This document shows positions 1-64,000 of a stretch of DNA of 64,000 nucleotides, one piece after another. The notes under the pieces were generated by a model. It ran no database searches. It was not told the origin of the DNA and worked only from the letters and a program-made list of their open reading frames with translations. The DNA is from Opeltia flavorubescens (taxonomy: Eukaryota; Ascomycota; Lecanoromycetes; Teloschistales; Teloschistaceae): positions 372,001 to 436,000 of the forward strand of contig KE546979.1 of assembly GCA_000442125.1 (NCBI GenBank), written 5' to 3'. A program made the position numbers and the translations under genes. Position 1 is the stretch's first letter; the number at the start of each line of letters is the position of its first letter.

Positions 1-725
1 TAAAATATTATTATCCGCCGGTATTTTTATATATAATTTATATAATATTTTTCTTTAGAATTTTAAATTACTTAATCTATATAGCGAGAGTTCTAATAAA
101 AATAATACTCGTTATTAAAATAAACGGTACTCTATTTTTTATAAATCTAATCCTTATACTTTTTATATTATATAACTCTTTTATCCGTTTAATTTTAATT
201 AATCTAACTTTTTTAATATATCCTATATTTATAAAAGCTAATATCGTTAAAATACCGTTTAATAATATCTATTAAAGGTATTAAATAAAATAGTAGTAGA
301 TATTAAAATAAAAAAAAAACCTTTTATTATAAATAATATCCTTTTAAAATTTAATTCTTTTTTTATATTATTTTTATAGGCGTTAAATTATCGATTAAAG
401 GAGATTTTAATTAAATAAAAGAGGCTTTTTTATCCGATTTTTAAATTTAATAGAAGATTTATTAATTTATCGCTATTATATTTAACGGTAGATATTTATT
501 TTTTACTAGATTTCTTTACAGGGGTAGTTAATACGGTCTAGAGCCTTAACTTTCGCTCTTTTTTCAGTAGGATATTCGCCGTTAAGTTGAATAGGATTAG
601 ATAAAAAACCCTAAAGGCTAGAGGGGCGAATGCGCTTTAGCATAGTATATAAAGTAGTAGAAAGAATATAGATTTAGTAGAAATTTCTTATAAAATAACT
701 AGTAAAATTAAGGAGATTACCCCGC
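1..725. repeat. AT-saturated RIP-like repeat relic
   Basis: The stretch is dominated by TA-rich words (tata, ttaa, taat) and shows no open frame of note on either strand, while the sequence right of about 730 returns to ordinary composition. A composition switch this sharp with extreme TpA excess is what repeat-induced point mutation leaves in ascomycete transposon copies. The family cannot be told from what remains and both ends are unclear, the left one being cut by the window. Treat it as an old, heavily decayed repeat. Confidence 0.7.
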
Positions 726-1311
726 CTAATTAGCCCCTATGTAACAAGACTTTTGCGACCGACCCTCGGACGCTTGAGAGGTATTGGCTTGGACAGCCCC
801 TTATCACCTTCATGCCAGGCAAACTCCACAATGCAACGGAAAAATAGCATGAGATCATTGATTAAATACGCTCATATCAACTATTGTTACGTAGTCGTAG
901 GCTCGTTGTGTCGATTACGGTGTGGTTGAAAGCACCGTGTTCAGTCATGTAGAAGGGCTTGATAAAAGCCCCTGTCGGGCAAGACTCTCGTCACCACTCC
1001 TTGTTGGTTGCGAAAGAGTTTGAGTAAGTAATATAATATAAATCCATTGCATTTCCTTCATGCTATGATAGGTACTGCTGAGTCTTGATGGAACTCTCCA
1101 AACTTGTCGTCCTTCGACGCATGCTCTACATGATCTTTGCCCTCTGCAAGCTTCGTAGTCCCCTTGTCACCTTAGATTTCCACGCTGGAGTCCTCTCGCC
1201 TCTCTCCACTTGCTGCGCCTAACAATGCCCTGGCTCATATCGAGCCTTTTCATGTTCATAAATGACTCCAAATAGTCAACCCTCCAAAGGTCCGTGGCCC
1301 GTCATTCGTAT
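726..1311. other. intergenic, no gene seen
   Basis: Ordinary-composition sequence between the AT-rich relic and the 3' end of the membrane-protein gene on the minus strand. It probably holds that gene's 3' UTR. I see no coding frame, RNA gene or clear repeat here. Confidence 0.5.
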
Positions 1312-2430
1312 TCATATCAACCTTGCATTTGCAGCGACCCGGTATTTCACTCGGCGTCGGTATGCTTCTCTGAAACGTATCCTCTCAACTGTGCCAAAGC
1401 CGACCGTGATGAAAAATAGCAGAGTCCAAGCGCTGGTGATGATAAGACCGACTGGGAAGATCCCCAATGATTTCCCAGGTAAAACGAAGGTACCAGCATT
1501 TGCAGCCGCTGATGATGCTGGAATGCCGGCTGATGTAGATGTTTTGACCGATTCAGCAAAGACACCATTGACGAAAGATGCCTCATTCGACGACAACACG
1601 GTGGTAATGACTTTGCCGTTCTTGTCAGAACCAGAGAGAGCGATCCGGGGAACAAGAAAATCTTGAGCTTTTGTCCTGTAGACTATCAGTAACAGGCCCA
1701 GGCGTGCACTCGCTAAGAGAACACCTTACATATTTTTGACTTGGCCCATCAAGTCCTTGTTGACCTTCCCCACAAATTTCATGTCCTGGACCAGGCTTGG
1801 CGCTGCGACGGCAGCTCGTCGCACTGTGGATCTCTCAAGAATGGAAGCATCTGTAAATGTACGTGACGGTCGGTCTTCGCTTCTCTTATTGTTTCCGCCA
1901 CTTGGAGCGACAGTAGCTCCGCTGTACGACAAACCAACGTTGACCGCCTGAGTCATGAGCGTCACCCAATCTCCGGTCGCTGCCGCTATCCGATATAGTT
2001 GAAGATCAGCCTTGAAGACACCGGTGGTGCTGTTCCAAGATTGCACGTTGTAGCAAGCTGCCAATCCAGACGGATTTGAAGCCTTCCCATTGAGCGCCGT
2101 GAGAGACTCCATGCAGGCTGCGGATGTCTGGTTGAGCCAACTGTCAATGCTTGCGGCCACGGCTGCTGCTTTCGGCGATTCAGCCGGAGGGTTGATTGGT
2201 TTAGTCGTAGGCGATGCTGCGGGAGAGGATCGTACAACATCACGTTGATGATATGCTTCATGGTTGACGATAGCGTGTGCTTCTCGGGCTGTCTTCCGAA
2301 CAAGGTAACGATGATGTCGCATCAAGGAATAATCGATAGGCTCGTTCGGAATGACCCGGGCGATGCGAGGCATCGATTCGACATGGGCTGTGAGGAGAAG
2401 GAGAATTGATGAAGCGAAGACAAGCCACAT
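1312..2430 (-). CDS. Secreted-then-anchored type I membrane protein, function unknown
   Basis: Two exons, 2430-1730 and 1675-1312, joined in phase 2 across a 54-nt intron with GTAAGG donor and CTACAG acceptor; product 354 aa. The first ATG in frame (2430) opens a classic signal peptide (MWLVFASSILLLL); the frame runs 18 nt further upstream only to a TTG. The ectodomain has a Ser/Pro/Ala-rich linker and two cysteines around residues 105-130 (SAACMESL and GLAACYNVQ). Near the C-terminus a hydrophobic helix (IFPVGLIITSAWTLLFFITV) is followed by a strongly basic tail, fitting a single-pass protein with a short cytosolic end. From memory, similar secreted-plus-TM proteins with a CYNV motif exist in other Pezizomycotina; no function is known to me. 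Confidence 0.8.
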
Positions 2431-3478
2431 GGTGGGGAATTGGATCAATGTCGATATGCTAGCAAGTCATTTGGGTAAAGCAGCTACTGAAGCAAAGTGT
2501 TGCGCGTGAAATACGTTGGACGAAACAAGCTGCCCAGCAGAGGAAAGATGTTGACGGACTGGGTGTGCCTGCCAGTCGAGTATGGGGAAAATCTTTAATT
2601 AGGAAGTTTCTGAATGAGGAAAGAACGAGTCGAGAAGTGAAATAGGTACAATGAATGGAAGGCACTCGACCAGCAAGCAGGCCAGAAGTAAGGTGCTCAG
2701 TATGTACAGAGAAGAGGAAGACGGAAAAAGAGTGAAATGGCTTGGGGAATGGGTCACAAAAGCATTATCAAGGCGGCGCAGTAGGACCTCACTATGCATT
2801 GGCTCGAGGTCTGGGTGAACAAGACTCTCATGACAAGCAATTCGTTACAGGATTCTCAGGCTCCTGATCAAGTATCCTGAGACGCCAGTCTTCATGCATA
2901 GATTGGGTAGGTGGAGAATATTTTGGGAGTTGTCGGCGTCTGTGGTCGAGGCCAGGATTTTCTGTGGCTGTCATGGTTCCGTAATATCTATGCAAGCGCT
3001 AACTGTTACTTGTAGGATGGCTATTCATGGGTTGAAGGCGAAATTAGACTCTATGAGGCTCTCTTGCCATCGAGGTTGGGAAATCTGAAACAGGCTCTGT
3101 ATCAGCTGCCAGCAATGCGCGCTTAAGGCTGGCGTGGCACGCTAGTGGAGAGCCCCATCCTTTACCGAATCTCCTCCAAAATTCACCTATCTCGTACTTT
3201 GCACCATGGGCAATCAACAACACAACTTCATCCTATAACACCTGTTGTCCTTAGGCTCTACATCAAAGTAACAGAATGGGAGCAAGACGTATAGACCGGT
3301 GATAGAAATCAATGCTACACGCACTGGTCGATGTACAGACTCAACAATCAATGGCATAATGCTTGGCAAGATCCTGAGACAAGTCCATTGAATGCATTGA
3401 TCCCCGGCTCCATTTTTCGCCTCATCTAACTCATACCCACCGTCGCCATGCCATAATCCGACAGTGTATTCGAGACTG
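2431..3478. other. intergenic: promoter of the membrane protein and 3' flank of VAC1
   Basis: Both neighbours are on the minus strand, so this should contain the membrane-protein promoter near 2431-2800 and the terminator region of the VAC1-type gene near 3300-3478. Short frames on both strands look like chance and show no domain. Confidence 0.5.
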
Positions 3479-5650
3479 TTATTGTGCTGCAGGACTCTGC
3501 ACACCAGATCCAACGTATGCACCCGCGAAATCAAGCTGGCCAAGTTGATTTTGTACATGGTCTATTTCCCGACCCAGATCCTCCACGTTTTGGGACAGAC
3601 TGCTGACCTCGTCGAACTTCCTACGCTTGCTGGCCTGGGCAATTTGCTCCTTGACTAGGAAAGATTGTTCTTCAAGCACAATCAAGCGTTCCCGTAGTTC
3701 TTTCTCCTCCACTTCCATAGCTGAAATTGCACTACTACTGCTCGCTTGTGATGCTCCATCGACGTCGTTGAATTTGATGCTCGCCAGCGCCCCGTTGGTT
3801 TTCCCGTTGGGCGTCAGTCGATCTGAGGGTGCAGCATGCTTCATAAGCTTGGGTAATGCTTTCAGTGGCAGCATATGGATATGGAGAAAGTTGCCCGCTT
3901 CTTGGAAGATCGCTTTCTGCAGCTTCGCCTGGGTGGGCGAATTGGTAGGCAAGTCTCTGATTCTGCGAGCTGCGACATTGTATTGGCCAAAAGCATCAGT
4001 CAGTCTCTTTCGGGTTCTGGAAGCTTCCGCGAGGCTTTCGGGCGATGGGGGCTTATCGGGGTTCCTGTGGAAGTTAGTAATCATTTGAACTTTCACAAAG
4101 GCGACATACTGCAGAGCTTGCAACAGCCGCTGGAACTTTGGAAGCATCAACCGTATCCCTGTCTCGAATTGTACGAGGTTTTCGTAGGCTTTGACGTCTG
4201 GAGGCTTGTGTGCGAGTGATGCTGCGAAGTCCTGTCTACTGAAAACTGTTTTCTGACATTCCTTGCACATTCTCACATCAATCCCAACCTCACCACCCGC
4301 TTTCTCCATCACTTGGTTATCCCCTATCCATATCAGTCTCCTAATGAACGTATAAACTGACGATATTTAACGTACTTGCTGCTACATTTAACCCAACCTC
4401 TACCGAGCAATCGGTGAAAGGGTCACCGCACACCACTCTGCCACACAGCCGACAGTGATGTCGTCGGAATGTATAACTCGAGAATTCCTGTTGGCAGAAC
4501 GGACAACGCGTGACACTTCCATCATCCTCCCATGTCACCACAGACTGTTCAAGCTGCTTCCTCTGGTTCTTCCCGCTGGAGAAGGACAACAGCATGGCCC
4601 CAGGAGAAGCAGTCTGCTCCGGAGGTGGATTGGTTAAAAGCTGCGTTAGCTTGGTGAGACGCTTCTCAAGGCGTGACACTTCTAGTAAGGTCTTGTCAAC
4701 AGTTTTGCGTCGGAGTGTCACAAATTCAGCGGTGAGGTTGTGCTCCAAGCCTGCTCAGATTCAGCGTCCCGTTCCTACGTTAGGTGCCAAAGCTCTGACC
4801 GTTTCGATCGCTGTAGCCATCACGTGACTTGTAACACGTCTCACAAACCCGACACCATAAGCCTCGCACGGGCTCATGCTGGGCTGATCTGGAAAGCTTC
4901 ATCTGGTACATCGTATGTTCATCGCAAAAGAGCTTTCCGCACTTTCTGCAGTTGACGTTGCCATTCGTCGAGCCAATCATTTTTCCACATGCTGGATCCG
5001 AACATCGATCATAGGGACCATGCCTCTGCCAGTGATCTCGCCTGATAACTTCGTCGGGATCAGGCGGTCGCTCCTGAGAAACGGTGGTGCTTGGGAGGGG
5101 ACTCGATGACCTCGAGATATCGTTTGACTCAAAAACATCTAGGCCCTTGAACTTCTGATTGAGAACGGCTATAGGTTGAAACCGCTTAGCTTTCACCATC
5201 TGCATCTTGAACCAATCTTTGACTTCATCTTGCTTGACTTCCTCAAGGTTCTTGTGGTTGTCATCGAGGTGTCTGGGCTACATTAGAGATCGTCGCTCAG
5301 CGTATGTAGACAGGCTACCTGTTCAATTGAAGCAATGTGACCTAAGATGCGTCAAAAATCTTTCGGCCGTTGATGCTTGGCGGAGTTACCATGTCCTCAT
5401 TGCAAATGGGGCAAACGAGTGCCGGGGCTGTTGAATTAACAGAAGGCCCATTTTCCACAGCCTGATCGAAAGATATTCTTGAAGTAAGGTCCTGTGGGTC
5501 GGTGGAGGTTGAGACGGAAGAATTCACCGAGATGGAGCTTGCGGAGGGAGACTGTAGGCTCGTGGTTCGAGGTGGAAGAGCTGCTGCAGCGGGAGATAGA
5601 TTCTTCCCATTACCAAGAATTCGACCACCTCCAAGCTTTCGAGCAGACAT
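3479..5650 (-). CDS. VAC1: Vac1/Pep7 (rabenosyn-like) endosomal tethering protein
   Basis: Vac1/Pep7 binds PI3P and the Rab5-class GTPase on endosomes and works with Vps45 in Golgi-to-endosome fusion. Five exons are read: 5650-5390, 5341-5319, 5272-4800, 4750-4376 and about 4311-3479. In order the protein has an N-terminal C2H2 finger (CPICNEDM, then HLDDNH), a first FYVE-like zinc module with CSDPACGK, CRKCGK and WCRVCETCY, a second FYVE with the basic signature RRHHCRLCGRVVC and a late MCKEC pair split by intron 4, and a C-terminal Rab-binding helical region. Start chosen at the ATG giving MSARKLGGGRILG, the usual opening of fungal homologues; the open frame upstream has no ATG. Exon 2 is only 23 nt and encodes the middle of the C2H2 finger. 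The exact acceptor of intron 4 is uncertain. Confidence 0.88.
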
Positions 5651-5832
5651 CTCGCTCGGCCGTTCAACAGATCCATGTGATGACGGCAAGTCCAGACATA
5701 CATTGAGTGTTCATAGCCGCGGCTTCATGGGAGGAATCTTAGCTTACGTCAGCAATCGATAGGCCATGCCAAGCCATAGTAACTTAGCATGACGCCAAAA
5801 CGGTGTCCGAGCTTAGTTATCTTTCCTTTGCG

Positions 5833-6682
5833 ATGCCAGAGAAGTTTCCAGCGGTCCAAGGAGGTGGTTCACTCATCCTTGCATGGCAGATCAAGAATAA
5901 GAGAGTACTCGTAGTTGGCGGCGGCGAGGTACATCATTGAAAGGGCAAAACAGCACATTATGCTAATTCTCAGATCAGGTTGCAGCTGGACGGATACTCA
6001 ATGTCCTCAATGCTGATGCCAAGGTTACTTTGGTATCGCCCCGGGATGGGTTGAACGAAGAAGTTGCATATCGCGTGGAAAAGGGCCAAGTCGATTTCGT
6101 CGACCGAAAATTTGAACCGTCAGACCTGGATGGCGCAGACATGGTTCTGACCGCCATCGACGATCCAGAAGCGTCGACAGAGATATGGAAACTTTGCAAG
6201 GAAAAGAAAGTCGCTGCCAATATCGCTGATGTACCTCCTGAATGCGACTTCTATTTCGGTAGTGTCCACCGCGATGGACCGCTTCAGATCATGGTTAGCA
6301 CCAACGGCAATGGTCCGAAGCTCGCAAGCATCGTGCGAAAGCAAATCGCCGCCAATCTACCAGCCAACATCGGCGCTGCGATACAGAAAGTCGGAATGCT
6401 GCGCAGAAAGTTAAGGAAGGTTGCGCCTGCGACAGAGGAAGGGCCAAAACGCATGCAATGGTGCACAGTGTTGATCCTCGCACTGAAACATGGCTAACGA
6501 GGTACAGGATGTCGAAGGTGTGCGAATCGTGGAGCCTGGAAGATCTTGTGGAGATGGAAGAGGATGATATGGAGAAGTTACTTGGATTCTACAGTCCTGG
6601 AGAAGTCCCTAGCCTGGAAAGGCTACGATTAGCAGATGAGTTCCAAGAATTTGCGTTCGATGGCAGCTTTGGCTGGTGGTAG
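5833..6682 (+). CDS. MET8: Met8: precorrin-2 dehydrogenase / sirohydrochlorin ferrochelatase
   Basis: Bifunctional enzyme for the last two steps of siroheme synthesis (NAD-dependent oxidation of precorrin-2, then iron insertion), needed by sulfite and nitrite reductases. Exons 5833-5928, 5979-6460 and 6508-6682 give 250 aa with matching phases (0, then 2). The Rossmann loop VLVVGGGEVAAGR spans intron 1. The fold continues with a conserved Asp in TAIDDPEAS, then NIADVPPECDFYFGS and VSTNGNGPK, both typical Met8 blocks, and ends in the helical C-terminal domain (MSKVCESWSLEDL). Length is close to the yeast enzyme. The start ATG leads into GGGSLILAW, as in other fungi. It is transcribed away from VAC1 across about 180 bp. 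Confidence 0.93.
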
Positions 6683-7492
6683 AAGAAGTTTTCGAAGCCC
6701 TCGGCAGCGAATGTTTTGACGCACCTGTCAATAAAATGAAGGGTTTGATGTTCGCTTCAGCCCTGTACCAGGAGCCTGCGCGAGAATCAGACCAAGTCAC
6801 CTTGTTGGTGGCCCCAGTTCACGTCTTCGATACGTTCGAGATCTAGGCAAAAATTCCATAGCCTATTCTGGCTTCCGAATCTTACATGATGACAGACTTA
6901 AGTGGTGCAACGGATGACTTGCCCGTACTTGGTGGGCCTCAACGCCCGCGTGCTCTTAGCTACGTTCAAGTCCTTTAGCCTGTATATAATTAGAAGCGGT
7001 ATCAGATATTCGGGAAAAATATCAGTATATACATAATTTACCGTCAATGAGAATAATAAGTAGCTTGAGTCTAAAAAGCCAGAAGTGTTTTCTACATAAA
7101 AACTAGCTTAAGCCTCCACAGTTGACCCACTAGATTTTCTGAAAACCCCTAATTGCCAAACGAATCATGCGCACCAGAAAAAATCCTCGGCCGCATAGAT
7201 GAGCTGCATTATTATAATTTAGCATTCTCACGTTCGCTTTTCCTACCCAGGCGCCGTTGATTATAATTTAGATTGAATTTGTAAGCACACACTCGCTCTT
7301 ATTGGTACCCAGCCCATCTCCATCTCCGAGTCTCTACATGTAGAATCGAATATAGGATCCTTTTAGTTCATATACGCGCAGGCAACGCGGGAGGAAATAC
7401 CTTCGAGGTATCGAGTAAAGATATACTTACCGTATGCTACGAGCAAAGCTTAGAAGGTGTCCTAAGGGAGACACAGCTACATCACATGAAAG
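6683..7492. other. intergenic between MET8 and EMW1
   Basis: No coding frame. Part of it (about 6970-7290) is AT-leaning and contains the 11-mer ttataatttag twice roughly 50 nt apart, which may be chance. The right end should hold the promoter of the TPR gene. Confidence 0.45.
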
Positions 7493-10354
7493 ATGACCGA
7501 CTATGTAGAGGACGACTTCTATCAGATCCTGACTTCTCGAACAGCAAGAAACCTATGTGATTTGGGTGATGAGCGGCCTTCGAGCCATGCGTCCTGCTTC
7601 GAATGCAACTGGATGGGGCATATGGCAGGCAGAGCTTTTGGTATGCAAACATGGGGTGACGAAGCTCGCAACGACTCTGCACGTAAAGAGCTTTACCGCA
7701 TTGCTGTCACTGCCCTCAATGCTTTCCTCCAGAGCAATGTCACAGGTCCACCGCTAGCCTGGAATTCGGCTGATCTGCTTTTCCCTGCCAGCGTTGCAAA
7801 GAACGCTGAGCAGCTTAGGAGAGTCCGGTGGATGCTGATCTTAGACTTGAGTGTCGATGGAGAAGCTGTCCACAGGTTGATACCTAACATTGAACTTTTT
7901 GGTCTTGCTAAAGCCCTCCTGACTCGTGACTCTGCATGGAGATCCAGAGGGTTGCCTCCTCAGTATAGATGGGCTAGAGTGACGGTCAATTTTTGGCATC
8001 AGAAACTACTAAATGAAAATGCTGCAAGTCTACAGGAGCAGATCTACCAGGACTTGGATTCTCTGGAGGAAGACCTTCGTCGTCAGAGCCTGGAGGATAG
8101 GACTTATCATCTCGTACAACGTGCGACAATCCACACCCAACATGGTTTTGATCAAAAAGCAAGGGATGACCTATTGCTCGCTGCGAAAGAGCGTGGCTTC
8201 GAATTCAAGCTCACTGGACGCCTCGGGAAAAGGACCAAATTTCAGCAAAAAGACTTGAGCCAGCTGGTTGTTCTGGCAAAGAGTGCAGACCCGGTTGGTG
8301 GCAAAACCATTGAGAACTCTTATGCTCAAGTCAATGGGAGTAGTTCCGACTCAGCCAGGACAGTCAAAGCGGTATCTAAACCTCCAAATCTGGACTTGAA
8401 TGACGATACACTTCTCGAGTCAATCAACTTTTCAGACATACAGCAAGCGCCAGCCGGGGACAATGAACCTGACATATCACCATCACTTGCAGCGCTAGAC
8501 CCTTCCAATCAACCTCTTCTACAGCCACTTGATTCGATAATCTTGCTGGCCTATGCCTCGTCCATCACCAACACGTCGCCGTCAGACGGTTTAACCCGAG
8601 AAGAAACCCTACCCTACGCCCTCCGAGTCCTCCAGCAAGGCAGCTCGAACTGGCAAATCTACACCCAGGCACTTCTGGTCAGAAGCCGGATCGAAGGCTA
8701 TAAGTCTCGGTCAGTAGAAAGAAGCGTGCTTCAACTACAAGCGCTCGTCGATCAAATTATCGTTGAGACAGGCGGAAGGGAACACGTCGATGGAAAAGAT
8801 GTAGATTCAGCCCCGTCTTCGTTCCTGCCAAAACCCGAACCTTCAGATTCAGCTCCAGTGTTAGAGCGGCTAAGATTCATCCATCAACTTGTATCGCCTA
8901 CAAGATGGGAACTCGAGGCCGAGCTTGCAAGTCGATGGGTCTCTCTGGGCAGCTTACACACCGCTCTGGAGATCTATCAACGACTTCAAATGTGGGCCGA
9001 GGTCGCCTTGTGCTGGGCTGCTACCGACCGAGAGGACAAGGCACGGAAGATAATCAGGCAACAACTCTACATGCCAGCAGACCAGCCCTGGACCGAGGAT
9101 ATCCCCGAGCACATAACGAGTACCGATGATGACAATCTCAACATCGATAACTGGACCCAAGAACGGGATCCCTTTCCACCGGACGCCCCTCGTCTCTGGT
9201 GTATTCTAGGCGACCTAGAGAATTCACCTTCGGCGTACGAAAAGGCTTGGGACCAATACCGCTATCCTCGCGCTCAACGGTCCCTCGGCAAGTACTACTT
9301 CAAGCAGGGTGACCTTAAGAAGGCCGATGAAGCCTACGCCAAATCCCTAAGCGTCAATGCCTTGAACCATAGCACGTGGTTCAGTCTTGGCTGCGTGCGT
9401 CTCCAGCTCGAAGACTGGACCGGCGCTGTCGAGGCTTTCGGCAGAGCCATCAAGATCGAAGACCAAGACGCCGAATCCTGGAGTAACTTGGCCGCAGCCC
9501 TGCTGCAGATGCCCACGGAAGTCAGCGTCAACAACGCCGACAAATCATCGGGAGAACCGATGTCTACAGAGGACGACGAAGACATCAGCACCGCCAATAA
9601 TCCCCCCGCTGACCCTCAAAAACACATCAAAGAAGCCTTCACCGCCCTCAAACGCGCCGCAGCCCTGAAGCGTGACTCCCACCGCATATGGCAAAATCTA
9701 CTCAACGTCTCCGTAAAGCTCTCCCCTTCTCCCTACGCAGACATCCTGCTCGCGCAAACGCGCCTCATAGACCTACGCAGCAAGTCCGAAGGTGAGAAAT
9801 GCGTGGATGTAGAAGTCATGGAAGGGCTTTTGGCACATATGATCGCTACGAGTTCCTCCGTAGCAACCACCAGCCCAGTAACAACAGAAGAGTCATTGGA
9901 TGTTGGAGATCCAGCTTATCGGAGTTTCAATCGCAATCTCACAACCCTCATAATCTCCAAGATCGCCCCCTTAATAACCTCTTCCCGACGCCTCCATCTC
10001 CTCGTTGCAAAACTGCATCTTTACCTCCAGCATCCTCTTGCCACGCTTCAAGCGTATGAGAAAGCGTGGCGCGTCACCTTGAACCAACCTGGCTGGGAAG
10101 CAGGAACCAAAGAAGCGGAGGGGTTGTGGAAGGAGGTTGTGGATGCGACGGGGGACTTGGTAGACGCGTATGAGAGCCTTGGGGAGAGGATGAGGGAGGA
10201 GGGAATGGGAGAGGGAGAACTAGTGGCAAAGGATTGGAAGTTCAAGGCTAGGGCTGCGGTGAGGAGTGTACTTGGTAGAGGGAAGGAGGGGTGGGAGGGA
10301 AGTGAAGGGTACGAGGGGTTGAGAAAGAGGGGGGAGGGGTTAAGAGGTGTGTAG
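7493..10354 (+). CDS. EMW1: TPR-repeat protein of the Emw1/TTC27 family
   Basis: Single exon, 953 aa. Yeast Emw1 is essential for cell-wall maintenance and human TTC27 is the animal counterpart. The middle-to-C-terminal part shows successive TPR units: the stretch around residues 595-680 contains AQRSLGKYYFKQGDLKKADE, then WFSLGCVRLQLEDWTGAVEA and WSNLAAALL, the classical W-LG-Y-G-Y-A-P pattern. The N-terminal half is helical with a low-complexity Ser/Asp linker near residues 275-330. ATG 7493 is the first in frame. An additional short 5' exon cannot be excluded, because the first 40 residues match family expectations weakly. The last 100 residues are very Glu/Gly/Arg-rich. Confidence 0.82.
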   Translation: MTDYVEDDFYQILTSRTARNLCDLGDERPSSHASCFECNWMGHMAGRAFGMQTWGDEARNDSARKELYRIAVTALNAFLQSNVTGPPLAWNSADLLFPASVAKNAEQLRRVRWMLILDLSVDGEAVHRLIPNIELFGLAKALLTRDSAWRSRGLPPQYRWARVTVNFWHQKLLNENAASLQEQIYQDLDSLEEDLRRQSLEDRTYHLVQRATIHTQHGFDQKARDDLLLAAKERGFEFKLTGRLGKRTKFQQKDLSQLVVLAKSADPVGGKTIENSYAQVNGSSSDSARTVKAVSKPPNLDLNDDTLLESINFSDIQQAPAGDNEPDISPSLAALDPSNQPLLQPLDSIILLAYASSITNTSPSDGLTREETLPYALRVLQQGSSNWQIYTQALLVRSRIEGYKSRSVERSVLQLQALVDQIIVETGGREHVDGKDVDSAPSSFLPKPEPSDSAPVLERLRFIHQLVSPTRWELEAELASRWVSLGSLHTALEIYQRLQMWAEVALCWAATDREDKARKIIRQQLYMPADQPWTEDIPEHITSTDDDNLNIDNWTQERDPFPPDAPRLWCILGDLENSPSAYEKAWDQYRYPRAQRSLGKYYFKQGDLKKADEAYAKSLSVNALNHSTWFSLGCVRLQLEDWTGAVEAFGRAIKIEDQDAESWSNLAAALLQMPTEVSVNNADKSSGEPMSTEDDEDISTANNPPADPQKHIKEAFTALKRAAALKRDSHRIWQNLLNVSVKLSPSPYADILLAQTRLIDLRSKSEGEKCVDVEVMEGLLAHMIATSSSVATTSPVTTEESLDVGDPAYRSFNRNLTTLIISKIAPLITSSRRLHLLVAKLHLYLQHPLATLQAYEKAWRVTLNQPGWEAGTKEAEGLWKEVVDATGDLVDAYESLGERMREEGMGEGELVAKDWKFKARAAVRSVLGRGKEGWEGSEGYEGLRKRGEGLRGV

Positions 10355-11217
10355 GAGGAATGTTGAGGTTGGTCGATGTGTTACTGTTACTGAATGGTTG
10401 TGTTGGAGGTAATGCGCGCTTGGGAGATTCGTTACTTTTCTACCATCACATATCCTTAACGTCTGGTAGCCGACATCACCTTCCTCGTACCCCAATCCCA
10501 GCAATGAATAGGCTAGATAAAAGTCTTAGGTATCGTTTACCATCCATCTCATCATCGCCAGCTCGGCAGCTTTCAATGTGCATTCCATAATTAGACTCGA
10601 AAAGAAAGACAGCCAAGAACCACAATACCTTCACTTTGACGGGAGCCTCATCCTCTGCCGAGCCTGCCTGCGCTCAAAAAGGGTTGCTAGGACCCCAGGC
10701 GCTTCCACAACAGTCATCAGTCCCTCAAAGACTCACGTCGCCATCGCTTGATCAGCCACAGCCCATTACAAGGTATTGTCAGCCGAGGCTCTCAAAGTAA
10801 CTTTTCCTCAATACCGAACTGATGAGTCGAGGGTACCAGACAAGGGTCTTAATAAGAGAGCCGAGAGTTCAATTCCAGCTAATCATTGATCCGTGCTTCA
10901 AAAAGCCAATCAGCATCCATACCCAACCTCCCCCTTTGGGAAGAACTTCGCCACTCTGCACAGAAAACCTGCCGCCACACCATCGACAGCTGGCAATAAT
11001 AATAGCTCCAGCTAGTTACACAAAGATTAGTAGGCTTCAATGGCCACGCAATTACCGCCACGCGGCAAGATCATAGGTCCCAAGACACATCATACAGCCT
11101 CAACGCTCGAGAAAGATGTGACACAGCCACCATGGTTGTTGATATATATGAACGAGATCTGCCAATCCTTCCGAGATCATCTAGAACAAGAACTATCAGT
11201 CAGATCCAGTTGCAGAG
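10355..11217. other. intergenic, no gene seen
   Basis: Holds the EMW1 3' flank and the promoter of the next plus-strand gene. Several 60-85 codon frames on both strands lack domain features and overlap one another. A T-arm-like word near 10866 is not part of a tRNA cloverleaf. Confidence 0.45.
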
Positions 11218-12081
11218 ATGGGCAGATTCCAAAGTTCAAGCTCGCCCGGCCCTGAAACCGAAATCATGGCTTCCTCAAACGAGTACCCTCCCTTCAACAG
11301 CCTCGTGGAACGAAACCCATCACAAAGGCAGCGGAAAGTATATGCCCGATATAAGACTCTTGGCGGACTTGCCAACGTCCCGATACCCGGCACGCTTCAT
11401 TGGGCTGTCGAAGTTATCTCGCAGAACGAACTCGATAACGATGAGTGCGGCTACATCTGGGAATTAGCACAGGACAAGGGCAAGATAAGGATCCAAGTGA
11501 GCGTGTGGACAGGATCGAACAGTACACGAAAGGAGCTTCTTGGATACTCGAGATTGACAGATCGGGAGATCTGTGATCATGGTCAATGAACCTACGTCCG
11601 CCATTGACATGTTCATAGGGAATGCTGATTTTGGTGTCGACTAGCGAGTAACATCCTTTACAACATGAACACAAACGACTTCAACATCATCGACAAAGCC
11701 ACTCGAGTATATCTGAAGCCCATGAATCTAGCTCATAGCGTATGTCCTTCATCTTTCTCCTAGAACATTCGAAAAAGCCGAGAAGCTAAGGCAACATCTC
11801 CCCAGCTCCATCAAAAAAGTCCTGAAGACGCTAGAGCATACGACATGCTCGTCCGAAACTGTCAAGACTTTGCCAAGCGCCTCAAAGTATGCATCTGCGT
11901 CAAAGACACCAAGCCGGATAAGCGAAAGCGGAGGGTCTTCAAGAAGACTGGAAAAGTCTTGAAGGCAGTTTTCGTGGGCTCTGGCAGAGGTTTCCGAATA
12001 CTGGGAACCGGGTTTTGGAAGCTGGCTCTTTTGTCCAGCATTTCCAATCCACAATTTATACAGCCGGGTCCTGGCAGGTAA
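11218..12081 (+). CDS. Hypothetical protein with an H ... NCQDF pattern (possible papain/LRAT-like fold)
   Basis: Modelled as exons 11218-11581, 11645-11739 and 11806-12081, giving 244 aa. Intron 1 has a GTCAAT donor and GACTAG acceptor. Intron 2 has a GTATGT donor and CCCCAG acceptor with a CTAAG branch site; a nearer TAG would give only 24 nt, too short. The order of motifs is a histidine in LHWAVEVI (near residue 60), then RVYLKPMNLAHS, then a cysteine in LVRNCQDFAKRL (near residue 180), followed by a basic Lys/Arg tail. Histidine-before-Cys with an NC[QE]xF box recalls the LRAT/NlpC-P60 permuted papain-like fold; this is inference from the pattern only. An alternative start is the ATG at 11266 (MASSNEYPP). 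Confidence 0.6.
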
Positions 12082-12335
12082 TGCATCGTCCTTCTTTTCA
12101 TTGGCCTCTCGAGGCGTCGTTGTATTTGACTTTCGTCTACGGGTGGCAGACAGCGAGCATTTCCAGCCGAGAATGCAAGATAACCACATGGCGGGATCGA
12201 AGTTGTAATCATCTTGATTATTTTCCGCAATAATTTTTGTTCTCTTTCTGTTCTGGCACCTCGTTCTTGATTTAGTTGGTTGGTGTTTATTCAATGTACG
12301 TAATGTATTAAGCTGCAAAGGTCTTGGGAACACTG

Positions 12336-13153
12336 TCACTGTGAAGGTTGAATCTGATAGATGAAGTGTGTGCCGAAATAAAATGCCGTGATGACGAAGA
12401 CGTTCACAACGCTGAAAAGCGTGGCTATCTATATCCCCTCTTAGCGGTTCGAAATGTTCGATGAAGGAATGGTTAGATCACACCTTTGTATCATCTCCCC
12501 ACGATCCATTCCTTGCTAAGGGACTAAATATGACGGCGTAGATCCCTGACAAGAAGGTGACGACTGAGTACGCAAAGAACATGAGCGGGCATTGGAGGGC
12601 GAAGACAAGTCCTGTTTTGTGATCCTTCAGAAGTCTTTTGATCTGTTCAGACTCGACGCTTCCGGCCTTTAATGACTTTTCGGCTGGTAAGGCCCATTGC
12701 TGTTGTGCCCCGCTAACAACCGAAACGAGCGCGAATATGATACTGGAGTAGAAAAGGGCTCGAGCAGACCAGTGCAGATCGGAGATACCGTCCCATGAAA
12801 GGCAAGAAATTACAGAGGCAAATAGCACGGCTCCCTGCATATACATACCCTACTGATTAGCTATATCGTAGGAAGCGTACCGTAGAGACGTTGAGCGTAT
12901 CAAAGCAATGACAGCCTACCGCTACTTGTACGTATCTGCTTTCGTTGTGTTTCTTGCGTAAGAGACGTTTCAAGAGAGCGTCTTGTTTGGCATCATTGTG
13001 TTCGTCCAATATCTTGTTGACAAGATCTAAGGTATTCTTCCTCAGAGCCACATAGTACGGAAAGGTGAGAATGTATAGTGGTGGACTGTCCCGCAATGCT
13101 CTGAAAGGCTTAACAAGATATTTGGACCATATCGTCGTGATCAGGTAAGCCAT
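12336..13153 (-). CDS. Small multi-span membrane protein, fungal, unknown function
   Basis: Three exons, 13153-12920, 12834-12484 and 12428-12336, all joined in phase 0, give 225 aa. Introns are 85 and 55 nt with GTAGGC/ATGCAG and GTGTGA/ATATAG ends. About four hydrophobic segments can be seen: GAVLFASVISCLSW, ALFYSSIIFALVSVVSG, LVFALQCPLMFFAYSVV and, in exon 3, TLFSVVNVFVITAFYFG. Exon 1 is soluble and basic with a KR-rich end (LLKRLLRKKH). No catalytic or transport motif is evident. The gene converges with the NCQDF gene; their stop codons are about 250 bp apart. Confidence 0.75.
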
Positions 13154-16100
13154 AGCGACCGTGCACTTGGACTACAGTACACCATCCGAACTTTACATTG
13201 CTCATAACAGCTTGGAGGTAAAACAGCTGGCTGGTTCACCAGTATGTTTGTACGCTCGGAGACAGTTTTTCTTCTAATTCTAGATTTCTCTGGCATTTCC
13301 GCATGGGAAAGTGTCCTGCCTCCCAGTAACCTAGAAATCTGGCTTGGCCTGCAGCTGCTTGCGTGGCCTGGGCAGAGAGCGCGATACGCTCGACTGCAGG
13401 TGTGGGTGGGGGTCTGGTTACACAAATTACGCAGTCCGATAGATTTGCCCATCTCGGCGCGATCATTGGCTATGTGAAAGTCGGATCGTCACCAATTCGA
13501 TGGACCTCACCAAGTTTTGATGGAGGGGAGATAGATCTCCACCCACACCGACAAAAGTCTTCAATGCCGTGTAACGCTCTGCATCGCACGTTCCAGACAA
13601 ACCTCAATCAACACGGATCTGGTTTGGCCAGAACTTGAATTCCAATTCCCCAGCTGGACTCCCAGGAGCCCTACACTTTCCTTCAGGTCGGGCTGCGGTG
13701 TGAAGTAGGCTGTGGATGAGAATTGCGGTATTCATTACCGAGCCTTAGTCAGCGTATCTTGCTGCTGATCGAAGCATTTCATTCGATTTCTTAAGGTCTT
13801 GTCAACGACGGTGACACCCCAGTCTTGATAACACGATATTAGTTACTTAAGGGTGCTGCCCGGCCTGGCCCAGCCTGCCGCCATTTAGACTCCTTTGACT
13901 TCACTGGGTTTTGTGGTGAGATCAAACAGGCCTTTCAGATAGATGGACCTGTTGTATTTCATTGGTTAAAAGACCAAAATCAGAAGTAGCACCCTGTAGG
14001 CGACTATTGCGTTCCTACGCTTTATGCAGCAGCTGAAGTTTGATGGCTTATCGACTGTTCCCTGGCTACATCCTTACCAATGCATCCAGAACCTATGGTT
14101 GAGGGCCCATTGATGTGGCCCCCTCCTCTATGTTGTACCCCATGTTTGTGACGACTGGTACCGGACATATGCGATTCCTGGCGCCGCGGATGCGTCAAGT
14201 GCGACAAAGGCAACATGTTCGTAGAAACCAGCAAATCGGACTTTGATTCGAAGTAATACTGGAAGGTTTCTTCCTAATCTTTGGCATCGCAGCTATCATC
14301 CCAAGTCTGCGTACAGAAGCGTCGACACTCTTGCGCGCCAGCGTGGTAGGAGTCATTGAGTTGTGAGTCATAGATGGACCATACTCATGTGCTAGTCGCC
14401 ACATCCGGCTCGGCAGATTATGAGTAGATATGGTCAAGTGCAAGGGGAAGCATGCCGCGTCACGCTCGCGGTCGGGCCATCGATGAGGCGTTGTTATCCA
14501 CGAACGCCACACAGCCAAGCAGCAAGTGCCGATGGAGTGTATGATTGTTGAAAGATCTAAAAATGTAGAAGGCCTGCAGCCGCCGGTCTATGTCGATTTT
14601 CTGTCAAGCCCCGGAAAGTACGCTAAAGCTTATCCATTCTCCTTCTTCAACAAGATCCCTAACTGTCCCATCGACGATTGCGGCTACAGAGAAAGTGGTA
14701 TGTCAGCTGCGAGTAGTGAACGTGCCTGTATCTGCCGAGCACGATGCCGGGCTGCTCCCGTGAATCCCACTGCAGTCGTTCTCAGACTATCTGTAAACTT
14801 GTACATATGAATGTGCGACGCGTCTCATCCTACAACCATAGGTTGCCATTTAGACCAAGCTATGGCGCAACGTCTCCTCCAGAAGTACCTAGAAATTGGG
14901 CTACCCTACGAAGGAATGGTGTCTCTCTGTCTTTCTTCTCATTCAATCGTAAGGTCCGCAGGCGATCTCAATGGCCATCTTCGGTGATGTACGCTACTTC
15001 ACCTTATCAGCGTCACCGCCATTTAGATATTGTGAGTGAACAGGGCATTCTTAAGAGATTTGCTACTGCACTAATGCTACAGGACGTAAGGATGATGATA
15101 ATGATTACCGTTGTCAAATTTTTGTCTTGAGAGGTGCTGATCCTTGGAAGTAATTGTTCTGCGAAGTATATGTTCTCGATCTTGAGGACCATTATTTATA
15201 GATGTCCTTGTGGTTAGTATTCGGCTTGAATTGTGTATTCGATCACAATGTAAGTCATGCTCGCAAATAGGTATTTCATGCGAGAAAAATTAGTGCAACC
15301 ACCAGCAAAGATGGCTTAACTTACCATCCTTCATACATCACCAGGAGAAACTTGAAATCAAAAAGACAAAACTTCATCTTGACCTGAGCCTCGTCATAAG
15401 GTCAGAGGCCGTTGATGGAGAAACGCCCCGTACCCACGAAATTCTCCGAAATGTTTGCTGGGACTCCGGGGATCTGAACTCTGGGATTGTCGACGGTCAA
15501 CCAGGGTTGCCTTTTTCGGTTGTTGATGGTTCTCTATGGCGTGGTGCTATTCCTAGACAGTACTTGTATTGCGTTGAAACCCGTTCCCATCCGCGAGGAA
15601 CTTTTCCCGCCAAGCTAGCAAGGGGTGCTGATAATAGCATCATGAGAAGTAGGAATCTACACTGTGACTTTTCATTCTTATGTGGGATTGTTTTGATTTG
15701 GGGGCATTATGCATGTATCATATTGCAATTACCTGCATCACCTTCAGTGAAACGAATGTTGATTTCGTGCCCGTTTCTAGATCTTTGACCTAATGGTCCG
15801 TTCCTCCTAACGCTTGTTCCTTCATCTGTCAACAACCACATATACGCATAAAGGCAGAGGCATTTTTGACTTTCTTCGAGACCTTCACATGGCCAACACC
15901 AACATCTCGTTCGAATCTCGAATGATTTTCATGCATAAGTTCGAGGAGAAAATGAACAGTACCTTTTCACGACTCATTTACTCTCGCATCTTCATGTGAT
16001 CCGGATGTGCTGACGCTGACACACAGGGTCTGAAGATATCTAGTCGTCTCCCAGACCTGCTAGACATGGTACCACGATAATTTGAATCTTAACGTCGGGT

Positions 16101-16350
16101 TGCATGAATGTAGTAACACGAAGATTTGGTCAAAACAACGGGACGATGTGGATCCGAGAAGCAGGGCTCTGCCATGAATCTATCATCCCATCTCGAGCCG
16201 GACGGAAGAAAAGGAGGTCATTCACTAGACTAATAAAACGAAGCTTCTAGCCGCGCTAAGCGCCCGTCATCATCTCCAGAAGCTCAAGAGTTCCGGTGCT
16301 CATATCGATATCAATAACAGCTGCAGGCAGCTTCCCCACACCCCTCAACA
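13154..16350. other. gene-poor 3.2-kb interval
   Basis: No complete gene is supported. The most gene-like piece is a plus-strand frame from ATG 14532 to a GTATGT donor near 14696. It encodes about 55 residues ending in IPNCPIDDCGYRES, a C2H2-like half-finger; frames downstream are broken, so it may be a relic or a poorly read gene. Elsewhere short frames lie on both strands without domains. A CxxC-like stretch near 14166 (CDSWRRGCVKCDKG) has too few cysteines for Zn2Cys6. The last 200 bp carry the IMP2 promoter. Confidence 0.4.
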
Positions 16351-17356
16351 ATGCGCGCTCTCCTCCGCCTCCGCCCTTCTCTCCCCACCGCTTCTTCCCA
16401 CCTACCCCGCTATTCCCTCCCTCTCCTCCGCTGCCACTTCCAACCCTCCTTCCCCCTCTACCGACCTCACACACTCCCCTCCCGCTCCATCCACAACCTC
16501 TCCACCCTCCGCTCAAGAATCCACACCCTCCCCCTCCTCATCCGCACCCCAATTCTTACCCTCTTCACCCTAATAGCCTGGTCCCCATGTATCTGGTTCT
16601 TCCAAGCGTACATTTTCACCCTAATGCGCGTTTCCGGACCCTCGATGTACCCATTCCTAAACACGGATTTCAATACAAGTACGCGGAAGGATGTGGTTGC
16701 TGTTTGGCTGTGGAGGGGTGGTGAGGGGGCGGTGGTGAGGAGGGGGGATGTGGTTGTTTTTCGGTAGGTTAGGTTGGCTGGGCTTTCTCTTTGATTTAGG
16801 TATGGGGTATTGTGGGAGCTGAAAGAGGAGAGGGGAAGGATGGTTGGAGCAAAGGATTTCATTCGGACTGCACTGTTTTCACTCAGGGGGAATCAATCAA
16901 GAATGAAGCTGATGCGCCCGATATATGACTCCTTAGATCTCCCCTCCACCCCGAAACCCTAGCCGTGAAACGTGTCATCGCACTAGAAGGCGACACCGTC
17001 ATTACTCGCTCTCCCTACCCCATTGCCGAGCAGGAGGTTTCAATAGGACATGTGTGGGTTGAAGGGGAACATCCGGAGCATACGCGATGGAGCTATGATA
17101 GTAATTCCTATGGCGCGGTATGTGTACTATTCTTTTGCCCAATCGCCCGTATACTCTTCAGTAGGGGGTGTTTTCATTGCTTGCACAAGGCTCATGGTTA
17201 TATGTCTAGGTATCGAAAAGCTTGATCATGGGCAAGGTCATTGGTGTAGTGTGGCCATGGTATCGAAGGGGTTGGATCAGCTCGAAGGATTGGAAGGGCA
17301 GTAGTAGTAGGGTTAAGGAGAGGAAGCCGCTGGAAGCAATGCATGATGTTGTATAG
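16351..17356 (+). CDS. IMP2: Mitochondrial inner-membrane protease subunit, Imp2 type
   Basis: Signal-peptidase-like serine protease (S26) that trims intermembrane-space sorting signals. Exons 16351-16763, 16937-17117 and 17210-17356 give 246 aa; the 173-nt intron 1 is long for this window. An Arg/Pro/Ser-rich mitochondrial presequence (about 1-60) precedes a membrane helix near 65-90. The catalytic serine lies in RVSGPSMYP (Ser98) and the lysine in LAVKRV (Lys149). The remaining family boxes are GDVVVFRSP, IGHVWVEGEHP, YDSNSYGAVSKSLIMG and GVVWPW. SGPSM and the DSNSYG box point to the Imp2 rather than the Imp1 side, but paralogue choice is by eye. Codon use in the presequence is strongly C-rich. 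Confidence 0.9.
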
Positions 17357-17487
17357 CACACCCGTCCATCCCTTCCACCAGAGTCCAGCGCATGCCCATA
17401 ATTGATGACATCCCAGTAGTCCAGCCCAAAGCCCCGGATTTCTCAAACACCATGCTAGAACCGTAATCCCCAAGCAGAAAACTCGGA

Positions 17488-20400
17488 TTACTTCTGATCC
17501 ACAACCCTTACCTCCTCTCCCTGCTGCAATCTCTCAATCTCCATCCCCACGCTCATTACCCAATGATCCCTCTCCGCCCGACTTCTTGCCTTGAACACCA
17601 TACTCCTCCCCGGCACACCTAACGTCGACACGTACCTTAACCGCTGTCTTGTTTTTCCTTCCTCGGTCTGATCGTTCGCCTTAAAGAAGCTCTTCCTCGT
17701 CGCTTGCCAAATCACAAAGCAAGTCATCGTATCCTCGTCCGTCGATGTCCATCCATCATCAAGGTATACACGAGGCAGGGCATTATGGCCAGGGTGGTTG
17801 CTGTCGAAAGTGCGGTTTTGATAAAGCAGATCGCCTTCGGTGACAAGGCCGCTGTAGATGTAGCAGTTGCTAAGATCGATAGACGTCTGACGCTCGTGTT
17901 GGATGTGGGCAATCTCCTTGCCGGTCCGTTCGCGCATGGTGCTGTGGAAAATGAGTAGTTGACCGTGGCACAAGATGACGCCACATTTAAGGAAAGTGGT
18001 ATGTTTTCTGGGTTTTCGATAGAGTGTGCCCGACATCTGAAGGAGGATTAGCTATTGCAAAACCAGGCAAACGAGATGGTTATGACGAACGGTTATCGCT
18101 CTGCAGCATGAAATCCCGCAGATGTTGAATAGTTGCGGCGAAGCTACTGCGCGGCTGACTTCCCACTTCTCTCCAAACTGGCCCAGGTGAGCCTCCATCT
18201 CCTCATCGATGTCGAGTTTCTCGAGGTTTTCTCGTCGTATCGATTTGAGCGTCGTCATATCCTCAGCGGTTCGACATTTCCAGTAGTCGACCAGGTTGTG
18301 TAATCGGGTCATCCATTCCTTCTTAGTCTCCTTGTTGTAGGCTTGCAGACGGACGACAAGTCCATTATCTAAGACCAGCTCGAATGCTCGCTTGTCGTCA
18401 AACTCATCAGTCTTACCATCGTCCCGCCTTGAATCGCTAACAGCTTCATGAAAGTTGACATCGGGGCCTTGGTCAACGTTCGCATCCGCAGGTGTACTTC
18501 CTCGATGAACCTCTCGCACTCTGACAATCTGGCACATGTCGATGTGGCCTTCAGCATTGAGCAGTGTATTTGTTCGCCGTTCCGCTTCAGTATACGCATC
18601 GTTGTCTGCCATCTCGATACTGGATGTCGTCCCGGTCTCAAGCCATTGAACCTTGCCGTCTTTGATCGGATATGGGTTGACAGCATAGATCAAGGGCGTC
18701 TTCTCTGTAATCTCGGTTGTTGACGGGATCGTCGACGTCCTTCCCAACGATTCTTTTGGCGGTGGAGGAGGTAATGCCTTAGCGGGCCTGCAGTAACCAA
18801 GGTATCGATTGTGTGTGAAGAAGTAAAGGCGCTTGAAGAACATCTTTCCCAGTCTTTGCACACGGCCCCTTTGAGAGGTCAGTCTGATCAGGAAGCCTTC
18901 CACGGGAGCCGGCTCTTCCATGCGTGGCTGGTCCAATGGCTTGACAGTAGTTGGATAGTGCTTCTTTGGTCGCAGCTCAAGTTCATGAGACTTCTGCATG
19001 GCTAAAGTGCCATACATCTTCTGCTCGTTGGCGCCGTGTACCCATTCCAAGCGATCGTACCTCTTCCATGCAAGACCTATCTTCTCATGTTCCAACCAGG
19101 AATCAAGTACATCAGCCCACTCTTCTGTGTCTTGAAGCATTGCCACACAACAATCAATGATAACACCGGCAATCGATTCCTCGACTTTCATACTTCTCAG
19201 CAATGCCGTTTCGTCGCTAGATGATGACAATGCTTCTGCTCTTGCAGCTTCCACGTGACTGAAGGGGTTAATGATTTTCAGGCTTATGCTTAGGTCTGGT
19301 ACGTTCACTTGAAGATCCTGCGGTCGTTTCCAGCCAAGAGCGTTACGAATGAAGGTATACCACTCAACAGAGCTTGATGCAGACCGAGGTCGGAGAAGGA
19401 AGATCGTCGTACCACCACCTTTCCGAGGTATCCACATGACCAAGGTCTTGTCAAGTGACGAGTAGAGGTTAACATTGGTGGTTTTCTTTAACAGGGGTAT
19501 CTCGTGCGTGCAACGCTTCGAAGCTTGAGTCTCTTCCACTGCAGGGATAACGCGGGTCTTGTACAGTTGTATAGCGAAGTCCGATTCCTCGTCTTTGCGA
19601 CTTTCACGGCAGACCACAACATACTCTCTCCACTTCTCTAGTGTGCGTGACTCGGTCTTAATGCTGTCGTTCTCATTGTACTCCTTCGGTAGTTGCTGAA
19701 CAGCCGTGTCTATCCGTACCAACATCCTCTCGGTCTTGACTATCTCGCCAGGGTGCGCCTCTCCTCGGCGCAAATACCTCCATGATCTGCGGCGACTTAC
19801 CTCCGGGGCAGTGGCTTTGGTATCGCTACCTCGATTTATGATCCCTGTGGGTACGTTGAACCTTACCATACCAGTCGAGATGTGAGTGACTGGAGGAGCA
19901 ACCGACTGGGTATGTGTATCACTGCGCCCGGCGGCATTGGCGCGACCTGTATTGGATGGTTGGTTGATTGACTTGTCCGTTTCTGTGCGATGCAAGAGAG
20001 ATGTTCTTGAATTGGCCCCATCACCAGTGACGGGAGAATCACCATTGGTAGAGCCCCGACGAAGACTGTTTCCTGGAGGAGTATTGGGCTGATCATGTTG
20101 GCCGCCAGACTCCACAGGAGAATGAGGCATTGGTGGCTCAAGGGCTGTCACAAAGGACGATGGTCTATCTCTACGGCGACCCTTCTTTTCAGGTGATCTT
20201 GGCTCTGACAGAGCCGTAACGAAGGACGATGTGCTCTTCTGTGATCCGAACTGCGTCTGAAGCCACTTGCTCCCTGGCTTTTTCTTCGGGGATGGCGTTG
20301 ATGCTGTATGAATTCTATCATAGGACGATCCTCCTCTTCCTTCAGGGATATCGCGCTCCATCGATACATCGTTCTGTCCAGCTTCCTGATCCGCCTGGTC

Positions 20401-20682
20401 TGTCTCTCTGTCGTCATGCTCGATATCATCTGGTTGAGGGAAGCTCTGCGTGATCTTTGTATTGGATGAAGATCCATCAAGGCCAGTCACACGCTTCCGC
20501 TGTGATACGCCTGGGCTCGCGGAGAAAGTGGCCGCTCGTGAGGAGTAGTTGGAGAGGTTTATGTATTCCCCATACCATGACTTCCTATGGCTTTTGAGCC
20601 AACCTTCTGGTATCGGTCCAATAAAGCAGCGACGTGTTGTGATGTGTATGTGTTCAGGGGTAGCATGTTGCTGAACGAACAT
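17488..20682 (-). CDS. Spo71-like double-PH-domain protein
   Basis: Large protein of about 1,045 aa in two exons, 20682-18091 and 18036-17488, with a 54-nt intron (GTTCGT donor, CTTCAG acceptor). The N-terminus carries the Spo7_2_N-like block CFIGPIPEGWLKSHRKSWYG. A long disordered, Ser/Pro/Arg-rich linker follows (about 60-330). Then come a helical/PH module and a second PH-type region, including PVEGFLIRLTSQRGRVQRLG and KMFFKRLYFFTHNRYLGYCR, and a C-terminal PH continuing in exon 2 (GTLYRKPRKHTTF). In yeast Spo71 acts at the prospore membrane with Vps13; a role in membrane growth or lipid transport is inferred. ATG 20682 lies close to a possible acceptor (CGTTCAG), so an extra 5' exon is possible. 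Confidence 0.82.
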
Positions 20683-21039
20683 TAGCAAGACCCATCTAGC
20701 AGACTTTTAGAGTGCAGACCAAGCGATGGGCAGTATAACAATCTGGTCTTAGTCCTTCGATTTTAGAAGCCAAGGAAGTTGAGTCTTCAGAAGGGGGCAT
20801 CGAATGATTCTACGCATGGATATTTGCCTAGGCAACACATACGAGTATCGAGATAAGAATAGATATGATGCTCATGGAATTATGAACATGCAGGTCATCG
20901 ATCTCGAATCAGACGACCAATGAGAGAGCTTCGTCATCGTCATTGCCGCCCCGCATTTTGACCCCTGCAACAGCTATTTTGAGTTCGAGGTACAACGTCT
21001 TCCACGAAACCCATCCATTGAGCTTGCTCATCACCCACC
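20683..21039. promoter_or_regulatory. divergent promoter region, SPO71-like / GLTP
   Basis: The two genes are transcribed away from each other across about 357 bp, so this interval should hold both promoters. No specific element can be named with confidence. Confidence 0.5.
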
Positions 21040-21810
21040 ATGGCAGGCCAAACCTCATTTCCACCGGGGAAAACCTGGTTTGACACCCTCAAGAAGTCAT
21101 TCGTTGATGTTCCACTCGACACCGCCAACAACAACGCCATACCTACCTCCGACTTCCTCGAAGCAGCAGAATCACTAACCACACTCTTCGGTATGTACCA
21201 CCAGGCTCCAGCCCCATTATCAACACTCCCAGGATTGACTCGTTCCCAGATGTACTAGGCTCAATGGCCTTCACCCCCGTCAAAAACGACATGCTCGGCA
21301 ACATCAAGGTAGCCCTCTTCCTCGTCCCCATTCAATCTCCCCACCACTACGAAACCGTCCAACCCTAAGACTAACCCATTCACTCCATCGCAGAAAGTCC
21401 GCGACCGTCTCCTCTCCTCCCCCGCCGACTCCTCCACAATCCAATCCCTCGTCCGCGCCGAACTCGCCCAAAAAAAGCACACCGCAACCGAAGGTCTCCT
21501 CTGGCTGGTCAGAGGCCTAGATTTCACCTCCCAAGCCCTCCGCCACAGCCGGCAAACGCCCACGGCTGAACTCTCCACTTCTTTTCGCACAGCCTACACC
21601 AATACCTTGAAACCGCACCACTCGTTTCTTGTGAAACCCGTTTTCAGCGCCGCGATGTCAGCGACGCCGTACAAAAAGGATTTCTACGCCAAGATGGCTG
21701 GTGGAGGGGATGAGGAGAGGGCGAAGGCGGAGTTGGGGAGGTATTTGGAGGCGTTGGAGGGGCAGGTGGGTGTGCTGAAGGGGTTTATGGATAAGGAGGG
21801 GAAGTGGTAA
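21040..21810 (+). CDS. Glycolipid transfer protein (GLTP/HET-C2 family)
   Basis: Moves glycosphingolipids between membranes; the Podospora member HET-C2 controls heterokaryon incompatibility. Exons 21040-21190, 21250-21308 and 21394-21810 give 208 aa, the normal family length. The sugar headgroup site is visible: VKNDMLGNIKKV supplies the conserved Asp, Asn and Lys, LLWLVRGLDF the stacking Trp, and HHSFLVKPVF the His. The C-terminal AMSATPYKKDFYAKM block is also typical. All phases match. An allelic recognition role like HET-C2 is possible but nothing in the sequence shows it. Confidence 0.93.
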
Positions 21811-22330
21811 GGGGCTTGTGGTAGAGAGGGAATTGGAAGGGTGGAGACTAGATGGGAGGGGGGCGTTATGGGGTAAGAGATGATTGTGATTATGTGAAGT
21901 AGAGGATCGGCGAAGGGATGATGTGCTTGACGTGGCTATACATGGTTACATGTTGTTGCAGTTATACGAGCTTTGTAAGACATCATAAAAACAGCTCGAC
22001 GACAGGTGACTAAAAGAATTTGGTTGCATTTGAGCTTATTGCCGTTCTGACACTGCATCTTTGACATCTTTCCCCGTGAACTCCGCCTTCAAACCAATGA
22101 TGCAGTTCTGCCAGACGCAGCAAAAACCCTCTGAGATATCCACCTTGAGATCGAACCAGAACGCCATCTAATGAAGAACAAGAAAATTAAAAAAGAGCCA
22201 TGAACATGAGCATGAGCATGAACGTCCCCTTCAACGCACAGATCCCGTACAAACAAGTTGAAAGAATCATGTACGTATCCGCCATCACGCACACCGTCGC
22301 GTCTCAAGAGTTCAAATAAACATGACATCC
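21811..22330. other. intergenic between convergent GLTP and MBP1-type gene
   Basis: Contains the two 3' flanks. A short imperfect hexamer run (catgag/catgaa) lies near 22199-22224. No gene or RNA is seen. Confidence 0.5.
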
Positions 22331-25143
22331 TCATTCCACACGCGCACCACCCTCTCTCTCAACTTGCCTCAAAAGATCATGCAGCCTTCCCATATCCACC
22401 TCCTCTCCCCTCTCACTCTCCACCGCCGCCATGAGCCTCGGTAAAAACTCATCAACCCTCTCCGGAGCAACTCCCGTACAGAGACTAACAACCTTCTTAA
22501 GCTGCTTCTCCAATTCCGAAGACTGGTTTTGCAGAGTATGTACCTGAGCATCAAGACGATCATTGTTTACCTTGTATGCTTGAGCTCTAGCTTGTAGAAC
22601 CTCTGTAGGAGGCAGAGCATCCAGGTACCGAGTCTCCGGTGACGATGAATGATCAATGGACATGGAAGAATATGAAGATTCTCTTGATGGGAGTTTTGAA
22701 GCCTCGACTTCCAGGCCTGCATCCGCTTCACCAATGGTGATGTTGGTTCTTAAATCTGGGCGATTGCCAAGGACATTCCTATATCCTTGGTTTGCACGTT
22801 GCAAGTTCGTTATTTTCATGCGGAGGTTTTTGCGCTCGTCGGATTTGCGCTGGAGCTCCTGGAGACGCTCTCGTTCCTCTGCGAGTCTGGATTTATTTTC
22901 GCGGAGGTTCTCGTGGGCCTGGTTGATAAGGACTTGTTTCTTTTGACGTTCGGCTTCGAATGCCTTTTTTGCGTCGTCCAGGAGTGTAGTCACGGCTTTT
23001 GAAAAGGTCAGTGGATTTTCCAGCCCCCCAAAAAGGCTGTAGAACTTACATTCGATGAAGCGCCGGTGGGCTTCTTCGAACTTGCTTTCACTTGCGGCCT
23101 CCTCCCTTGCAGCTTGACTGCTTGTCGGATTCGTTGACTGAGGATCCCCTCCAACACCTGGAATGTCGATGGGCCTTAAGCCATTCCGGTTCTCGATTAA
23201 AGAATCTGCTCCAATCTCGAGAAGCTGTCGCACAAAACCTCGATTACCAATCTTAGCTGCACAGTGGAGCGCAGTGTCACCAGCGATGTCTCTTGCGTTG
23301 ACCACCTCCGACATGAACTTTGCGAGACCGATAGGTCTTGCCGTATTTGAATCCTGCGTGTCTTGAGTCTCGTCGAAGGAATTTTGCTGACTGTTAGGGG
23401 CTCCACTGTTACCTACAAGATAAAGGAGTATCGTGTCCAAATAACTCCGGGTTGCGTGTGCTCGGCCCGAAATGGCTGACGAAGCCGCGATATGATGGAG
23501 GACTGTCTGACCTCGACCGTCACGGATCTCGATAGATGTTCCCAACAGCTTCAACACATCCATGAACGTGTTATTATCGAAATTATTTGTGGTTATGGCA
23601 GCACGCATCAGGGCTGTCTCGCCGCCACCGTTTAGACGGAAAATGCTGGCTCCTCTGGACACCAACGCCCGCACGACATGAATCCGGGCAAGAGTTGAAG
23701 CCCAGTGCAAAGCTGTATGTGCTGTATCGTCAATAGGAATATCCAGATCCTGGCCTGAAAGTCGTACTATGGCAGGATGGTTAGTGAAATCGGTACGGCC
23801 ATCGTCTTCGAACAGAGACAGTATCAGTTGCTTTTTCTCTCGGTCCGTGGTACTCGTGGCTGTTGGAAGGGGAGGGAGGCCAGTCTTGTGAACAGGTAAG
23901 TTGACTTGCGAATGGGGATGGAGAAAAGATCCGTTCGTGTTGGTGGGAGTGAAGTCTATTAAAGATGAGTCTTGGCCAAGGTCATAACCTCCATGGTCGT
24001 GACTCGACGATGGGCGCATACGCTTGCGCGGCGGTTCATTCGATTCGTCAGTCATCTCGAGATCCAGGAATGGCTGATTTTGCGTTCTCAACGCAGGGTC
24101 AAGATGACCAAAACTATGTTCTGAATGTATACTTTGGTTGCTTTGTTGACTGCTTGGTTGAAAAGCCGATTCTTGACTTCCAAACATTTGCTGTGAGGGT
24201 CGACGACCTTGTACTGGAGGACGGGCGCTAGCTACATTCTTATAAGTACTCGAGTGTGCTTTGTTTATTGCATTCACTGCAGTAGCAGTTGACTTTGAAA
24301 GATTTGAGAAGAAGGTCCCACCCTGGGATTGTGATGGAGGTCGACTGTTGAAAGATCCGTCCAACATATTTCTTTTGCGTTGGGCAGCCATTGCTTGATC
24401 TTTTGTTGGTGTATTTAATTGACCTTGACCTGCTGCAGTCGTTCCATCTTGACCCATGTCGTACTCCAATAATGGACGGAGAAGATCAGCCACACCATAC
24501 TGACGGCAGAAGGCCACTCCTCTGAAATAATTGATCCATGTACCTTGGTACTTTCCGTATCCGCCTTGCACCTTTTCATGATCGCCCGAAAGAATCTCTT
24601 TCTCCAATACTTTGGTCCTCTTCCCTTTATCGATCCCAGCTACTTTTAGGATTTGAGTGGCATTGAGCCATGAATCTGATCGCCTTCGCATTACCGCAAC
24701 ACCATTTACTTCCATTTCGTACACAGAGACGCTAGAGTAGACAGCCTGAAGTAAATCATTAACGAATGTGGAAAGATTATCGCCATCATTCAAAGAGAAC
24801 TTACGGTATATACCAATGGTTTATGACCGGGAGGATACTGCTGTTGTGGTATGGCTCCGTTCGTGTCATGGTAAGGTTTCGGCGGGGCTTGCTGTATGGG
24901 AATGCCATTTGGTGGAGGGTATGTGGCTGTATTGAAGGACGATATTTGATGCTGGCTTCGGGAGGCAGGCGGAGTTGGTGTCGGAGTGGATGCCATGGAG
25001 TGCCCACCATCAAATGACTGCATTGGGCCTTGGGAGAGGTGAGCACCACTGATAGACGATTCGGTACTTTCCTGAGAGAAGACAGGGGGTGGAGGTGGAG
25101 GTGGATAAGAGTGCGGAGCGGTATGTAGGAGCGATGTCGCCAT
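22331..25143 (-). CDS. MBP1: APSES DNA-binding, ankyrin-repeat cell-cycle factor (Mbp1/Res type)
   Basis: DNA-binding subunit of the MBF-type G1/S transcription complex. Exon 1 (25143-24805, 113 codons) encodes a Pro/Gln-rich leader; a phase-0 59-nt intron leads to the APSES/KilA-N domain (YEMEVNGVAVMRRRSDSWLN, then GTWINYFRGVAFCRQYGV). Next are a basic nuclear-type patch (PPRKRMRP), ankyrin repeats (TALHWASTLARIHVVRALVS; TALHCAAKIGNRGFVRQLLE) and a C-terminal coiled coil that in the family contacts Swi6-like partners. The reading frame is open from 24745 to the stop, about 917 aa. A segment at 22996-23049 has GTAAGT and AAAAG ends plus an ACTGAC branch site and is exactly 54 nt, so the spliced protein may be 899 aa. 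Confidence 0.9.
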
Positions 25144-25765
25144 GATTAGTAGAGACCGGGGGAAATTAGGGTTTTCACGGGGTGAATGGCGTGCGCAATT
25201 GTGATGCGACCAGCCTTTCGAAAGAGGCGACGACGATATTTTCCGATTGAAAACAGAAATCTTACAATATGTCCATATCGAATACAAGTCACCGGGCTAT
25301 GATTCGCACGATTTGATATTCAACCTAGACGTGTTAATGAGGGGTTCTTTCGGGTGCCATGTCGCGTCGGTTGAGTGCGGAAAGCGCGTAGTAGCGAAAC
25401 ACGTCAGCTCTTAGTCATCCGCCAAGCCTTACACTTCTGAAGCTCCCCTCTTCCGAGGGTCTGTGACAAAAGTCCTGTTTGATAGATTACTGGACTGGTT
25501 TGTATCCCATAATCGATACAACGATTCTACTGTTATGTGAAAACAGTCGACTTAAGTGCATTCAACGAACGATTTCACGTTGCTTGCTTTCCACATTCTG
25601 TGGCAGCTTGTCGTGAATTCGCCAGGCTATAAAGGTGATATCTCGTGCCAAGGCAATATCGGACAAGACTTTTGTCACCGACCCTCGTTCATTGAAGAAC
25701 TTGCGAAGAGGATAGCAATGACTGAGCTGTTCTAGTATCTGCATCTTGATCCATCTGGAGTCCGG
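25144..25765. promoter_or_regulatory. divergent promoter region, MBP1-type / LYR gene
   Basis: The flanking genes diverge over 622 bp. The minus-strand frame overlapping the LYR gene at 25562-26086 is taken as an antisense shadow. No particular element is named. Confidence 0.45.
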
Positions 25766-26884
25766 ATGCGCTGGAGCTGGAGAAGATGCTTCTCTTCGCT
25801 GCAAATCAGACCTCAAGGGAACCTCCAACCAACCAATGCAATCAATGACCACCAAGAAACCATCCTCCTCTATCGTGCCCTTCTTCGACAATGCACCTAC
25901 CTCCCAGACCCGGCTGCGCGCAAATATATGTGGATGCATGTCAGAGAACGGTTTACCGCCTACCAGCCAAAGGTCATAAAGGACGGCCAGGTCCTCCGAC
26001 GAAGGATCAACAAGAAACCACCTGCGAAAGCCTTGAAATCTGGTCGAAAGGTCCTGAAGCATTTTCAACGTGCTAATGACGGCCATCTACCAAATCTAGA
26101 AGGAATACTCAACAGGACTTACGGACGTTCAGGAAAACGGAGGCGGGAGCTGATAGCTCAACTTCAGGCGCCAGACACACTCAGCGATGAAGATGAAGTA
26201 GCTCAACTATCAGAGCAAATCTCTAAAGAGCCGCAGGGACGAGAAAAAATGCCACAGCTCAGCGATGAAGCATTAGCGTTGGTGAAGTCGCAAGCTAGAC
26301 AAGACTCTTCGCGGTTTTCCGGTCCACCGTTGAAGAGTATTCAGCCCGATGTTCCGGCCGTCAATAGCTGGGGTCGACCATTTCCTGAAAAGAGGAAGGT
26401 CAATTTCGTCAAGAAATGGTATGCGACTACTTTGGACCGTTTGATGCCTCCACTGCCTGGACCTGAATGGGAGAGATTGCACGGGCTTTCTACAGGCACT
26501 ATCCCGTGGGATGGACCCGTGGTACGGAGGAAGCTTGGAACAACCTCTGTTGTAGAACCCCGAAAGTCCTTTGATCACCTTGCTCTTGGCAATCTACCCC
26601 ACCGCCTTACTTCTAGTACTGAAAGAGTCGTGGATTACGGAAGGCATGGAGAGAACCGCACGAATCCACATGAATTGACCCCGCGCCTGATGCGAAGTTT
26701 GTGGGGTAAGGTGCTCAAGGCATGTCCGAGGCTTGATTGGAGTCTCGAGAGGAAACAATGGCTGGTGACTTGGGGTCATCGTGGCAAGAAGGCGGATCTG
26801 GTTCTCAACGGGCAAAAGGATGTTCTTGATGACTTGTTTGATGGCATTGACGAGCATGGAAAAGTAATCCAATCACATGCATGA
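25766..26884 (+). CDS. LYR-motif protein, probably mitochondrial
   Basis: Single exon, 372 aa. The start MRWSWRRCFSSLQ is Arg/Trp-rich like a mitochondrial presequence. Residues 32-45 hold the LYR tripeptide in ETILLYRALLRQC followed by YLPDPAARKYMWMHVRERF, the hallmark of the Complex1_LYR helical fold that binds acyl-ACP and helps assemble respiratory or Fe-S complexes. Beyond about residue 110 the protein is longer than classical LYRM proteins, with conserved-looking aromatic blocks (VKKWYATTLDRLMPPLP; LMRSLWGKVLKACPRLDW). The particular client complex cannot be told. It converges on the METTL16-type gene. Confidence 0.72.
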   Translation: MRWSWRRCFSSLQIRPQGNLQPTNAINDHQETILLYRALLRQCTYLPDPAARKYMWMHVRERFTAYQPKVIKDGQVLRRRINKKPPAKALKSGRKVLKHFQRANDGHLPNLEGILNRTYGRSGKRRRELIAQLQAPDTLSDEDEVAQLSEQISKEPQGREKMPQLSDEALALVKSQARQDSSRFSGPPLKSIQPDVPAVNSWGRPFPEKRKVNFVKKWYATTLDRLMPPLPGPEWERLHGLSTGTIPWDGPVVRRKLGTTSVVEPRKSFDHLALGNLPHRLTSSTERVVDYGRHGENRTNPHELTPRLMRSLWGKVLKACPRLDWSLERKQWLVTWGHRGKKADLVLNGQKDVLDDLFDGIDEHGKVIQSHA

Positions 26885-27089
26885 TGTTGACCGGAGTTTT
26901 TAAAAATGTTGTTTACTCCACGACTCTCGACTTTACATTCGGAGAGGTCAACTGCTGCTTGTCCAGCGCCGATCATCTTAAGGTACAAACAACCTATTAT
27001 ACGGGGGTCCGGGGACAGGCCGCATGACGCATTTGGGAGCGCAACACATCATCATGGTTCCCCCTTCTTTCAAAATGCCTGAAAGTCGT

Positions 27090-28944
27090 TCAATAAATTT
27101 GTCGTTTCAGCATTCCGCAGAAGCTCTCAAAAAGCACACCATCCATTCCTAGCAACCACCGAACATTCGCATCCGTACCCTCCCCCTCCCCATTCATCCT
27201 CAGCTGGATCTTGAATCCGAACGTCCACCCTTCCTCATCCTCCTCATCCACACTCCCACCATCCCCGTCCCCTCCCTCCCTCATCATCCTCCTCCTCGCA
27301 GCTCTCGACCAAACATTTCCCCTCGAAAACCCCACCCCCACCGACCTCTCCTTTCGAAAGTCCCATCTCACCCCCTCGAGATTACTCAGCACACCATTCA
27401 GCCTCCCGCCAATCTCCTCCACTCCCCTTCCTACAAGAAACACTCTCTCCGTACTCGGCGGCAACAACCTCTTCTCCACCCCCGCTCCAGTCCCCAAACC
27501 CACCCCCCTACAAACCCCCTCACTCGGCCTCCTACCCTCAAAACTCCACCCAACACCCCACCTCCTCGTCTTCTGCCCCTGCACAAACTCCTTAACAGCC
27601 CAATTCCCAATCCCCCTCGCCTTCAACTCCTCAACCACCGTAGCCACGGACGAAAGTTTCCCCAGCATGGTGGTGTACCATTGACATCTCTTGCCTAGGA
27701 TTAGGGATTCGCGGATATGGCGAGATACGAAGGAGACTTCGCCGCCGGGGGTGACCATTTCTATCTCTGAGCCGGTGCAGGCGGAGTGTGGGGGGCGGGA
27801 CTTTTGGGAGGCGGATTCGAGGAGGGAGGTTGGGGTGGGGTAGAAGGGGGGGTTGGAGAGGGTGAACGATATGCTGTTTTTTACGGGGGAGGGTTAGAAT
27901 TTTGTGGTAGGGGGAAGAGGGGGTGGTTAGTGAATGGAGGGATATGCTTGCCTTGGGATTCCGAGCTTATCGAGGGGGATTAGGGGATCTGTGTCTTTGG
28001 TGTGGAGGGGTCGGATGCGGGATTGGAGGTTGTTGGAGAGGATGTTTTGCCGGGCGTAGTGGATGTTTTTGTCGTCGATGTCTGTGAATTGGGATGTTAG
28101 TGTGGCTGGAAGATTGAAGATAGAAGAGAAGGTGATACCTGTAGCTATGAACCTCCATTTTGGACGCTGAGCACAGCCAAGAAGTGGGTAAATGCAGCTA
28201 GATCCTGTGCCTCTAAAAACCCGCGGAAGAGTCAGTACTCAGGGGTAGAAGGTTTCGTGGTCGATGGTAGCTCGGCGGGAAGGACGTGAGGACGGAAGAG
28301 AACATACATATCCAGCCCTATGATCTCCCTTTCCGGGTCGTATGCATCTCGATAGTCATCGCTCGTTGTATCTAGGAGCTCTTGGATCCAGAGAATATAA
28401 TTGAATCTTGGATGATATCTCAGCTACCAAACCCCATCGTTGGATCTTGGTTTTGAGGTAGATGACGTACCGGTTCGGCACCTATGATCAGATAACAAAT
28501 TGGATCAATGAGGTGACCGTATAACCGCAGTTTGAAATGAGAGAATAAAGCGGGACAAGGCAGAGAAGGATGAAGAAAGAAGAAAAAGTTATTTACAGGC
28601 GGACATAACCGATCATCTGGCAGTTCAATCTGAATTCCAAAGTCTCGTTTGAGAAGACTTTTCGTGAGCTGCCTAAGATACATTAGAGAAAGATCTTCTA
28701 CAACTGGGGTGAAAGTAGATTCATTTCAACTTACTTCACAGCTTGAGGGTTACTGAAATCAAGTTGGGAATTTGGTTTCAGACTGTGCGTTGTATACGTC
28801 AGGACATCCGACTACCGCCTTCCTGGAGGGCCAACTGAATCGAAGAACAATGATAGCTTACAATTTATTGAAGTCAGGGTCTTGGATAGCGAGAGCGGCG
28901 AAGTCAACGTCGTGATCGTAGATGGCTTGTGGGGCTGGATGCAT
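27090..28944 (-). CDS. METTL16-type (U6 snRNA m6A) RNA methyltransferase
   Basis: Eight exons by my reading: 28944-28862, 28782-28735, 28672-28597, 28481-28471, 28406-28308, 28212-28139, 28081-27952 and 27873-27090, with all phases consistent, product 434 aa. The family blocks appear in order: LLKRDFGIQIELPDDRLCPP, VPNRFNYILWIQELL, the SAM-binding loop DIGTGSSCIYPLLG, a DIDDKN acidic motif, and the catalytic NPPF in SFTLSNPPFYPTP. METTL16 enzymes methylate U6 snRNA and hairpins. Exon 4 is only 11 nt (residues V-P-N-R). Intron 7 (27951-27874) begins GC rather than GT (AAG|GCAAGC) and restores IPSISFTLSNPPF. Codon use of the last exon is strongly biased to C in third positions, hence the long antisense frame. 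Confidence 0.88.
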
Positions 28945-29262
28945 TGTGGAGGCAACGTAGACTTGGCTTACGTTGTATTATTTTCGTCTAAAAGCTTTAT
29001 GGATAGGGAGAGGTCACAACTGTCTTGCACTTTGAGGCGGGAAAAGTAGTCCATCAGGACCCCGACTTTTCAGTGTGTCCATGAGTATAGAAAGCTAGCA
29101 AGCGAGGAAATTCCTCGTAGACAACATCCGCTCCATAAAGGTCATAACCACGTTATGCAAATACTAATTGATGGCAACGTCAAGCTACATTGATTGATAG
29201 CGACGCTCGACTTCTCAGTCAGAACATCAGGCGTTGGAGGAAAGACGAATTGAAGACGTCCT
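28945..29262. other. spacer upstream of the METTL16-type gene
   Basis: About 318 bp between two minus-strand genes: promoter of the METTL16-type gene and 3' flank of the METTL7-like gene. No other feature seen. Confidence 0.45.
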
Positions 29263-30350
29263 TCAAGCCGCCTTGATCAGCCGCCCCTTAATACGTGGTA
29301 TCACTTGCCAGCCCTCTTCATCCGTTGGTATCTCCAAGTCCACCTTCGCCCAATTACCGGCCTCACGTAACGTTTTGGCGGTATCTCGATCTAAGTGGCA
29401 ATTGCCTAGGAGATAGGGCCAGACAAGCATATACATAGCTTGAGAGAGAAGTGATGTTAGCTTTTGATTTTGAAAGGCCCTAGTGATTGACGGAGGGCAT
29501 TGACGTACATTGCATGAAAGAGGAGATGACATCTCGGCTTTTGACATGTTCGTAAACCATCATCTGCCCACCAGACTTCAGGAGCCCGTACAAGGCTGCG
29601 ACAGTCTCCTTCTGGGCAGGAACAGAGCACAGGACCTGGATGCTGAGTACTACGTCGAAAGCTTCCCGATCAACGCCGTACTTTCGTAGGCACTCGACAT
29701 CTTCGACGCCACAGGGTACAACGGTGTAGACATCGCTCAGCCCAGCTTTCTTGACGTTTTCTCGTAATTGAGCGTGAAGGCCTTGACAGGGTTCTAGTCC
29801 GTAAATCTTCGTCACCTTCTTGGGATCGTAAAGGTGGACCTGTAATCCACTTCCGGGTCCCAGTTCAATGATGGTACCTGAAGCGGACGACATAAGTGCT
29901 TGGACGCCATCTGCTGCGTTTTCGCTGGTTAATTTGGGACCTTGTATGAGGTCAGCTAATGCTACAAACGAGCTTCGACGTTTCTCTCCTCGCTTGAGCA
30001 TTTAATCTAGGGGTGATTAAGGGATTGATGCCCCCGAATCCGGAAACATTGTCATGTGCAACAATTGAAAGGACTGGGCATATGAAACTATTAGTACGAG
30101 GTTGCATCTTACGTACCCAATGCAAGCCAAAGTCGGCTGAAGGAATGATCCGCGAACTTGGAGAAGCTCAACAGCTCTTGTGGCTTGCGCTGCACGAGCA
30201 GAAGGTCGAAAAAGGTAACCACAGCAGCTAACAGAATGGTTAACGGCGAAGGATTTAGTCATTAAACCTGTACATACAGATGACATCGGCGACGAGTATT
30301 ATCGAAGGCTTCAAGCTGCTCGAGATTCTGTTCTTGATTTGTAACGACAT
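29263..30350 (-). CDS. METTL7-like membrane-anchored SAM methyltransferase
   Basis: Four exons are proposed: 30350-30278, 30227-30117, 29940-29509 and 29438-29263, 263 aa. The N-terminus has a hydrophobic anchor (SIILVADVISAVVTFFDLLL) and then SFSRLWLALGPKL, where the G-P-K join lies exactly at the 176-nt intron 2. The class I methyltransferase motifs are TIIELGPGSGLQ, the acidic KIYGLEPC, and FDVVLSIQVLCSV. The C-terminus ends WQVIPRIKGRLIKA. METTL7 proteins in animals methylate thiols and sit on ER/lipid droplets; the substrate here is unknown. A shorter model starting at ATG 30001 is open, but it lacks the anchor and its first residues fall in what looks like the end of intron 2 (GCTGAC branch site, ACAAG acceptor). 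Confidence 0.75.
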
Positions 30351-30710
30351 CTCAGATGAAAGGCGCCGCTTCGATGATCAAGGGGGGGAAAAGGGGGTAT
30401 ACTTTGCTACACTTTGCACAGGTCCAGGATTAGGAACGGAGGATCGAAGCCACTTCGGCGAATACGAGGTATTTGTATGATGATCTTATCGCCCTTACTC
30501 AATAGCTTATTTCTCTGGTTGGTCAATGGCAATACTGAGTCACCACAGTCACAACCATGCAGGAACAATCGTATCGCTGCGAGTATCGGATCGAGCGCCT
30601 TGGCATCCCAAAATGTACGTCAATGCAGGTCGATTGAGCCGGTTCTAGCCGTCACACATCAAAAAATCCCTACAGCCCTCTCCAAAACCCCTGCACCCAA
30701 ACGCACAATA
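30351..30710. promoter_or_regulatory. divergent promoter region, METTL7-like / GNAT
   Basis: A 360-bp interval between divergently transcribed genes. It contains a G-run (ggggggg near 30381) but no element I can name. Confidence 0.4.
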
Positions 30711-31332
30711 ATGGCTTCCACGCCCCATCCCCCTCCCACCACCGCCAACGAAGCAACCGTCCGCTTTGCTACAGAATCCGGTACGGTTACCCACCCTTCC
30801 ATTCCTCCTACCTCCCGCCCACCAACAACATTGCGCAGATATCCCCACAATCCTCGCACTGATCCACGAACTCGCCGCCTACGAAAATGCCTCCGATGCC
30901 GTCTACGCCACTGAGGCCTCCCTTCAAAAGACCCTCTCGTTTTCGTCCTCCTCGTCCACCAATCCAGGCTACGCGCGCACCCTCCTAATCTTCCCCCCTC
31001 CCACCTCCACCCCCCTCGCCACACCAGAATGCGCCGGCATGGCGCTTTACTTCCACAACTACTCCACCTGGCGGGCCGCCCCAGGGATCTATCTCGAAGA
31101 CCTATTCGTACGGCCCCAGTTCCGGGGTAGGGGGTATGGGAAACGGTTATTGGGAGAATTGGCGCTGGAGACGAAGAGGGTGGGAGGGGAGAGGTTGGAA
31201 TGGAGCGTGTTGAAGTGGAATGAGCCTAGTTTGAGGTTTTATGAGGGTGTGGGCGCGAGGAGGATGGAAGGGGGGAGGGAAGGGGCGTTGGAGGAGTTGG
31301 GGAGGTGGGGGAGGGGGGTGGAGTGGAAGTGA
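30711..31332 (+). CDS. GNAT N-acetyltransferase, spermidine/thialysine (SSAT-like) type
   Basis: Exons 30711-30780 and 30839-31332 (58-nt intron, phase 1), 187 aa. The order matches SSAT-like GNATs: IPTILALIHELAAYE in helix 1, MALYFHNYSTW on the central strands, IYLEDLFVRPQFRGRGYGKR, which is the acetyl-CoA pyrophosphate loop (R-G-x-G-K), then WSVLKWNEPSLRFYEGVGA with the N and Y typical of the family. Substrate is a small amine by analogy with SSAT/thialysine acetyltransferases. The last 30 residues are Gly/Glu/Arg-rich. Confidence 0.85.
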
Positions 31333-31503
31333 TGAATAGAAGGTATTTGGATATGGGAAAAAGACGGACTGGGGTAGGTTGGCAGGTGGTGGGTTGAAAA
31401 AGTGTATTATTTGTCTGTTAATAGAAATCTTACTGATGCAAATCACTCTAAATTAAGAGAATAAAGGAAAAAAAGAAGCGCCTTCAAGTCAAAGCAAAAA
31501 ACT

Positions 31504-32552
31504 TCACAACCCGTCATCATGTTTCCAGATCTTCATCCATCTTTGATCCAGCTTTGCTCCCTCTTCATAAAATCGCAGGTCACTCGCCAACCGTATCCTC
31601 CCTAATTTATCCTCGTTCTTAGTCGCCGCATGTATCATCCATGGGTTGTGAAAGACAACATCCCCCGCCTCATAGTCGCCAACCAACCACCTGCCCACCT
31701 TCTCCTTATGCTGCTCCCGGAACTCCACCGCATCATGACTCATGAACCCATCCTTAGCCATGAACTGGTTGAATGCATCGATCCGCTCCTGTCTTGGGAG
31801 ATGCTCCGCCTTTCTCAGGAAAGCTTTCTCAAGCTCTCGACCGAGTGTCGCGCTGTTCTCTAGATACATCAAGCCTCCGCCTGCGGGCGCGCAGTCGCCA
31901 ATTGGTACCCAGGCTGTAAGGAATTCGTCTTCACCGTCACGCAGGAAGTATTGGTCGTAATGAATGCCGGTGCTTTTACTGCCAGGACAGTTGTGACGAA
32001 GCATGGCACGGTCGACGATGACTTCTTGCTTCCAGCCAGTGAAACGGCGAATGAATGAGCGGAGGGCAGGGTGAGCGAGGAAGGTGCGGTAGTTAGGGTC
32101 GGCATGGGCGGCATTGAGAAGCTGCTTTGTAGTGTCTTCCGGCAGGCCGCCAATGCCTTCATGAGCATTGGGGTCTGAGGATGGATTGAAGATTCCCTCG
32201 CGTGGAGGTCGGTCGGGGTGAAGCATGCCAGTGTGGGAGAATCGAAAGAAGTAGCTGCAGATTTGAGATGAGTCTCCATTGGTCACGGATAGTTGCGTAT
32301 CGATATGGCATACTTTTCACGCATGTCATAGACGTCGTCCCTTGGGATTACCCTCTTGACCCAAATGTACCCATCCTCCTGAAAACGTTTCCGCATCTCT
32401 TCCAATGGGGCATCTGGCTGCGTCGAACGCATCCAACCGGTGGCCGATTGATCAACATATTCTCCCTGATTCGAGCGAAGGTTCGGTAGGAAGTGTGAGC
32501 TTGTTTCCGCTGCTGGAATATTGGATGGCTGAAGTACATCAATCGACGCCAT
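31504..32552 (-). CDS. Phytanoyl-CoA dioxygenase (PhyH)-like Fe(II)/2-oxoglutarate enzyme
   Basis: Exons 32552-32314 and 32254-31504 (59-nt intron, phase 2), 329 aa. The intron join gives VYDMRENYFFRFSHTG, a common PhyH opening. The iron facial triad is visible: GIHYDQYF (His about 178, Asp about 180) and the distal His in NPWMIHAATK; the Arg that would hold 2-oxoglutarate is in LGRIRLASDLRFY. The double-stranded beta-helix strand LTAWVPIGDCAPAGGGLMYLE follows the HxD as expected. Many fungal PhyH-like proteins act in secondary metabolism or lipid breakdown; there is no biosynthetic neighbour here to choose between these. Confidence 0.85.
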
Positions 32553-33273
32553 GATCGCGAATTGAGGAAGAAAGGTTGTCTGAATTCAGCTGGTCAAATC
32601 GATGGAGGTCCCGCCTTGGGATATGCGTCGCGAGAATGCCATCTCGCTTGATTGACTGACATCATCTTGCGCAACCGATGAAGGCTGCAGCCAATCTTTT
32701 GATTGAACGAGGTAACGGTTCACAGATAGACGGCGTCTTCAGATCCTAGTGCTCGATGGAGAGGGGTTCACCTCGAGCTTTGAGTGGGGCTTTCATCTCA
32801 GCCCTGCTGTCAAATCCGGCAGGTGTAAGCGACCCTGCCTGCCTACCCCCTGGCAGCTGCACCGCGTAGACATTCACCAAAGTCAGTCGATATGCGGTTC
32901 TTGTGGATTGGCTTTGCCCAGATTTCAGCACCCGATGTTATCAGGACCATGATGACAGCTGACGCCATCGCAGATATAGACCCTAGTCAGTCGATACGAT
33001 TCAGCTTCCAAATTTCGTTGTTGGACCACGCTGTTGTGAAGGAATTTAGGAACACCTGATGACATTCGCCGAAGCCAGTCGAACAAGGTCGTTCCAGGCC
33101 CCCGATCTTTGAGCAAGGAGTTTCGAGGTGTTCGAGTCCAATCGTTCCTCTTCTGAATGTTCCAGGAGGAGCCAAATTGGCAAATCATCAGCGCGAGGAA
33201 CTGATGCCGTAGACATTCACCGAAGTCAGTCGATACAGGTCACGGCATCCTCTCATTCTCTCTACACTCTCCT
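32553..33273. repeat. spacer with four degenerate copies of a ~27-nt repeat
   Basis: Four related words lie at about 32866 (gacattcaccaaagtcagtc), 32971-32996 (tagaccctagtcagtcgata), 33061 (gacattcgccgaagccagtc) and 33209 (gacattcaccgaagtcagtc). The shared core is roughly GACATTCACCGAAGTCAGTCGATA, spaced 80-150 nt apart in one orientation; copies 1 and 4 also share the preceding cgtaga. No open reading frame explains them. The interval also holds the promoter of the PhyH-like gene. Confidence 0.6.
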
Positions 33274-35230
33274 TCAGGACCGTCCGTTACGCTGGCTCCT
33301 TCGCAACTGTGTTGGTACTACCAGGCATTGAGCGTCGAGCTCACACAGAATTTTGCTGTTCCCGGACCGGGTCTGTCTGGGTTGCTCCAGAAGGGAGTGT
33401 AGCCACTGTGGAGTCACACTTTTCTCCTTCTTTGCCTTCGTCTTTTTTACTGATGGAGCACCGACTGTGACGGTTGTGGGATTTTTCATATGGCCGGCTT
33501 TGCTTCCCTTCTTTCGCAGAGCACCTTTACCTCCTCGCTCTCCTTTGCCGCTCTGCTCCGATGAAAGCTTGGATGGCTGGCGACGAATAGCAGCATCTCC
33601 ATCTACATCAGACATTGGTCGTGCTTCAATGCCACCCATGACGTCCGGGTCATTGCTCGGCTCGGCTGACTTCTCTGGTGGCTCGCATTGAATGACGACG
33701 GCGACGTTCGAGTGTGCATTTGACATCGACTGCGATTCAGCTTCCTGCCCAGCATCATTACTGTTGCCCTGATTAATATCGTTGCTTGGCTCTGTTGATT
33801 GTTCAAGTGGATTACGCTGAATGGCGGGATCCAAATTTTCCTTCGCCGATGACTGCGCGTGAGCTTCCTGCTGGGTGATGATGATGTTATCCTGCTCTGT
33901 GATGAGCGGTGGTGAATATGTAGCTGTCTCTACGTGAGACAATGGCTGCAGAACACGTGAGTGCATCGCGTCGGACTCGCTGCCGTCCTTGTTTCCAGAT
34001 TCTGGCGGCACCGATGACTGGTTTTCTGTGCCGATGTTGGTATTAGGTTCTGGCTCGGGATCCTCCCAAATCTCAAAACACTGGCCCATCTTGATCCGAA
34101 CTTCCGGTATTTGCAATTGGGTACAGAGTCCTGAAGCTTTGTTGGGGATCGACCGGAACTTGGAGTTACCCACGATGTGCAATTCGCCGCTACGTTTGGC
34201 TCGCTTCGACGACCGACGAAATCTGGCAACGTCCAAATCCAAGCCCTGCATCGACGATGATTCAATACGGTCCATCTCATCGAGAGAGTGGCCCAGGATA
34301 TCCTCAGCTTCTGGTCTGCGTCTCTTCAACTGATTCTTCGACTGGTCGTTGAACTTGTTTTCCAACTGGTGGCGCAGTAGTTCTTGGATTTCTTCGTCGT
34401 CTCTGACTACCTCCGGAAAGTGCTGTGGATTGAAGTCCTCGTCATCATAGCTCCATACGCGCTCGAGTTCTGCATCCGATAGCCTTCTTGAAGGTTCGTG
34501 CTCTTTTATCACTAGATTTTCGAGTTTTGCTCGGTTTGCTTCATCCCATTCTCCATTATCTGCCCTTGATCCGGGACATGGCTCCAACTTATCTGGGCAG
34601 AAGCCTAATTTCATATGATCTGCAATCTTGTTCAGCAATCCTAGCTATATATAAAATCTGGATGACCATACGTTTGTGACAGCATGTCTTTACATAGCGC
34701 CAAGGCCCAGGTGATGGCATACGGCGAGCCTTCTTCTGCTTTGGTGCTTTTTCGCCATTTCGTTCGTCCTCTTCGCGACGCCTTTTCCCTAATGCTTGCG
34801 AAACGTTCCTGAACTGTTCGAATTCTGCATTTATATATTCTTCGTAAGTGGCGAAGCCATTCTCTTTCGCGAGCCTATCGTTTTGTGCTTTTTCTTCGGC
34901 TTGGAAATTCGATATTACTTCTTCTTTCGTCATTCGTGGTCTCTTGTCAGCGCGAGGGGACACATTCGACTCGGACGGATGTTGACCTGCGTCCATTTCT
35001 AATCCGTGCTTGCCCAACATCTTCGGCGGCTTCTGAGATGTTTCCAGTCGTTCGAGTGTAGTTTCGACGATGGTCTCTACTGAATACTGTGGATATCTTA
35101 TCGAAATCTCTTTGCCTAGTGATGGGGTAGGAGATTGGAGATAAAGTGGGTTACCATCACGAAAGACAAAACTTTTGTGAATGGCAAGCTCCTCACTTCG
35201 TTCAATATATTGTGATGAAATATCTTGCAT
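33274..35230 (-). CDS. Large charged, mostly disordered protein, probably nuclear; unknown
   Basis: Exons 35230-34672 and 34640-33274 with a very short 31-nt gap between GTATGG and AGCTAG, 641 aa; the join reads KTCCHKRLLNKIADHM. The small intron size makes the junction the weakest point. The N-terminal 60 residues look folded (ELAIHKSFVFRDGNPLYLQ). The rest has Lys/Arg-rich clusters (GKRRREEDER, PKQKKARR), repeated acidic/Ser/Gln stretches and imperfect internal repeats of the type QCEPPEKSAEPSND / QRNPLEQSTEPSND. Nuclear-localisation-like patches recur. I recognise no domain. Confidence 0.55.
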
Positions 35231-35583
35231 AATGACGATGTTTCATCACTTAGCTGATATCAACAGCCTGGGAGTACTATCAGATCGGGAATGGTCCCAG
35301 AAAAATGTTGATTTCACATACACTTTATGAATGTTGAATGTCTTAGTGTCTATAATTGTCTCATGGTTTGTTTTCTTCTTTACAATTTCGTGTCTTGATA
35401 CATAAAACTTCAACAAGCTAAGGACCCTCTTTCCCTGTGCTTTCTAATAAACTTCTCGCCGATCAATATTTTTCGACTGCTACTTTGGCCAGGGCATCAA
35501 TTTAGTCCTATCTGTTACCTACGCTTCCTCCACCATTGCGGCACTCAATGTGATTGTGTCTTGATCTTCAGCAGCCTAGGATC
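35231..35583. promoter_or_regulatory. divergent promoter region, nuclear protein / kinase
   Basis: 353 bp between divergent genes. Pyrimidine-rich stretches precede the kinase start, as is common in fungal promoters. Nothing else seen. Confidence 0.4.
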
Positions 35584-37311
35584 ATGTCTTCCTCAGACTC
35601 TTCTGAGCAGAATGAATTGGATGAAGCAACGATAGAAGCTATCTTCGATACGCCGACTGATCGCGACTTTGCACACCTTGTCCCATACAACATTCGAGCA
35701 AGCGAGGCATTCAACGATATGGTTAATCGGATCATCAAACAGAAAGAGGACTATGCACACTCGATCAAATTCATCCGTAAGCCCGTGAGAAGTCTTAGGG
35801 AGATGAGTGTAAATACTGTTGAAGACGAGGTCATTAGTGATTTGGAGACTCCCACCGAAAAGAATTCAACTTGGGAAGGTTACTTTGCCCTCTCGCTTCG
35901 TGTCTCACCCCGCGATACCCTCGAATGGATAGCTGGAACGGAATTCGGAAAACGGGACACAGGGTTCTACGATATCCTGCTGGCACCACCATCCCAAAAG
36001 TGGCTCGACGCCAAGCTCTATAAGCGTCATTTCAGTATATATATTCACCATCGGTCCCGTCAAATGATGGTCAAGGCCAATCATAGCATGAACGTGGGAG
36101 AGTATTCTCTAAAGAAGTGCCAAACGGCAGTACTCAGTCATAACACCATCCTGATCCTAGGCGACTGCTGCTACAAATTTCAATACACGGATTACTGCCC
36201 TGTGGACGAGTTCAGGGATGAGTTTGCCAAAGACTTGGGCGCCAAATTTGGACAGCTTCCGCGAAGCTGCCCAACAATACCACAGGCTCCTATGTCAAGG
36301 GCGATCACTAACTTTGGCAGATTCGCTTGTTACACAGGTGCCTTTGCAAAGGGAGCATACGGCGAGGTGACTATGGGTTGGGATCGACGAAGTGGCAACG
36401 TGGTCGCTGTGAAGCGTTTCGTGCAGCCCGATGATTTGAAACAGTGCATCCATAAGAACAATATGGTCGCCATAGGAAAACATGTATGTGTTAAATGTTC
36501 TTCAGTGACATTGATTTGGCTGAATCACGAGTAGGAGAACATTATCCAGCTCCTCGCTGTCGAGGAGAACCTCGAATGTCTACATCCAGGCGTTTTCTAC
36601 ATCTACACTCCACTTGGTGTCGGAAGTCTTGCGCACATAATACAGGACCACGATTTCTCCCTAGGTGCACAAGTCACCCTTATGCGAGATTGGGCGAACG
36701 GTCTTGAACATCTGCACAAAAACGGATTTGTGCATCGTGATATCAAGCCCGGCAACCTCGGAATCACAGATTACCAACATCCTCGGGGCTTTCTCCTCGA
36801 TCTTGACTTGGCGACCAAGAATCCTGGTGCTATGCGTTTGGAAGGCACTGATTGCTATTGGGCCCCCGAAGTATTCCGCCTGGAAGAAGAGAGAGAAAAC
36901 GGAACAGAGACAGAGACCCAAATAGACTTCCAAAAAGCTGACATGTGGGCTTTAGGACTTAGCGCTTACGCCATGATCACATCGATGGAGGTGAATTGGG
37001 AAAGCTACGATGACGGAAGTGAAAATGGTGGTGACGAATCATACTGCGACGTTCTCACCGAGCAGCGATACAAGAAGCTCAAGCGAGAACTTAATCTGAT
37101 CCTTGAAGATGCTCAAGATGTTAACAGTGCCCATTTCATTGGCTCGTGCTGGCGTCTGCTGGCCTTGGCCCCTACTCCACGCCCTAGCGCCCAGTCTATC
37201 TACAAAATCATGGCGGACTTGAGCGGGCAGGTGGGATTTAGTCTTCTGGTAGCTAGGCAGGGAGAAAGTGAGGAAGCGGAAGCAAATCTTGGGAAAGCAG
37301 ACAAGGTTTGA
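35584..37311 (+). CDS. FHA-like plus protein kinase domain protein
   Basis: Exons 35584-36483 and 36535-37311 (51-nt phase-0 intron), 558 aa. The N-terminal half (about 100-220) resembles an FHA fold: TEFGKRDTGFYDILLAPPSQ, KRHFSIYIHHRSRQMMV and NTILILGDCCYKFQY. The kinase follows: glycine loop GAFAKGAYGEV, VAVKRF lysine, catalytic VHRDIKPGN, then LLDLDLAT where DFG is expected, and WAPE for the APE motif. The catalytic Lys, HRD Asp and Asn are present, so activity is possible with the D-L-D variant. Rad53/Cds1-like kinases share the FHA-kinase order, but orthology is not supported. The upstream TTG at 35554 is not taken as the start. It borders the small-gene array. Confidence 0.78.
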
Positions 37312-38115
37312 GTCCAGCATCGGATCGATGGGTATTGAGCAAGGGTCTTGATTTTTTGATTGGACTGCTAAGAAAGGTATATAGTGTTCGTTTGGACATG
37401 GATTCTCTAATGCTGGATTTTGATGTACAGATTCACGGTACCAATTCTTGACAAGCGGAGAGAACGAAAGGCTGGCCCTGGTTATTCAGCGGAATCATTT
37501 ATTTCCATCCAAGTGTATGATAAGATGCACATGAAGCACGATGGGTTCAAGACTACCAATCTTATGCCAGCATACTATAGCCCTCACGCCTGGCGCTGTT
37601 TCCTCGGTTTCGACGTATTGCTTTCGTGGGGATTTATTGCATGTGCATCCCAGTACGCGTAGATAGCGTATCATATCATCCGAAAGCGACACCTTATCTT
37701 GTATCTACTTTTTTCAGAGTTGCCGACAATGACACATGGCGATACCACAATCCGCGTGCGATGTACTCTCTTACCATGGTTCATTCCCAAAACTAACGGT
37801 AAATGCGGGATTTTGCCGTGTGAAATTCTTGCTCACATGTGGAAGAGTATATTACGTGGGAGAAACGTGACACCTTCAAAATTCAAATTCTGTCGATTGC
37901 AGTATACAAGTCAAGATCTCAAAACAAAAGATATCCAACTAAGATTCTCCCACCTCTACAAGCTGCTCCACCTTATACTTTGAAGAGAGGGTAATTACTA
38001 AATTCGAGGGCGTAACAACATACATAGCCGCAATCAGGAACGGAGAGACGTAGGCGCCCGAAAAGGAAAACACGCGTACGTTATAAAGGATTATCCTTTA
38101 GACGAGGAGGAGAAT
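37312..38115. other. spacer before the small-gene array
   Basis: No gene is supported. A 94-codon plus frame at 37699-37983 has no recognisable feature and may be a relic. The promoter of A1 should lie at the right end (about 37990-38115). Confidence 0.4.
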
Positions 38116-38610
38116 ATGTCCGGAACTCTGAATCCTTCTGGTAATGACAATGTCGCGACCTTTGAAACATTTGTAGGCCCTACCAATCCTTGTCGTGTTT
38201 TATTTGCTGATGACGTTTCATTGCTGTAGGAAATCTCCTTGCCCAATTCATCTTATCGCGTATACATCTCGAACAGACACGACAATGATCATCAACCAAA
38301 AGTAATGCAACACAACATTCAACAGTATTGTTATTTCGTCAGCGACTATCATGATCTTCAGCGCCTCCTCACACAAGTTCAACGACAATCAAGCACGAAT
38401 AGAATTCAGACAGTCGATGACGTAAATCTACTTGCGGCAAAGGACTGTTGGGAAAGAGAGTTGGGTGGCCTTGCTTGCAAAGTTGAGGGATGGTTACGAG
38501 AAATGGAAGGACAGGAGTGGAAATTTGTAGCAGCTTTCCCGGAGCGCCTTCGTATCAGATCGATATTTACGGGACAGTTGCAGACATCATCCCCATCATT
38601 TCTTGGGTAA
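38116..38610 (+). CDS. array member A1, small helical protein
   Basis: Exons 38116-38172 (19 codons) and 38230-38610 around a 57-nt intron with GTAGGC donor and CTGTAG acceptor, phase 0; 145 aa. Exon 2 opens EISLPNSSYRVYIS, matching the aromatic-alternating start of other members. The C-terminal helix carries the family pattern in DCWERELGGLACKVEGWLRE. No signal peptide or membrane segment. First plus-strand member after the kinase. Function unknown. Confidence 0.7.
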
Positions 38611-39155
38611 TTCCTTCATCAAGACCTTCGTACAAAGTACTTAAGCTGCGGTCGTTCAAAAGGTAGTACAATCGCATAAGCGGCCCAAGCCTGAGCTGGA
38701 TAGCGAATAGCCTTCCGAGAATACGAGGAATAGAAATATTCAGTGGAGGTGAATGAACTCAAGGATTTACAAGGTTCCTGGTCCGTAAGGTCGGCCTATC
38801 GATTTCTCTTCCCGAAATCTCGCTTATATCATCATAAAGCTTAGAATCTTTTCGTTGCTATAGCATACCTAAGGATAGAACACTTTTGACGCCAGACAGA
38901 CTTCTCCAACCCCGACTTTGCAACTTCGAGCATACATTATCACTGACACATACATCAAAAGCTCAGCCGTACATCGAAGCTCTATTGAATTGTAATGGCA
39001 GAGAACAGTTGGATAGATCGTATGGAAAATGACAAGGATTGTCGCATAGCAAGTACATCCGCGGGTCCCAATCTCCAATTGCTGAAACAGAACAGCTACT
39101 TCACACTAAGTCCTCCACGTATACACTCTACCGCCCTGACGGCACAGTCGCGTCA
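38611..39155. other. spacer A1-A2
   Basis: Probably the A2 promoter and perhaps its unresolved 5' exon. An ATG at 38995 opens a 54-codon frame that is out of frame with A2 and offers no phase-0 donor. Nothing else seen. Confidence 0.35.
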
Positions 39156-39530
39156 ATGAACGATACAGAATCCGGTCCGATCACCACAAAGCTCGATTAC
39201 AACTCCATATGGGTTTATGATCTCTACAATCTCAACGAGCTGCTTAGACGGCGGACGAAAGAAAAGGTATCGCTCAACTGTGGGGAACTGCATACGAAAG
39301 CCATGGAGGAGTGGAGGAGAGAGCTGTGTCACCTTTGTCATGAAGCTTGTTGGTGGAATGTGGAGTTCATGAATATCCGACTAAAGCTATATTTCGGGCA
39401 ACGATGCATTCTCTATCCTGATCAAGTCGCCAGCAGCGACGATTACGTGTGGAAATTGACGGGAGATCGCTTCAGTTGGGCTCCTGTGTCTTCTGAGGAT
39501 TGCGGACGGAACGAATTTGTGATTGAATGA
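39156..39530 (+). CDS. array member A2 (5' end unresolved)
   Basis: Open frame ending at 39530. From ATG 39156 it encodes 124 aa, but the same frame is open further upstream with SSTYTLYRPDGTVASM, which looks like the usual exon-2 opening, so a short 5' exon may be missing (a possible acceptor is CTAAG ending at 39110). The family helix is present as MEEWRRELCHLCHEACWWN, unusually rich in Cys and Trp. The C-terminus after it is longer and more acidic than in other members. Confidence 0.5.
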   Translation: MNDTESGPITTKLDYNSIWVYDLYNLNELLRRRTKEKVSLNCGELHTKAMEEWRRELCHLCHEACWWNVEFMNIRLKLYFGQRCILYPDQVASSDDYVWKLTGDRFSWAPVSSEDCGRNEFVIE

Positions 39531-39818
39531 GTTATTGGAATGATACATACATTATCTGGTGAGGTTTTGTTGCTATCATGCTGAATTAGTACAAACTGCT
39601 TAGCGAAACCAAAAAAGCGGGTTACCATTGTTCGGCCTAAACAAAAAGAAATTAGGTTGAACAAAATTTCGTACTGTCAATACAATATTCCTTAAAATAT
39701 CTCTTTTCTCCTCTCAACGCAAGTACATTTGCCTTGTCGGCTCTTTTCATTCATCCCACTGGCCTTTTCCAACTTGTAGTCACCTTCAAGTCTTTCTCGC
39801 CTGACGTCATTGTTGATA

Positions 39819-40202
39819 ATGGCTACTTCCATCATTGAACCCGCCATTCCAGAAGGAATGCGATTGAAGGATGAGAACGTAAGTTGCTGACCTCTATATC
39901 GAAGTTATTGACGCTTACATCGGGCGAAGGTTAAGATATTGAAGGATTTCATCAGGAACCGTTACTTCGATAAAAGTCAATCAACTACCCCAGAAAGCAA
40001 CCACGACCTCTACAACGACTTCGACTGTATTAGCAGTCTCGTGCGAGCCGTCTTACAACGCACAAGACTCTTACTGACTGCAAATATGGACCAGCCTATG
40101 AATCTGTCGTGGGGTGCAACTGTACTTGATGTTGCTCAGAAGTTGATCTATATCGAAGGACATCTTTTGACAGAACAAAAATCGTCAACACAATGTCGTT
40201 GA
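39819..40202 (+). CDS. array member A3, small helical protein
   Basis: Exons 39819-39878 (20 codons) and 39930-40202 with a 51-nt phase-0 intron (GTAAGT donor, GCGAAG acceptor, attgacg branch-like); 110 aa. Exon 2 begins VKILKDFIRNRYF and ends with the helix LSWGATVLDVAQKLIYIEGH, fitting the W-x(3)-L pattern with K-L. Conserved architecture is the main reason to place it in the family; sequence identity is low. Confidence 0.65.
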
Positions 40203-40527
40203 TAAGATATGAAGACAACGTAACAACTTACGTGGCAAGCACTTATTCTGCCAATTCGGTCTATCAAGGAGCATGAAGTCAACACGCAATGGGTGATGGG
40301 CTGATTCATTACTCTCTATCGTTAGCAAAGTTCTTTGCATACAGTGCTGAAGGCGATTGACTGTCGACATTTACTTAGCATGAGATCTTTGTGTACCTCT
40401 CGAATCTGTGATGTTCTGAATTCAAGTGATGACGTTATCTTCCTGTTCAAATTTGTGGCCTTTACTGGATTGATTTTCACTCTTCACGCCACGCTACTCT
40501 CCAATTTCCCACGGCCTGTAGATCGAG
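40203..40527. other. spacer A3-A4
   Basis: 325 bp that should include the A4 promoter. No gene seen. Confidence 0.4.
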
Positions 40528-40922
40528 ATGCCCGCTCTAATGACTGCAGAGGGAGAAGAGTTGGGAGTATTTGTAAGTTTTCCAGCTAGTTATTCCCGGC
40601 CCCCTACTGAACCGTCCTAAAGCGACTTGATGCCATCCAATGGTACTTTTTCGACTACACCAAGAACCCCCAAGGCGAACGGCGTTTCCATAGCCGGAAG
40701 CAACATTATCATATGTTCCACACTCGGCGACACATCGACGGAACCAAGCGCAGACTAGCCGATCGAGCCATCGTCCCGGACATGTCGGTCGTCGACGATT
40801 CCATTAGACTCAGATGGACAACGGAAGTACTGAAGGTCCTAAAGAAGTTGGATCTGGCTGAGAAGGAGATGGACGAGGCTCAGGTTTGGTGGGAGAAACG
40901 GAATAGGAGATCATGGCAATGA
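40528..40922 (+). CDS. array member A4, small helical protein
   Basis: Exons 40528-40572 (15 codons) and 40623-40922 with a 50-nt phase-0 intron (GTAAGT donor, CTAAAG acceptor, CTACTGAA branch-like); 114 aa. Exon 2 starts RLDAIQWYFFDYTKN, the aromatic motif, then a basic stretch with many His/Arg (RRFHSRKQHYHMFHTRR). The helix LRWTTEVLKVLKKLDLAEKE matches the family pattern. No localisation signal. Confidence 0.68.
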
Positions 40923-41270
40923 TTCGAGTTGCTGTGAGATGGGTGCAAGTGCGGACAGCTCTAAAGCAGGCTTTGTGATGAGGAGGGTGAGGATGGATGT
41001 TAGGATTCGAGGCATAGCCCTCTCATCTTAAGACACATGACAAACTCGAGTAATCAACAATTTAGTCACTTTGAAAACCTTGTTGTATTGCGGATAACGT
41101 GAATTGTACAGGTACCTCGACATCAACACATCACTTCTACTGCGAGATTCTTTTACTGCTGTCGGAAGATCAGATGCTTAAACTATTGGCTCCACTTCCC
41201 TCAACATCTGACTCGAGCCACACTGACTCAGCACTCCATCCGTTACAGCATCATTTATAAACTTGCAGTC
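40923..41270. other. spacer A4-A5
   Basis: 348 bp, promoter of A5 expected at the right. No gene seen. Confidence 0.4.
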
Positions 41271-41633
41271 ATGGAGCATGTCCGTTATGGCTGGGGTTTT
41301 GATAGATGGGTGAGTCGCTCGTTTCCGGCGCACCGAATATCTGCTAAGACAAACAAACAGACATTACGCTCCGAGAGCCTTACCTATGAGTTTAGGTACA
41401 TCAGCTTCTCTGCTAATCGAAAACGCATCGCGCATGATACCGCAATGATGATCAGACTCCGTTCCGAAATCGAAACTCAGATCGAACGACTAAGCCAAAT
41501 TCACAATAACCAAGAATACCTGTCTGAGTGGCGATCGATGTCTAAGGGAATCACGAGCAAACTTGATGGGATCGCTCGTGAGCTGGAGAATATCGCTCAT
41601 AAGTTGGACAATCTCGCTATGGCGGTTGGTTAA
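41271..41633 (+). CDS. array member A5, small coiled-coil protein
   Basis: Exons 41271-41309 (13 codons) and 41361-41633 with a 51-nt phase-0 intron (GTGAGT donor, AAACAG acceptor, GCTAAG branch site); 103 aa. Exon 2 opens TLRSESLTYEFRYIS, clearly akin to TIHSKNFTFRF in A6. The C-terminal 60 residues are a regular heptad-like helix (LRSEIETQIERLSQI) with the family box SEWRSMSKGITSKLDGI and a repeated LDNLA/LENIA end. Confidence 0.75.
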   Translation: MEHVRYGWGFDRWVSRSFPAHRISAKTNKQTLRSESLTYEFRYISFSANRKRIAHDTAMMIRLRSEIETQIERLSQIHNNQEYLSEWRSMSKGITSKLDGIARELENIAHKLDNLAMAVG

Positions 41634-42553
41634 ATGACATTCGGAACAGACACAATGTCGTTATTGGAGAGTCCGAGGAAGGAGGCATGGAGTGCCAATG
41701 AAGATGCAACGAAACTCTGTGTTAAATCCCACGAGCTGCTGGTAGTGCTTACTTTTGTCACTTAGATTTTCATGAACCCAGGTAGTGAATATCATGATTT
41801 GTTGCCTCATTTCAAACAAATCTAAATCGTTCAGTCGTGACCACGATTTCCTTCTAATCCTCCTACATCCGTAGACCCTTTATTCTATAACGTCACAACC
41901 ATATCGAAACCCTGGTATAAAGTCTAAAACGACACGATCGTACGTCTTCCATGATGAAAGGGTTCACTTGATACTAAATAGGGAAACAGGTGCTACTCCC
42001 TGAGAACCTCGCCCCGGAAATCCGCGAAAATCACAATCCCTCCTGCAAACTAGACCCACGTATCTACCTGAACATTCTCCCCTTTTACTGCTTGGACATC
42101 CTGCGGTCCGTTCTCGAAAAGTATGGTCGAATTCAAAAGTACTGTAGCTAAGCCATATGCAGCAACAACAAGAAGAATCAAAACCACTCTAAAGCCCTCA
42201 TTTGATCCGTCAATATGAACGCATACCTCAGCGCGAATTTGATATTTGCTCAATTATCTTGCTATTTCATTACGCCCCCCTTCCATCTCAATCCTGAAGT
42301 AACTTTGATTTTCCAGTCAATCGTTGCGTCTCCACTTACATTATCTATCGACACCCTCTAATTGACTTTTTCTTGCCAGAAAATTCTTCAAGATTCTCAA
42401 CCAATTACATTGTCTTTTCCTTCCTTCTCAAACGTAGATATCAACTGTTCCCTGTTCATTTTCCTCCTCAAGTTTTCCAGCCGACGTGTAAATAGCAAAA
42501 ATCCTACATCACGACAAAGCAGCTTTACTTCTACTCCCTATCGAGACTGAACG
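41634..42553. other. spacer A5-A6
   Basis: 920 bp without a supported gene. A 67-codon minus frame near 42050-42253 has a hydrophobic run, but no splice or family support. The right 200 bp are pyrimidine-rich, as expected of the A6 promoter. Confidence 0.4.
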
Positions 42554-43053
42554 ATGTCGGGAGTAGAGACTGATCAGAACGAAGAAAAGCTTGTCATCGA
42601 CGAGACAAATGAAGAACTTGTATGTACCACATCATCAAAGCGCGAACCGCTCACTGAAAGATACCACAGACCATACACTCCAAGAATTTTACATTCCGCT
42701 TCGGCCACTTTCCATACAGCTGGCTCAGAAATTTCAATCACTTGCAGACTTATTCGAAGGAATGTGCAAGGCTCGAAAGTCATCGCGTGAACATTCAAAA
42801 GCTTCACGCCGAAGTACCATATTACAATTCCGACAAGATCGAGTCACTGGGAGAAGCCAGAAAAGTCTATGAGGAGGAGTTGAACAAAGTGGCTACTCGG
42901 CTTGCTGGAATGGCGGAAGAATTGAACGAAATTGACAGCGTGCGGGAGAGGATATTTAGACAGCATCTGTACCGATTCTTTAACCTCCCACCGACATTAG
43001 ACCTCCCACCGATGCAACGATTGTTCAACATAGCCGACTTATGGATGTTATAA
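42554..43053 (+). CDS. array member A6, small coiled-coil protein
   Basis: Exons 42554-42619 (22 codons) and 42670-43053 with a 50-nt phase-0 intron (GTATGT donor, CCACAG acceptor, CTCACTGA branch site); 149 aa. Exon 1 ends VIDETNEEL. Exon 2 reads TIHSKNFTFRFGHFPYSWLR, then TYSKECARLESHR, then the helix VYEEELNKVATRLAGMAEEL with a Tyr in the Trp position and the tail DSVRERIF. Closest relative in the window is A7, with the same exon-1 wording (DETN) and exon-2 opening. It ends in a Pro/Leu-rich tail. Confidence 0.78.
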
Positions 43054-43867
43054 AGCGGCCTAAGATCAGTGAGGGATGTGTATTACAGCCACAGGCTTGC
43101 AATGTTCTGTAGGACACGGTAGTAGTTCTGTCAATCAATTCAGTACCTGTATTGCTACCCATAAAGCATTGAGCCTTTTCTAGCGCTCATGCAACGTTCC
43201 ATGGCTCGGCTTCTTCGAATTAATTTATGGGTGACCCTAGGAGGGGTTGAAGGGCTAACGTCCTCCTTTCAACTCTTGGCGCCCGGATTTCGATGTACTC
43301 GAGACTCTCTTCCTAGCTCGACGCTCCGTCTGATCCACCCTAGAGCCACGATAATCGGAGCCTCAAGTCTCGAGTGCTTGACTGTGATTGGTGGTGGTCG
43401 GGATGGTGATGGAGATGATCAACTTACTCTATCACCTGCTTTGACCTGTCATAACGACACAATCAATTTTCCAAGCTCGTTCTTTTTCCTTTTGTATGTT
43501 TATGTCGTCCTTCATCTCTAATTTGGTCATGAACCATATATGTAAATTCTTGTCGAACGTCACATTCTTCGGAAGTAAGCACGATCATGTTTTGTATCAA
43601 ACGCCATCCTGCAATCGCGTCACAAAATTACTTTCATTTTTGCAACATTGTTCGCAACTTCCGACATTACCTGACTGACGATCCCGTGGTGCAATTATTT
43701 TCGTGTTGAAAACCCCACTCATTGCCAGACACATCTTCTGCCTCTCAAATATGGGAACTCGATCTTCTTCATACCCCACACTTCTCGTAATCTTGAGTAA
43801 TTTTTCCATTCCGAGAAACAATCAGAGAGAAGTCTACCAAAAACGAGCACCCACAGATCCATCGGTC
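43054..43867. other. spacer A6-A7
   Basis: 814 bp. A 110-codon plus frame at 43189-43521 has no family feature and is not called. The A7 promoter lies at the right. Confidence 0.4.
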
Positions 43868-44288
43868 ATGAATACCATTCAAAAACACGACGAACTTTTT
43901 GTCGACGAAACAAACAAAGAAGTAGTAGGTGCCTCAGTCTCAAGTCGGAGACGATCTACTGACACCATAATAGACAGTCCATACCAAAAATTTTACCTAT
44001 CGCTTCGGCCCTTACCCAACTACACTGTACGGACCTAGCAGCAGCCAAGACGAGGAGACTTACTTCCGAGCATGGAGAAGATTGAGCTCTGTCAGAATGT
44101 CTACTGTGGAGCTTCGCTTGCAAATTGTTTGTACCACATTTTACTACGGTCCAGAACATGAAGCTTGGAAAGTCTGGCAAGAGGAGATGGAAAAGGTTGC
44201 CCGACGATTGGGTGAAATAATGGCGCAGTTGGACAATGTGGAGAAGGTGCGACAGGAGAAATTGTCGGAATTCTTGCTGCGTCCTTGA
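43868..44288 (+). CDS. array member A7, close paralogue of A6
   Basis: Exons 43868-43924 (19 codons) and 43974-44288 with a 49-nt phase-0 intron (GTAGGT donor, ATAATAG acceptor, CTACTGAC branch site); 123 aa. Exon 1 ends FVDETNKEV, exon 2 opens TVHTKNFTYRFGPYP, then ETYFRAWRRLSSVRM, and the helix is KVWQEEMEKVARRLGEI with tail EKVRQEKL. Alignment with A6 runs over the whole length without a large gap, so both genes stem from one tandem duplication. Confidence 0.8.
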
Positions 44289-44552
44289 ATCACCGATAAA
44301 CTATGTCGGTGTTTGGAATGAGCATGTTATGTAGAAAAGGGATGGCATTGTCCCGGGAGTCAGGGTACGAGTTTGGGCCTGTTATGTTGCGTACGGAGTA
44401 GAAAAAGGGGCTTAGGGGCTAGCGTCCCGTGCCGAAATCTTGGCATCCATATCCTCTACGTCACTACATCTACACCTTATCTTCATCATTCTTTTCGTCC
44501 CTCCGCACGTAACAACACCCTCCCATCAACGTCCACCTCCCGGAAAAGAACA

Positions 44553-45137
44553 ATGGAAGACCAACCCCGCCTCTCAGGATCCTCCCACCAATCCCGCGCC
44601 CCCATCCCCAGCCTCAACGAATCCCTCCCCCAATCCCTAAACCCCTCCATCGACCCCTCCTTCATAGACACAACCTCCCCTGAAGAAACCCGCACCTCCT
44701 TCCGCACAACCCAATTATCCTCCGTCCTCCCCGTCATCCAAGCCCGCTACCCATCCATCGAGTCCCTCTACCTCACGAAAATCTTCCGGGGCACAATCGG
44801 CCCTATTGGTCTGATATGGCTCGACATAGGCCGACAGGACGTTTCCCCTTTGGATTTCTCCGACCTACCGCACTTATTATACTGCTTTGAGATATATTGT
44901 CAGATTATATGTATGATGGCGAGTCCTCAAGGGGTGGAAGCGGAGCTGGAATTGCAGCATGCGCTGGCGGAGTATCGCATAAGACTGCTGAAGATCAGTC
45001 ATTGGGCGACGTTTCAGAGTTTGAAGGAGTGGCATGAGGAGGTTTTGAAGGGAAGATTTTGTATGGGGCAGGATGATCCGGATGGGTGGAGGGAGGAGAG
45101 GGCGGATTTGCAGGGGGTGTTGAGAAGGAGGATGTGA
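44553..45137 (+). CDS. array member A8, longer intronless relative
   Basis: Single open exon, 194 aa from ATG 44553; the frame is open upstream without a better start. The first 70 residues are Pro/Ser-rich and probably disordered. A folded-looking core follows (LLYCFEIYCQIICMMAS), then ALAEYRIRLLKISHW and EWHEEVLKGRF, which resemble YNALQEYRILLG and HWTEELGKV of A10. It lacks the intron and is C-biased in its first half, unlike its neighbours, so membership is tentative. The terminal 40 residues are Glu/Arg/Asp-rich. Confidence 0.5.
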   Translation: MEDQPRLSGSSHQSRAPIPSLNESLPQSLNPSIDPSFIDTTSPEETRTSFRTTQLSSVLPVIQARYPSIESLYLTKIFRGTIGPIGLIWLDIGRQDVSPLDFSDLPHLLYCFEIYCQIICMMASPQGVEAELELQHALAEYRIRLLKISHWATFQSLKEWHEEVLKGRFCMGQDDPDGWREERADLQGVLRRRM

Positions 45138-45774
45138 ATTGTAGGGTAGGGATGGTTGGGTGGATATAACAGGTGGAGTTGGAGGGCAATATCAATGTTT
45201 TTTTTCGTAAACTACCATCGAGAGGTGTAGATATACTCGTCTGTGTAAATGGTTTTATATATAGCAGTTAAAGTTCGTTGTCAATCGATACGGATGCAGA
45301 TGAAGCTGTGGTATCGACTTGAAGAAGTCGACGAAGCAGTTGTATACTACAGACAAATACAGCTATGCGGACCAGTAATTCAGATGACCGTGCAACTCAT
45401 GATAGCAGCCGACGTTAACGAAAATGATGTATAATACACCTATCACGCCAGGAACAACTTCTCGACACCTCGAATTCGTACACAGCCAATGCAGGACAAG
45501 GAAGTGATACAAGTCAGACCGCAAAGCGACCCAATCGAAGATCACAGCCATTTCAATCGAAATGATTTATCATATGAAATCGACTAACACATCCATTGCA
45601 ATCAATATAATTGATAATTGATTCAAGCCATATAATGCTAATTGTAATGAATGTTCGTCTGTCATCTGCTCATGACATATGTCCCTAAGCAATCCAGCCA
45701 GATATCACCAAATTGAAGACCATCTCATTCACTATAGAAAATGATCCATATAGCTTCCCAAATGCTCGACCTCC
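45138..45774. other. spacer between A8 and the thaumatin-like gene
   Basis: 637 bp holding two convergent 3' flanks. AT-leaning around 45590-45660. No gene seen. Confidence 0.4.
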
Positions 45775-46744
45775 TCAACAAAGACCGTCCGGGATCTGTG
45801 TTTCATTGTCATAGCCCAGCGAAGCTAGCAGATCGCGTTTGCCATGCTGTTGGCGAGGAGAAGGACAAGGTACCTGGTCACGAACATGAAGTCAGCATTC
45901 ACCGAAGCATCGACCGATGAAATCGATGAACAGTGACCAAGAACTCACCCCGACACAACAAGAGATATCTCCCGCATCACACTTCCCAAACCCATTGGCC
46001 GTGTGGTCATTTGGATAGGTGTATGCCGCCCCTTGACAAGGTTGGAAGAAGTCGTCCGCTGGTCCATTGATGACATTCTTTTGGGGATTGTAGCAGATGA
46101 CGCGATCACCGGGGCCCTGGTTCTTGCAGACGCGACCGGTGCGAAAGAGGGGGATGTTGCAGCCTGTGACAGCAACTCCGGAGCAGGAACAGGTGATGGG
46201 GATGCCGTAACCGTCAACATAGGATACGTCGACACCAGGACGATAATTACCCTCGGGGGAAAAGGAGACTTCGATCTTGGAATTGGCAGGGTCGTAGGTT
46301 TTGCCTATAAAGATGGCACCTACCTCAAGAGTCAGCGAGATCAATGAGAACATAGGTTGAGAAGGGCAAGGATCGAGTCTCACCGGCAAAATTGCGCGGA
46401 AGTGCGAGGTTAGTGCTCTGCGCACGTCGGAAAGTGCCTGCACCAGGATTGCCAATTATGGTGGGGGAGCCTTGATTCGAGTTGTATGAGATTGGAAGAT
46501 CAAAGCCAAAGCTGTTGGTAATTCTGACTGTCAATTGGTCGGCATCCAACTCATTGGCTCTCTGAGCTTGATCAGGAGCTCCAGTGGGCTCAGGCATGTC
46601 AAGTGCACCTCCCATAGCAGTGCCATAGGTGTAGGATGTATAGGATGGAGCGGGCATTGGAGAACCACGGCGAATGAGAGGGCGGATAGCCAAGGCAGGA
46701 GTAAGGCTCAGAGCCATTGCGGCAAAGCGAGGAAAGAGAACCAT
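45775..46744 (-). CDS. Secreted thaumatin-like protein
   Basis: Exons 46744-46384, 46319-45949 and 45873-45775, 276 aa, phases consistent. A signal peptide (FAAMALSLTPALA) precedes a Pro/Ser/Thr linker and the thaumatin-like domain. Family landmarks are VRITNSFGFDLPISYN, DVSYVDGYGIPITCSCSGV, VTGCNIPLF, FFQPCQGAAYTYPND and DISCCVG, with many cysteines available for disulfides. Fungal members can act on beta-glucan or be surface proteins. The exon-3 extension (VPCPSPRQQHGKR) rests on a GTGAGT/GACCAG intron; without it the frame ends at 45892. A separate gene lodged inside the small-gene array. Confidence 0.85.
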
Positions 46745-47723
46745 TGCAATGAGTAGTCTCTCAACGGTTTAGTAGGTTTGATCTGTTAGAGGCAAAGCAA
46801 TCATGCAAGACTGATGCAGATATAGAGGGAGGACGGCACTGATCAAAGGATAGAATTGGAAGCTCTGGCGTGAAATGAGATGATGTGAAGGCAAATGAAG
46901 GACTGTGATGACAGTGTAAGATCGTCAATTGGATCAGTAGCTTGAGCTAATCTTATGGGTTTCAATGAATGAAATCAAGCAAGAAGCAGGTCTTTATCTG
47001 CTATCGGAGCTGAGTTTGAGAAGGGAGATTGCAAGGAGGGAGCAGAGCATTGGTGTTGAGAAAGATGGGCATGATCACGGTTTTCAATGGCTTGGCAGAA
47101 TAGTCCGAGGTTTTCATTCAGTCTCAATGCTTCCCCACCGCCATTTCAATTAAGGAACACAAGATACTCCAGCCCACTCGATCATGTTAAAGAGATTAGA
47201 TGCTGACAGCAGATTGTAAAGCTAGGACAACCTTTGCTTGCTACACGCGAAGGAAGAAATTCACAGGCTTACCCATAGACCAAGCTGGAAACGCATGTCT
47301 TCTTCTCTCTCCTTGATCTGGCGTTCGCTAGATCAAGCCATATCAATGGACAAGGTTACTCCACAGTAGCCATGTAGCCAGTGATTAGTATACTTACCAT
47401 GGTCTTTATGATGCAACTTAGTCAGGAAGGTGGAATCTCGTTACTTAATGTCCAATGCTTGACGAGCTCTACTTGTCTTACTCTGGAGACAGATCACTTT
47501 CCATGCATAACGAATATCGTAGCTTACCACTTGTAGGAAAAAAAATTGGGAGACACTTGATTAATTTCAAATAGACGATCAGTTGCCGCGCGGCAGCTGG
47601 CGGTAGCTTTTGCCATTCATCCAAACGTCATGAGGGGGAAAGGCCTCTAGAATCTGGACTTGTAGTGCCAGTCTCCTTCGCGATGGCGTCAGACAGTTTC
47701 ACATCAGAAGTTAGCGAACATAA
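46745..47723. promoter_or_regulatory. divergent promoter region, thaumatin-like / dehydrogenase
   Basis: 979 bp between divergent genes. Short frames near 46965-47153 show no domain. It carries both promoters. Confidence 0.4.
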
Positions 47724-48905
47724 ATGTCTCCCAGTACAATTCATGACGTGCGACGACTGTATAGGATCGCCTCGATCCCCGCAGACGGCATCGGGTCTGA
47801 AGTCATCAGCGCTGGAATCCAAGTCCTGAACAAGCTTGCGTCTGTCTTGGGGCAGTTTGAATTTCACTTCGAGCATTTTGATTGGAGCAGTGAGACCTAT
47901 AAGAATACTGGCCAATACATACCCAAGGGAGGATTGGAATCGTTGAAGGAATACAACGCCATCCTTTTCGGCGCTGTGGGGGACCTAGGTTCGTGTCTCC
48001 AATCCAAATCAACTTCATTCGAGCTTCGATGCTGACATGAAATAGAGGTCCCTGATCATGTATCACTCTGGGGCCTCCGACTAGCGATATGCCAGCCCTT
48101 CCAACAGTATGCGAATCTCCGGCCAACTCGTGTCCTTCGCGGTACCTCGTCCCCGCTTCGCAATTGTCCTCCTGGAAGCCTAGGCTGGCTCATCGTCCGT
48201 GAGAATACCGAGGGAGAATATGCCGGTCAAGGAGGCCGAACACACGTTGGCAAACCATGGGAGGTTGCAACAGAGGTGGCCATCTTCAGCCGACACGGTG
48301 TGGAGCGTTTGATGAGGTTCGCTTTCGATTGTGCAAGGAGGAGGACCAGAAAGAAGATCACGGTCGTCACAAAGAGTAACGCTCAAAGGAATGGTTTGGT
48401 TCTGTGGGACGAAGTAGCGGCTGCTGTAGCGAAGGATTTTCCCGATGTCGAGATGGACAAGATGCTTGTAGATGCCATGACCGTGCGCATGGTCTTGCAA
48501 CCCGAGACCCTCGACACTATTGTTGCGACCAATCTTCACGCGGACATTTTGAGCGACTTGGCTGCTGCGCTTGCTGGCAGTATTGGCATCGCTCCGACGA
48601 GTAATTTGGATCCAAGTCGGGAGCATCCTAGCATGTTCGAGCCGATCCATGGCAGTGCTTGGGATATTGCTGGAAAGGGCATTGCAAACCCAGTCGCAAC
48701 CTTCTGGACTGCTGCGGAAATGGTGAGGTGGCTTGGACATCAGGAAGCTGCAGATAGCTTGATGGAGTGCGTGGAAAATGTCTGCGAAAGTGGGATCAAA
48801 ACAAAAGATCTGGGAGGTTCGGCAAGAACGAGCGAGGTTACGGAGGCTGTCTGCAATGAGATCGAAACAGTCCTTGGGCCTAGAGGCAAGAGCATCATTC
48901 ACTAG
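47724..48905 (+). CDS. D-malate/tartrate-type (isopropylmalate dehydrogenase family) NAD dehydrogenase
   Basis: Beta-decarboxylating dehydrogenase family, nearest to D-malate/tartrate dehydrogenases (DmlA/TtuC) by eye. Exons 47724-47988 and 48046-48905 (57-nt intron, phase 1), 374 aa. Landmarks: IASIPADGIGSEVI at the N-terminus, AILFGAVGDL, the substrate loop IVREN-TEGEYAGQ, KITVVTKSNAQRNG containing the catalytic lysine, the metal-binding DAMTVRM and LHADILSDLAAALAG Asp residues, and MFEPIHGSAWDIAGKG with the NAD-binding GSAxDIAG. No mitochondrial presequence. Leucine-biosynthesis LeuB is less likely, given the N-terminus and TEGEYA form. Confidence 0.85.
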
Positions 48906-49362
48906 GCAGCGACCTCAGCTGAATGCTAGACTATTCAGTATCATTTGTTCTAGGTGGTGAATCCTTCTACTTGTGTGCACTCTGATCTTTTTTCTGCCTC
49001 CATATCGATCTCGCTTGCGTTCTGTTCCTATCCTTTGTTGGCTGCGCATGTAATCGAAGTGCCAAGAAGCTGCTTCTCTAGTGATATGCTACGCCTATTT
49101 AACTTTTATATGGCGACCGTACTCACTGTCATTATCAACTCCTCCATTTGGTTGGAATGGTGGGTCGTGCACCTGCCTTGTCCTTCTACAATGAGACAAG
49201 AGCCTCCCAAATCCCTTGTAGTCAACTCTTATGACGGGTGTTCATTGGTTTCTCTGTCTAATGATATGTACAAGGAACTCATGCTGCATCATTGTGATCT
49301 AGTTCGTCATGAATTTTAGCCATCGCTTTCCTTCACCCTTGTGAAAAGCTCCGAGAAATTCT
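48906..49362. other. spacer between dehydrogenase and A9
   Basis: 457 bp with two convergent 3' flanks. A 121-codon plus frame here has a hydrophobic stretch but overlaps the dehydrogenase end and is not called. Confidence 0.4.
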
Positions 49363-49763
49363 TCAATGCCCAATGTCAAAGGTTGCATCAAAGATATCCC
49401 ACAACTCTAGCTTCAAGTCCGAGAGCTTATGAAATAAAACTGATAGAGCCTGCTCCCAATGCCTGTCTTCTGCGCAGTTGCTTTCGTCCCATTTGATAAT
49501 TTGGTCACGGATTCCAGCACGGAGTAATCCGATGTCATCTATTTTAGATGAGATACTGTTGGATATCGACATCAGATCGTCAAAGTCTATCGGCAGGAAC
49601 GGAAGATTGATTGCGTTACGGTCAGGGAAGCTAAAGGTGAAATTCGAAGTTGTATAAGTCTATTATCTTGTTAATAGGTCATTTACTCCTATTGAAGGTG
49701 ACTTGGTCAAGGACGTGCCACTGTACTATTCTCCCTCGAGACTACGACGGATGTCTCGCACAT
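49363..49763 (-). CDS. array member A9, small helical protein
   Basis: Exon 2 is 49659-49363 (ATAATAG acceptor) and opens TYTTSNFTFSFPDRN, one of the clearest matches to the A6/A7 exon-2 motif. The helix is RHWEQALSVLFHKLSDLKLE with an acidic, aromatic tail. Exon 1 starts at ATG 49763; two phase-0 donors are possible, GTGGCA (exon 14 codons, 62-nt intron) or GTAGTC (6 codons), so product length is 104-112 aa. First of the minus-strand members. Confidence 0.65.
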
Positions 49764-50604
49764 GGCTGTTGCTGATCGGTTTGGTAGTGTGTCGATTTGG
49801 CAAATCTGGCTTTGCAACGAAGAGGAGGTCTGATCTGAATGGTGCGGGGAAAAGCTGGGATTAAATTCTTCAGTAAGGCGTTCACTTGTGAAGTGAAATG
49901 AAAAAATTTACAACCCTCTGTTTGGACACTCATTGACCAGTACCCGTTACGTCATGTCAAGACCATGGGCTCACAAGTAGCGTGTTCACAACTATGATGT
50001 AGTCTCTCCAACACGATCTTCCACCCGTTTAGCAAAACCAGTTAAAAGCCTTTTTGAATGTACAGAGGGCGGAAGTCATTCGGAAGCCAAGGAGCCTAAA
50101 GCGATATTCAAAATGCTAGCTTCATGACGATCGGACAAAAGACCTGGCCAAGACGATGACATTTTTCGAGCCTAGTGCTTTTCGTATGCATCACTACCAA
50201 TTTCATGATTACAGTCTTTGTAATTTCGAACCGAAGACATTAACATCCCTGCATGTCATGACATTGAAAAGATCGAGAAGCTGCACTACGAACCAGGGAT
50301 ATGAGGAGAGAACAGTATCCTCAAACGCATAGCTTTACCAGAAGTCGATCGCTCTGGATATGGGACGGCCTTTTCAAATAGACAAATATTAAGGGAGGAG
50401 GAGAATCCAACATTCATCTAGGATGACAGCATCTTTGGAATGGAGAAGGCTTTCAGACAAATACATTGTCTCTGGCTTTGAAGTGTGAAAAGCAGCCCAA
50501 TCCCAACACACCAAACCCAAAATTATGTTTGACTTTTCAAGTCTCTCTTTGAATGCTAACCTCGCTGACCCTCTAAAGTAGAAGCCATAGACACCACAAT
50601 CTCG
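49764..50604. other. spacer A9-A10
   Basis: 841 bp, including the A9 promoter. No gene seen on either strand. Confidence 0.4.
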
Positions 50605-51034
50605 TCAGAAGTCGTCCCTAGCTTTCTTAACCCTCTTCAACATATCCTCCACCTTGATCATGACCTTCCCGAGCTCCTCCGTCCAGTGTTTCATTGCTGC
50701 ATGATCGTTAGGGCTCCCTTGCATGACCGCCGACCGAAGTTTAGAATCCCTAGCTCGGATCCCTAGAAGGATACGATATTCTTGGAGGGCATTGTATCGT
50801 TCATGATGAAACTTGTCGAGACGGTTATGAGTTATCTCGCCCCACATTTTTAATCGGTACAGAGCCTCCCATCGATCGAATGGATAAGGAGGGTGAGTGA
50901 GTTGATATCCGTGATAGAGACCTTGCCGGTCGTAAATCTATCTTAACATCAGCTGAAGTGGTAGTCTTTGAGACTGTGAGTGTTACCATGTTTCCGTTAC
51001 AGTCGTAGTAAATTGAGGAGGTATTGGAAGCCAT
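50605..51034 (-). CDS. array member A10, small coiled-coil protein
   Basis: Exons 51034-50987 (16 codons) and 50937-50605 with a 49-nt phase-0 intron (GTAACA donor, AGATAG acceptor, AGCTGATG branch-like); 126 aa. Exon 1 is MASNTSSIYYDCNGNM; exon 2 opens IYDRQGLYHGYQL, continues with FHHERYNALQEYRILLG and ends in the helix KHWTEELGKVMIKVEDMLKR with tail KKARDDF. No targeting signal. A strong representative of the family pattern. Confidence 0.78.
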
Positions 51035-51908
51035 GATAGTTACTGGATCTTTGTTTCCGAATGGTTTATTGCAGGTATGTGAACGATATCTTAGATACGT
51101 GAAAAGACGGAGGTGTGAATCTTTCAAAGTAGTTAATGACATCGTCAGTAACAAATACAAGGAAACCCATTTCCGCTAATCGATACTGTTGAGAACTATA
51201 ATGCTGTCAACAGTTTCTTGTTTAAATGTCTTATGCACAACAGAATGTTTGGACACAAACCATAGGACTGGCCATGAGAATAAAGTATTGTTATTATCTA
51301 ATGTTCAATGTATACATGCCCATCTCAATCCGACTCAGCTGGCCTAGACGGACTCACGATTTTTTAGAGGCACGTGCAAGCTTAATGACATTAGGGAAAT
51401 GGACATCGATTCAACGATTACCCGGACTTTCATTCGGCGGTCTTACAAGTACAATGTCATATTCGGCACATATTTTAATTTGAGCTGCACCTACTCGGAA
51501 AACTTTTCGAAGCTACAAGGGCCAGTGTTGGTCCTCGAGTAAGAGAAGATGTCGTTTGGCGTCAATACAATCGACTAATTTGAGAGGAACGAAAAATCCA
51601 GGTCATGATAGAAACGGTAGCCAAAGCCCTTTTTCATTATGGAGTGGTTCTCAAAATGTATCAATCCCCCAGTTTCTACCATTTGAAAGCAGTGAACGTT
51701 TTGGACGCAAGACAACCACCAGTCTCTTGTCGATTGCTATTCTCCTAATTCTTACCATCAGGGCCACATCATTAATTTCCAATTCTTAGGCAATTCTTCC
51801 AATGTAAAGATCCTCAGGGTTTATGATACAAAGACGGCTTCCTTTGATAGAAATAGCACCTTGGCTGCCACAGTAACGACCATCTAGTCGTACCATTGAT
51901 CGCATCGT
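51035..51908. other. spacer A10-A11
   Basis: 874 bp. Plus-strand frames at 51226-51483 and 51556-51789 lack the family motif and splice plan; they may be relics. The A10 promoter lies at the left. Confidence 0.4.
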
Positions 51909-52498
51909 TTATTGGATAATCTTGTCCAAGAGATCACTCATCTCCATCTGAAGACGACCAATCTTCTCTTTCAAATCCTCCATTGCCTCGCGCCAGATCA
52001 TTTCCGGCGGACTGATGCCAAAAGCCGCGAGATCGCATTGATTGCTGATGATTGCCCAAAGTTCCGAAACATTCTCGTAACATTTCCTCGCTCTCTTGAT
52101 TTTCGCTTGGTTGGACAGCATACGACACCTTTCCTCCGCGGCTGAATAGGATGGATTATAGGGATCCTTCGAACTCAATTCGTAGAAGGTGAAAACAAAA
52201 TTTGGTGAGCGCATCATCTAGAGCGCGTGTCAGTGAGCATCACGACGCAACGAAGTCTGTTAAGGGAACTCACCGTTCGACCTTTGCCCTTCTTACAGAT
52301 GTGCTTGACTTCGATGGGGTTGGACGCTTTCTGTGATTTTCGTCGGGTTTGTAGCGAGAAGAAGTCATCGTCCAGCTTTTGTTTTCTATCCCAGTGGAGT
52401 GATTCGCGCAATAAGGTGAGATCATAAGCTTCGTCAGGACCCATTTTAGTATCTTGAAACGTCCAAACTTTAGAAGTTGTCAAGTTGAAAGATTCCAT
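51909..52498 (-). CDS. array member A11 with an enlarged first exon
   Basis: Exons 52498-52274 (75 codons) and 52217-51909 with a 56-nt phase-0 intron (GTGAGT donor, CTCTAG acceptor); 177 aa. Exon 1 is much longer than in the other members and basic at its end (HICKKGKGRT). Exon 2 opens MMRSPNFVFTFYELSS, the aromatic motif, then a Cys-containing middle and the helix MIWREAMEDLKEKIGRLQME. The intron sits at the same place relative to the motif as in the short-exon members. Confidence 0.75.
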
Positions 52499-52810
52499 TG
52501 CTGTACTTGACTATGACGCATGAGATCTATTAATTAGGTGGATAGGCAAGGCAGATGACTTCGACAGTTTCTGCAAAATCCACGGTAACTTCATTCATCC
52601 ATGAACGCTATTGGAAGAATGCTGGAATTTGGTATCTTATTCATTGTCTCAATCTGCTATGGCATGAAGCTGTTAAGGTTCCAGGACAGTAGTAAGCCGG
52701 CTAAACATGATTTCATTGGCAAGAAGTAATCATAAGAAGACACCCATTCAATCGATAGCCAGAAGCCTTGCCAATCATACTTTCGTGCCATCTACTGCCA
52801 CTGCTGTGAT
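52499..52810. other. spacer A11-A12
   Basis: 312 bp with the A11 promoter and A12 3' flank. No gene seen. Confidence 0.4.
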
Positions 52811-53236
52811 TTAAATTTCTCCAGGACAGACGCACCAGCGTGACAGATCTGTAACGGTGGCTCGTTGACGGACCGAGGGTTGATGTTTCAACAGAACCAT
52901 CCTGATCGTTAACTTCGCCACCTCGCGGCGGAAGAAGAGGCTCCAAGGATCATCCCGTCCGCTCGCCCACAGCGCCCGGGACAGTTCAAGGAGAGCTGAG
53001 CGCAGTCTGCTGATGCCATCCAATTCTCTTCTGTACCGGTCGTTGCGTTCTCGCTCATCATTCAGAAAGTTATTGCTGATGTCTTGACGGATGGGTCCTG
53101 CTGGACAATGGACAGGAGTTGAGGGATTGCTGAAGAGCTGTTTGTGCGATCAGTACTGGTCTTACTCCTTGTTGTTGAGCTTGGGGAATACCATGACGTG
53201 GAAGGGCTTCGTAGGGTCTTGTTGTATGCTAGCCAT
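52811..53236 (-). CDS. array member A12, small helical protein
   Basis: Exons 53236-53192 (15 codons) and 53137-52811 with a 54-nt phase-0 intron (GTATTC donor, AAACAG acceptor); 123 aa. Exon 1 is MASIQQDPTKPFHVM. Exon 2 opens LFSNPSTPVHCPAGP, has DERERNDRYRRELDGISRLR, parallel to DEREDRYAKYHASIQDLL in A15, and a helix SLFFRREVAKLTIRMVLL where Phe replaces the Trp. The C-terminal 25 residues are basic. Confidence 0.7.
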
Positions 53237-53963
53237 GGTAATGGGGTCGGACCAGCTGCTTCGATTGGAGTAGTGGACTTGGTGACAACAAGAGCTAAGG
53301 GTCAAGTATTTATCACATTAAATCGACGGGTAAGGGCTGTCAATGTTCTTGTGGTTGAGTGCGCACGATCTTGGCCTCAAGTAGAAATGTTGAATTATGT
53401 GATGAAGATGGATTTGTCAGCCTTATTGTTGTCTCATTTGGACCGCTTCGTCGAAACAATTGTTGTCCATGAGCGTCTGCTACAGGATTAGGACTGAATC
53501 ACTTCATCATCTCTCAATAGAGGTATCGATACGCGGAATGATGATTTCAGCTTCATTTTGTGCTATTCTAGAGTCTCTCCGGTATCGAGCGCCAGCTTTC
53601 CGTGGCATCTCCGATGACAAGAGCAACCACATGAGTTAACGGACTGGGACTTACGAGTGGCCATTTGGCTCTTCGATAACGGTGGAAATGTTTCTAGAGC
53701 AGAAAGCCTCCTCGGAAATGACTTCTCTTCAAGTGGATTGTGCGAGACGAAGATGATCGAGTTATGCGGGTATCGAAATACTTGCATTGCTATTTTCATC
53801 ATCACTAGAATCAGATACATTTGGCTCATCTCCGGAGTCCCTCTCGAGTGGACCGTTTTCAATATCCCGACATGTATAAGTCAATAGTGTATGCAGGATT
53901 CGTCTCCTTATTTGTTGATCTTGGTAGGTTGCACCGGACCCAGAGGGTATGTGAAGCTGCGCA
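53237..53963. other. spacer A12-A13
   Basis: 727 bp with the A12 promoter near the left. A minus-strand 77-codon frame (53995-53762, acidic, Ser/Asp-rich) overlaps the end of A13 in another frame and is left uncalled. No family motif is seen elsewhere here. Confidence 0.4.
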
Positions 53964-54451
53964 TCACCAGTATCCTCCTCCCCAGCCGAACCCATGTCCT
54001 AGAGTACTGAAATCCAATCCGCACCCACGGGCCGAAAACAATTTATTCAAATATTCCCCATCTCCACCATAAGCTTTGCGTATCTCCTTTTGCATGCTTA
54101 TGTGCTCTTTTAGGCAACTCTCGACTTTGTGAACGAGATCCACCATGTGATGGCCCCATTCAGCTTGAGCTGCATTATTCGCTTCAATTGGGCCACATCG
54201 TGCTCGGAGCTGTAAGTATAGTTTCTTGAGACTCCATTGAGTACTACTGAAGTCGCGCAAAGACACCTGATTATCGTAGTAGTTCTCGGTGCCAGGGCGA
54301 GCATTTCTGTACATAACATAACGGAACATTGCTGAAGATATAATCTTTGAGAAAGATATCGTTAGCAACAATCCGAATGCTCGTTTCATAGTACTGGGAA
54401 GATCTGTACCACTTTGTCTCTACGTTCAATAGCGACAGTCGGGCGTGACAT
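53964..54451 (-). CDS. array member A13, helical protein with Gly-rich tail
   Basis: Exons 54451-54410 (14 codons) and 54344-53964 with a 65-nt phase-0 intron (GTACAG donor, GCTAACG branch site, CTCAAAG acceptor); 140 aa. Exon 1 is MSRPTVAIERRDKV; exon 2 opens IISSAMFRYVMYRNARP and has the helix AEWGHHMVDLVHKVESCLKE. Unlike the others it ends in a Gly/aromatic tail (GHGFGWGGGYW). Read without the intron, the frame would start at an ATG inside the intron and look like a hydrophobic leader (MKRAFGLLLTISF). The branch site argues for splicing. Confidence 0.7.
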
Positions 54452-54969
54452 ATTGAAATTTTAGAACGTTTTTTTTCCGTAGAGTGCTATATCGTTGCCG
54501 GATACAGTATCGTGCCTAGCAAAGCGGAAGGTGAACCTATTACATCAGCAAGGGGGCGATATTATGATGGTCGTACACAATATCTACAGATTAAACCAGA
54601 CAGAATCTCCAAGGATCTGCGCTGTCAAGAAACACGGGCTTCCCAGTATATCAGCTAAATTAAAACCCTCACAAAATGGTGGCTATTTTCAGTCCCTTGC
54701 TAAGTTGATAAGGTAATCTGTAAGTTCGAGCAATCCTTTCCAGCTGAAAACAACACACTGCGATAGGTTACCGAGACTTGACATCCGCGGGTGATGCTCA
54801 TAATTCCATGGTACTCGAGAGCAATATCGCTCACTGCAACCACGTGTCCCATGTGAGTCACAAACATGCATACTTTCTATGCTCTATATTTCCTCCATAT
54901 CGCAGCCATGAAATCGCCACCAAGATATCCCCAGCTTCACATCTGATCTAAAATAACCACGCTTAAGTT
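54452..54969. promoter_or_regulatory. divergent promoter region A13/A14
   Basis: 518 bp between the last of the minus-strand run A9-A13 and plus-strand A14. No gene is supported. Confidence 0.4.
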
Positions 54970-55389
54970 ATGAGCATCCATAATGTCAGCGGCCCAACAT
55001 GGCAAGAAACAACTACAGTCGTGAAAACCAAACGTCCCTCCATGTTCACAGAAGGCCCCGTCACCAAACGACCGCGCCGTATACATGTCGTCTCTTCACC
55101 AACCTTCAGTTACGAAATCCCAATAGTTCCGAGACCACGACGTCGTAACCTCGCCCAGGCTAGACTGATTGCATATGACGAACATTGTAGCAAGTATCGT
55201 GACGACGTAGAAGAAATTCGGGGTATGATCGCGGGACTCCGATGGCGACTGGCTAAGATTGATCTGACTGATCCTAGCAAGACTCTGTGGGTGCATGGAT
55301 TGAGGAATTTGATAAGAAGGGCACTCGGGTGGCTGAAGGAGCTCAGAGATTTGAAGAAGCCTATTCAAGATGCTCTGACGAATTGGTAG
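54970..55389 (+). CDS. array member A14, small basic helical protein
   Basis: Open single exon, 139 aa. N-terminal MSIHNVSGPTWQETTT resembles the exon-1 leaders; then a basic segment (VTKRPRRIHVV) and SSPTFSYEIPIVPRPRRR, the aromatic motif. The helical part runs YRDDVEEIRGMIAGLRWRL and TLWVHGLRNLIRRALGWLKE. No convincing phase-0 intron was found at the expected place, so the gene may have lost it or may be misread there. More basic than the other members. Confidence 0.68.
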   Translation: MSIHNVSGPTWQETTTVVKTKRPSMFTEGPVTKRPRRIHVVSSPTFSYEIPIVPRPRRRNLAQARLIAYDEHCSKYRDDVEEIRGMIAGLRWRLAKIDLTDPSKTLWVHGLRNLIRRALGWLKELRDLKKPIQDALTNW

Positions 55390-55560
55390 TCATGGAGATT
55401 GTGAAGAGGCTTCGGGTGGAGAAGACATTGCATGTGACAGGGTTGGCTTGAAACATCATCATTTTAACCGGTCATCTACACAAAGACGCCATTTCAAATA
55501 CTTCGAGCAGATCAATACGAAGTCTTTCCAGATCACCGATACACATTCATTGTCCTCAAC

Positions 55561-55985
55561 ATGACTACCAACGATCCAGTCATCGCGGGATGGCAAGATC
55601 AGAACCCTCTGGTAAGTCTCACCGGTTCTTTCAAAGGGAAGTTCATTGAGGACTGCCACTAAGAGGACAAAAGTATCGTCAAATCATTCCCCCAAACTTC
55701 CAGAAGAAGATCGGTTTTCTGGACCCCGAAATCCTCAACTCTGATTCTCCCGGGGAGTTGTACGATGAACGAGAGGACCGTTACGCTAAATATCACGCTT
55801 CCATCCAGGACTTGTTGTCATTTCTCCGAGCTCAGCTATCGAGGGTAGATCCAAAGGATGCCACTTTGGTCGCTTGGCGGGAGGGGATGGAGAAACTACT
55901 TGAGAAAGTGGAAGGCTTACGCGAAGAAGTCATGGAAATCAGAATTATTGTCTGGGATGCTTTCCTTGCGTCTTTCAGGTATTAG
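55561..55985 (+). CDS. array member A15, small coiled-coil protein
   Basis: Exons 55561-55611 (17 codons) and 55674-55985 with a 62-nt phase-0 intron (GTAAGT donor, CACTAAG branch site, CAAAAG acceptor); 120 aa. Exon 1 is MTTNDPVIAGWQDQNPL; exon 2 opens YRQIIPPNFQKKIGF, has DEREDRYAKYHASIQDLLSF and SRVDPKDATLV, and shows the cleanest family helix, AWREGMEKLLEKVEGLREEV, with tail MEIRIIVWDAF. A good query for a profile of the family. Confidence 0.8.
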
Positions 55986-56305
55986 GCCGAAAGATCACCG
56001 GTTATTCTCGAAATTTGCTTGGGCATTGTGCTACAGTCTGCAGAGAGAGTTGGTAACATTGACATAGTGCTATAAAGCTATGATATCTCGGCACCATGAT
56101 CTTTCCAGTTCCGATGAGGATTTCGTCCTACGAGCTTAACATAGTCCTGTCAGAATTTCAAGATCAAATCCGTAGCAGAAGCCCAAATCAATGCTTCTGC
56201 CTTCGCGCTCCACCTAGTTCTGTGTCCTAGTGATCCATTTTTCTTCCTGCTTATCCCACTCATCCTCTCGAATCAATGGCCGGCCCTCTCGATTTCCCAT
56301 TGTAA
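55986..56305. other. spacer A15-B1
   Basis: About 320 bp of 3' flank. No gene seen. Confidence 0.35.
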
Positions 56306-56621
56306 TCATCCTGAAATCTGCATCATGGTTGAGAGTGAATGCGCACCAGTCAGAGTGTTTGTTGAGGTATCCCTTAGCTCTCCAAGAAAATTGATGGTTG
56401 TCCAGCAGCTCTCGAGCATACCGAATGCCTTGTCGACGATGGTATGAAATTGCCTCCATACTAAATGCCCGATCTTAGACCGAGTAGCTGAAGAAGTCTC
56501 TGATACTGCAGCATCGGAGGCCACGGGTTCAGCGATTAGCGTGTGGAACTACCAGCTTGATTCAGCTTACCTTTTTATGAGCGAGTACATTGTGTTCTGC
56601 AGAGGGACTTGTAGCAGACAT
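56306..56621 (-). CDS. candidate B1, small helical protein (possibly decayed)
   Basis: Exon 1, 56621-56571 (17 codons, MSATSPSAEHNVLAHKK), ends at a good GTAAGC donor. The only phase-0 continuation that stays open uses a TCTAAG acceptor 97 nt later and gives exon 2 56473-56306 (IGHLVWRQFHTIVDKAFGML), 72 aa in all. A stronger CTGCAG acceptor (exon from 56505) runs into a stop after 14 codons. An alternative frame at 56459-56214 has no ATG-plus-intron model. It could be a pseudogene of the array. Confidence 0.35.
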
Positions 56622-57059
56622 ATTTGAAGGTTCAATGATCGTGGCTTCGTAGGGTGAGATATGGATCGGGGCAGCGCCTTGATGGAGGCTTTAAAAGTTA
56701 GGGGACGCGATTTGGCAATGGTTGTGTTTATTGTGCAGGTCAGGGTTGTTATTACGAGCAATTATATTAAAGATGCGAATGGTTGTGGTGCTGATGGGTG
56801 ATCAATTGCAGGTGGAATCAAGGTCAGAGCGTCGCATCAACAGAAATGAACGCGGATGCCACAAGAACGATATGCAGGATTCATCACATCAACTTCGATA
56901 AACTAAAGCCATGAAGGACTCAGTGAAGGAAACGCAAGGACAGACGAAGTATTGGCACTCGCTAAAGGGTCCGCAGGACAATGATAAAGAATTGTTTATA
57001 AAACCCGTCTCAGCTTTCATCTATTCAACTTCCAATCCCTAATATAAGTAAAGCTTGAT
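56622..57059. other. spacer B1-B2
   Basis: 438 bp with the B1 promoter and B2 3' flank. No gene seen. Confidence 0.35.
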
Positions 57060-57518
57060 TTACTTGGTCGCGTCTTCAGCACCGTCTCCAACTACCCGCC
57101 AAAGGATACCCCCGCAAGAATGAATCAAGATCTTCTGCCCCGGGTTCAAGATCGAGTCTACCTCGCAATCTTCATCCGGTGAATCAATAGCACGGTTGAT
57201 CATTCGCGCTTGCTCCGAAACCTTCTCAAGCACATCCCTTAGCAACGGAACATGGTGCTCGGCCTTTGCTTGTAACTCCCCAGTTCCGTTCAGGACGGAC
57301 ATCAGCGTCGTCTGATCAGTGCTTTCGTTTGTCGCTTTCATTAGTTTGAGATATCTGGCCTGTGCATCCAGAAGGTTGCGCAGGGTGACTTCATAGGCCT
57401 GAATTATTCCCCATATTCGGCCTGTAAGCGCGTACAGATCAATCGAAGTCTTGAAGTGGACGTCGATGCCGAGGTCACGAAGAGTCTGCTCCTGTAAGGG
57501 AGTCACTGCGGCAGACAT
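57060..57518 (-). CDS. member B2, small helical protein
   Basis: Single exon, 152 aa from ATG 57518 (MSAAVTPLQEQTLRD). The family-B wording is LGIDVHFKTSIDLYALTGRI followed by long amphipathic helices (AYEVTLRNLLDAQARYLKLM; LLRDVLEKVSEQARMI) and a C-terminal segment ending ILHSCGGILWRVV-like (IHSCGGILWRV). No signal peptide. Resembles B3 in its first 60 residues. The W-x(3)-L helix of family A is not evident. Confidence 0.68.
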   Translation of the reverse strand: MSAAVTPLQEQTLRDLGIDVHFKTSIDLYALTGRIWGIIQAYEVTLRNLLDAQARYLKLMKATNESTDQTTLMSVLNGTGELQAKAEHHVPLLRDVLEKVSEQARMINRAIDSPDEDCEVDSILNPGQKILIHSCGGILWRVVGDGAEDATK

Positions 57519-58058
57519 TGTGGCTGTAGGTGGTTGCGAGCGGTTGAGAGAGGTTGAATAGCGGTCGAAGGAAAGTGGATGAGAAATGGCCTCGAGGGGA
57601 CAATGGAGAATTTGTAGGGGTCCCCTGTGGATTGAAAGATATAAAGACGGGAAGACGGCTATCAAGAAATTTTAAGAGCACAATAGCGATGACTAACAAA
57701 GAATATAACAATCATGTGTGACAAAGCCAGCCTAAATCAATAGAAACTAACCACACTTTTTGAGGTAATTTGCGTCCATTTTCATGATGTCTTTGATATC
57801 ATCAGATATGGAAGTTATTGTACGCCCTCCCTCGACGGTCACATTGGCAAAAGTCCTTTGTCACAGACACTTCAGCGATCTCAGACCTATTTCGTACAGC
57901 ATGCAATACTTGTCTGTAAACCTTCCAAAGCTCGTGCTTGTCATCGTCGATCATTGCCTCGCGACAAGAATAAGCCAAATACTACCTCCACCTGAGAGCC
58001 GCCGTCAGGGCTCACACGTGGAGCTGAATCCATATCATAGAGAGCAAACTCCTCAGGC
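57519..58058. other. spacer B2-B3
   Basis: 540 bp with the B2 promoter and B3 3' flank. A plus frame at 57784-58062 overlaps only the last few bases of B3 and is not supported. Confidence 0.4.
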
Positions 58059-58415
58059 TTAGGGCGTATCTTGGACGTTGCGTTGTTGCCCGACTCTTAC
58101 ACGTGCCTCGTAAAGCAGTCTCAAAGCATCAGAGATTTTCATTGAAGCACCAGATAACTCATAGAACGGAACATGTGATTCGCGGAACCCTAGCAAGTCC
58201 TGCACGACATCGATCTGCATGCCGATGAGATCGGATAGTCTGTAAAGAGCTGAACTATAAGCATTTGTTCTTTCGATGATGGCCTGGAGCTCCTGGTCAC
58301 TTCTAGTGCCGAAGTTGAGGCCTAGCGTTTGGAAGAATTCGTTCTTCTATGCATGTGCGTTAGCTTTGCGCTGACAGTGACGATGGAAGAGCTGACAGAC
58401 CGTGGCGGGATCCAT
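58059..58415 (-). CDS. member B3, small helical protein
   Basis: Exons 58415-58401 (5 codons, MDPAT) and 58346-58059 with a 54-nt phase-0 intron (GTCTGT donor, GCTAACG branch site, GCATAG acceptor); 100 aa. Exon 2 reads KNEFFQTLGLNFGTRSDQEL, then ERTNAYSSALYRLSDLIGMQ and FRESHVPFYELSGASMKISD, an all-helical pattern similar to B2. The tiny first exon plus phase-0 intron repeats the plan of family A, hinting at a common origin. Confidence 0.68.
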
Positions 58416-60178
58416 GATTCTTTATTCCTCGGAATCACTGCTTGGATTTGCCGTGGATAGGCGGAGTTAGGGTCAGTGTTGGCTGCCAAAATCCTCGAGG
58501 GGGAGGATCGAGAATGATTGACAGGATCGTCAAAGGCTCTGACAACAGAAAGACCATTGTTTCGACTCTATTTTCTGTCGTAGGATGAATGCAACAGGGT
58601 AAAAAGTTTTCGAGGCTAAGGACAAAAGACAAATTTTGTGAGAAAGAATTATCGTAGATCGTCCTACTAACCAGAAGTGGCAATGCTCTTCTTAACGAAG
58701 GAAATGACGACTACGATCTCTACAGAAGGAATGAAGTGCATGTTGAAAGCCTCTTTTCGAACACTACAAGACCTCTGAAGCTCGGTGATAACTCTGGTGA
58801 CTCGACATACCTTTACCTAATACGTATCATACCCAAAACGAAGCCGTGTGCGTCACCTGGGAATTATGCAATCTTATTGCTCCACCATGTAAATGGAAAG
58901 CCATGATTCTTCACGAGTAGCTTGAGCTTTAGGTTATTTTGTCTTGTCGGTACCAGTCAGATATATGTGTCACCACAAGCTGTCCTCAAATCCCCGAATT
59001 AGAGGAGCAGCCTAGACGTCAAGATTCCAAAATTGTATGAAGCTAGGTCTCACCTCCCGCAGGCAACGTAAAGCTTGGAAAAGAAGGAGGTTCGACCTTG
59101 AGCGAAATGCAACATGCATTGAACCTTTCAAAATAGCATCTAGTCAATGTGGGGGTCCATTTTGGGGGTTTGAGATTGAGTACGTAAGTATCATGTCAAG
59201 TTTAAACAAGGCTTTCCTAGTGTTGGAGACGTTCCTGAGACTAGAATCTCACCGGCTGTGGGGACGTTCTACAAACTTTCCGGGCTCGGCAGTGAGAGAA
59301 TGGGCTTGGATCATCTCCCGTTCAAGCCCGTATTTCAATGCCAGATTTTATTCCCTGATATTGCCCACGGGCCATCGAATTCTTATCGTTTTTAATCATG
59401 TCAGTGCGCTCATGCTTTGATAGTGGAAGTAAAATACCACATATGCACTCTGCCAGGCTCCGAGCGCACCTGCATTTCAGAATGGCCCCGAGCGCCACGG
59501 AGCTATCAACCCCGGATCCAGCAATGTAGCTATTCTCCGAACGGGTTGGATCATAAACGGCCCAAGGCTCACTAGACGTGAGATCTGGTACCGGTACTGG
59601 AGCGGCTAAAGTAGTGCGCTTACTGGTATTTCGTGCAGGTCGTTACTACGACTTTAGAAAATGGATTGGGCAATAATCTCCACGTACGACGTACCTGACA
59701 CACTTATGCGTATCTTATAATTTCCCTGCCTGACTGCTGGTGCCAGTGTCGCGACGGAAGTATAGGCGGAACTTCTCTGGTGCGGTAAATGGATCGGCCC
59801 AACGGTTCATTGATCTTGGCCAGTGCCAAAGGATAACCGTCGGTTTCTTCCGACGAACCGCTGGTACCTCTGACATTCGGAGATCCAACCGATCCTCTCT
59901 TTATGGTGACTCCAATATCACGAGGTCAACCCTAGTCATGGTTGCTTTCCTCCAGGGGCAAATTAAACGAGCCGCTCTTCTGGGCGCTCATTACTTGCAT
60001 GAGATCACTCTCTACACAATGTACATATGTACCGGACCCACTCCCCAATCACTGTTGAGACCCTGATATCTCCTACTGTTGATTTCCTGTCGTCACTCGC
60101 TTATCTTGATAACCACGCCCGCCCTTGTCCCCCTCCCCAATCGCCCTACATCGTTGTTCTGGAACGGTTTTCGCCAGC
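58416..60178. other. 1.76-kb spacer between array and PTH11-like gene
   Basis: No gene is supported. A plus frame from ATG 59037 reaches a GTAAGT donor near 59164-59184, but no continuation was found. Frames at 59740-60066 look random. The B3 promoter is at the left, the PTH11-like promoter at the right. Confidence 0.4.
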
Positions 60179-61581
60179 ATGTTTATACGAGCAGCTATGA
60201 TGCCTACAGAGACTCTGGAACCTCCTGATGGGGATGTCAATCGAGCATCCATGCTCTATGCTTTTACCTGGACACTGTGCTCGCTGTCTTTGGTCATCTT
60301 CGGTCTCCGCATGTACACAAGAGCGAAGCTGACAAAGAACCTTTGGTGGGATGACTGGTTTATCATGATTTCTGTGGTAAGTCTTGGAAGCTCAGTTCAA
60401 GGAGTCGGGACTGAGTCAATGAAGCTCTTCACCCTGACATTCTCTATCATGTGGAGTGTCTACGCAGGTCGGGGATATGCACGACACGAACACTACCTCC
60501 GTCCCGAGCAACGCTCTGATGCAGGCAAGCTGAGCGTCATCTCCCGATCGTGCTGTATCATGGCCATCGCTACCGGCAAGATCTCTGTCGCGTTCTTGAT
60601 ACAACGAATTCAAGGGCCCGGCAAATGGCGCACGTGGCTGCTACGTTTCTGCTCAGTGACAGTCTTCATCACCGCCCTCTTTGCAGTCATCTTCCTCTTC
60701 GCTCAATGTCAACCTGCACGAGCATTATGGACCCCATCGATGATCAAGGCTGGCACGGGTCACTGCTGGAATCCGATCCCAGTCAACAACTATGACATCG
60801 TCATTGCTGGTTTGTCGTGTCTCGTGGGGTCGACGTGATCTTTGAATTGACATTCGGGCTAGGGTATTTTGCATTCCTCGACTTTGCACTGGCAATAATA
60901 CCCATCGATATTGTGTGGAAGCTCAAGATAGCAACTAAAAAGAAGCTACTGCTTTGCGCGCTATTAGGCATGGGTATCTTGTGAGACATTTCGTTAGCAT
61001 ACCAGTATATTTCCAGTCATTGACGACTCTTGCAGTGCCGGCGTATGCGCCGCTATCAAGACCTCCCAACTACGAACCGTGACAAAGAAAACGGACATCA
61101 CATGTAAATTGCCCCTTTCTGCCTTGGATCTCACGGTTGCTGACTACTCGCAGTCAAATTGGCTGGATACCTGCTCTGGAACGCTCTGGAAGTTAACGTC
61201 GTCATCATTGCCGCTTGCATCCCTACTCTTCGCCCCCTTTGCCTGGTCATATTCAAACAGAAAGGCGCGGAGGCGTATGGGAAGAAGTCTTACCAGATGA
61301 CGCCCAAGAGCAGCAGCGGTAATCGATGGCGGGTGGGCAAGATGGTAGAGGACACGGAGAGTCTCAAATCCATCAATGGAAAAGGCAAAGATGGTCCTGT
61401 GGTGGACATACGGGAGTGCCTTAATAGCTCAAGCGGCAATGATTCCAGAGACGGAGACAAGGACTGGGACGCGGAAGCGCAGAGGCAGGAGGCGAACCAG
61501 GATGTGAGGAGGAAAAGTTCCAGCGGCATAATGCACACCACCGAGATACAGGTCGTCTCGCGCGACAGGCGAGAAACATAG
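60179..61581 (+). CDS. PTH11-like seven-helix receptor (fungal rhodopsin-fold integral membrane protein)
   Basis: Exons 60179-60376, 60425-60809, 60863-60980, 61036-61103 and 61154-61581 with matching phases, 398 aa. Membrane segments follow the family order: FTWTLCSLSLVIFGLRMYTR, the WWDDWFIMIS motif, LTFSIMWSVYAG, KISVAFLIQRI, SVTVFITALFAVIFLFAQC, YFAFLDFALAIIPIDIVWKL, LLLCALLGMGIF and NVVIIAACIPTLRP. The C-terminal 115 residues are a charged Ser/Lys/Asp-rich cytosolic tail. PTH11-type proteins sense surface or host cues and signal through G proteins or cAMP in other fungi; the ligand is unknown. The CFEM domain of some members is absent. Confidence 0.82.
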
Positions 61582-61936
61582 CATGTCATCCTCGCAGGGG
61601 TGCACACGGCAGGCCATCTTTGGTCAATGAGGGATTAGCAAGGCGTTGTAGGCTATTTGTCTAGTTTCAAGGCTTTGAGGAGATTCATTCATATGTCTGA
61701 GACCTTTTGAACGGGATACATCCAAGAAGTTAATTGAAAATCGTGCGAGAAAACTAGATCATTGCTGTCACCTCGACGGCGAAGCCCGATGTCGATCTCC
61801 GATTGAGGCTAGCGTCGGATTTTGTGGTCAGAGCTTTTCTCCAATCTCCAAATCTTCCGGTGCAAACAAGAATCTCCTTTCAATCCATTCTGACACATCT
61901 GAACCCACTTCCTTGTTTCGTCGAATTCTTGCAATC
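61582..61936. other. spacer before MDH
   Basis: 355 bp with the PTH11-like 3' flank and the malate dehydrogenase promoter. No other feature seen. Confidence 0.45.
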
Positions 61937-63240
61937 ATGATTGCTTCACGAAATATCTTCAATGCCTGCCAGAGAAGAGCGTTCTCCGCCTCTGCCAGAC
62001 AGGTACGTTGCTCGCGCTTCGGGAGCTGTCAGCGGACAAGCTCCATCTCGCAAACATCCCCGTGTCCGTTTCTAATGATTCTAGGCCTCCAAAGTAGCGG
62101 TTCTTGGTGCAGGAGGCGGCATTGGTCAGCCATTGTCTCTATTGATGAAGCTTAATCCACGGGTCACCGAACTCGGCCTCTACGATATCAAAGGCGGACC
62201 AGGTAGGCAATACCATGCCCGTCACGCTACAACTTCTTAGCTTATACGGATGTAGGCGTCGCTGCGGACATTGGTCATATAAACACAAAAAGCGTCGTTA
62301 CGGGATACCAGCCAGATGCGAACGGCCTGAAGGAATGCTTGACCGGGGCAGAGATTGTTCTCATCCCAGCTGGCGTCCCGCGAAAACCCGGAATGACTCG
62401 CGATGGTATTTCTAGTGTTGAAGAGTAGAGATGGCATTGGCTGACTTTACTAGATCTATTCAACACCAATGCCTCAATCGTCCGCGACCTTGCCAAAGCA
62501 GTTGCGGACGCTGCCCCCGAAGCCAATACACTTGTCATTTCCAACCCTGTACGACCGCTCACCCACCTTCATCAAACTTCCTTAGCTTATGCACACAGGT
62601 CAATTCCACGGTCCCTATCTGCGCTGAGATCTTCAAATCGAAAGGAGTGTACAACCCACGTCGACTCTTCGGTGTGACAACGTTGGACGTCGTTCGTGCC
62701 TCACGATTCATCTCGCAGCACAAAGGTACCGACCCTGCGGACGAGAACATTACGGTCATTGGCGGTCACTCGGGCGCGACTATCGTTCCGCTCCTCTCGC
62801 AGTCCGGTTACTCACTCTCTGGGAAAGATCTCGATGACTACATCTTCCGAGTTCAATTTGGTGGTGATGAGGTCGTGAAGGCGAAGGACGGCGCTGGATC
62901 GGCTACACTATCGATGGCAATGGCAGGCGCTCGTTTCGCGGAGAGCTTGCTCAAGGCTGCCCAAGGTCAGAAGGGAGTCATTGAGCCTACCTTCGTCGAC
63001 AGTCCGCTGTACAAGGATCAAGGAATCGACTTCTTCTCATCCAAAGTGGAACTTGGACCCAACGGCGTGGAGAAGATTCACGAGGTTGGGAAGGTTACAG
63101 AGTATGAGCAGAAGCTCTTGGATGTCTGTCTTAAAGACCTCAAGGGCAACATCGCCAAAGGTATCATGGTTGGCTCTTCAAAACGTTGAACTCATGCTAA
63201 TCTCCCTCTAGGCGTCAAATTTGTCAAGGAAAACCCGTAG
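61937..63240 (+). CDS. MDH1: Mitochondrial malate dehydrogenase
   Basis: Oxidises L-malate to oxaloacetate with NAD in the citric-acid cycle. Six exons: 61937-62002, 62085-62202, 62256-62405, 62454-62548, 62599-63160 and 63212-63240; phases all match; 339 aa, the usual size. The first exon encodes a mitochondrial presequence ([19 protein letters not shown]) and ends at the mature N-terminus. Landmarks: [60 protein letters not shown] (substrate arginines), [27 protein letters not shown], and the catalytic His in [15 protein letters not shown]. The last exon codes only GVKFVKENP and is easily missed. Confidence 0.96.
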
Positions 63241-64000
63241 AGCAAAATGGCTCTCAATACCCAAACCTTCCCTTCCTTCAACTGACTGGCTCTTTACGCC
63301 CTCTGGATTGTGTACACTTGCCATGTAGCGACCTCCATAGATACAGATTCCGAATCTGACTTCCTCATTCACATAAGCCTTCATTTGTTCTCGAGTTTAC
63401 CATTGGAAGACACCGGCATTCGTATTATTTAGCCACCTTAGATATATTCTCATTTCCCTCAGTCCCTTCTAAGTTTGTCTCAGCATCTCAGTGTTCTAGT
63501 CCGCTTCCCTTCCACTTACTCGATTCTCTGCCACAAACACGATACGCGACAGCGCCGGCCAATGGTTCCACCCTTATGCATACAGCATACCATACGAGAT
63601 CTTCCATTCCATCCCTTCGAAATAGCTCTTTCCATATGTTCAGATACTGCCTAATGAAGCCATTGTACCTTTGTCTTCCGCAAGATAATATCAGTATAGG
63701 TAGTACGAGATCTTTAATGGCAGTGAAAACGCCTTCTTCACTGTTATAAACTTCCTTCTCCTACGGGTATCTCTTTCATTCCATGCATGTGGAGATCAGT
63801 GGAACGAGAATTCAGACCTCCTTTTATTATTCCAATTGTCTGTAATAAGGGACTATTTAGCCGAAATTATTCCGACACTAAGCCCCTTCTAGGGATTTTC
63901 GTGCCACAAATGTGGAAGTTCGCGGTTCACCCGGTGCACTGATTTAGCCTAGCCAACCCAACAATTCACCCAGGGTCCGTTGTCTCGACTTGTCACGCCT
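63241..64000. other. MDH 3' flank and window end
   Basis: 760 bp with the MDH 3' UTR at the left. AT-leaning and without a frame longer than a few dozen codons. No gene, RNA or repeat recognised. Confidence 0.45.

What the first reader, a model, noticed from the sequence alone, without database searches (positions are those of the whole stretch)
38116..55985. Array of about 15 diverged small helical-protein genes of an apparently undescribed family
Between the FHA-kinase and 56 kb nearly every gene is a short protein (mostly 103-177 aa) with the same C-terminal amphipathic helix, seen directly in all 15 with small variations: WERELGGLACKV (A1), WRSMSKGITSKL (A5), WQEEMEKVARRL (A7), WEQALSVLFHKL (A9), WTEELGKVMIKV (A10), WREAMEDLKEKI (A11), WGHHMVDLVHKV (A13), WREGMEKLLEKV (A15). 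Identity outside this box is low, so the copies are old or fast-evolving. No known domain is recognised. A birth-and-death gene family in one locus suggests conflict or recognition (allorecognition, element defence, host interaction); that last step is inference.
Basis: partly seen in the sequence, partly recalled or inferred. Interest (0 to 1): 0.9.

Follow-up and report, generated by a model that had tools for sequence, protein, structure and literature searches.

The report
Old tandem family of coiled-coil genes
A stretch of a fungal chromosome carries fourteen old, distantly related small genes that appear to encode helical-hairpin proteins of one unrecognised family; the family looks real, but what it does is unknown and cannot be shown from this sequence alone.

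Summary
Fourteen small genes, not fifteen, between 38116 and 55985 form one family. With each member left out in turn, a profile of the other 13 ranks it above all 887 non-member reading frames of the window; 9 of 14 have E < 0.01 and beat 45,050 shuffled decoys. AlphaFold2 predicts two long antiparallel helices for the two members tried. The box is a heptad helix with an aromatic anchor and a near-invariant Lys/Arg. No Pfam, PDB or Foldseek match is significant. A8 (44553-45137) is not a member. Nothing recent was seen: no shared DNA repeats, near-saturated or incalculable dS, no convincing decayed copy. This is an old tandem family; ongoing birth-and-death and the conflict reading are not supported. 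Most likely they are intracellular binding modules (inference). Fungal proteomes could not be searched, so 'undescribed' is unproven.

The parts
38116..38610 (+). A1, 145 aa, exons 38116-38172 and 38230-38610
   Evidence: model; leave-one-out E 4.6e-6
39108..39530 (+). A2, second-exon frame; start unresolved (ATG 39156 gives 124 aa; an upstream exon from 38995 is possible)
   Evidence: leave-one-out E 0.78, weak but above all non-members
39819..40202 (+). A3, 108 aa, exons 39819-39878 and 39936-40202 (alternative acceptors exist)
   Evidence: leave-one-out E 0.22
40528..40922 (+). A4, 114 aa, exons 40528-40572 and 40623-40922
   Evidence: leave-one-out E 0.017
41271..41633 (+). A5, 103 aa, exons 41271-41309 and 41361-41633; C-terminal helix contains a 21-nt (one-heptad) tandem repeat
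   Evidence: leave-one-out E 2.4e-4
42554..43053 (+). A6, 149 aa, exons 42554-42619 and 42670-43053; box begins with Tyr
   Evidence: leave-one-out E 2.2e-9
43868..44288 (+). A7, 123 aa, exons 43868-43924 and 43974-44288; nearest relative of A6
   Evidence: leave-one-out E 4.4e-8; AF2 model pLDDT 90.7
49363..49763 (-). A9, 112 aa, exons 49763-49722 and 49659-49363 (donor GTGGCA is weak)
   Evidence: leave-one-out E 0.052
50605..51034 (-). A10, 126 aa, exons 51034-50987 and 50937-50605
   Evidence: leave-one-out E 4.1e-6
51909..52498 (-). A11, 177 aa, exons 52498-52274 (75 codons) and 52217-51909
   Evidence: leave-one-out E 0.04
52811..53236 (-). A12, 123 aa, exons 53236-53192 and 53137-52811; box begins with Phe
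   Evidence: leave-one-out E 0.0019
53964..54451 (-). A13, 140 aa, exons 54451-54410 and 54344-53964
   Evidence: leave-one-out E 0.0021
54970..55389 (+). A14, 139 aa, no intron needed
   Evidence: ORF; leave-one-out E 6.8e-5
55561..55985 (+). A15, 120 aa, exons 55561-55611 and 55674-55985 (alternative acceptors exist)
   Evidence: leave-one-out E 8.7e-10; AF2 model pLDDT 84.2
44553..45137 (+). 194-aa frame inside the array (taken to be A8): tested and NOT a family member
   Evidence: no Pfam

Best explanation
An old tandem array of 14 homologous genes, most with two exons, encodes small, soluble proteins with no recognisable secretion signal or membrane segment. The conserved domain is a predicted antiparallel hairpin of two long helices. 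The second helix has a coiled-coil heptad core opened by an aromatic residue (usually Trp) and a near-invariant basic residue just before a core position. No residue is invariant and no enzyme-like site is seen, so I infer binding modules: hairpins that pair with each other or with partner proteins, with paralogues differing in surface and charge (pI 4.4-10.6) and therefore in partner. Shown: family, heptad pattern, divergence. Predicted: gene structure and fold. Inferred: binding, pairing and intracellular location.
For: Leave-one-out profiles, 14 of 14 above all non-members. Profile against 177,635 distinct PDB sequences: best 16.3 bits, E 0.087, the listed hits being mostly helical proteins, while 7 of 14 left-out members score 17.6-34.8 bits; the profiles differ slightly. 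Phase-0 intron in 11 of 14 against 12.1% of 957 controls; phases 1 and 2 in 2 and 0 of 14 against 14.3% and 4.2%. Codon-use score of the second exons best in the predicted frame in 13 of 14. AF2 helix pairs 26-57/63-102 and 24-57/63-102, mean pLDDT 84 and 91. Heptad positions 0,7,14,21 and 4,11,18 hydrophobic in 11-14 of 14, Lys/Arg at +10 in 13 of 14, Glu at +17 in 10 of 14. Maximum 19-residue hydropathy at most 1.01.
Against: A2 and A3 join only weakly. Before the box similarity is thin: mean pairwise Z 0.58 against 0.10 +/- 0.21 (maximum 0.57) in 20 control sets; 5 of 91 pairs above Z 3 against a control mean of 2.2 and maximum of 8. Amphipathic helices can look alike by convergence. Gene models rest on sequence alone. 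No binding partner, expression or localisation evidence exists; hydropathy is a crude test for signal peptides.
Confidence: 0.5

Rival explanations
1. The array is a recognition or conflict locus (allorecognition, element defence or host interaction) in which diverged paralogues are the variable determinants.
For: One-locus tandem family with strong divergence and charge diversity; no curated family.
Against: No sign of recent turnover; A6/A7 dN 0.60, dS 2.20 points to constraint; no toxin, nucleotide-binding or HET domain in the 9 neighbouring ORFs or fragments scanned by Pfam at E <= 0.01 (other flanking genes were not scanned). Selection between isolates untested.
Confidence: 0.15
2. Ordinary lineage-specific orphan family: tandem duplicates kept by weak constraint, with dispersed minor roles.
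For: Adjacent genes more alike, low overall conservation (mean column identity 19%), no functional hallmark.
Against: Reading frames, splice position and heptad core survive near-saturating synonymous change, which suggests real constraint.
Confidence: 0.27
3. Not one family: unrelated small proteins with convergent amphipathic helices.
For: Weak A2 and A3 scores and thin similarity before the box.
Against: Shared phase-0 intron, neighbour similarity, A6/A7 33% identity at tblastn E 7e-13 and A14/A15 25% at 2.5e-6, and the profile beating all 887 non-members for each left-out member.
Confidence: 0.05
4. Effector-like proteins that act outside the cell or in a host after export by an unconventional route (not exclusive of the binding-module reading).
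For: Small, diverged, tandem.
Against: No strongly hydrophobic N-terminus (maximum 11-residue hydropathy starting in the first 35 residues 1.50, in A13); few cysteines (0-6); fold search finds only weak helix matches.
Confidence: 0.08

Closest known systems
Generic two-helix antiparallel hairpins in the PDB (Get1 cytosolic domain, EsxA/WXG100 proteins, CHMP4B hairpin)
   Same: Two long antiparallel helices; these appear among the 50 Foldseek rows shown per search.
   Different: No match with E <= 0.001 for either model; sequence identities 11-19% in those rows; no shared motif. A resemblance of shape only.
Pfam helical families met as weak hits (Sec10_N, Snapin_Pallidin, ATG1-like_MIT1, Allexi_40kDa)
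   Same: Helical composition.
   Different: Each hits one member of 14 at E 0.0098-0.057, and all are far below their cut-offs (13.8-15.9 bits against 22.5-29.6); no family is shared between members.
Tandem arrays of lineage-specific orphan genes in fungi (general kind, recalled)
   Same: Clustered diverged paralogues of unknown function.
   Different: Well-known fungal arrays (recalled) encode secreted effectors or membrane proteins; these look neither secreted nor membrane-bound and share a heptad hairpin and a phase-0 intron.

Membership tests
The array's own family | Each left-out member outranks non-members under a profile of the rest | tested here: met
   14 of 14 above all 887 non-member frames; 9 of 14 E < 0.01
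The array's own family | Short first exon and phase-0 intron before the conserved domain | tested here: met
   11 of 14 under fixed criteria, control 12.1%; A11 has a phase-0 model with a longer exon 1; A2 and A14 lack it
The array's own family | Shared block at the start of exon 2 | tested here: inconclusive
   8 of 14 with empirical p < 0.02, 6 of 14 not (p 0.21-0.96)
The array's own family | Common fold | tested here: inconclusive
   Helical hairpin predicted for the two members modelled, of 14
Any Pfam-A family | Score above the curated cut-off | tested here: not met
   0 of 14 second-exon proteins; 4 of 14 have any hit at E <= 0.1, best 15.9 bits against a cut-off of 26
Solved structures | Significant sequence or fold match | tested here: not met
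   best E 0.087; 0 Foldseek matches with E <= 0.001 for either model
WXG100/ESAT-6-like proteins | W-x-G motif in the turn between two helices (recalled) | tested here: not met
   The residue two after the box Trp is Gly in 0 of 14
Fungal secreted effectors | N-terminal signal peptide | tested here: inconclusive
   No strongly hydrophobic N-terminus by hydropathy (highest 1.50 in A13 and 1.25 in A9); no dedicated predictor was run
Allorecognition genes | Allelic variation controlling compatibility between isolates | not testable with these tools
   One isolate only; no genome held

The most novel reading that the evidence does not exclude
The array is a combinatorial set of pairing coiled-coil hairpins: paralogues with different surfaces and charges form specific homo- and heteropairs, and the set acts as an intracellular recognition or identity code in the fungus.
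Probability: 0.1. Interest if true: 0.85.

Novelty: new variant of a known kind. Interest (0 to 1): 0.5.

Why it matters
Small diverged gene families are easily missed by annotation because members share little sequence. Here a profile, a splice position and a heptad rule define one precisely enough to search fungal genomes. If the hairpins pair selectively, the locus would be a natural set of diverged coiled-coil specificities in one genome; if isolates differ in it, a candidate recognition locus.

Tried and rejected
Rejected: A8 as a member; the 57063-57518 helical gene as a member (hhalign probability 0.1%); further members in the window (none convincing among 901 segments; best non-member 6.2 bits, E 0.65); a first impression that 40297 holds an orphan box (not among the 12 best non-member boxes printed for each length); transposon-like repeats as duplication agents (none found).

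Left open: shared promoter words. Of 1,631, 2,986 and 3,719 words of 6, 7 and 8 bases tested, only the best 8 of each length were printed. Four 8-mers occur in 3 of 14 upstream regions with nominal p 1.8e-6, but this rests on a pseudocount for an empty background, so I do not count it as a finding. Weak tblastn matches inside the array outside known members, such as a broken frame at 51147-51242 (E 0.05), are no better than matches elsewhere in the window (E 0.034 at 14127-14192), so I do not call them decayed copies.

Led nowhere: relatives of A7 in viral contigs (9 pattern matches, 0 confirmed) and of the A6/A7 pair in the prokaryote genome collection (195 pattern matches, 0 confirmed), as expected for a fungal family; the BFVD fold search (0 matches with E <= 0.001; best row an uncharacterised protein of a Nitrosopumilus virus, E 0.17, probability 0.99, TM 0.67/0.63, not followed); eight literature searches, of which only the listings and abstract openings were seen (three were cut: 12 of 16, 10 of 16 and 10 of 31 papers listed) and none shown appears to describe such a family; no paper was opened. 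The YN00 dN/dS method failed for all four pairs and NG86 dS was incalculable for two of four.

Biases: members were first chosen by eye on the box, so box scores are inflated; the intron test with fixed criteria is less exposed. I hand-picked the splice models and hand-aligned the blocks. Alignment columns for A10 and A12 before the box are uncertain. In one search only the top 4,000 non-member positions were rescored. The confidences of the rivals are not exclusive of each other and do not sum to one.
Full report
Setting. The window is taken to be nuclear DNA of a filamentous fungus: intron-containing gene models, a fungal rhodopsin domain at 60113-60835 (PF20684, E 8e-18) and a fungal-kinase hit beside the array. 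The species is not known and no genome is held. Long frames that look like core genes (by eye and recall) occupy much of the left half; the array lies between a protein kinase at about 35.5-37.3 kb (PF00069, E 5.7e-19) and the rhodopsin-domain gene.

Is the family real? I modelled the genes and tested them by leave-one-out. A profile of 13 members was searched against 901 stop-to-stop frames of the window (40 aa or longer) and 45,050 shuffled frames. All 14 left-out members came above every non-member frame; nine had E < 0.01 and no decoy as good (A1, A5, A6, A7, A10, A12, A13, A14, A15); A4, A9 and A11 had E 0.017-0.052 with 1-4 decoys as good; A3 (0.22, 14 decoys) and A2 (0.78, 56 decoys) are weak. 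Because shuffling destroys heptads, a harder control matters: the full-family profile against 177,635 distinct PDB sequences found nothing better than 16.3 bits, E 0.087, while seven left-out members score 17.6-34.8 bits.

Evidence independent of the box. Under fixed criteria (exon 1 of 10-25 codons, intron 45-70 nt, donor GTR, open frame), a phase-0 model exists for 11 of 14 members, phase 1 for 2, phase 2 for 0; at 957 sampled control positions the rates are 12.1%, 14.3% and 4.2%. With stronger donors it is 7 of 14 against 6.1%. Control positions overlap and are not independent. In the hand-made models, 12 of 14 have one phase-0 intron of 49-65 nt. Exon 2 often opens with a block such as TIHSKNFTFRFG; 8 of 14 are recognised by the others at empirical p < 0.02 and 6 are not. 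Neighbouring genes are more alike than random pairs (p = 0.0024; 0.025 on ranks; 0.021 with the A6/A7 pair neutralised), the mark of tandem duplication. Codon use of the second exons favours the predicted frame in 13 of 14 (A12 is the exception).

Limits. Similarity before the box is thin (mean Z 0.58 against 0.10 +/- 0.21 in 20 control sets, whose maximum was 0.57; 5 of 91 pairs above Z 3 against a control mean of 2.2 and maximum of 8). Box-only tests weaken when the box is shortened: with 12 residues 6 of 14 are unbeaten, and A5 and A14 are beaten by 326 and 90 positions. A8 at 44553-45137 does not join, so the count is 14.

What the protein is. AlphaFold2, given the 14-row alignment, predicts two long antiparallel helices for A15 (pLDDT 84.2, pTM 0.67) and A7 (90.7, 0.79), in A7 with a short strand pair from the exon-2 block; the antiparallel packing is my reading of two helices joined by a short turn. 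Across members, the second helix has Trp (12), Tyr or Phe at 0; hydrophobic residues at 4, 7, 11, 14, 18 and 21 in 11-14 of 14; Lys/Arg at +10 in 13 of 14; Glu at +17 in 10 of 14; the periodicity peak is at 100 degrees. That is a heptad core (d = 0, 7, 14, 21; a = 4, 11, 18) with charged g positions, my reading. A5 carries a 21-nt tandem repeat, one heptad, in this helix (41571-41618). No column of the 14-row alignment is invariant. No membrane helix or clear signal peptide shows by hydropathy. pI spans 4.4-10.6.

Age. No direct repeat family of 24 bases or more was found in 37400-57000. A6/A7: protein identity 36% over 97 columns, dN 0.60, dS 2.20; A14/A15: dN 0.82, dS incalculable; A13/A14: dN 0.93, dS 1.76; A13/A15: dN 0.69, dS incalculable. 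Third codon positions are the least conserved in three of these four pairs, not in A13/A14. No convincing decayed copy was found by profile, tblastn or box scan; a broken-frame tblastn match at 51147-51242 (E 0.05) is within the noise of the same search. So duplication looks old and the survivors constrained; 'birth-and-death' in the sense of active turnover has no support here.

Known families. No Pfam family reaches its cut-off for any of the 14 second-exon proteins; four members have hits at E <= 0.1, the best 15.9 bits against a cut-off of 26. There is no significant PDB sequence match, Foldseek PDB match (A15 and A7 models) or BFVD match (A7 only). Eight paper searches listed nothing that appears to describe it (listings and abstract openings only, three of them cut). 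Since no fungal proteome collection was available, absence from print or databases is not established.

Mechanism. Without invariant or catalytic-looking residues, and with a conserved core under a variable surface, I judge a binding or pairing hairpin most likely, inside the cell. This step is inference. The recognition reading stays possible but untested.

Noticed in passing
57060-57518 (-): A 152-aa frame, probably helical by eye, with good codon-use score, no Pfam match and no relation to the array profile.
   Followed up: partly
about 58060-58320 (-): Another frame that looks helical (ELQAIIERTNAYSSALYRLSDL...), read by eye only.
   Followed up: no
45892-46744 (-): Two-exon, cysteine-rich protein with a hydrophobic N-terminus, thaumatin-like by recall; Pfam finds nothing in the joined frame.
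   Followed up: partly
47724-48905 (+): Isocitrate/isopropylmalate dehydrogenase-like gene in two exons splitting the array (PF00180, E 7.3e-71 and 1.9e-12).
   Followed up: partly
   Followed up: partly
41571-41618 (+): 21-nt tandem repeat, 2.3 copies, in A5: exactly one heptad, suggesting helix length may change by heptad duplication.
   Followed up: no
1-2000: AT-rich left edge (GC 0.39) with TpA/ApT 1.02, unlike the rest of the window (0.37-0.78).
   Followed up: no
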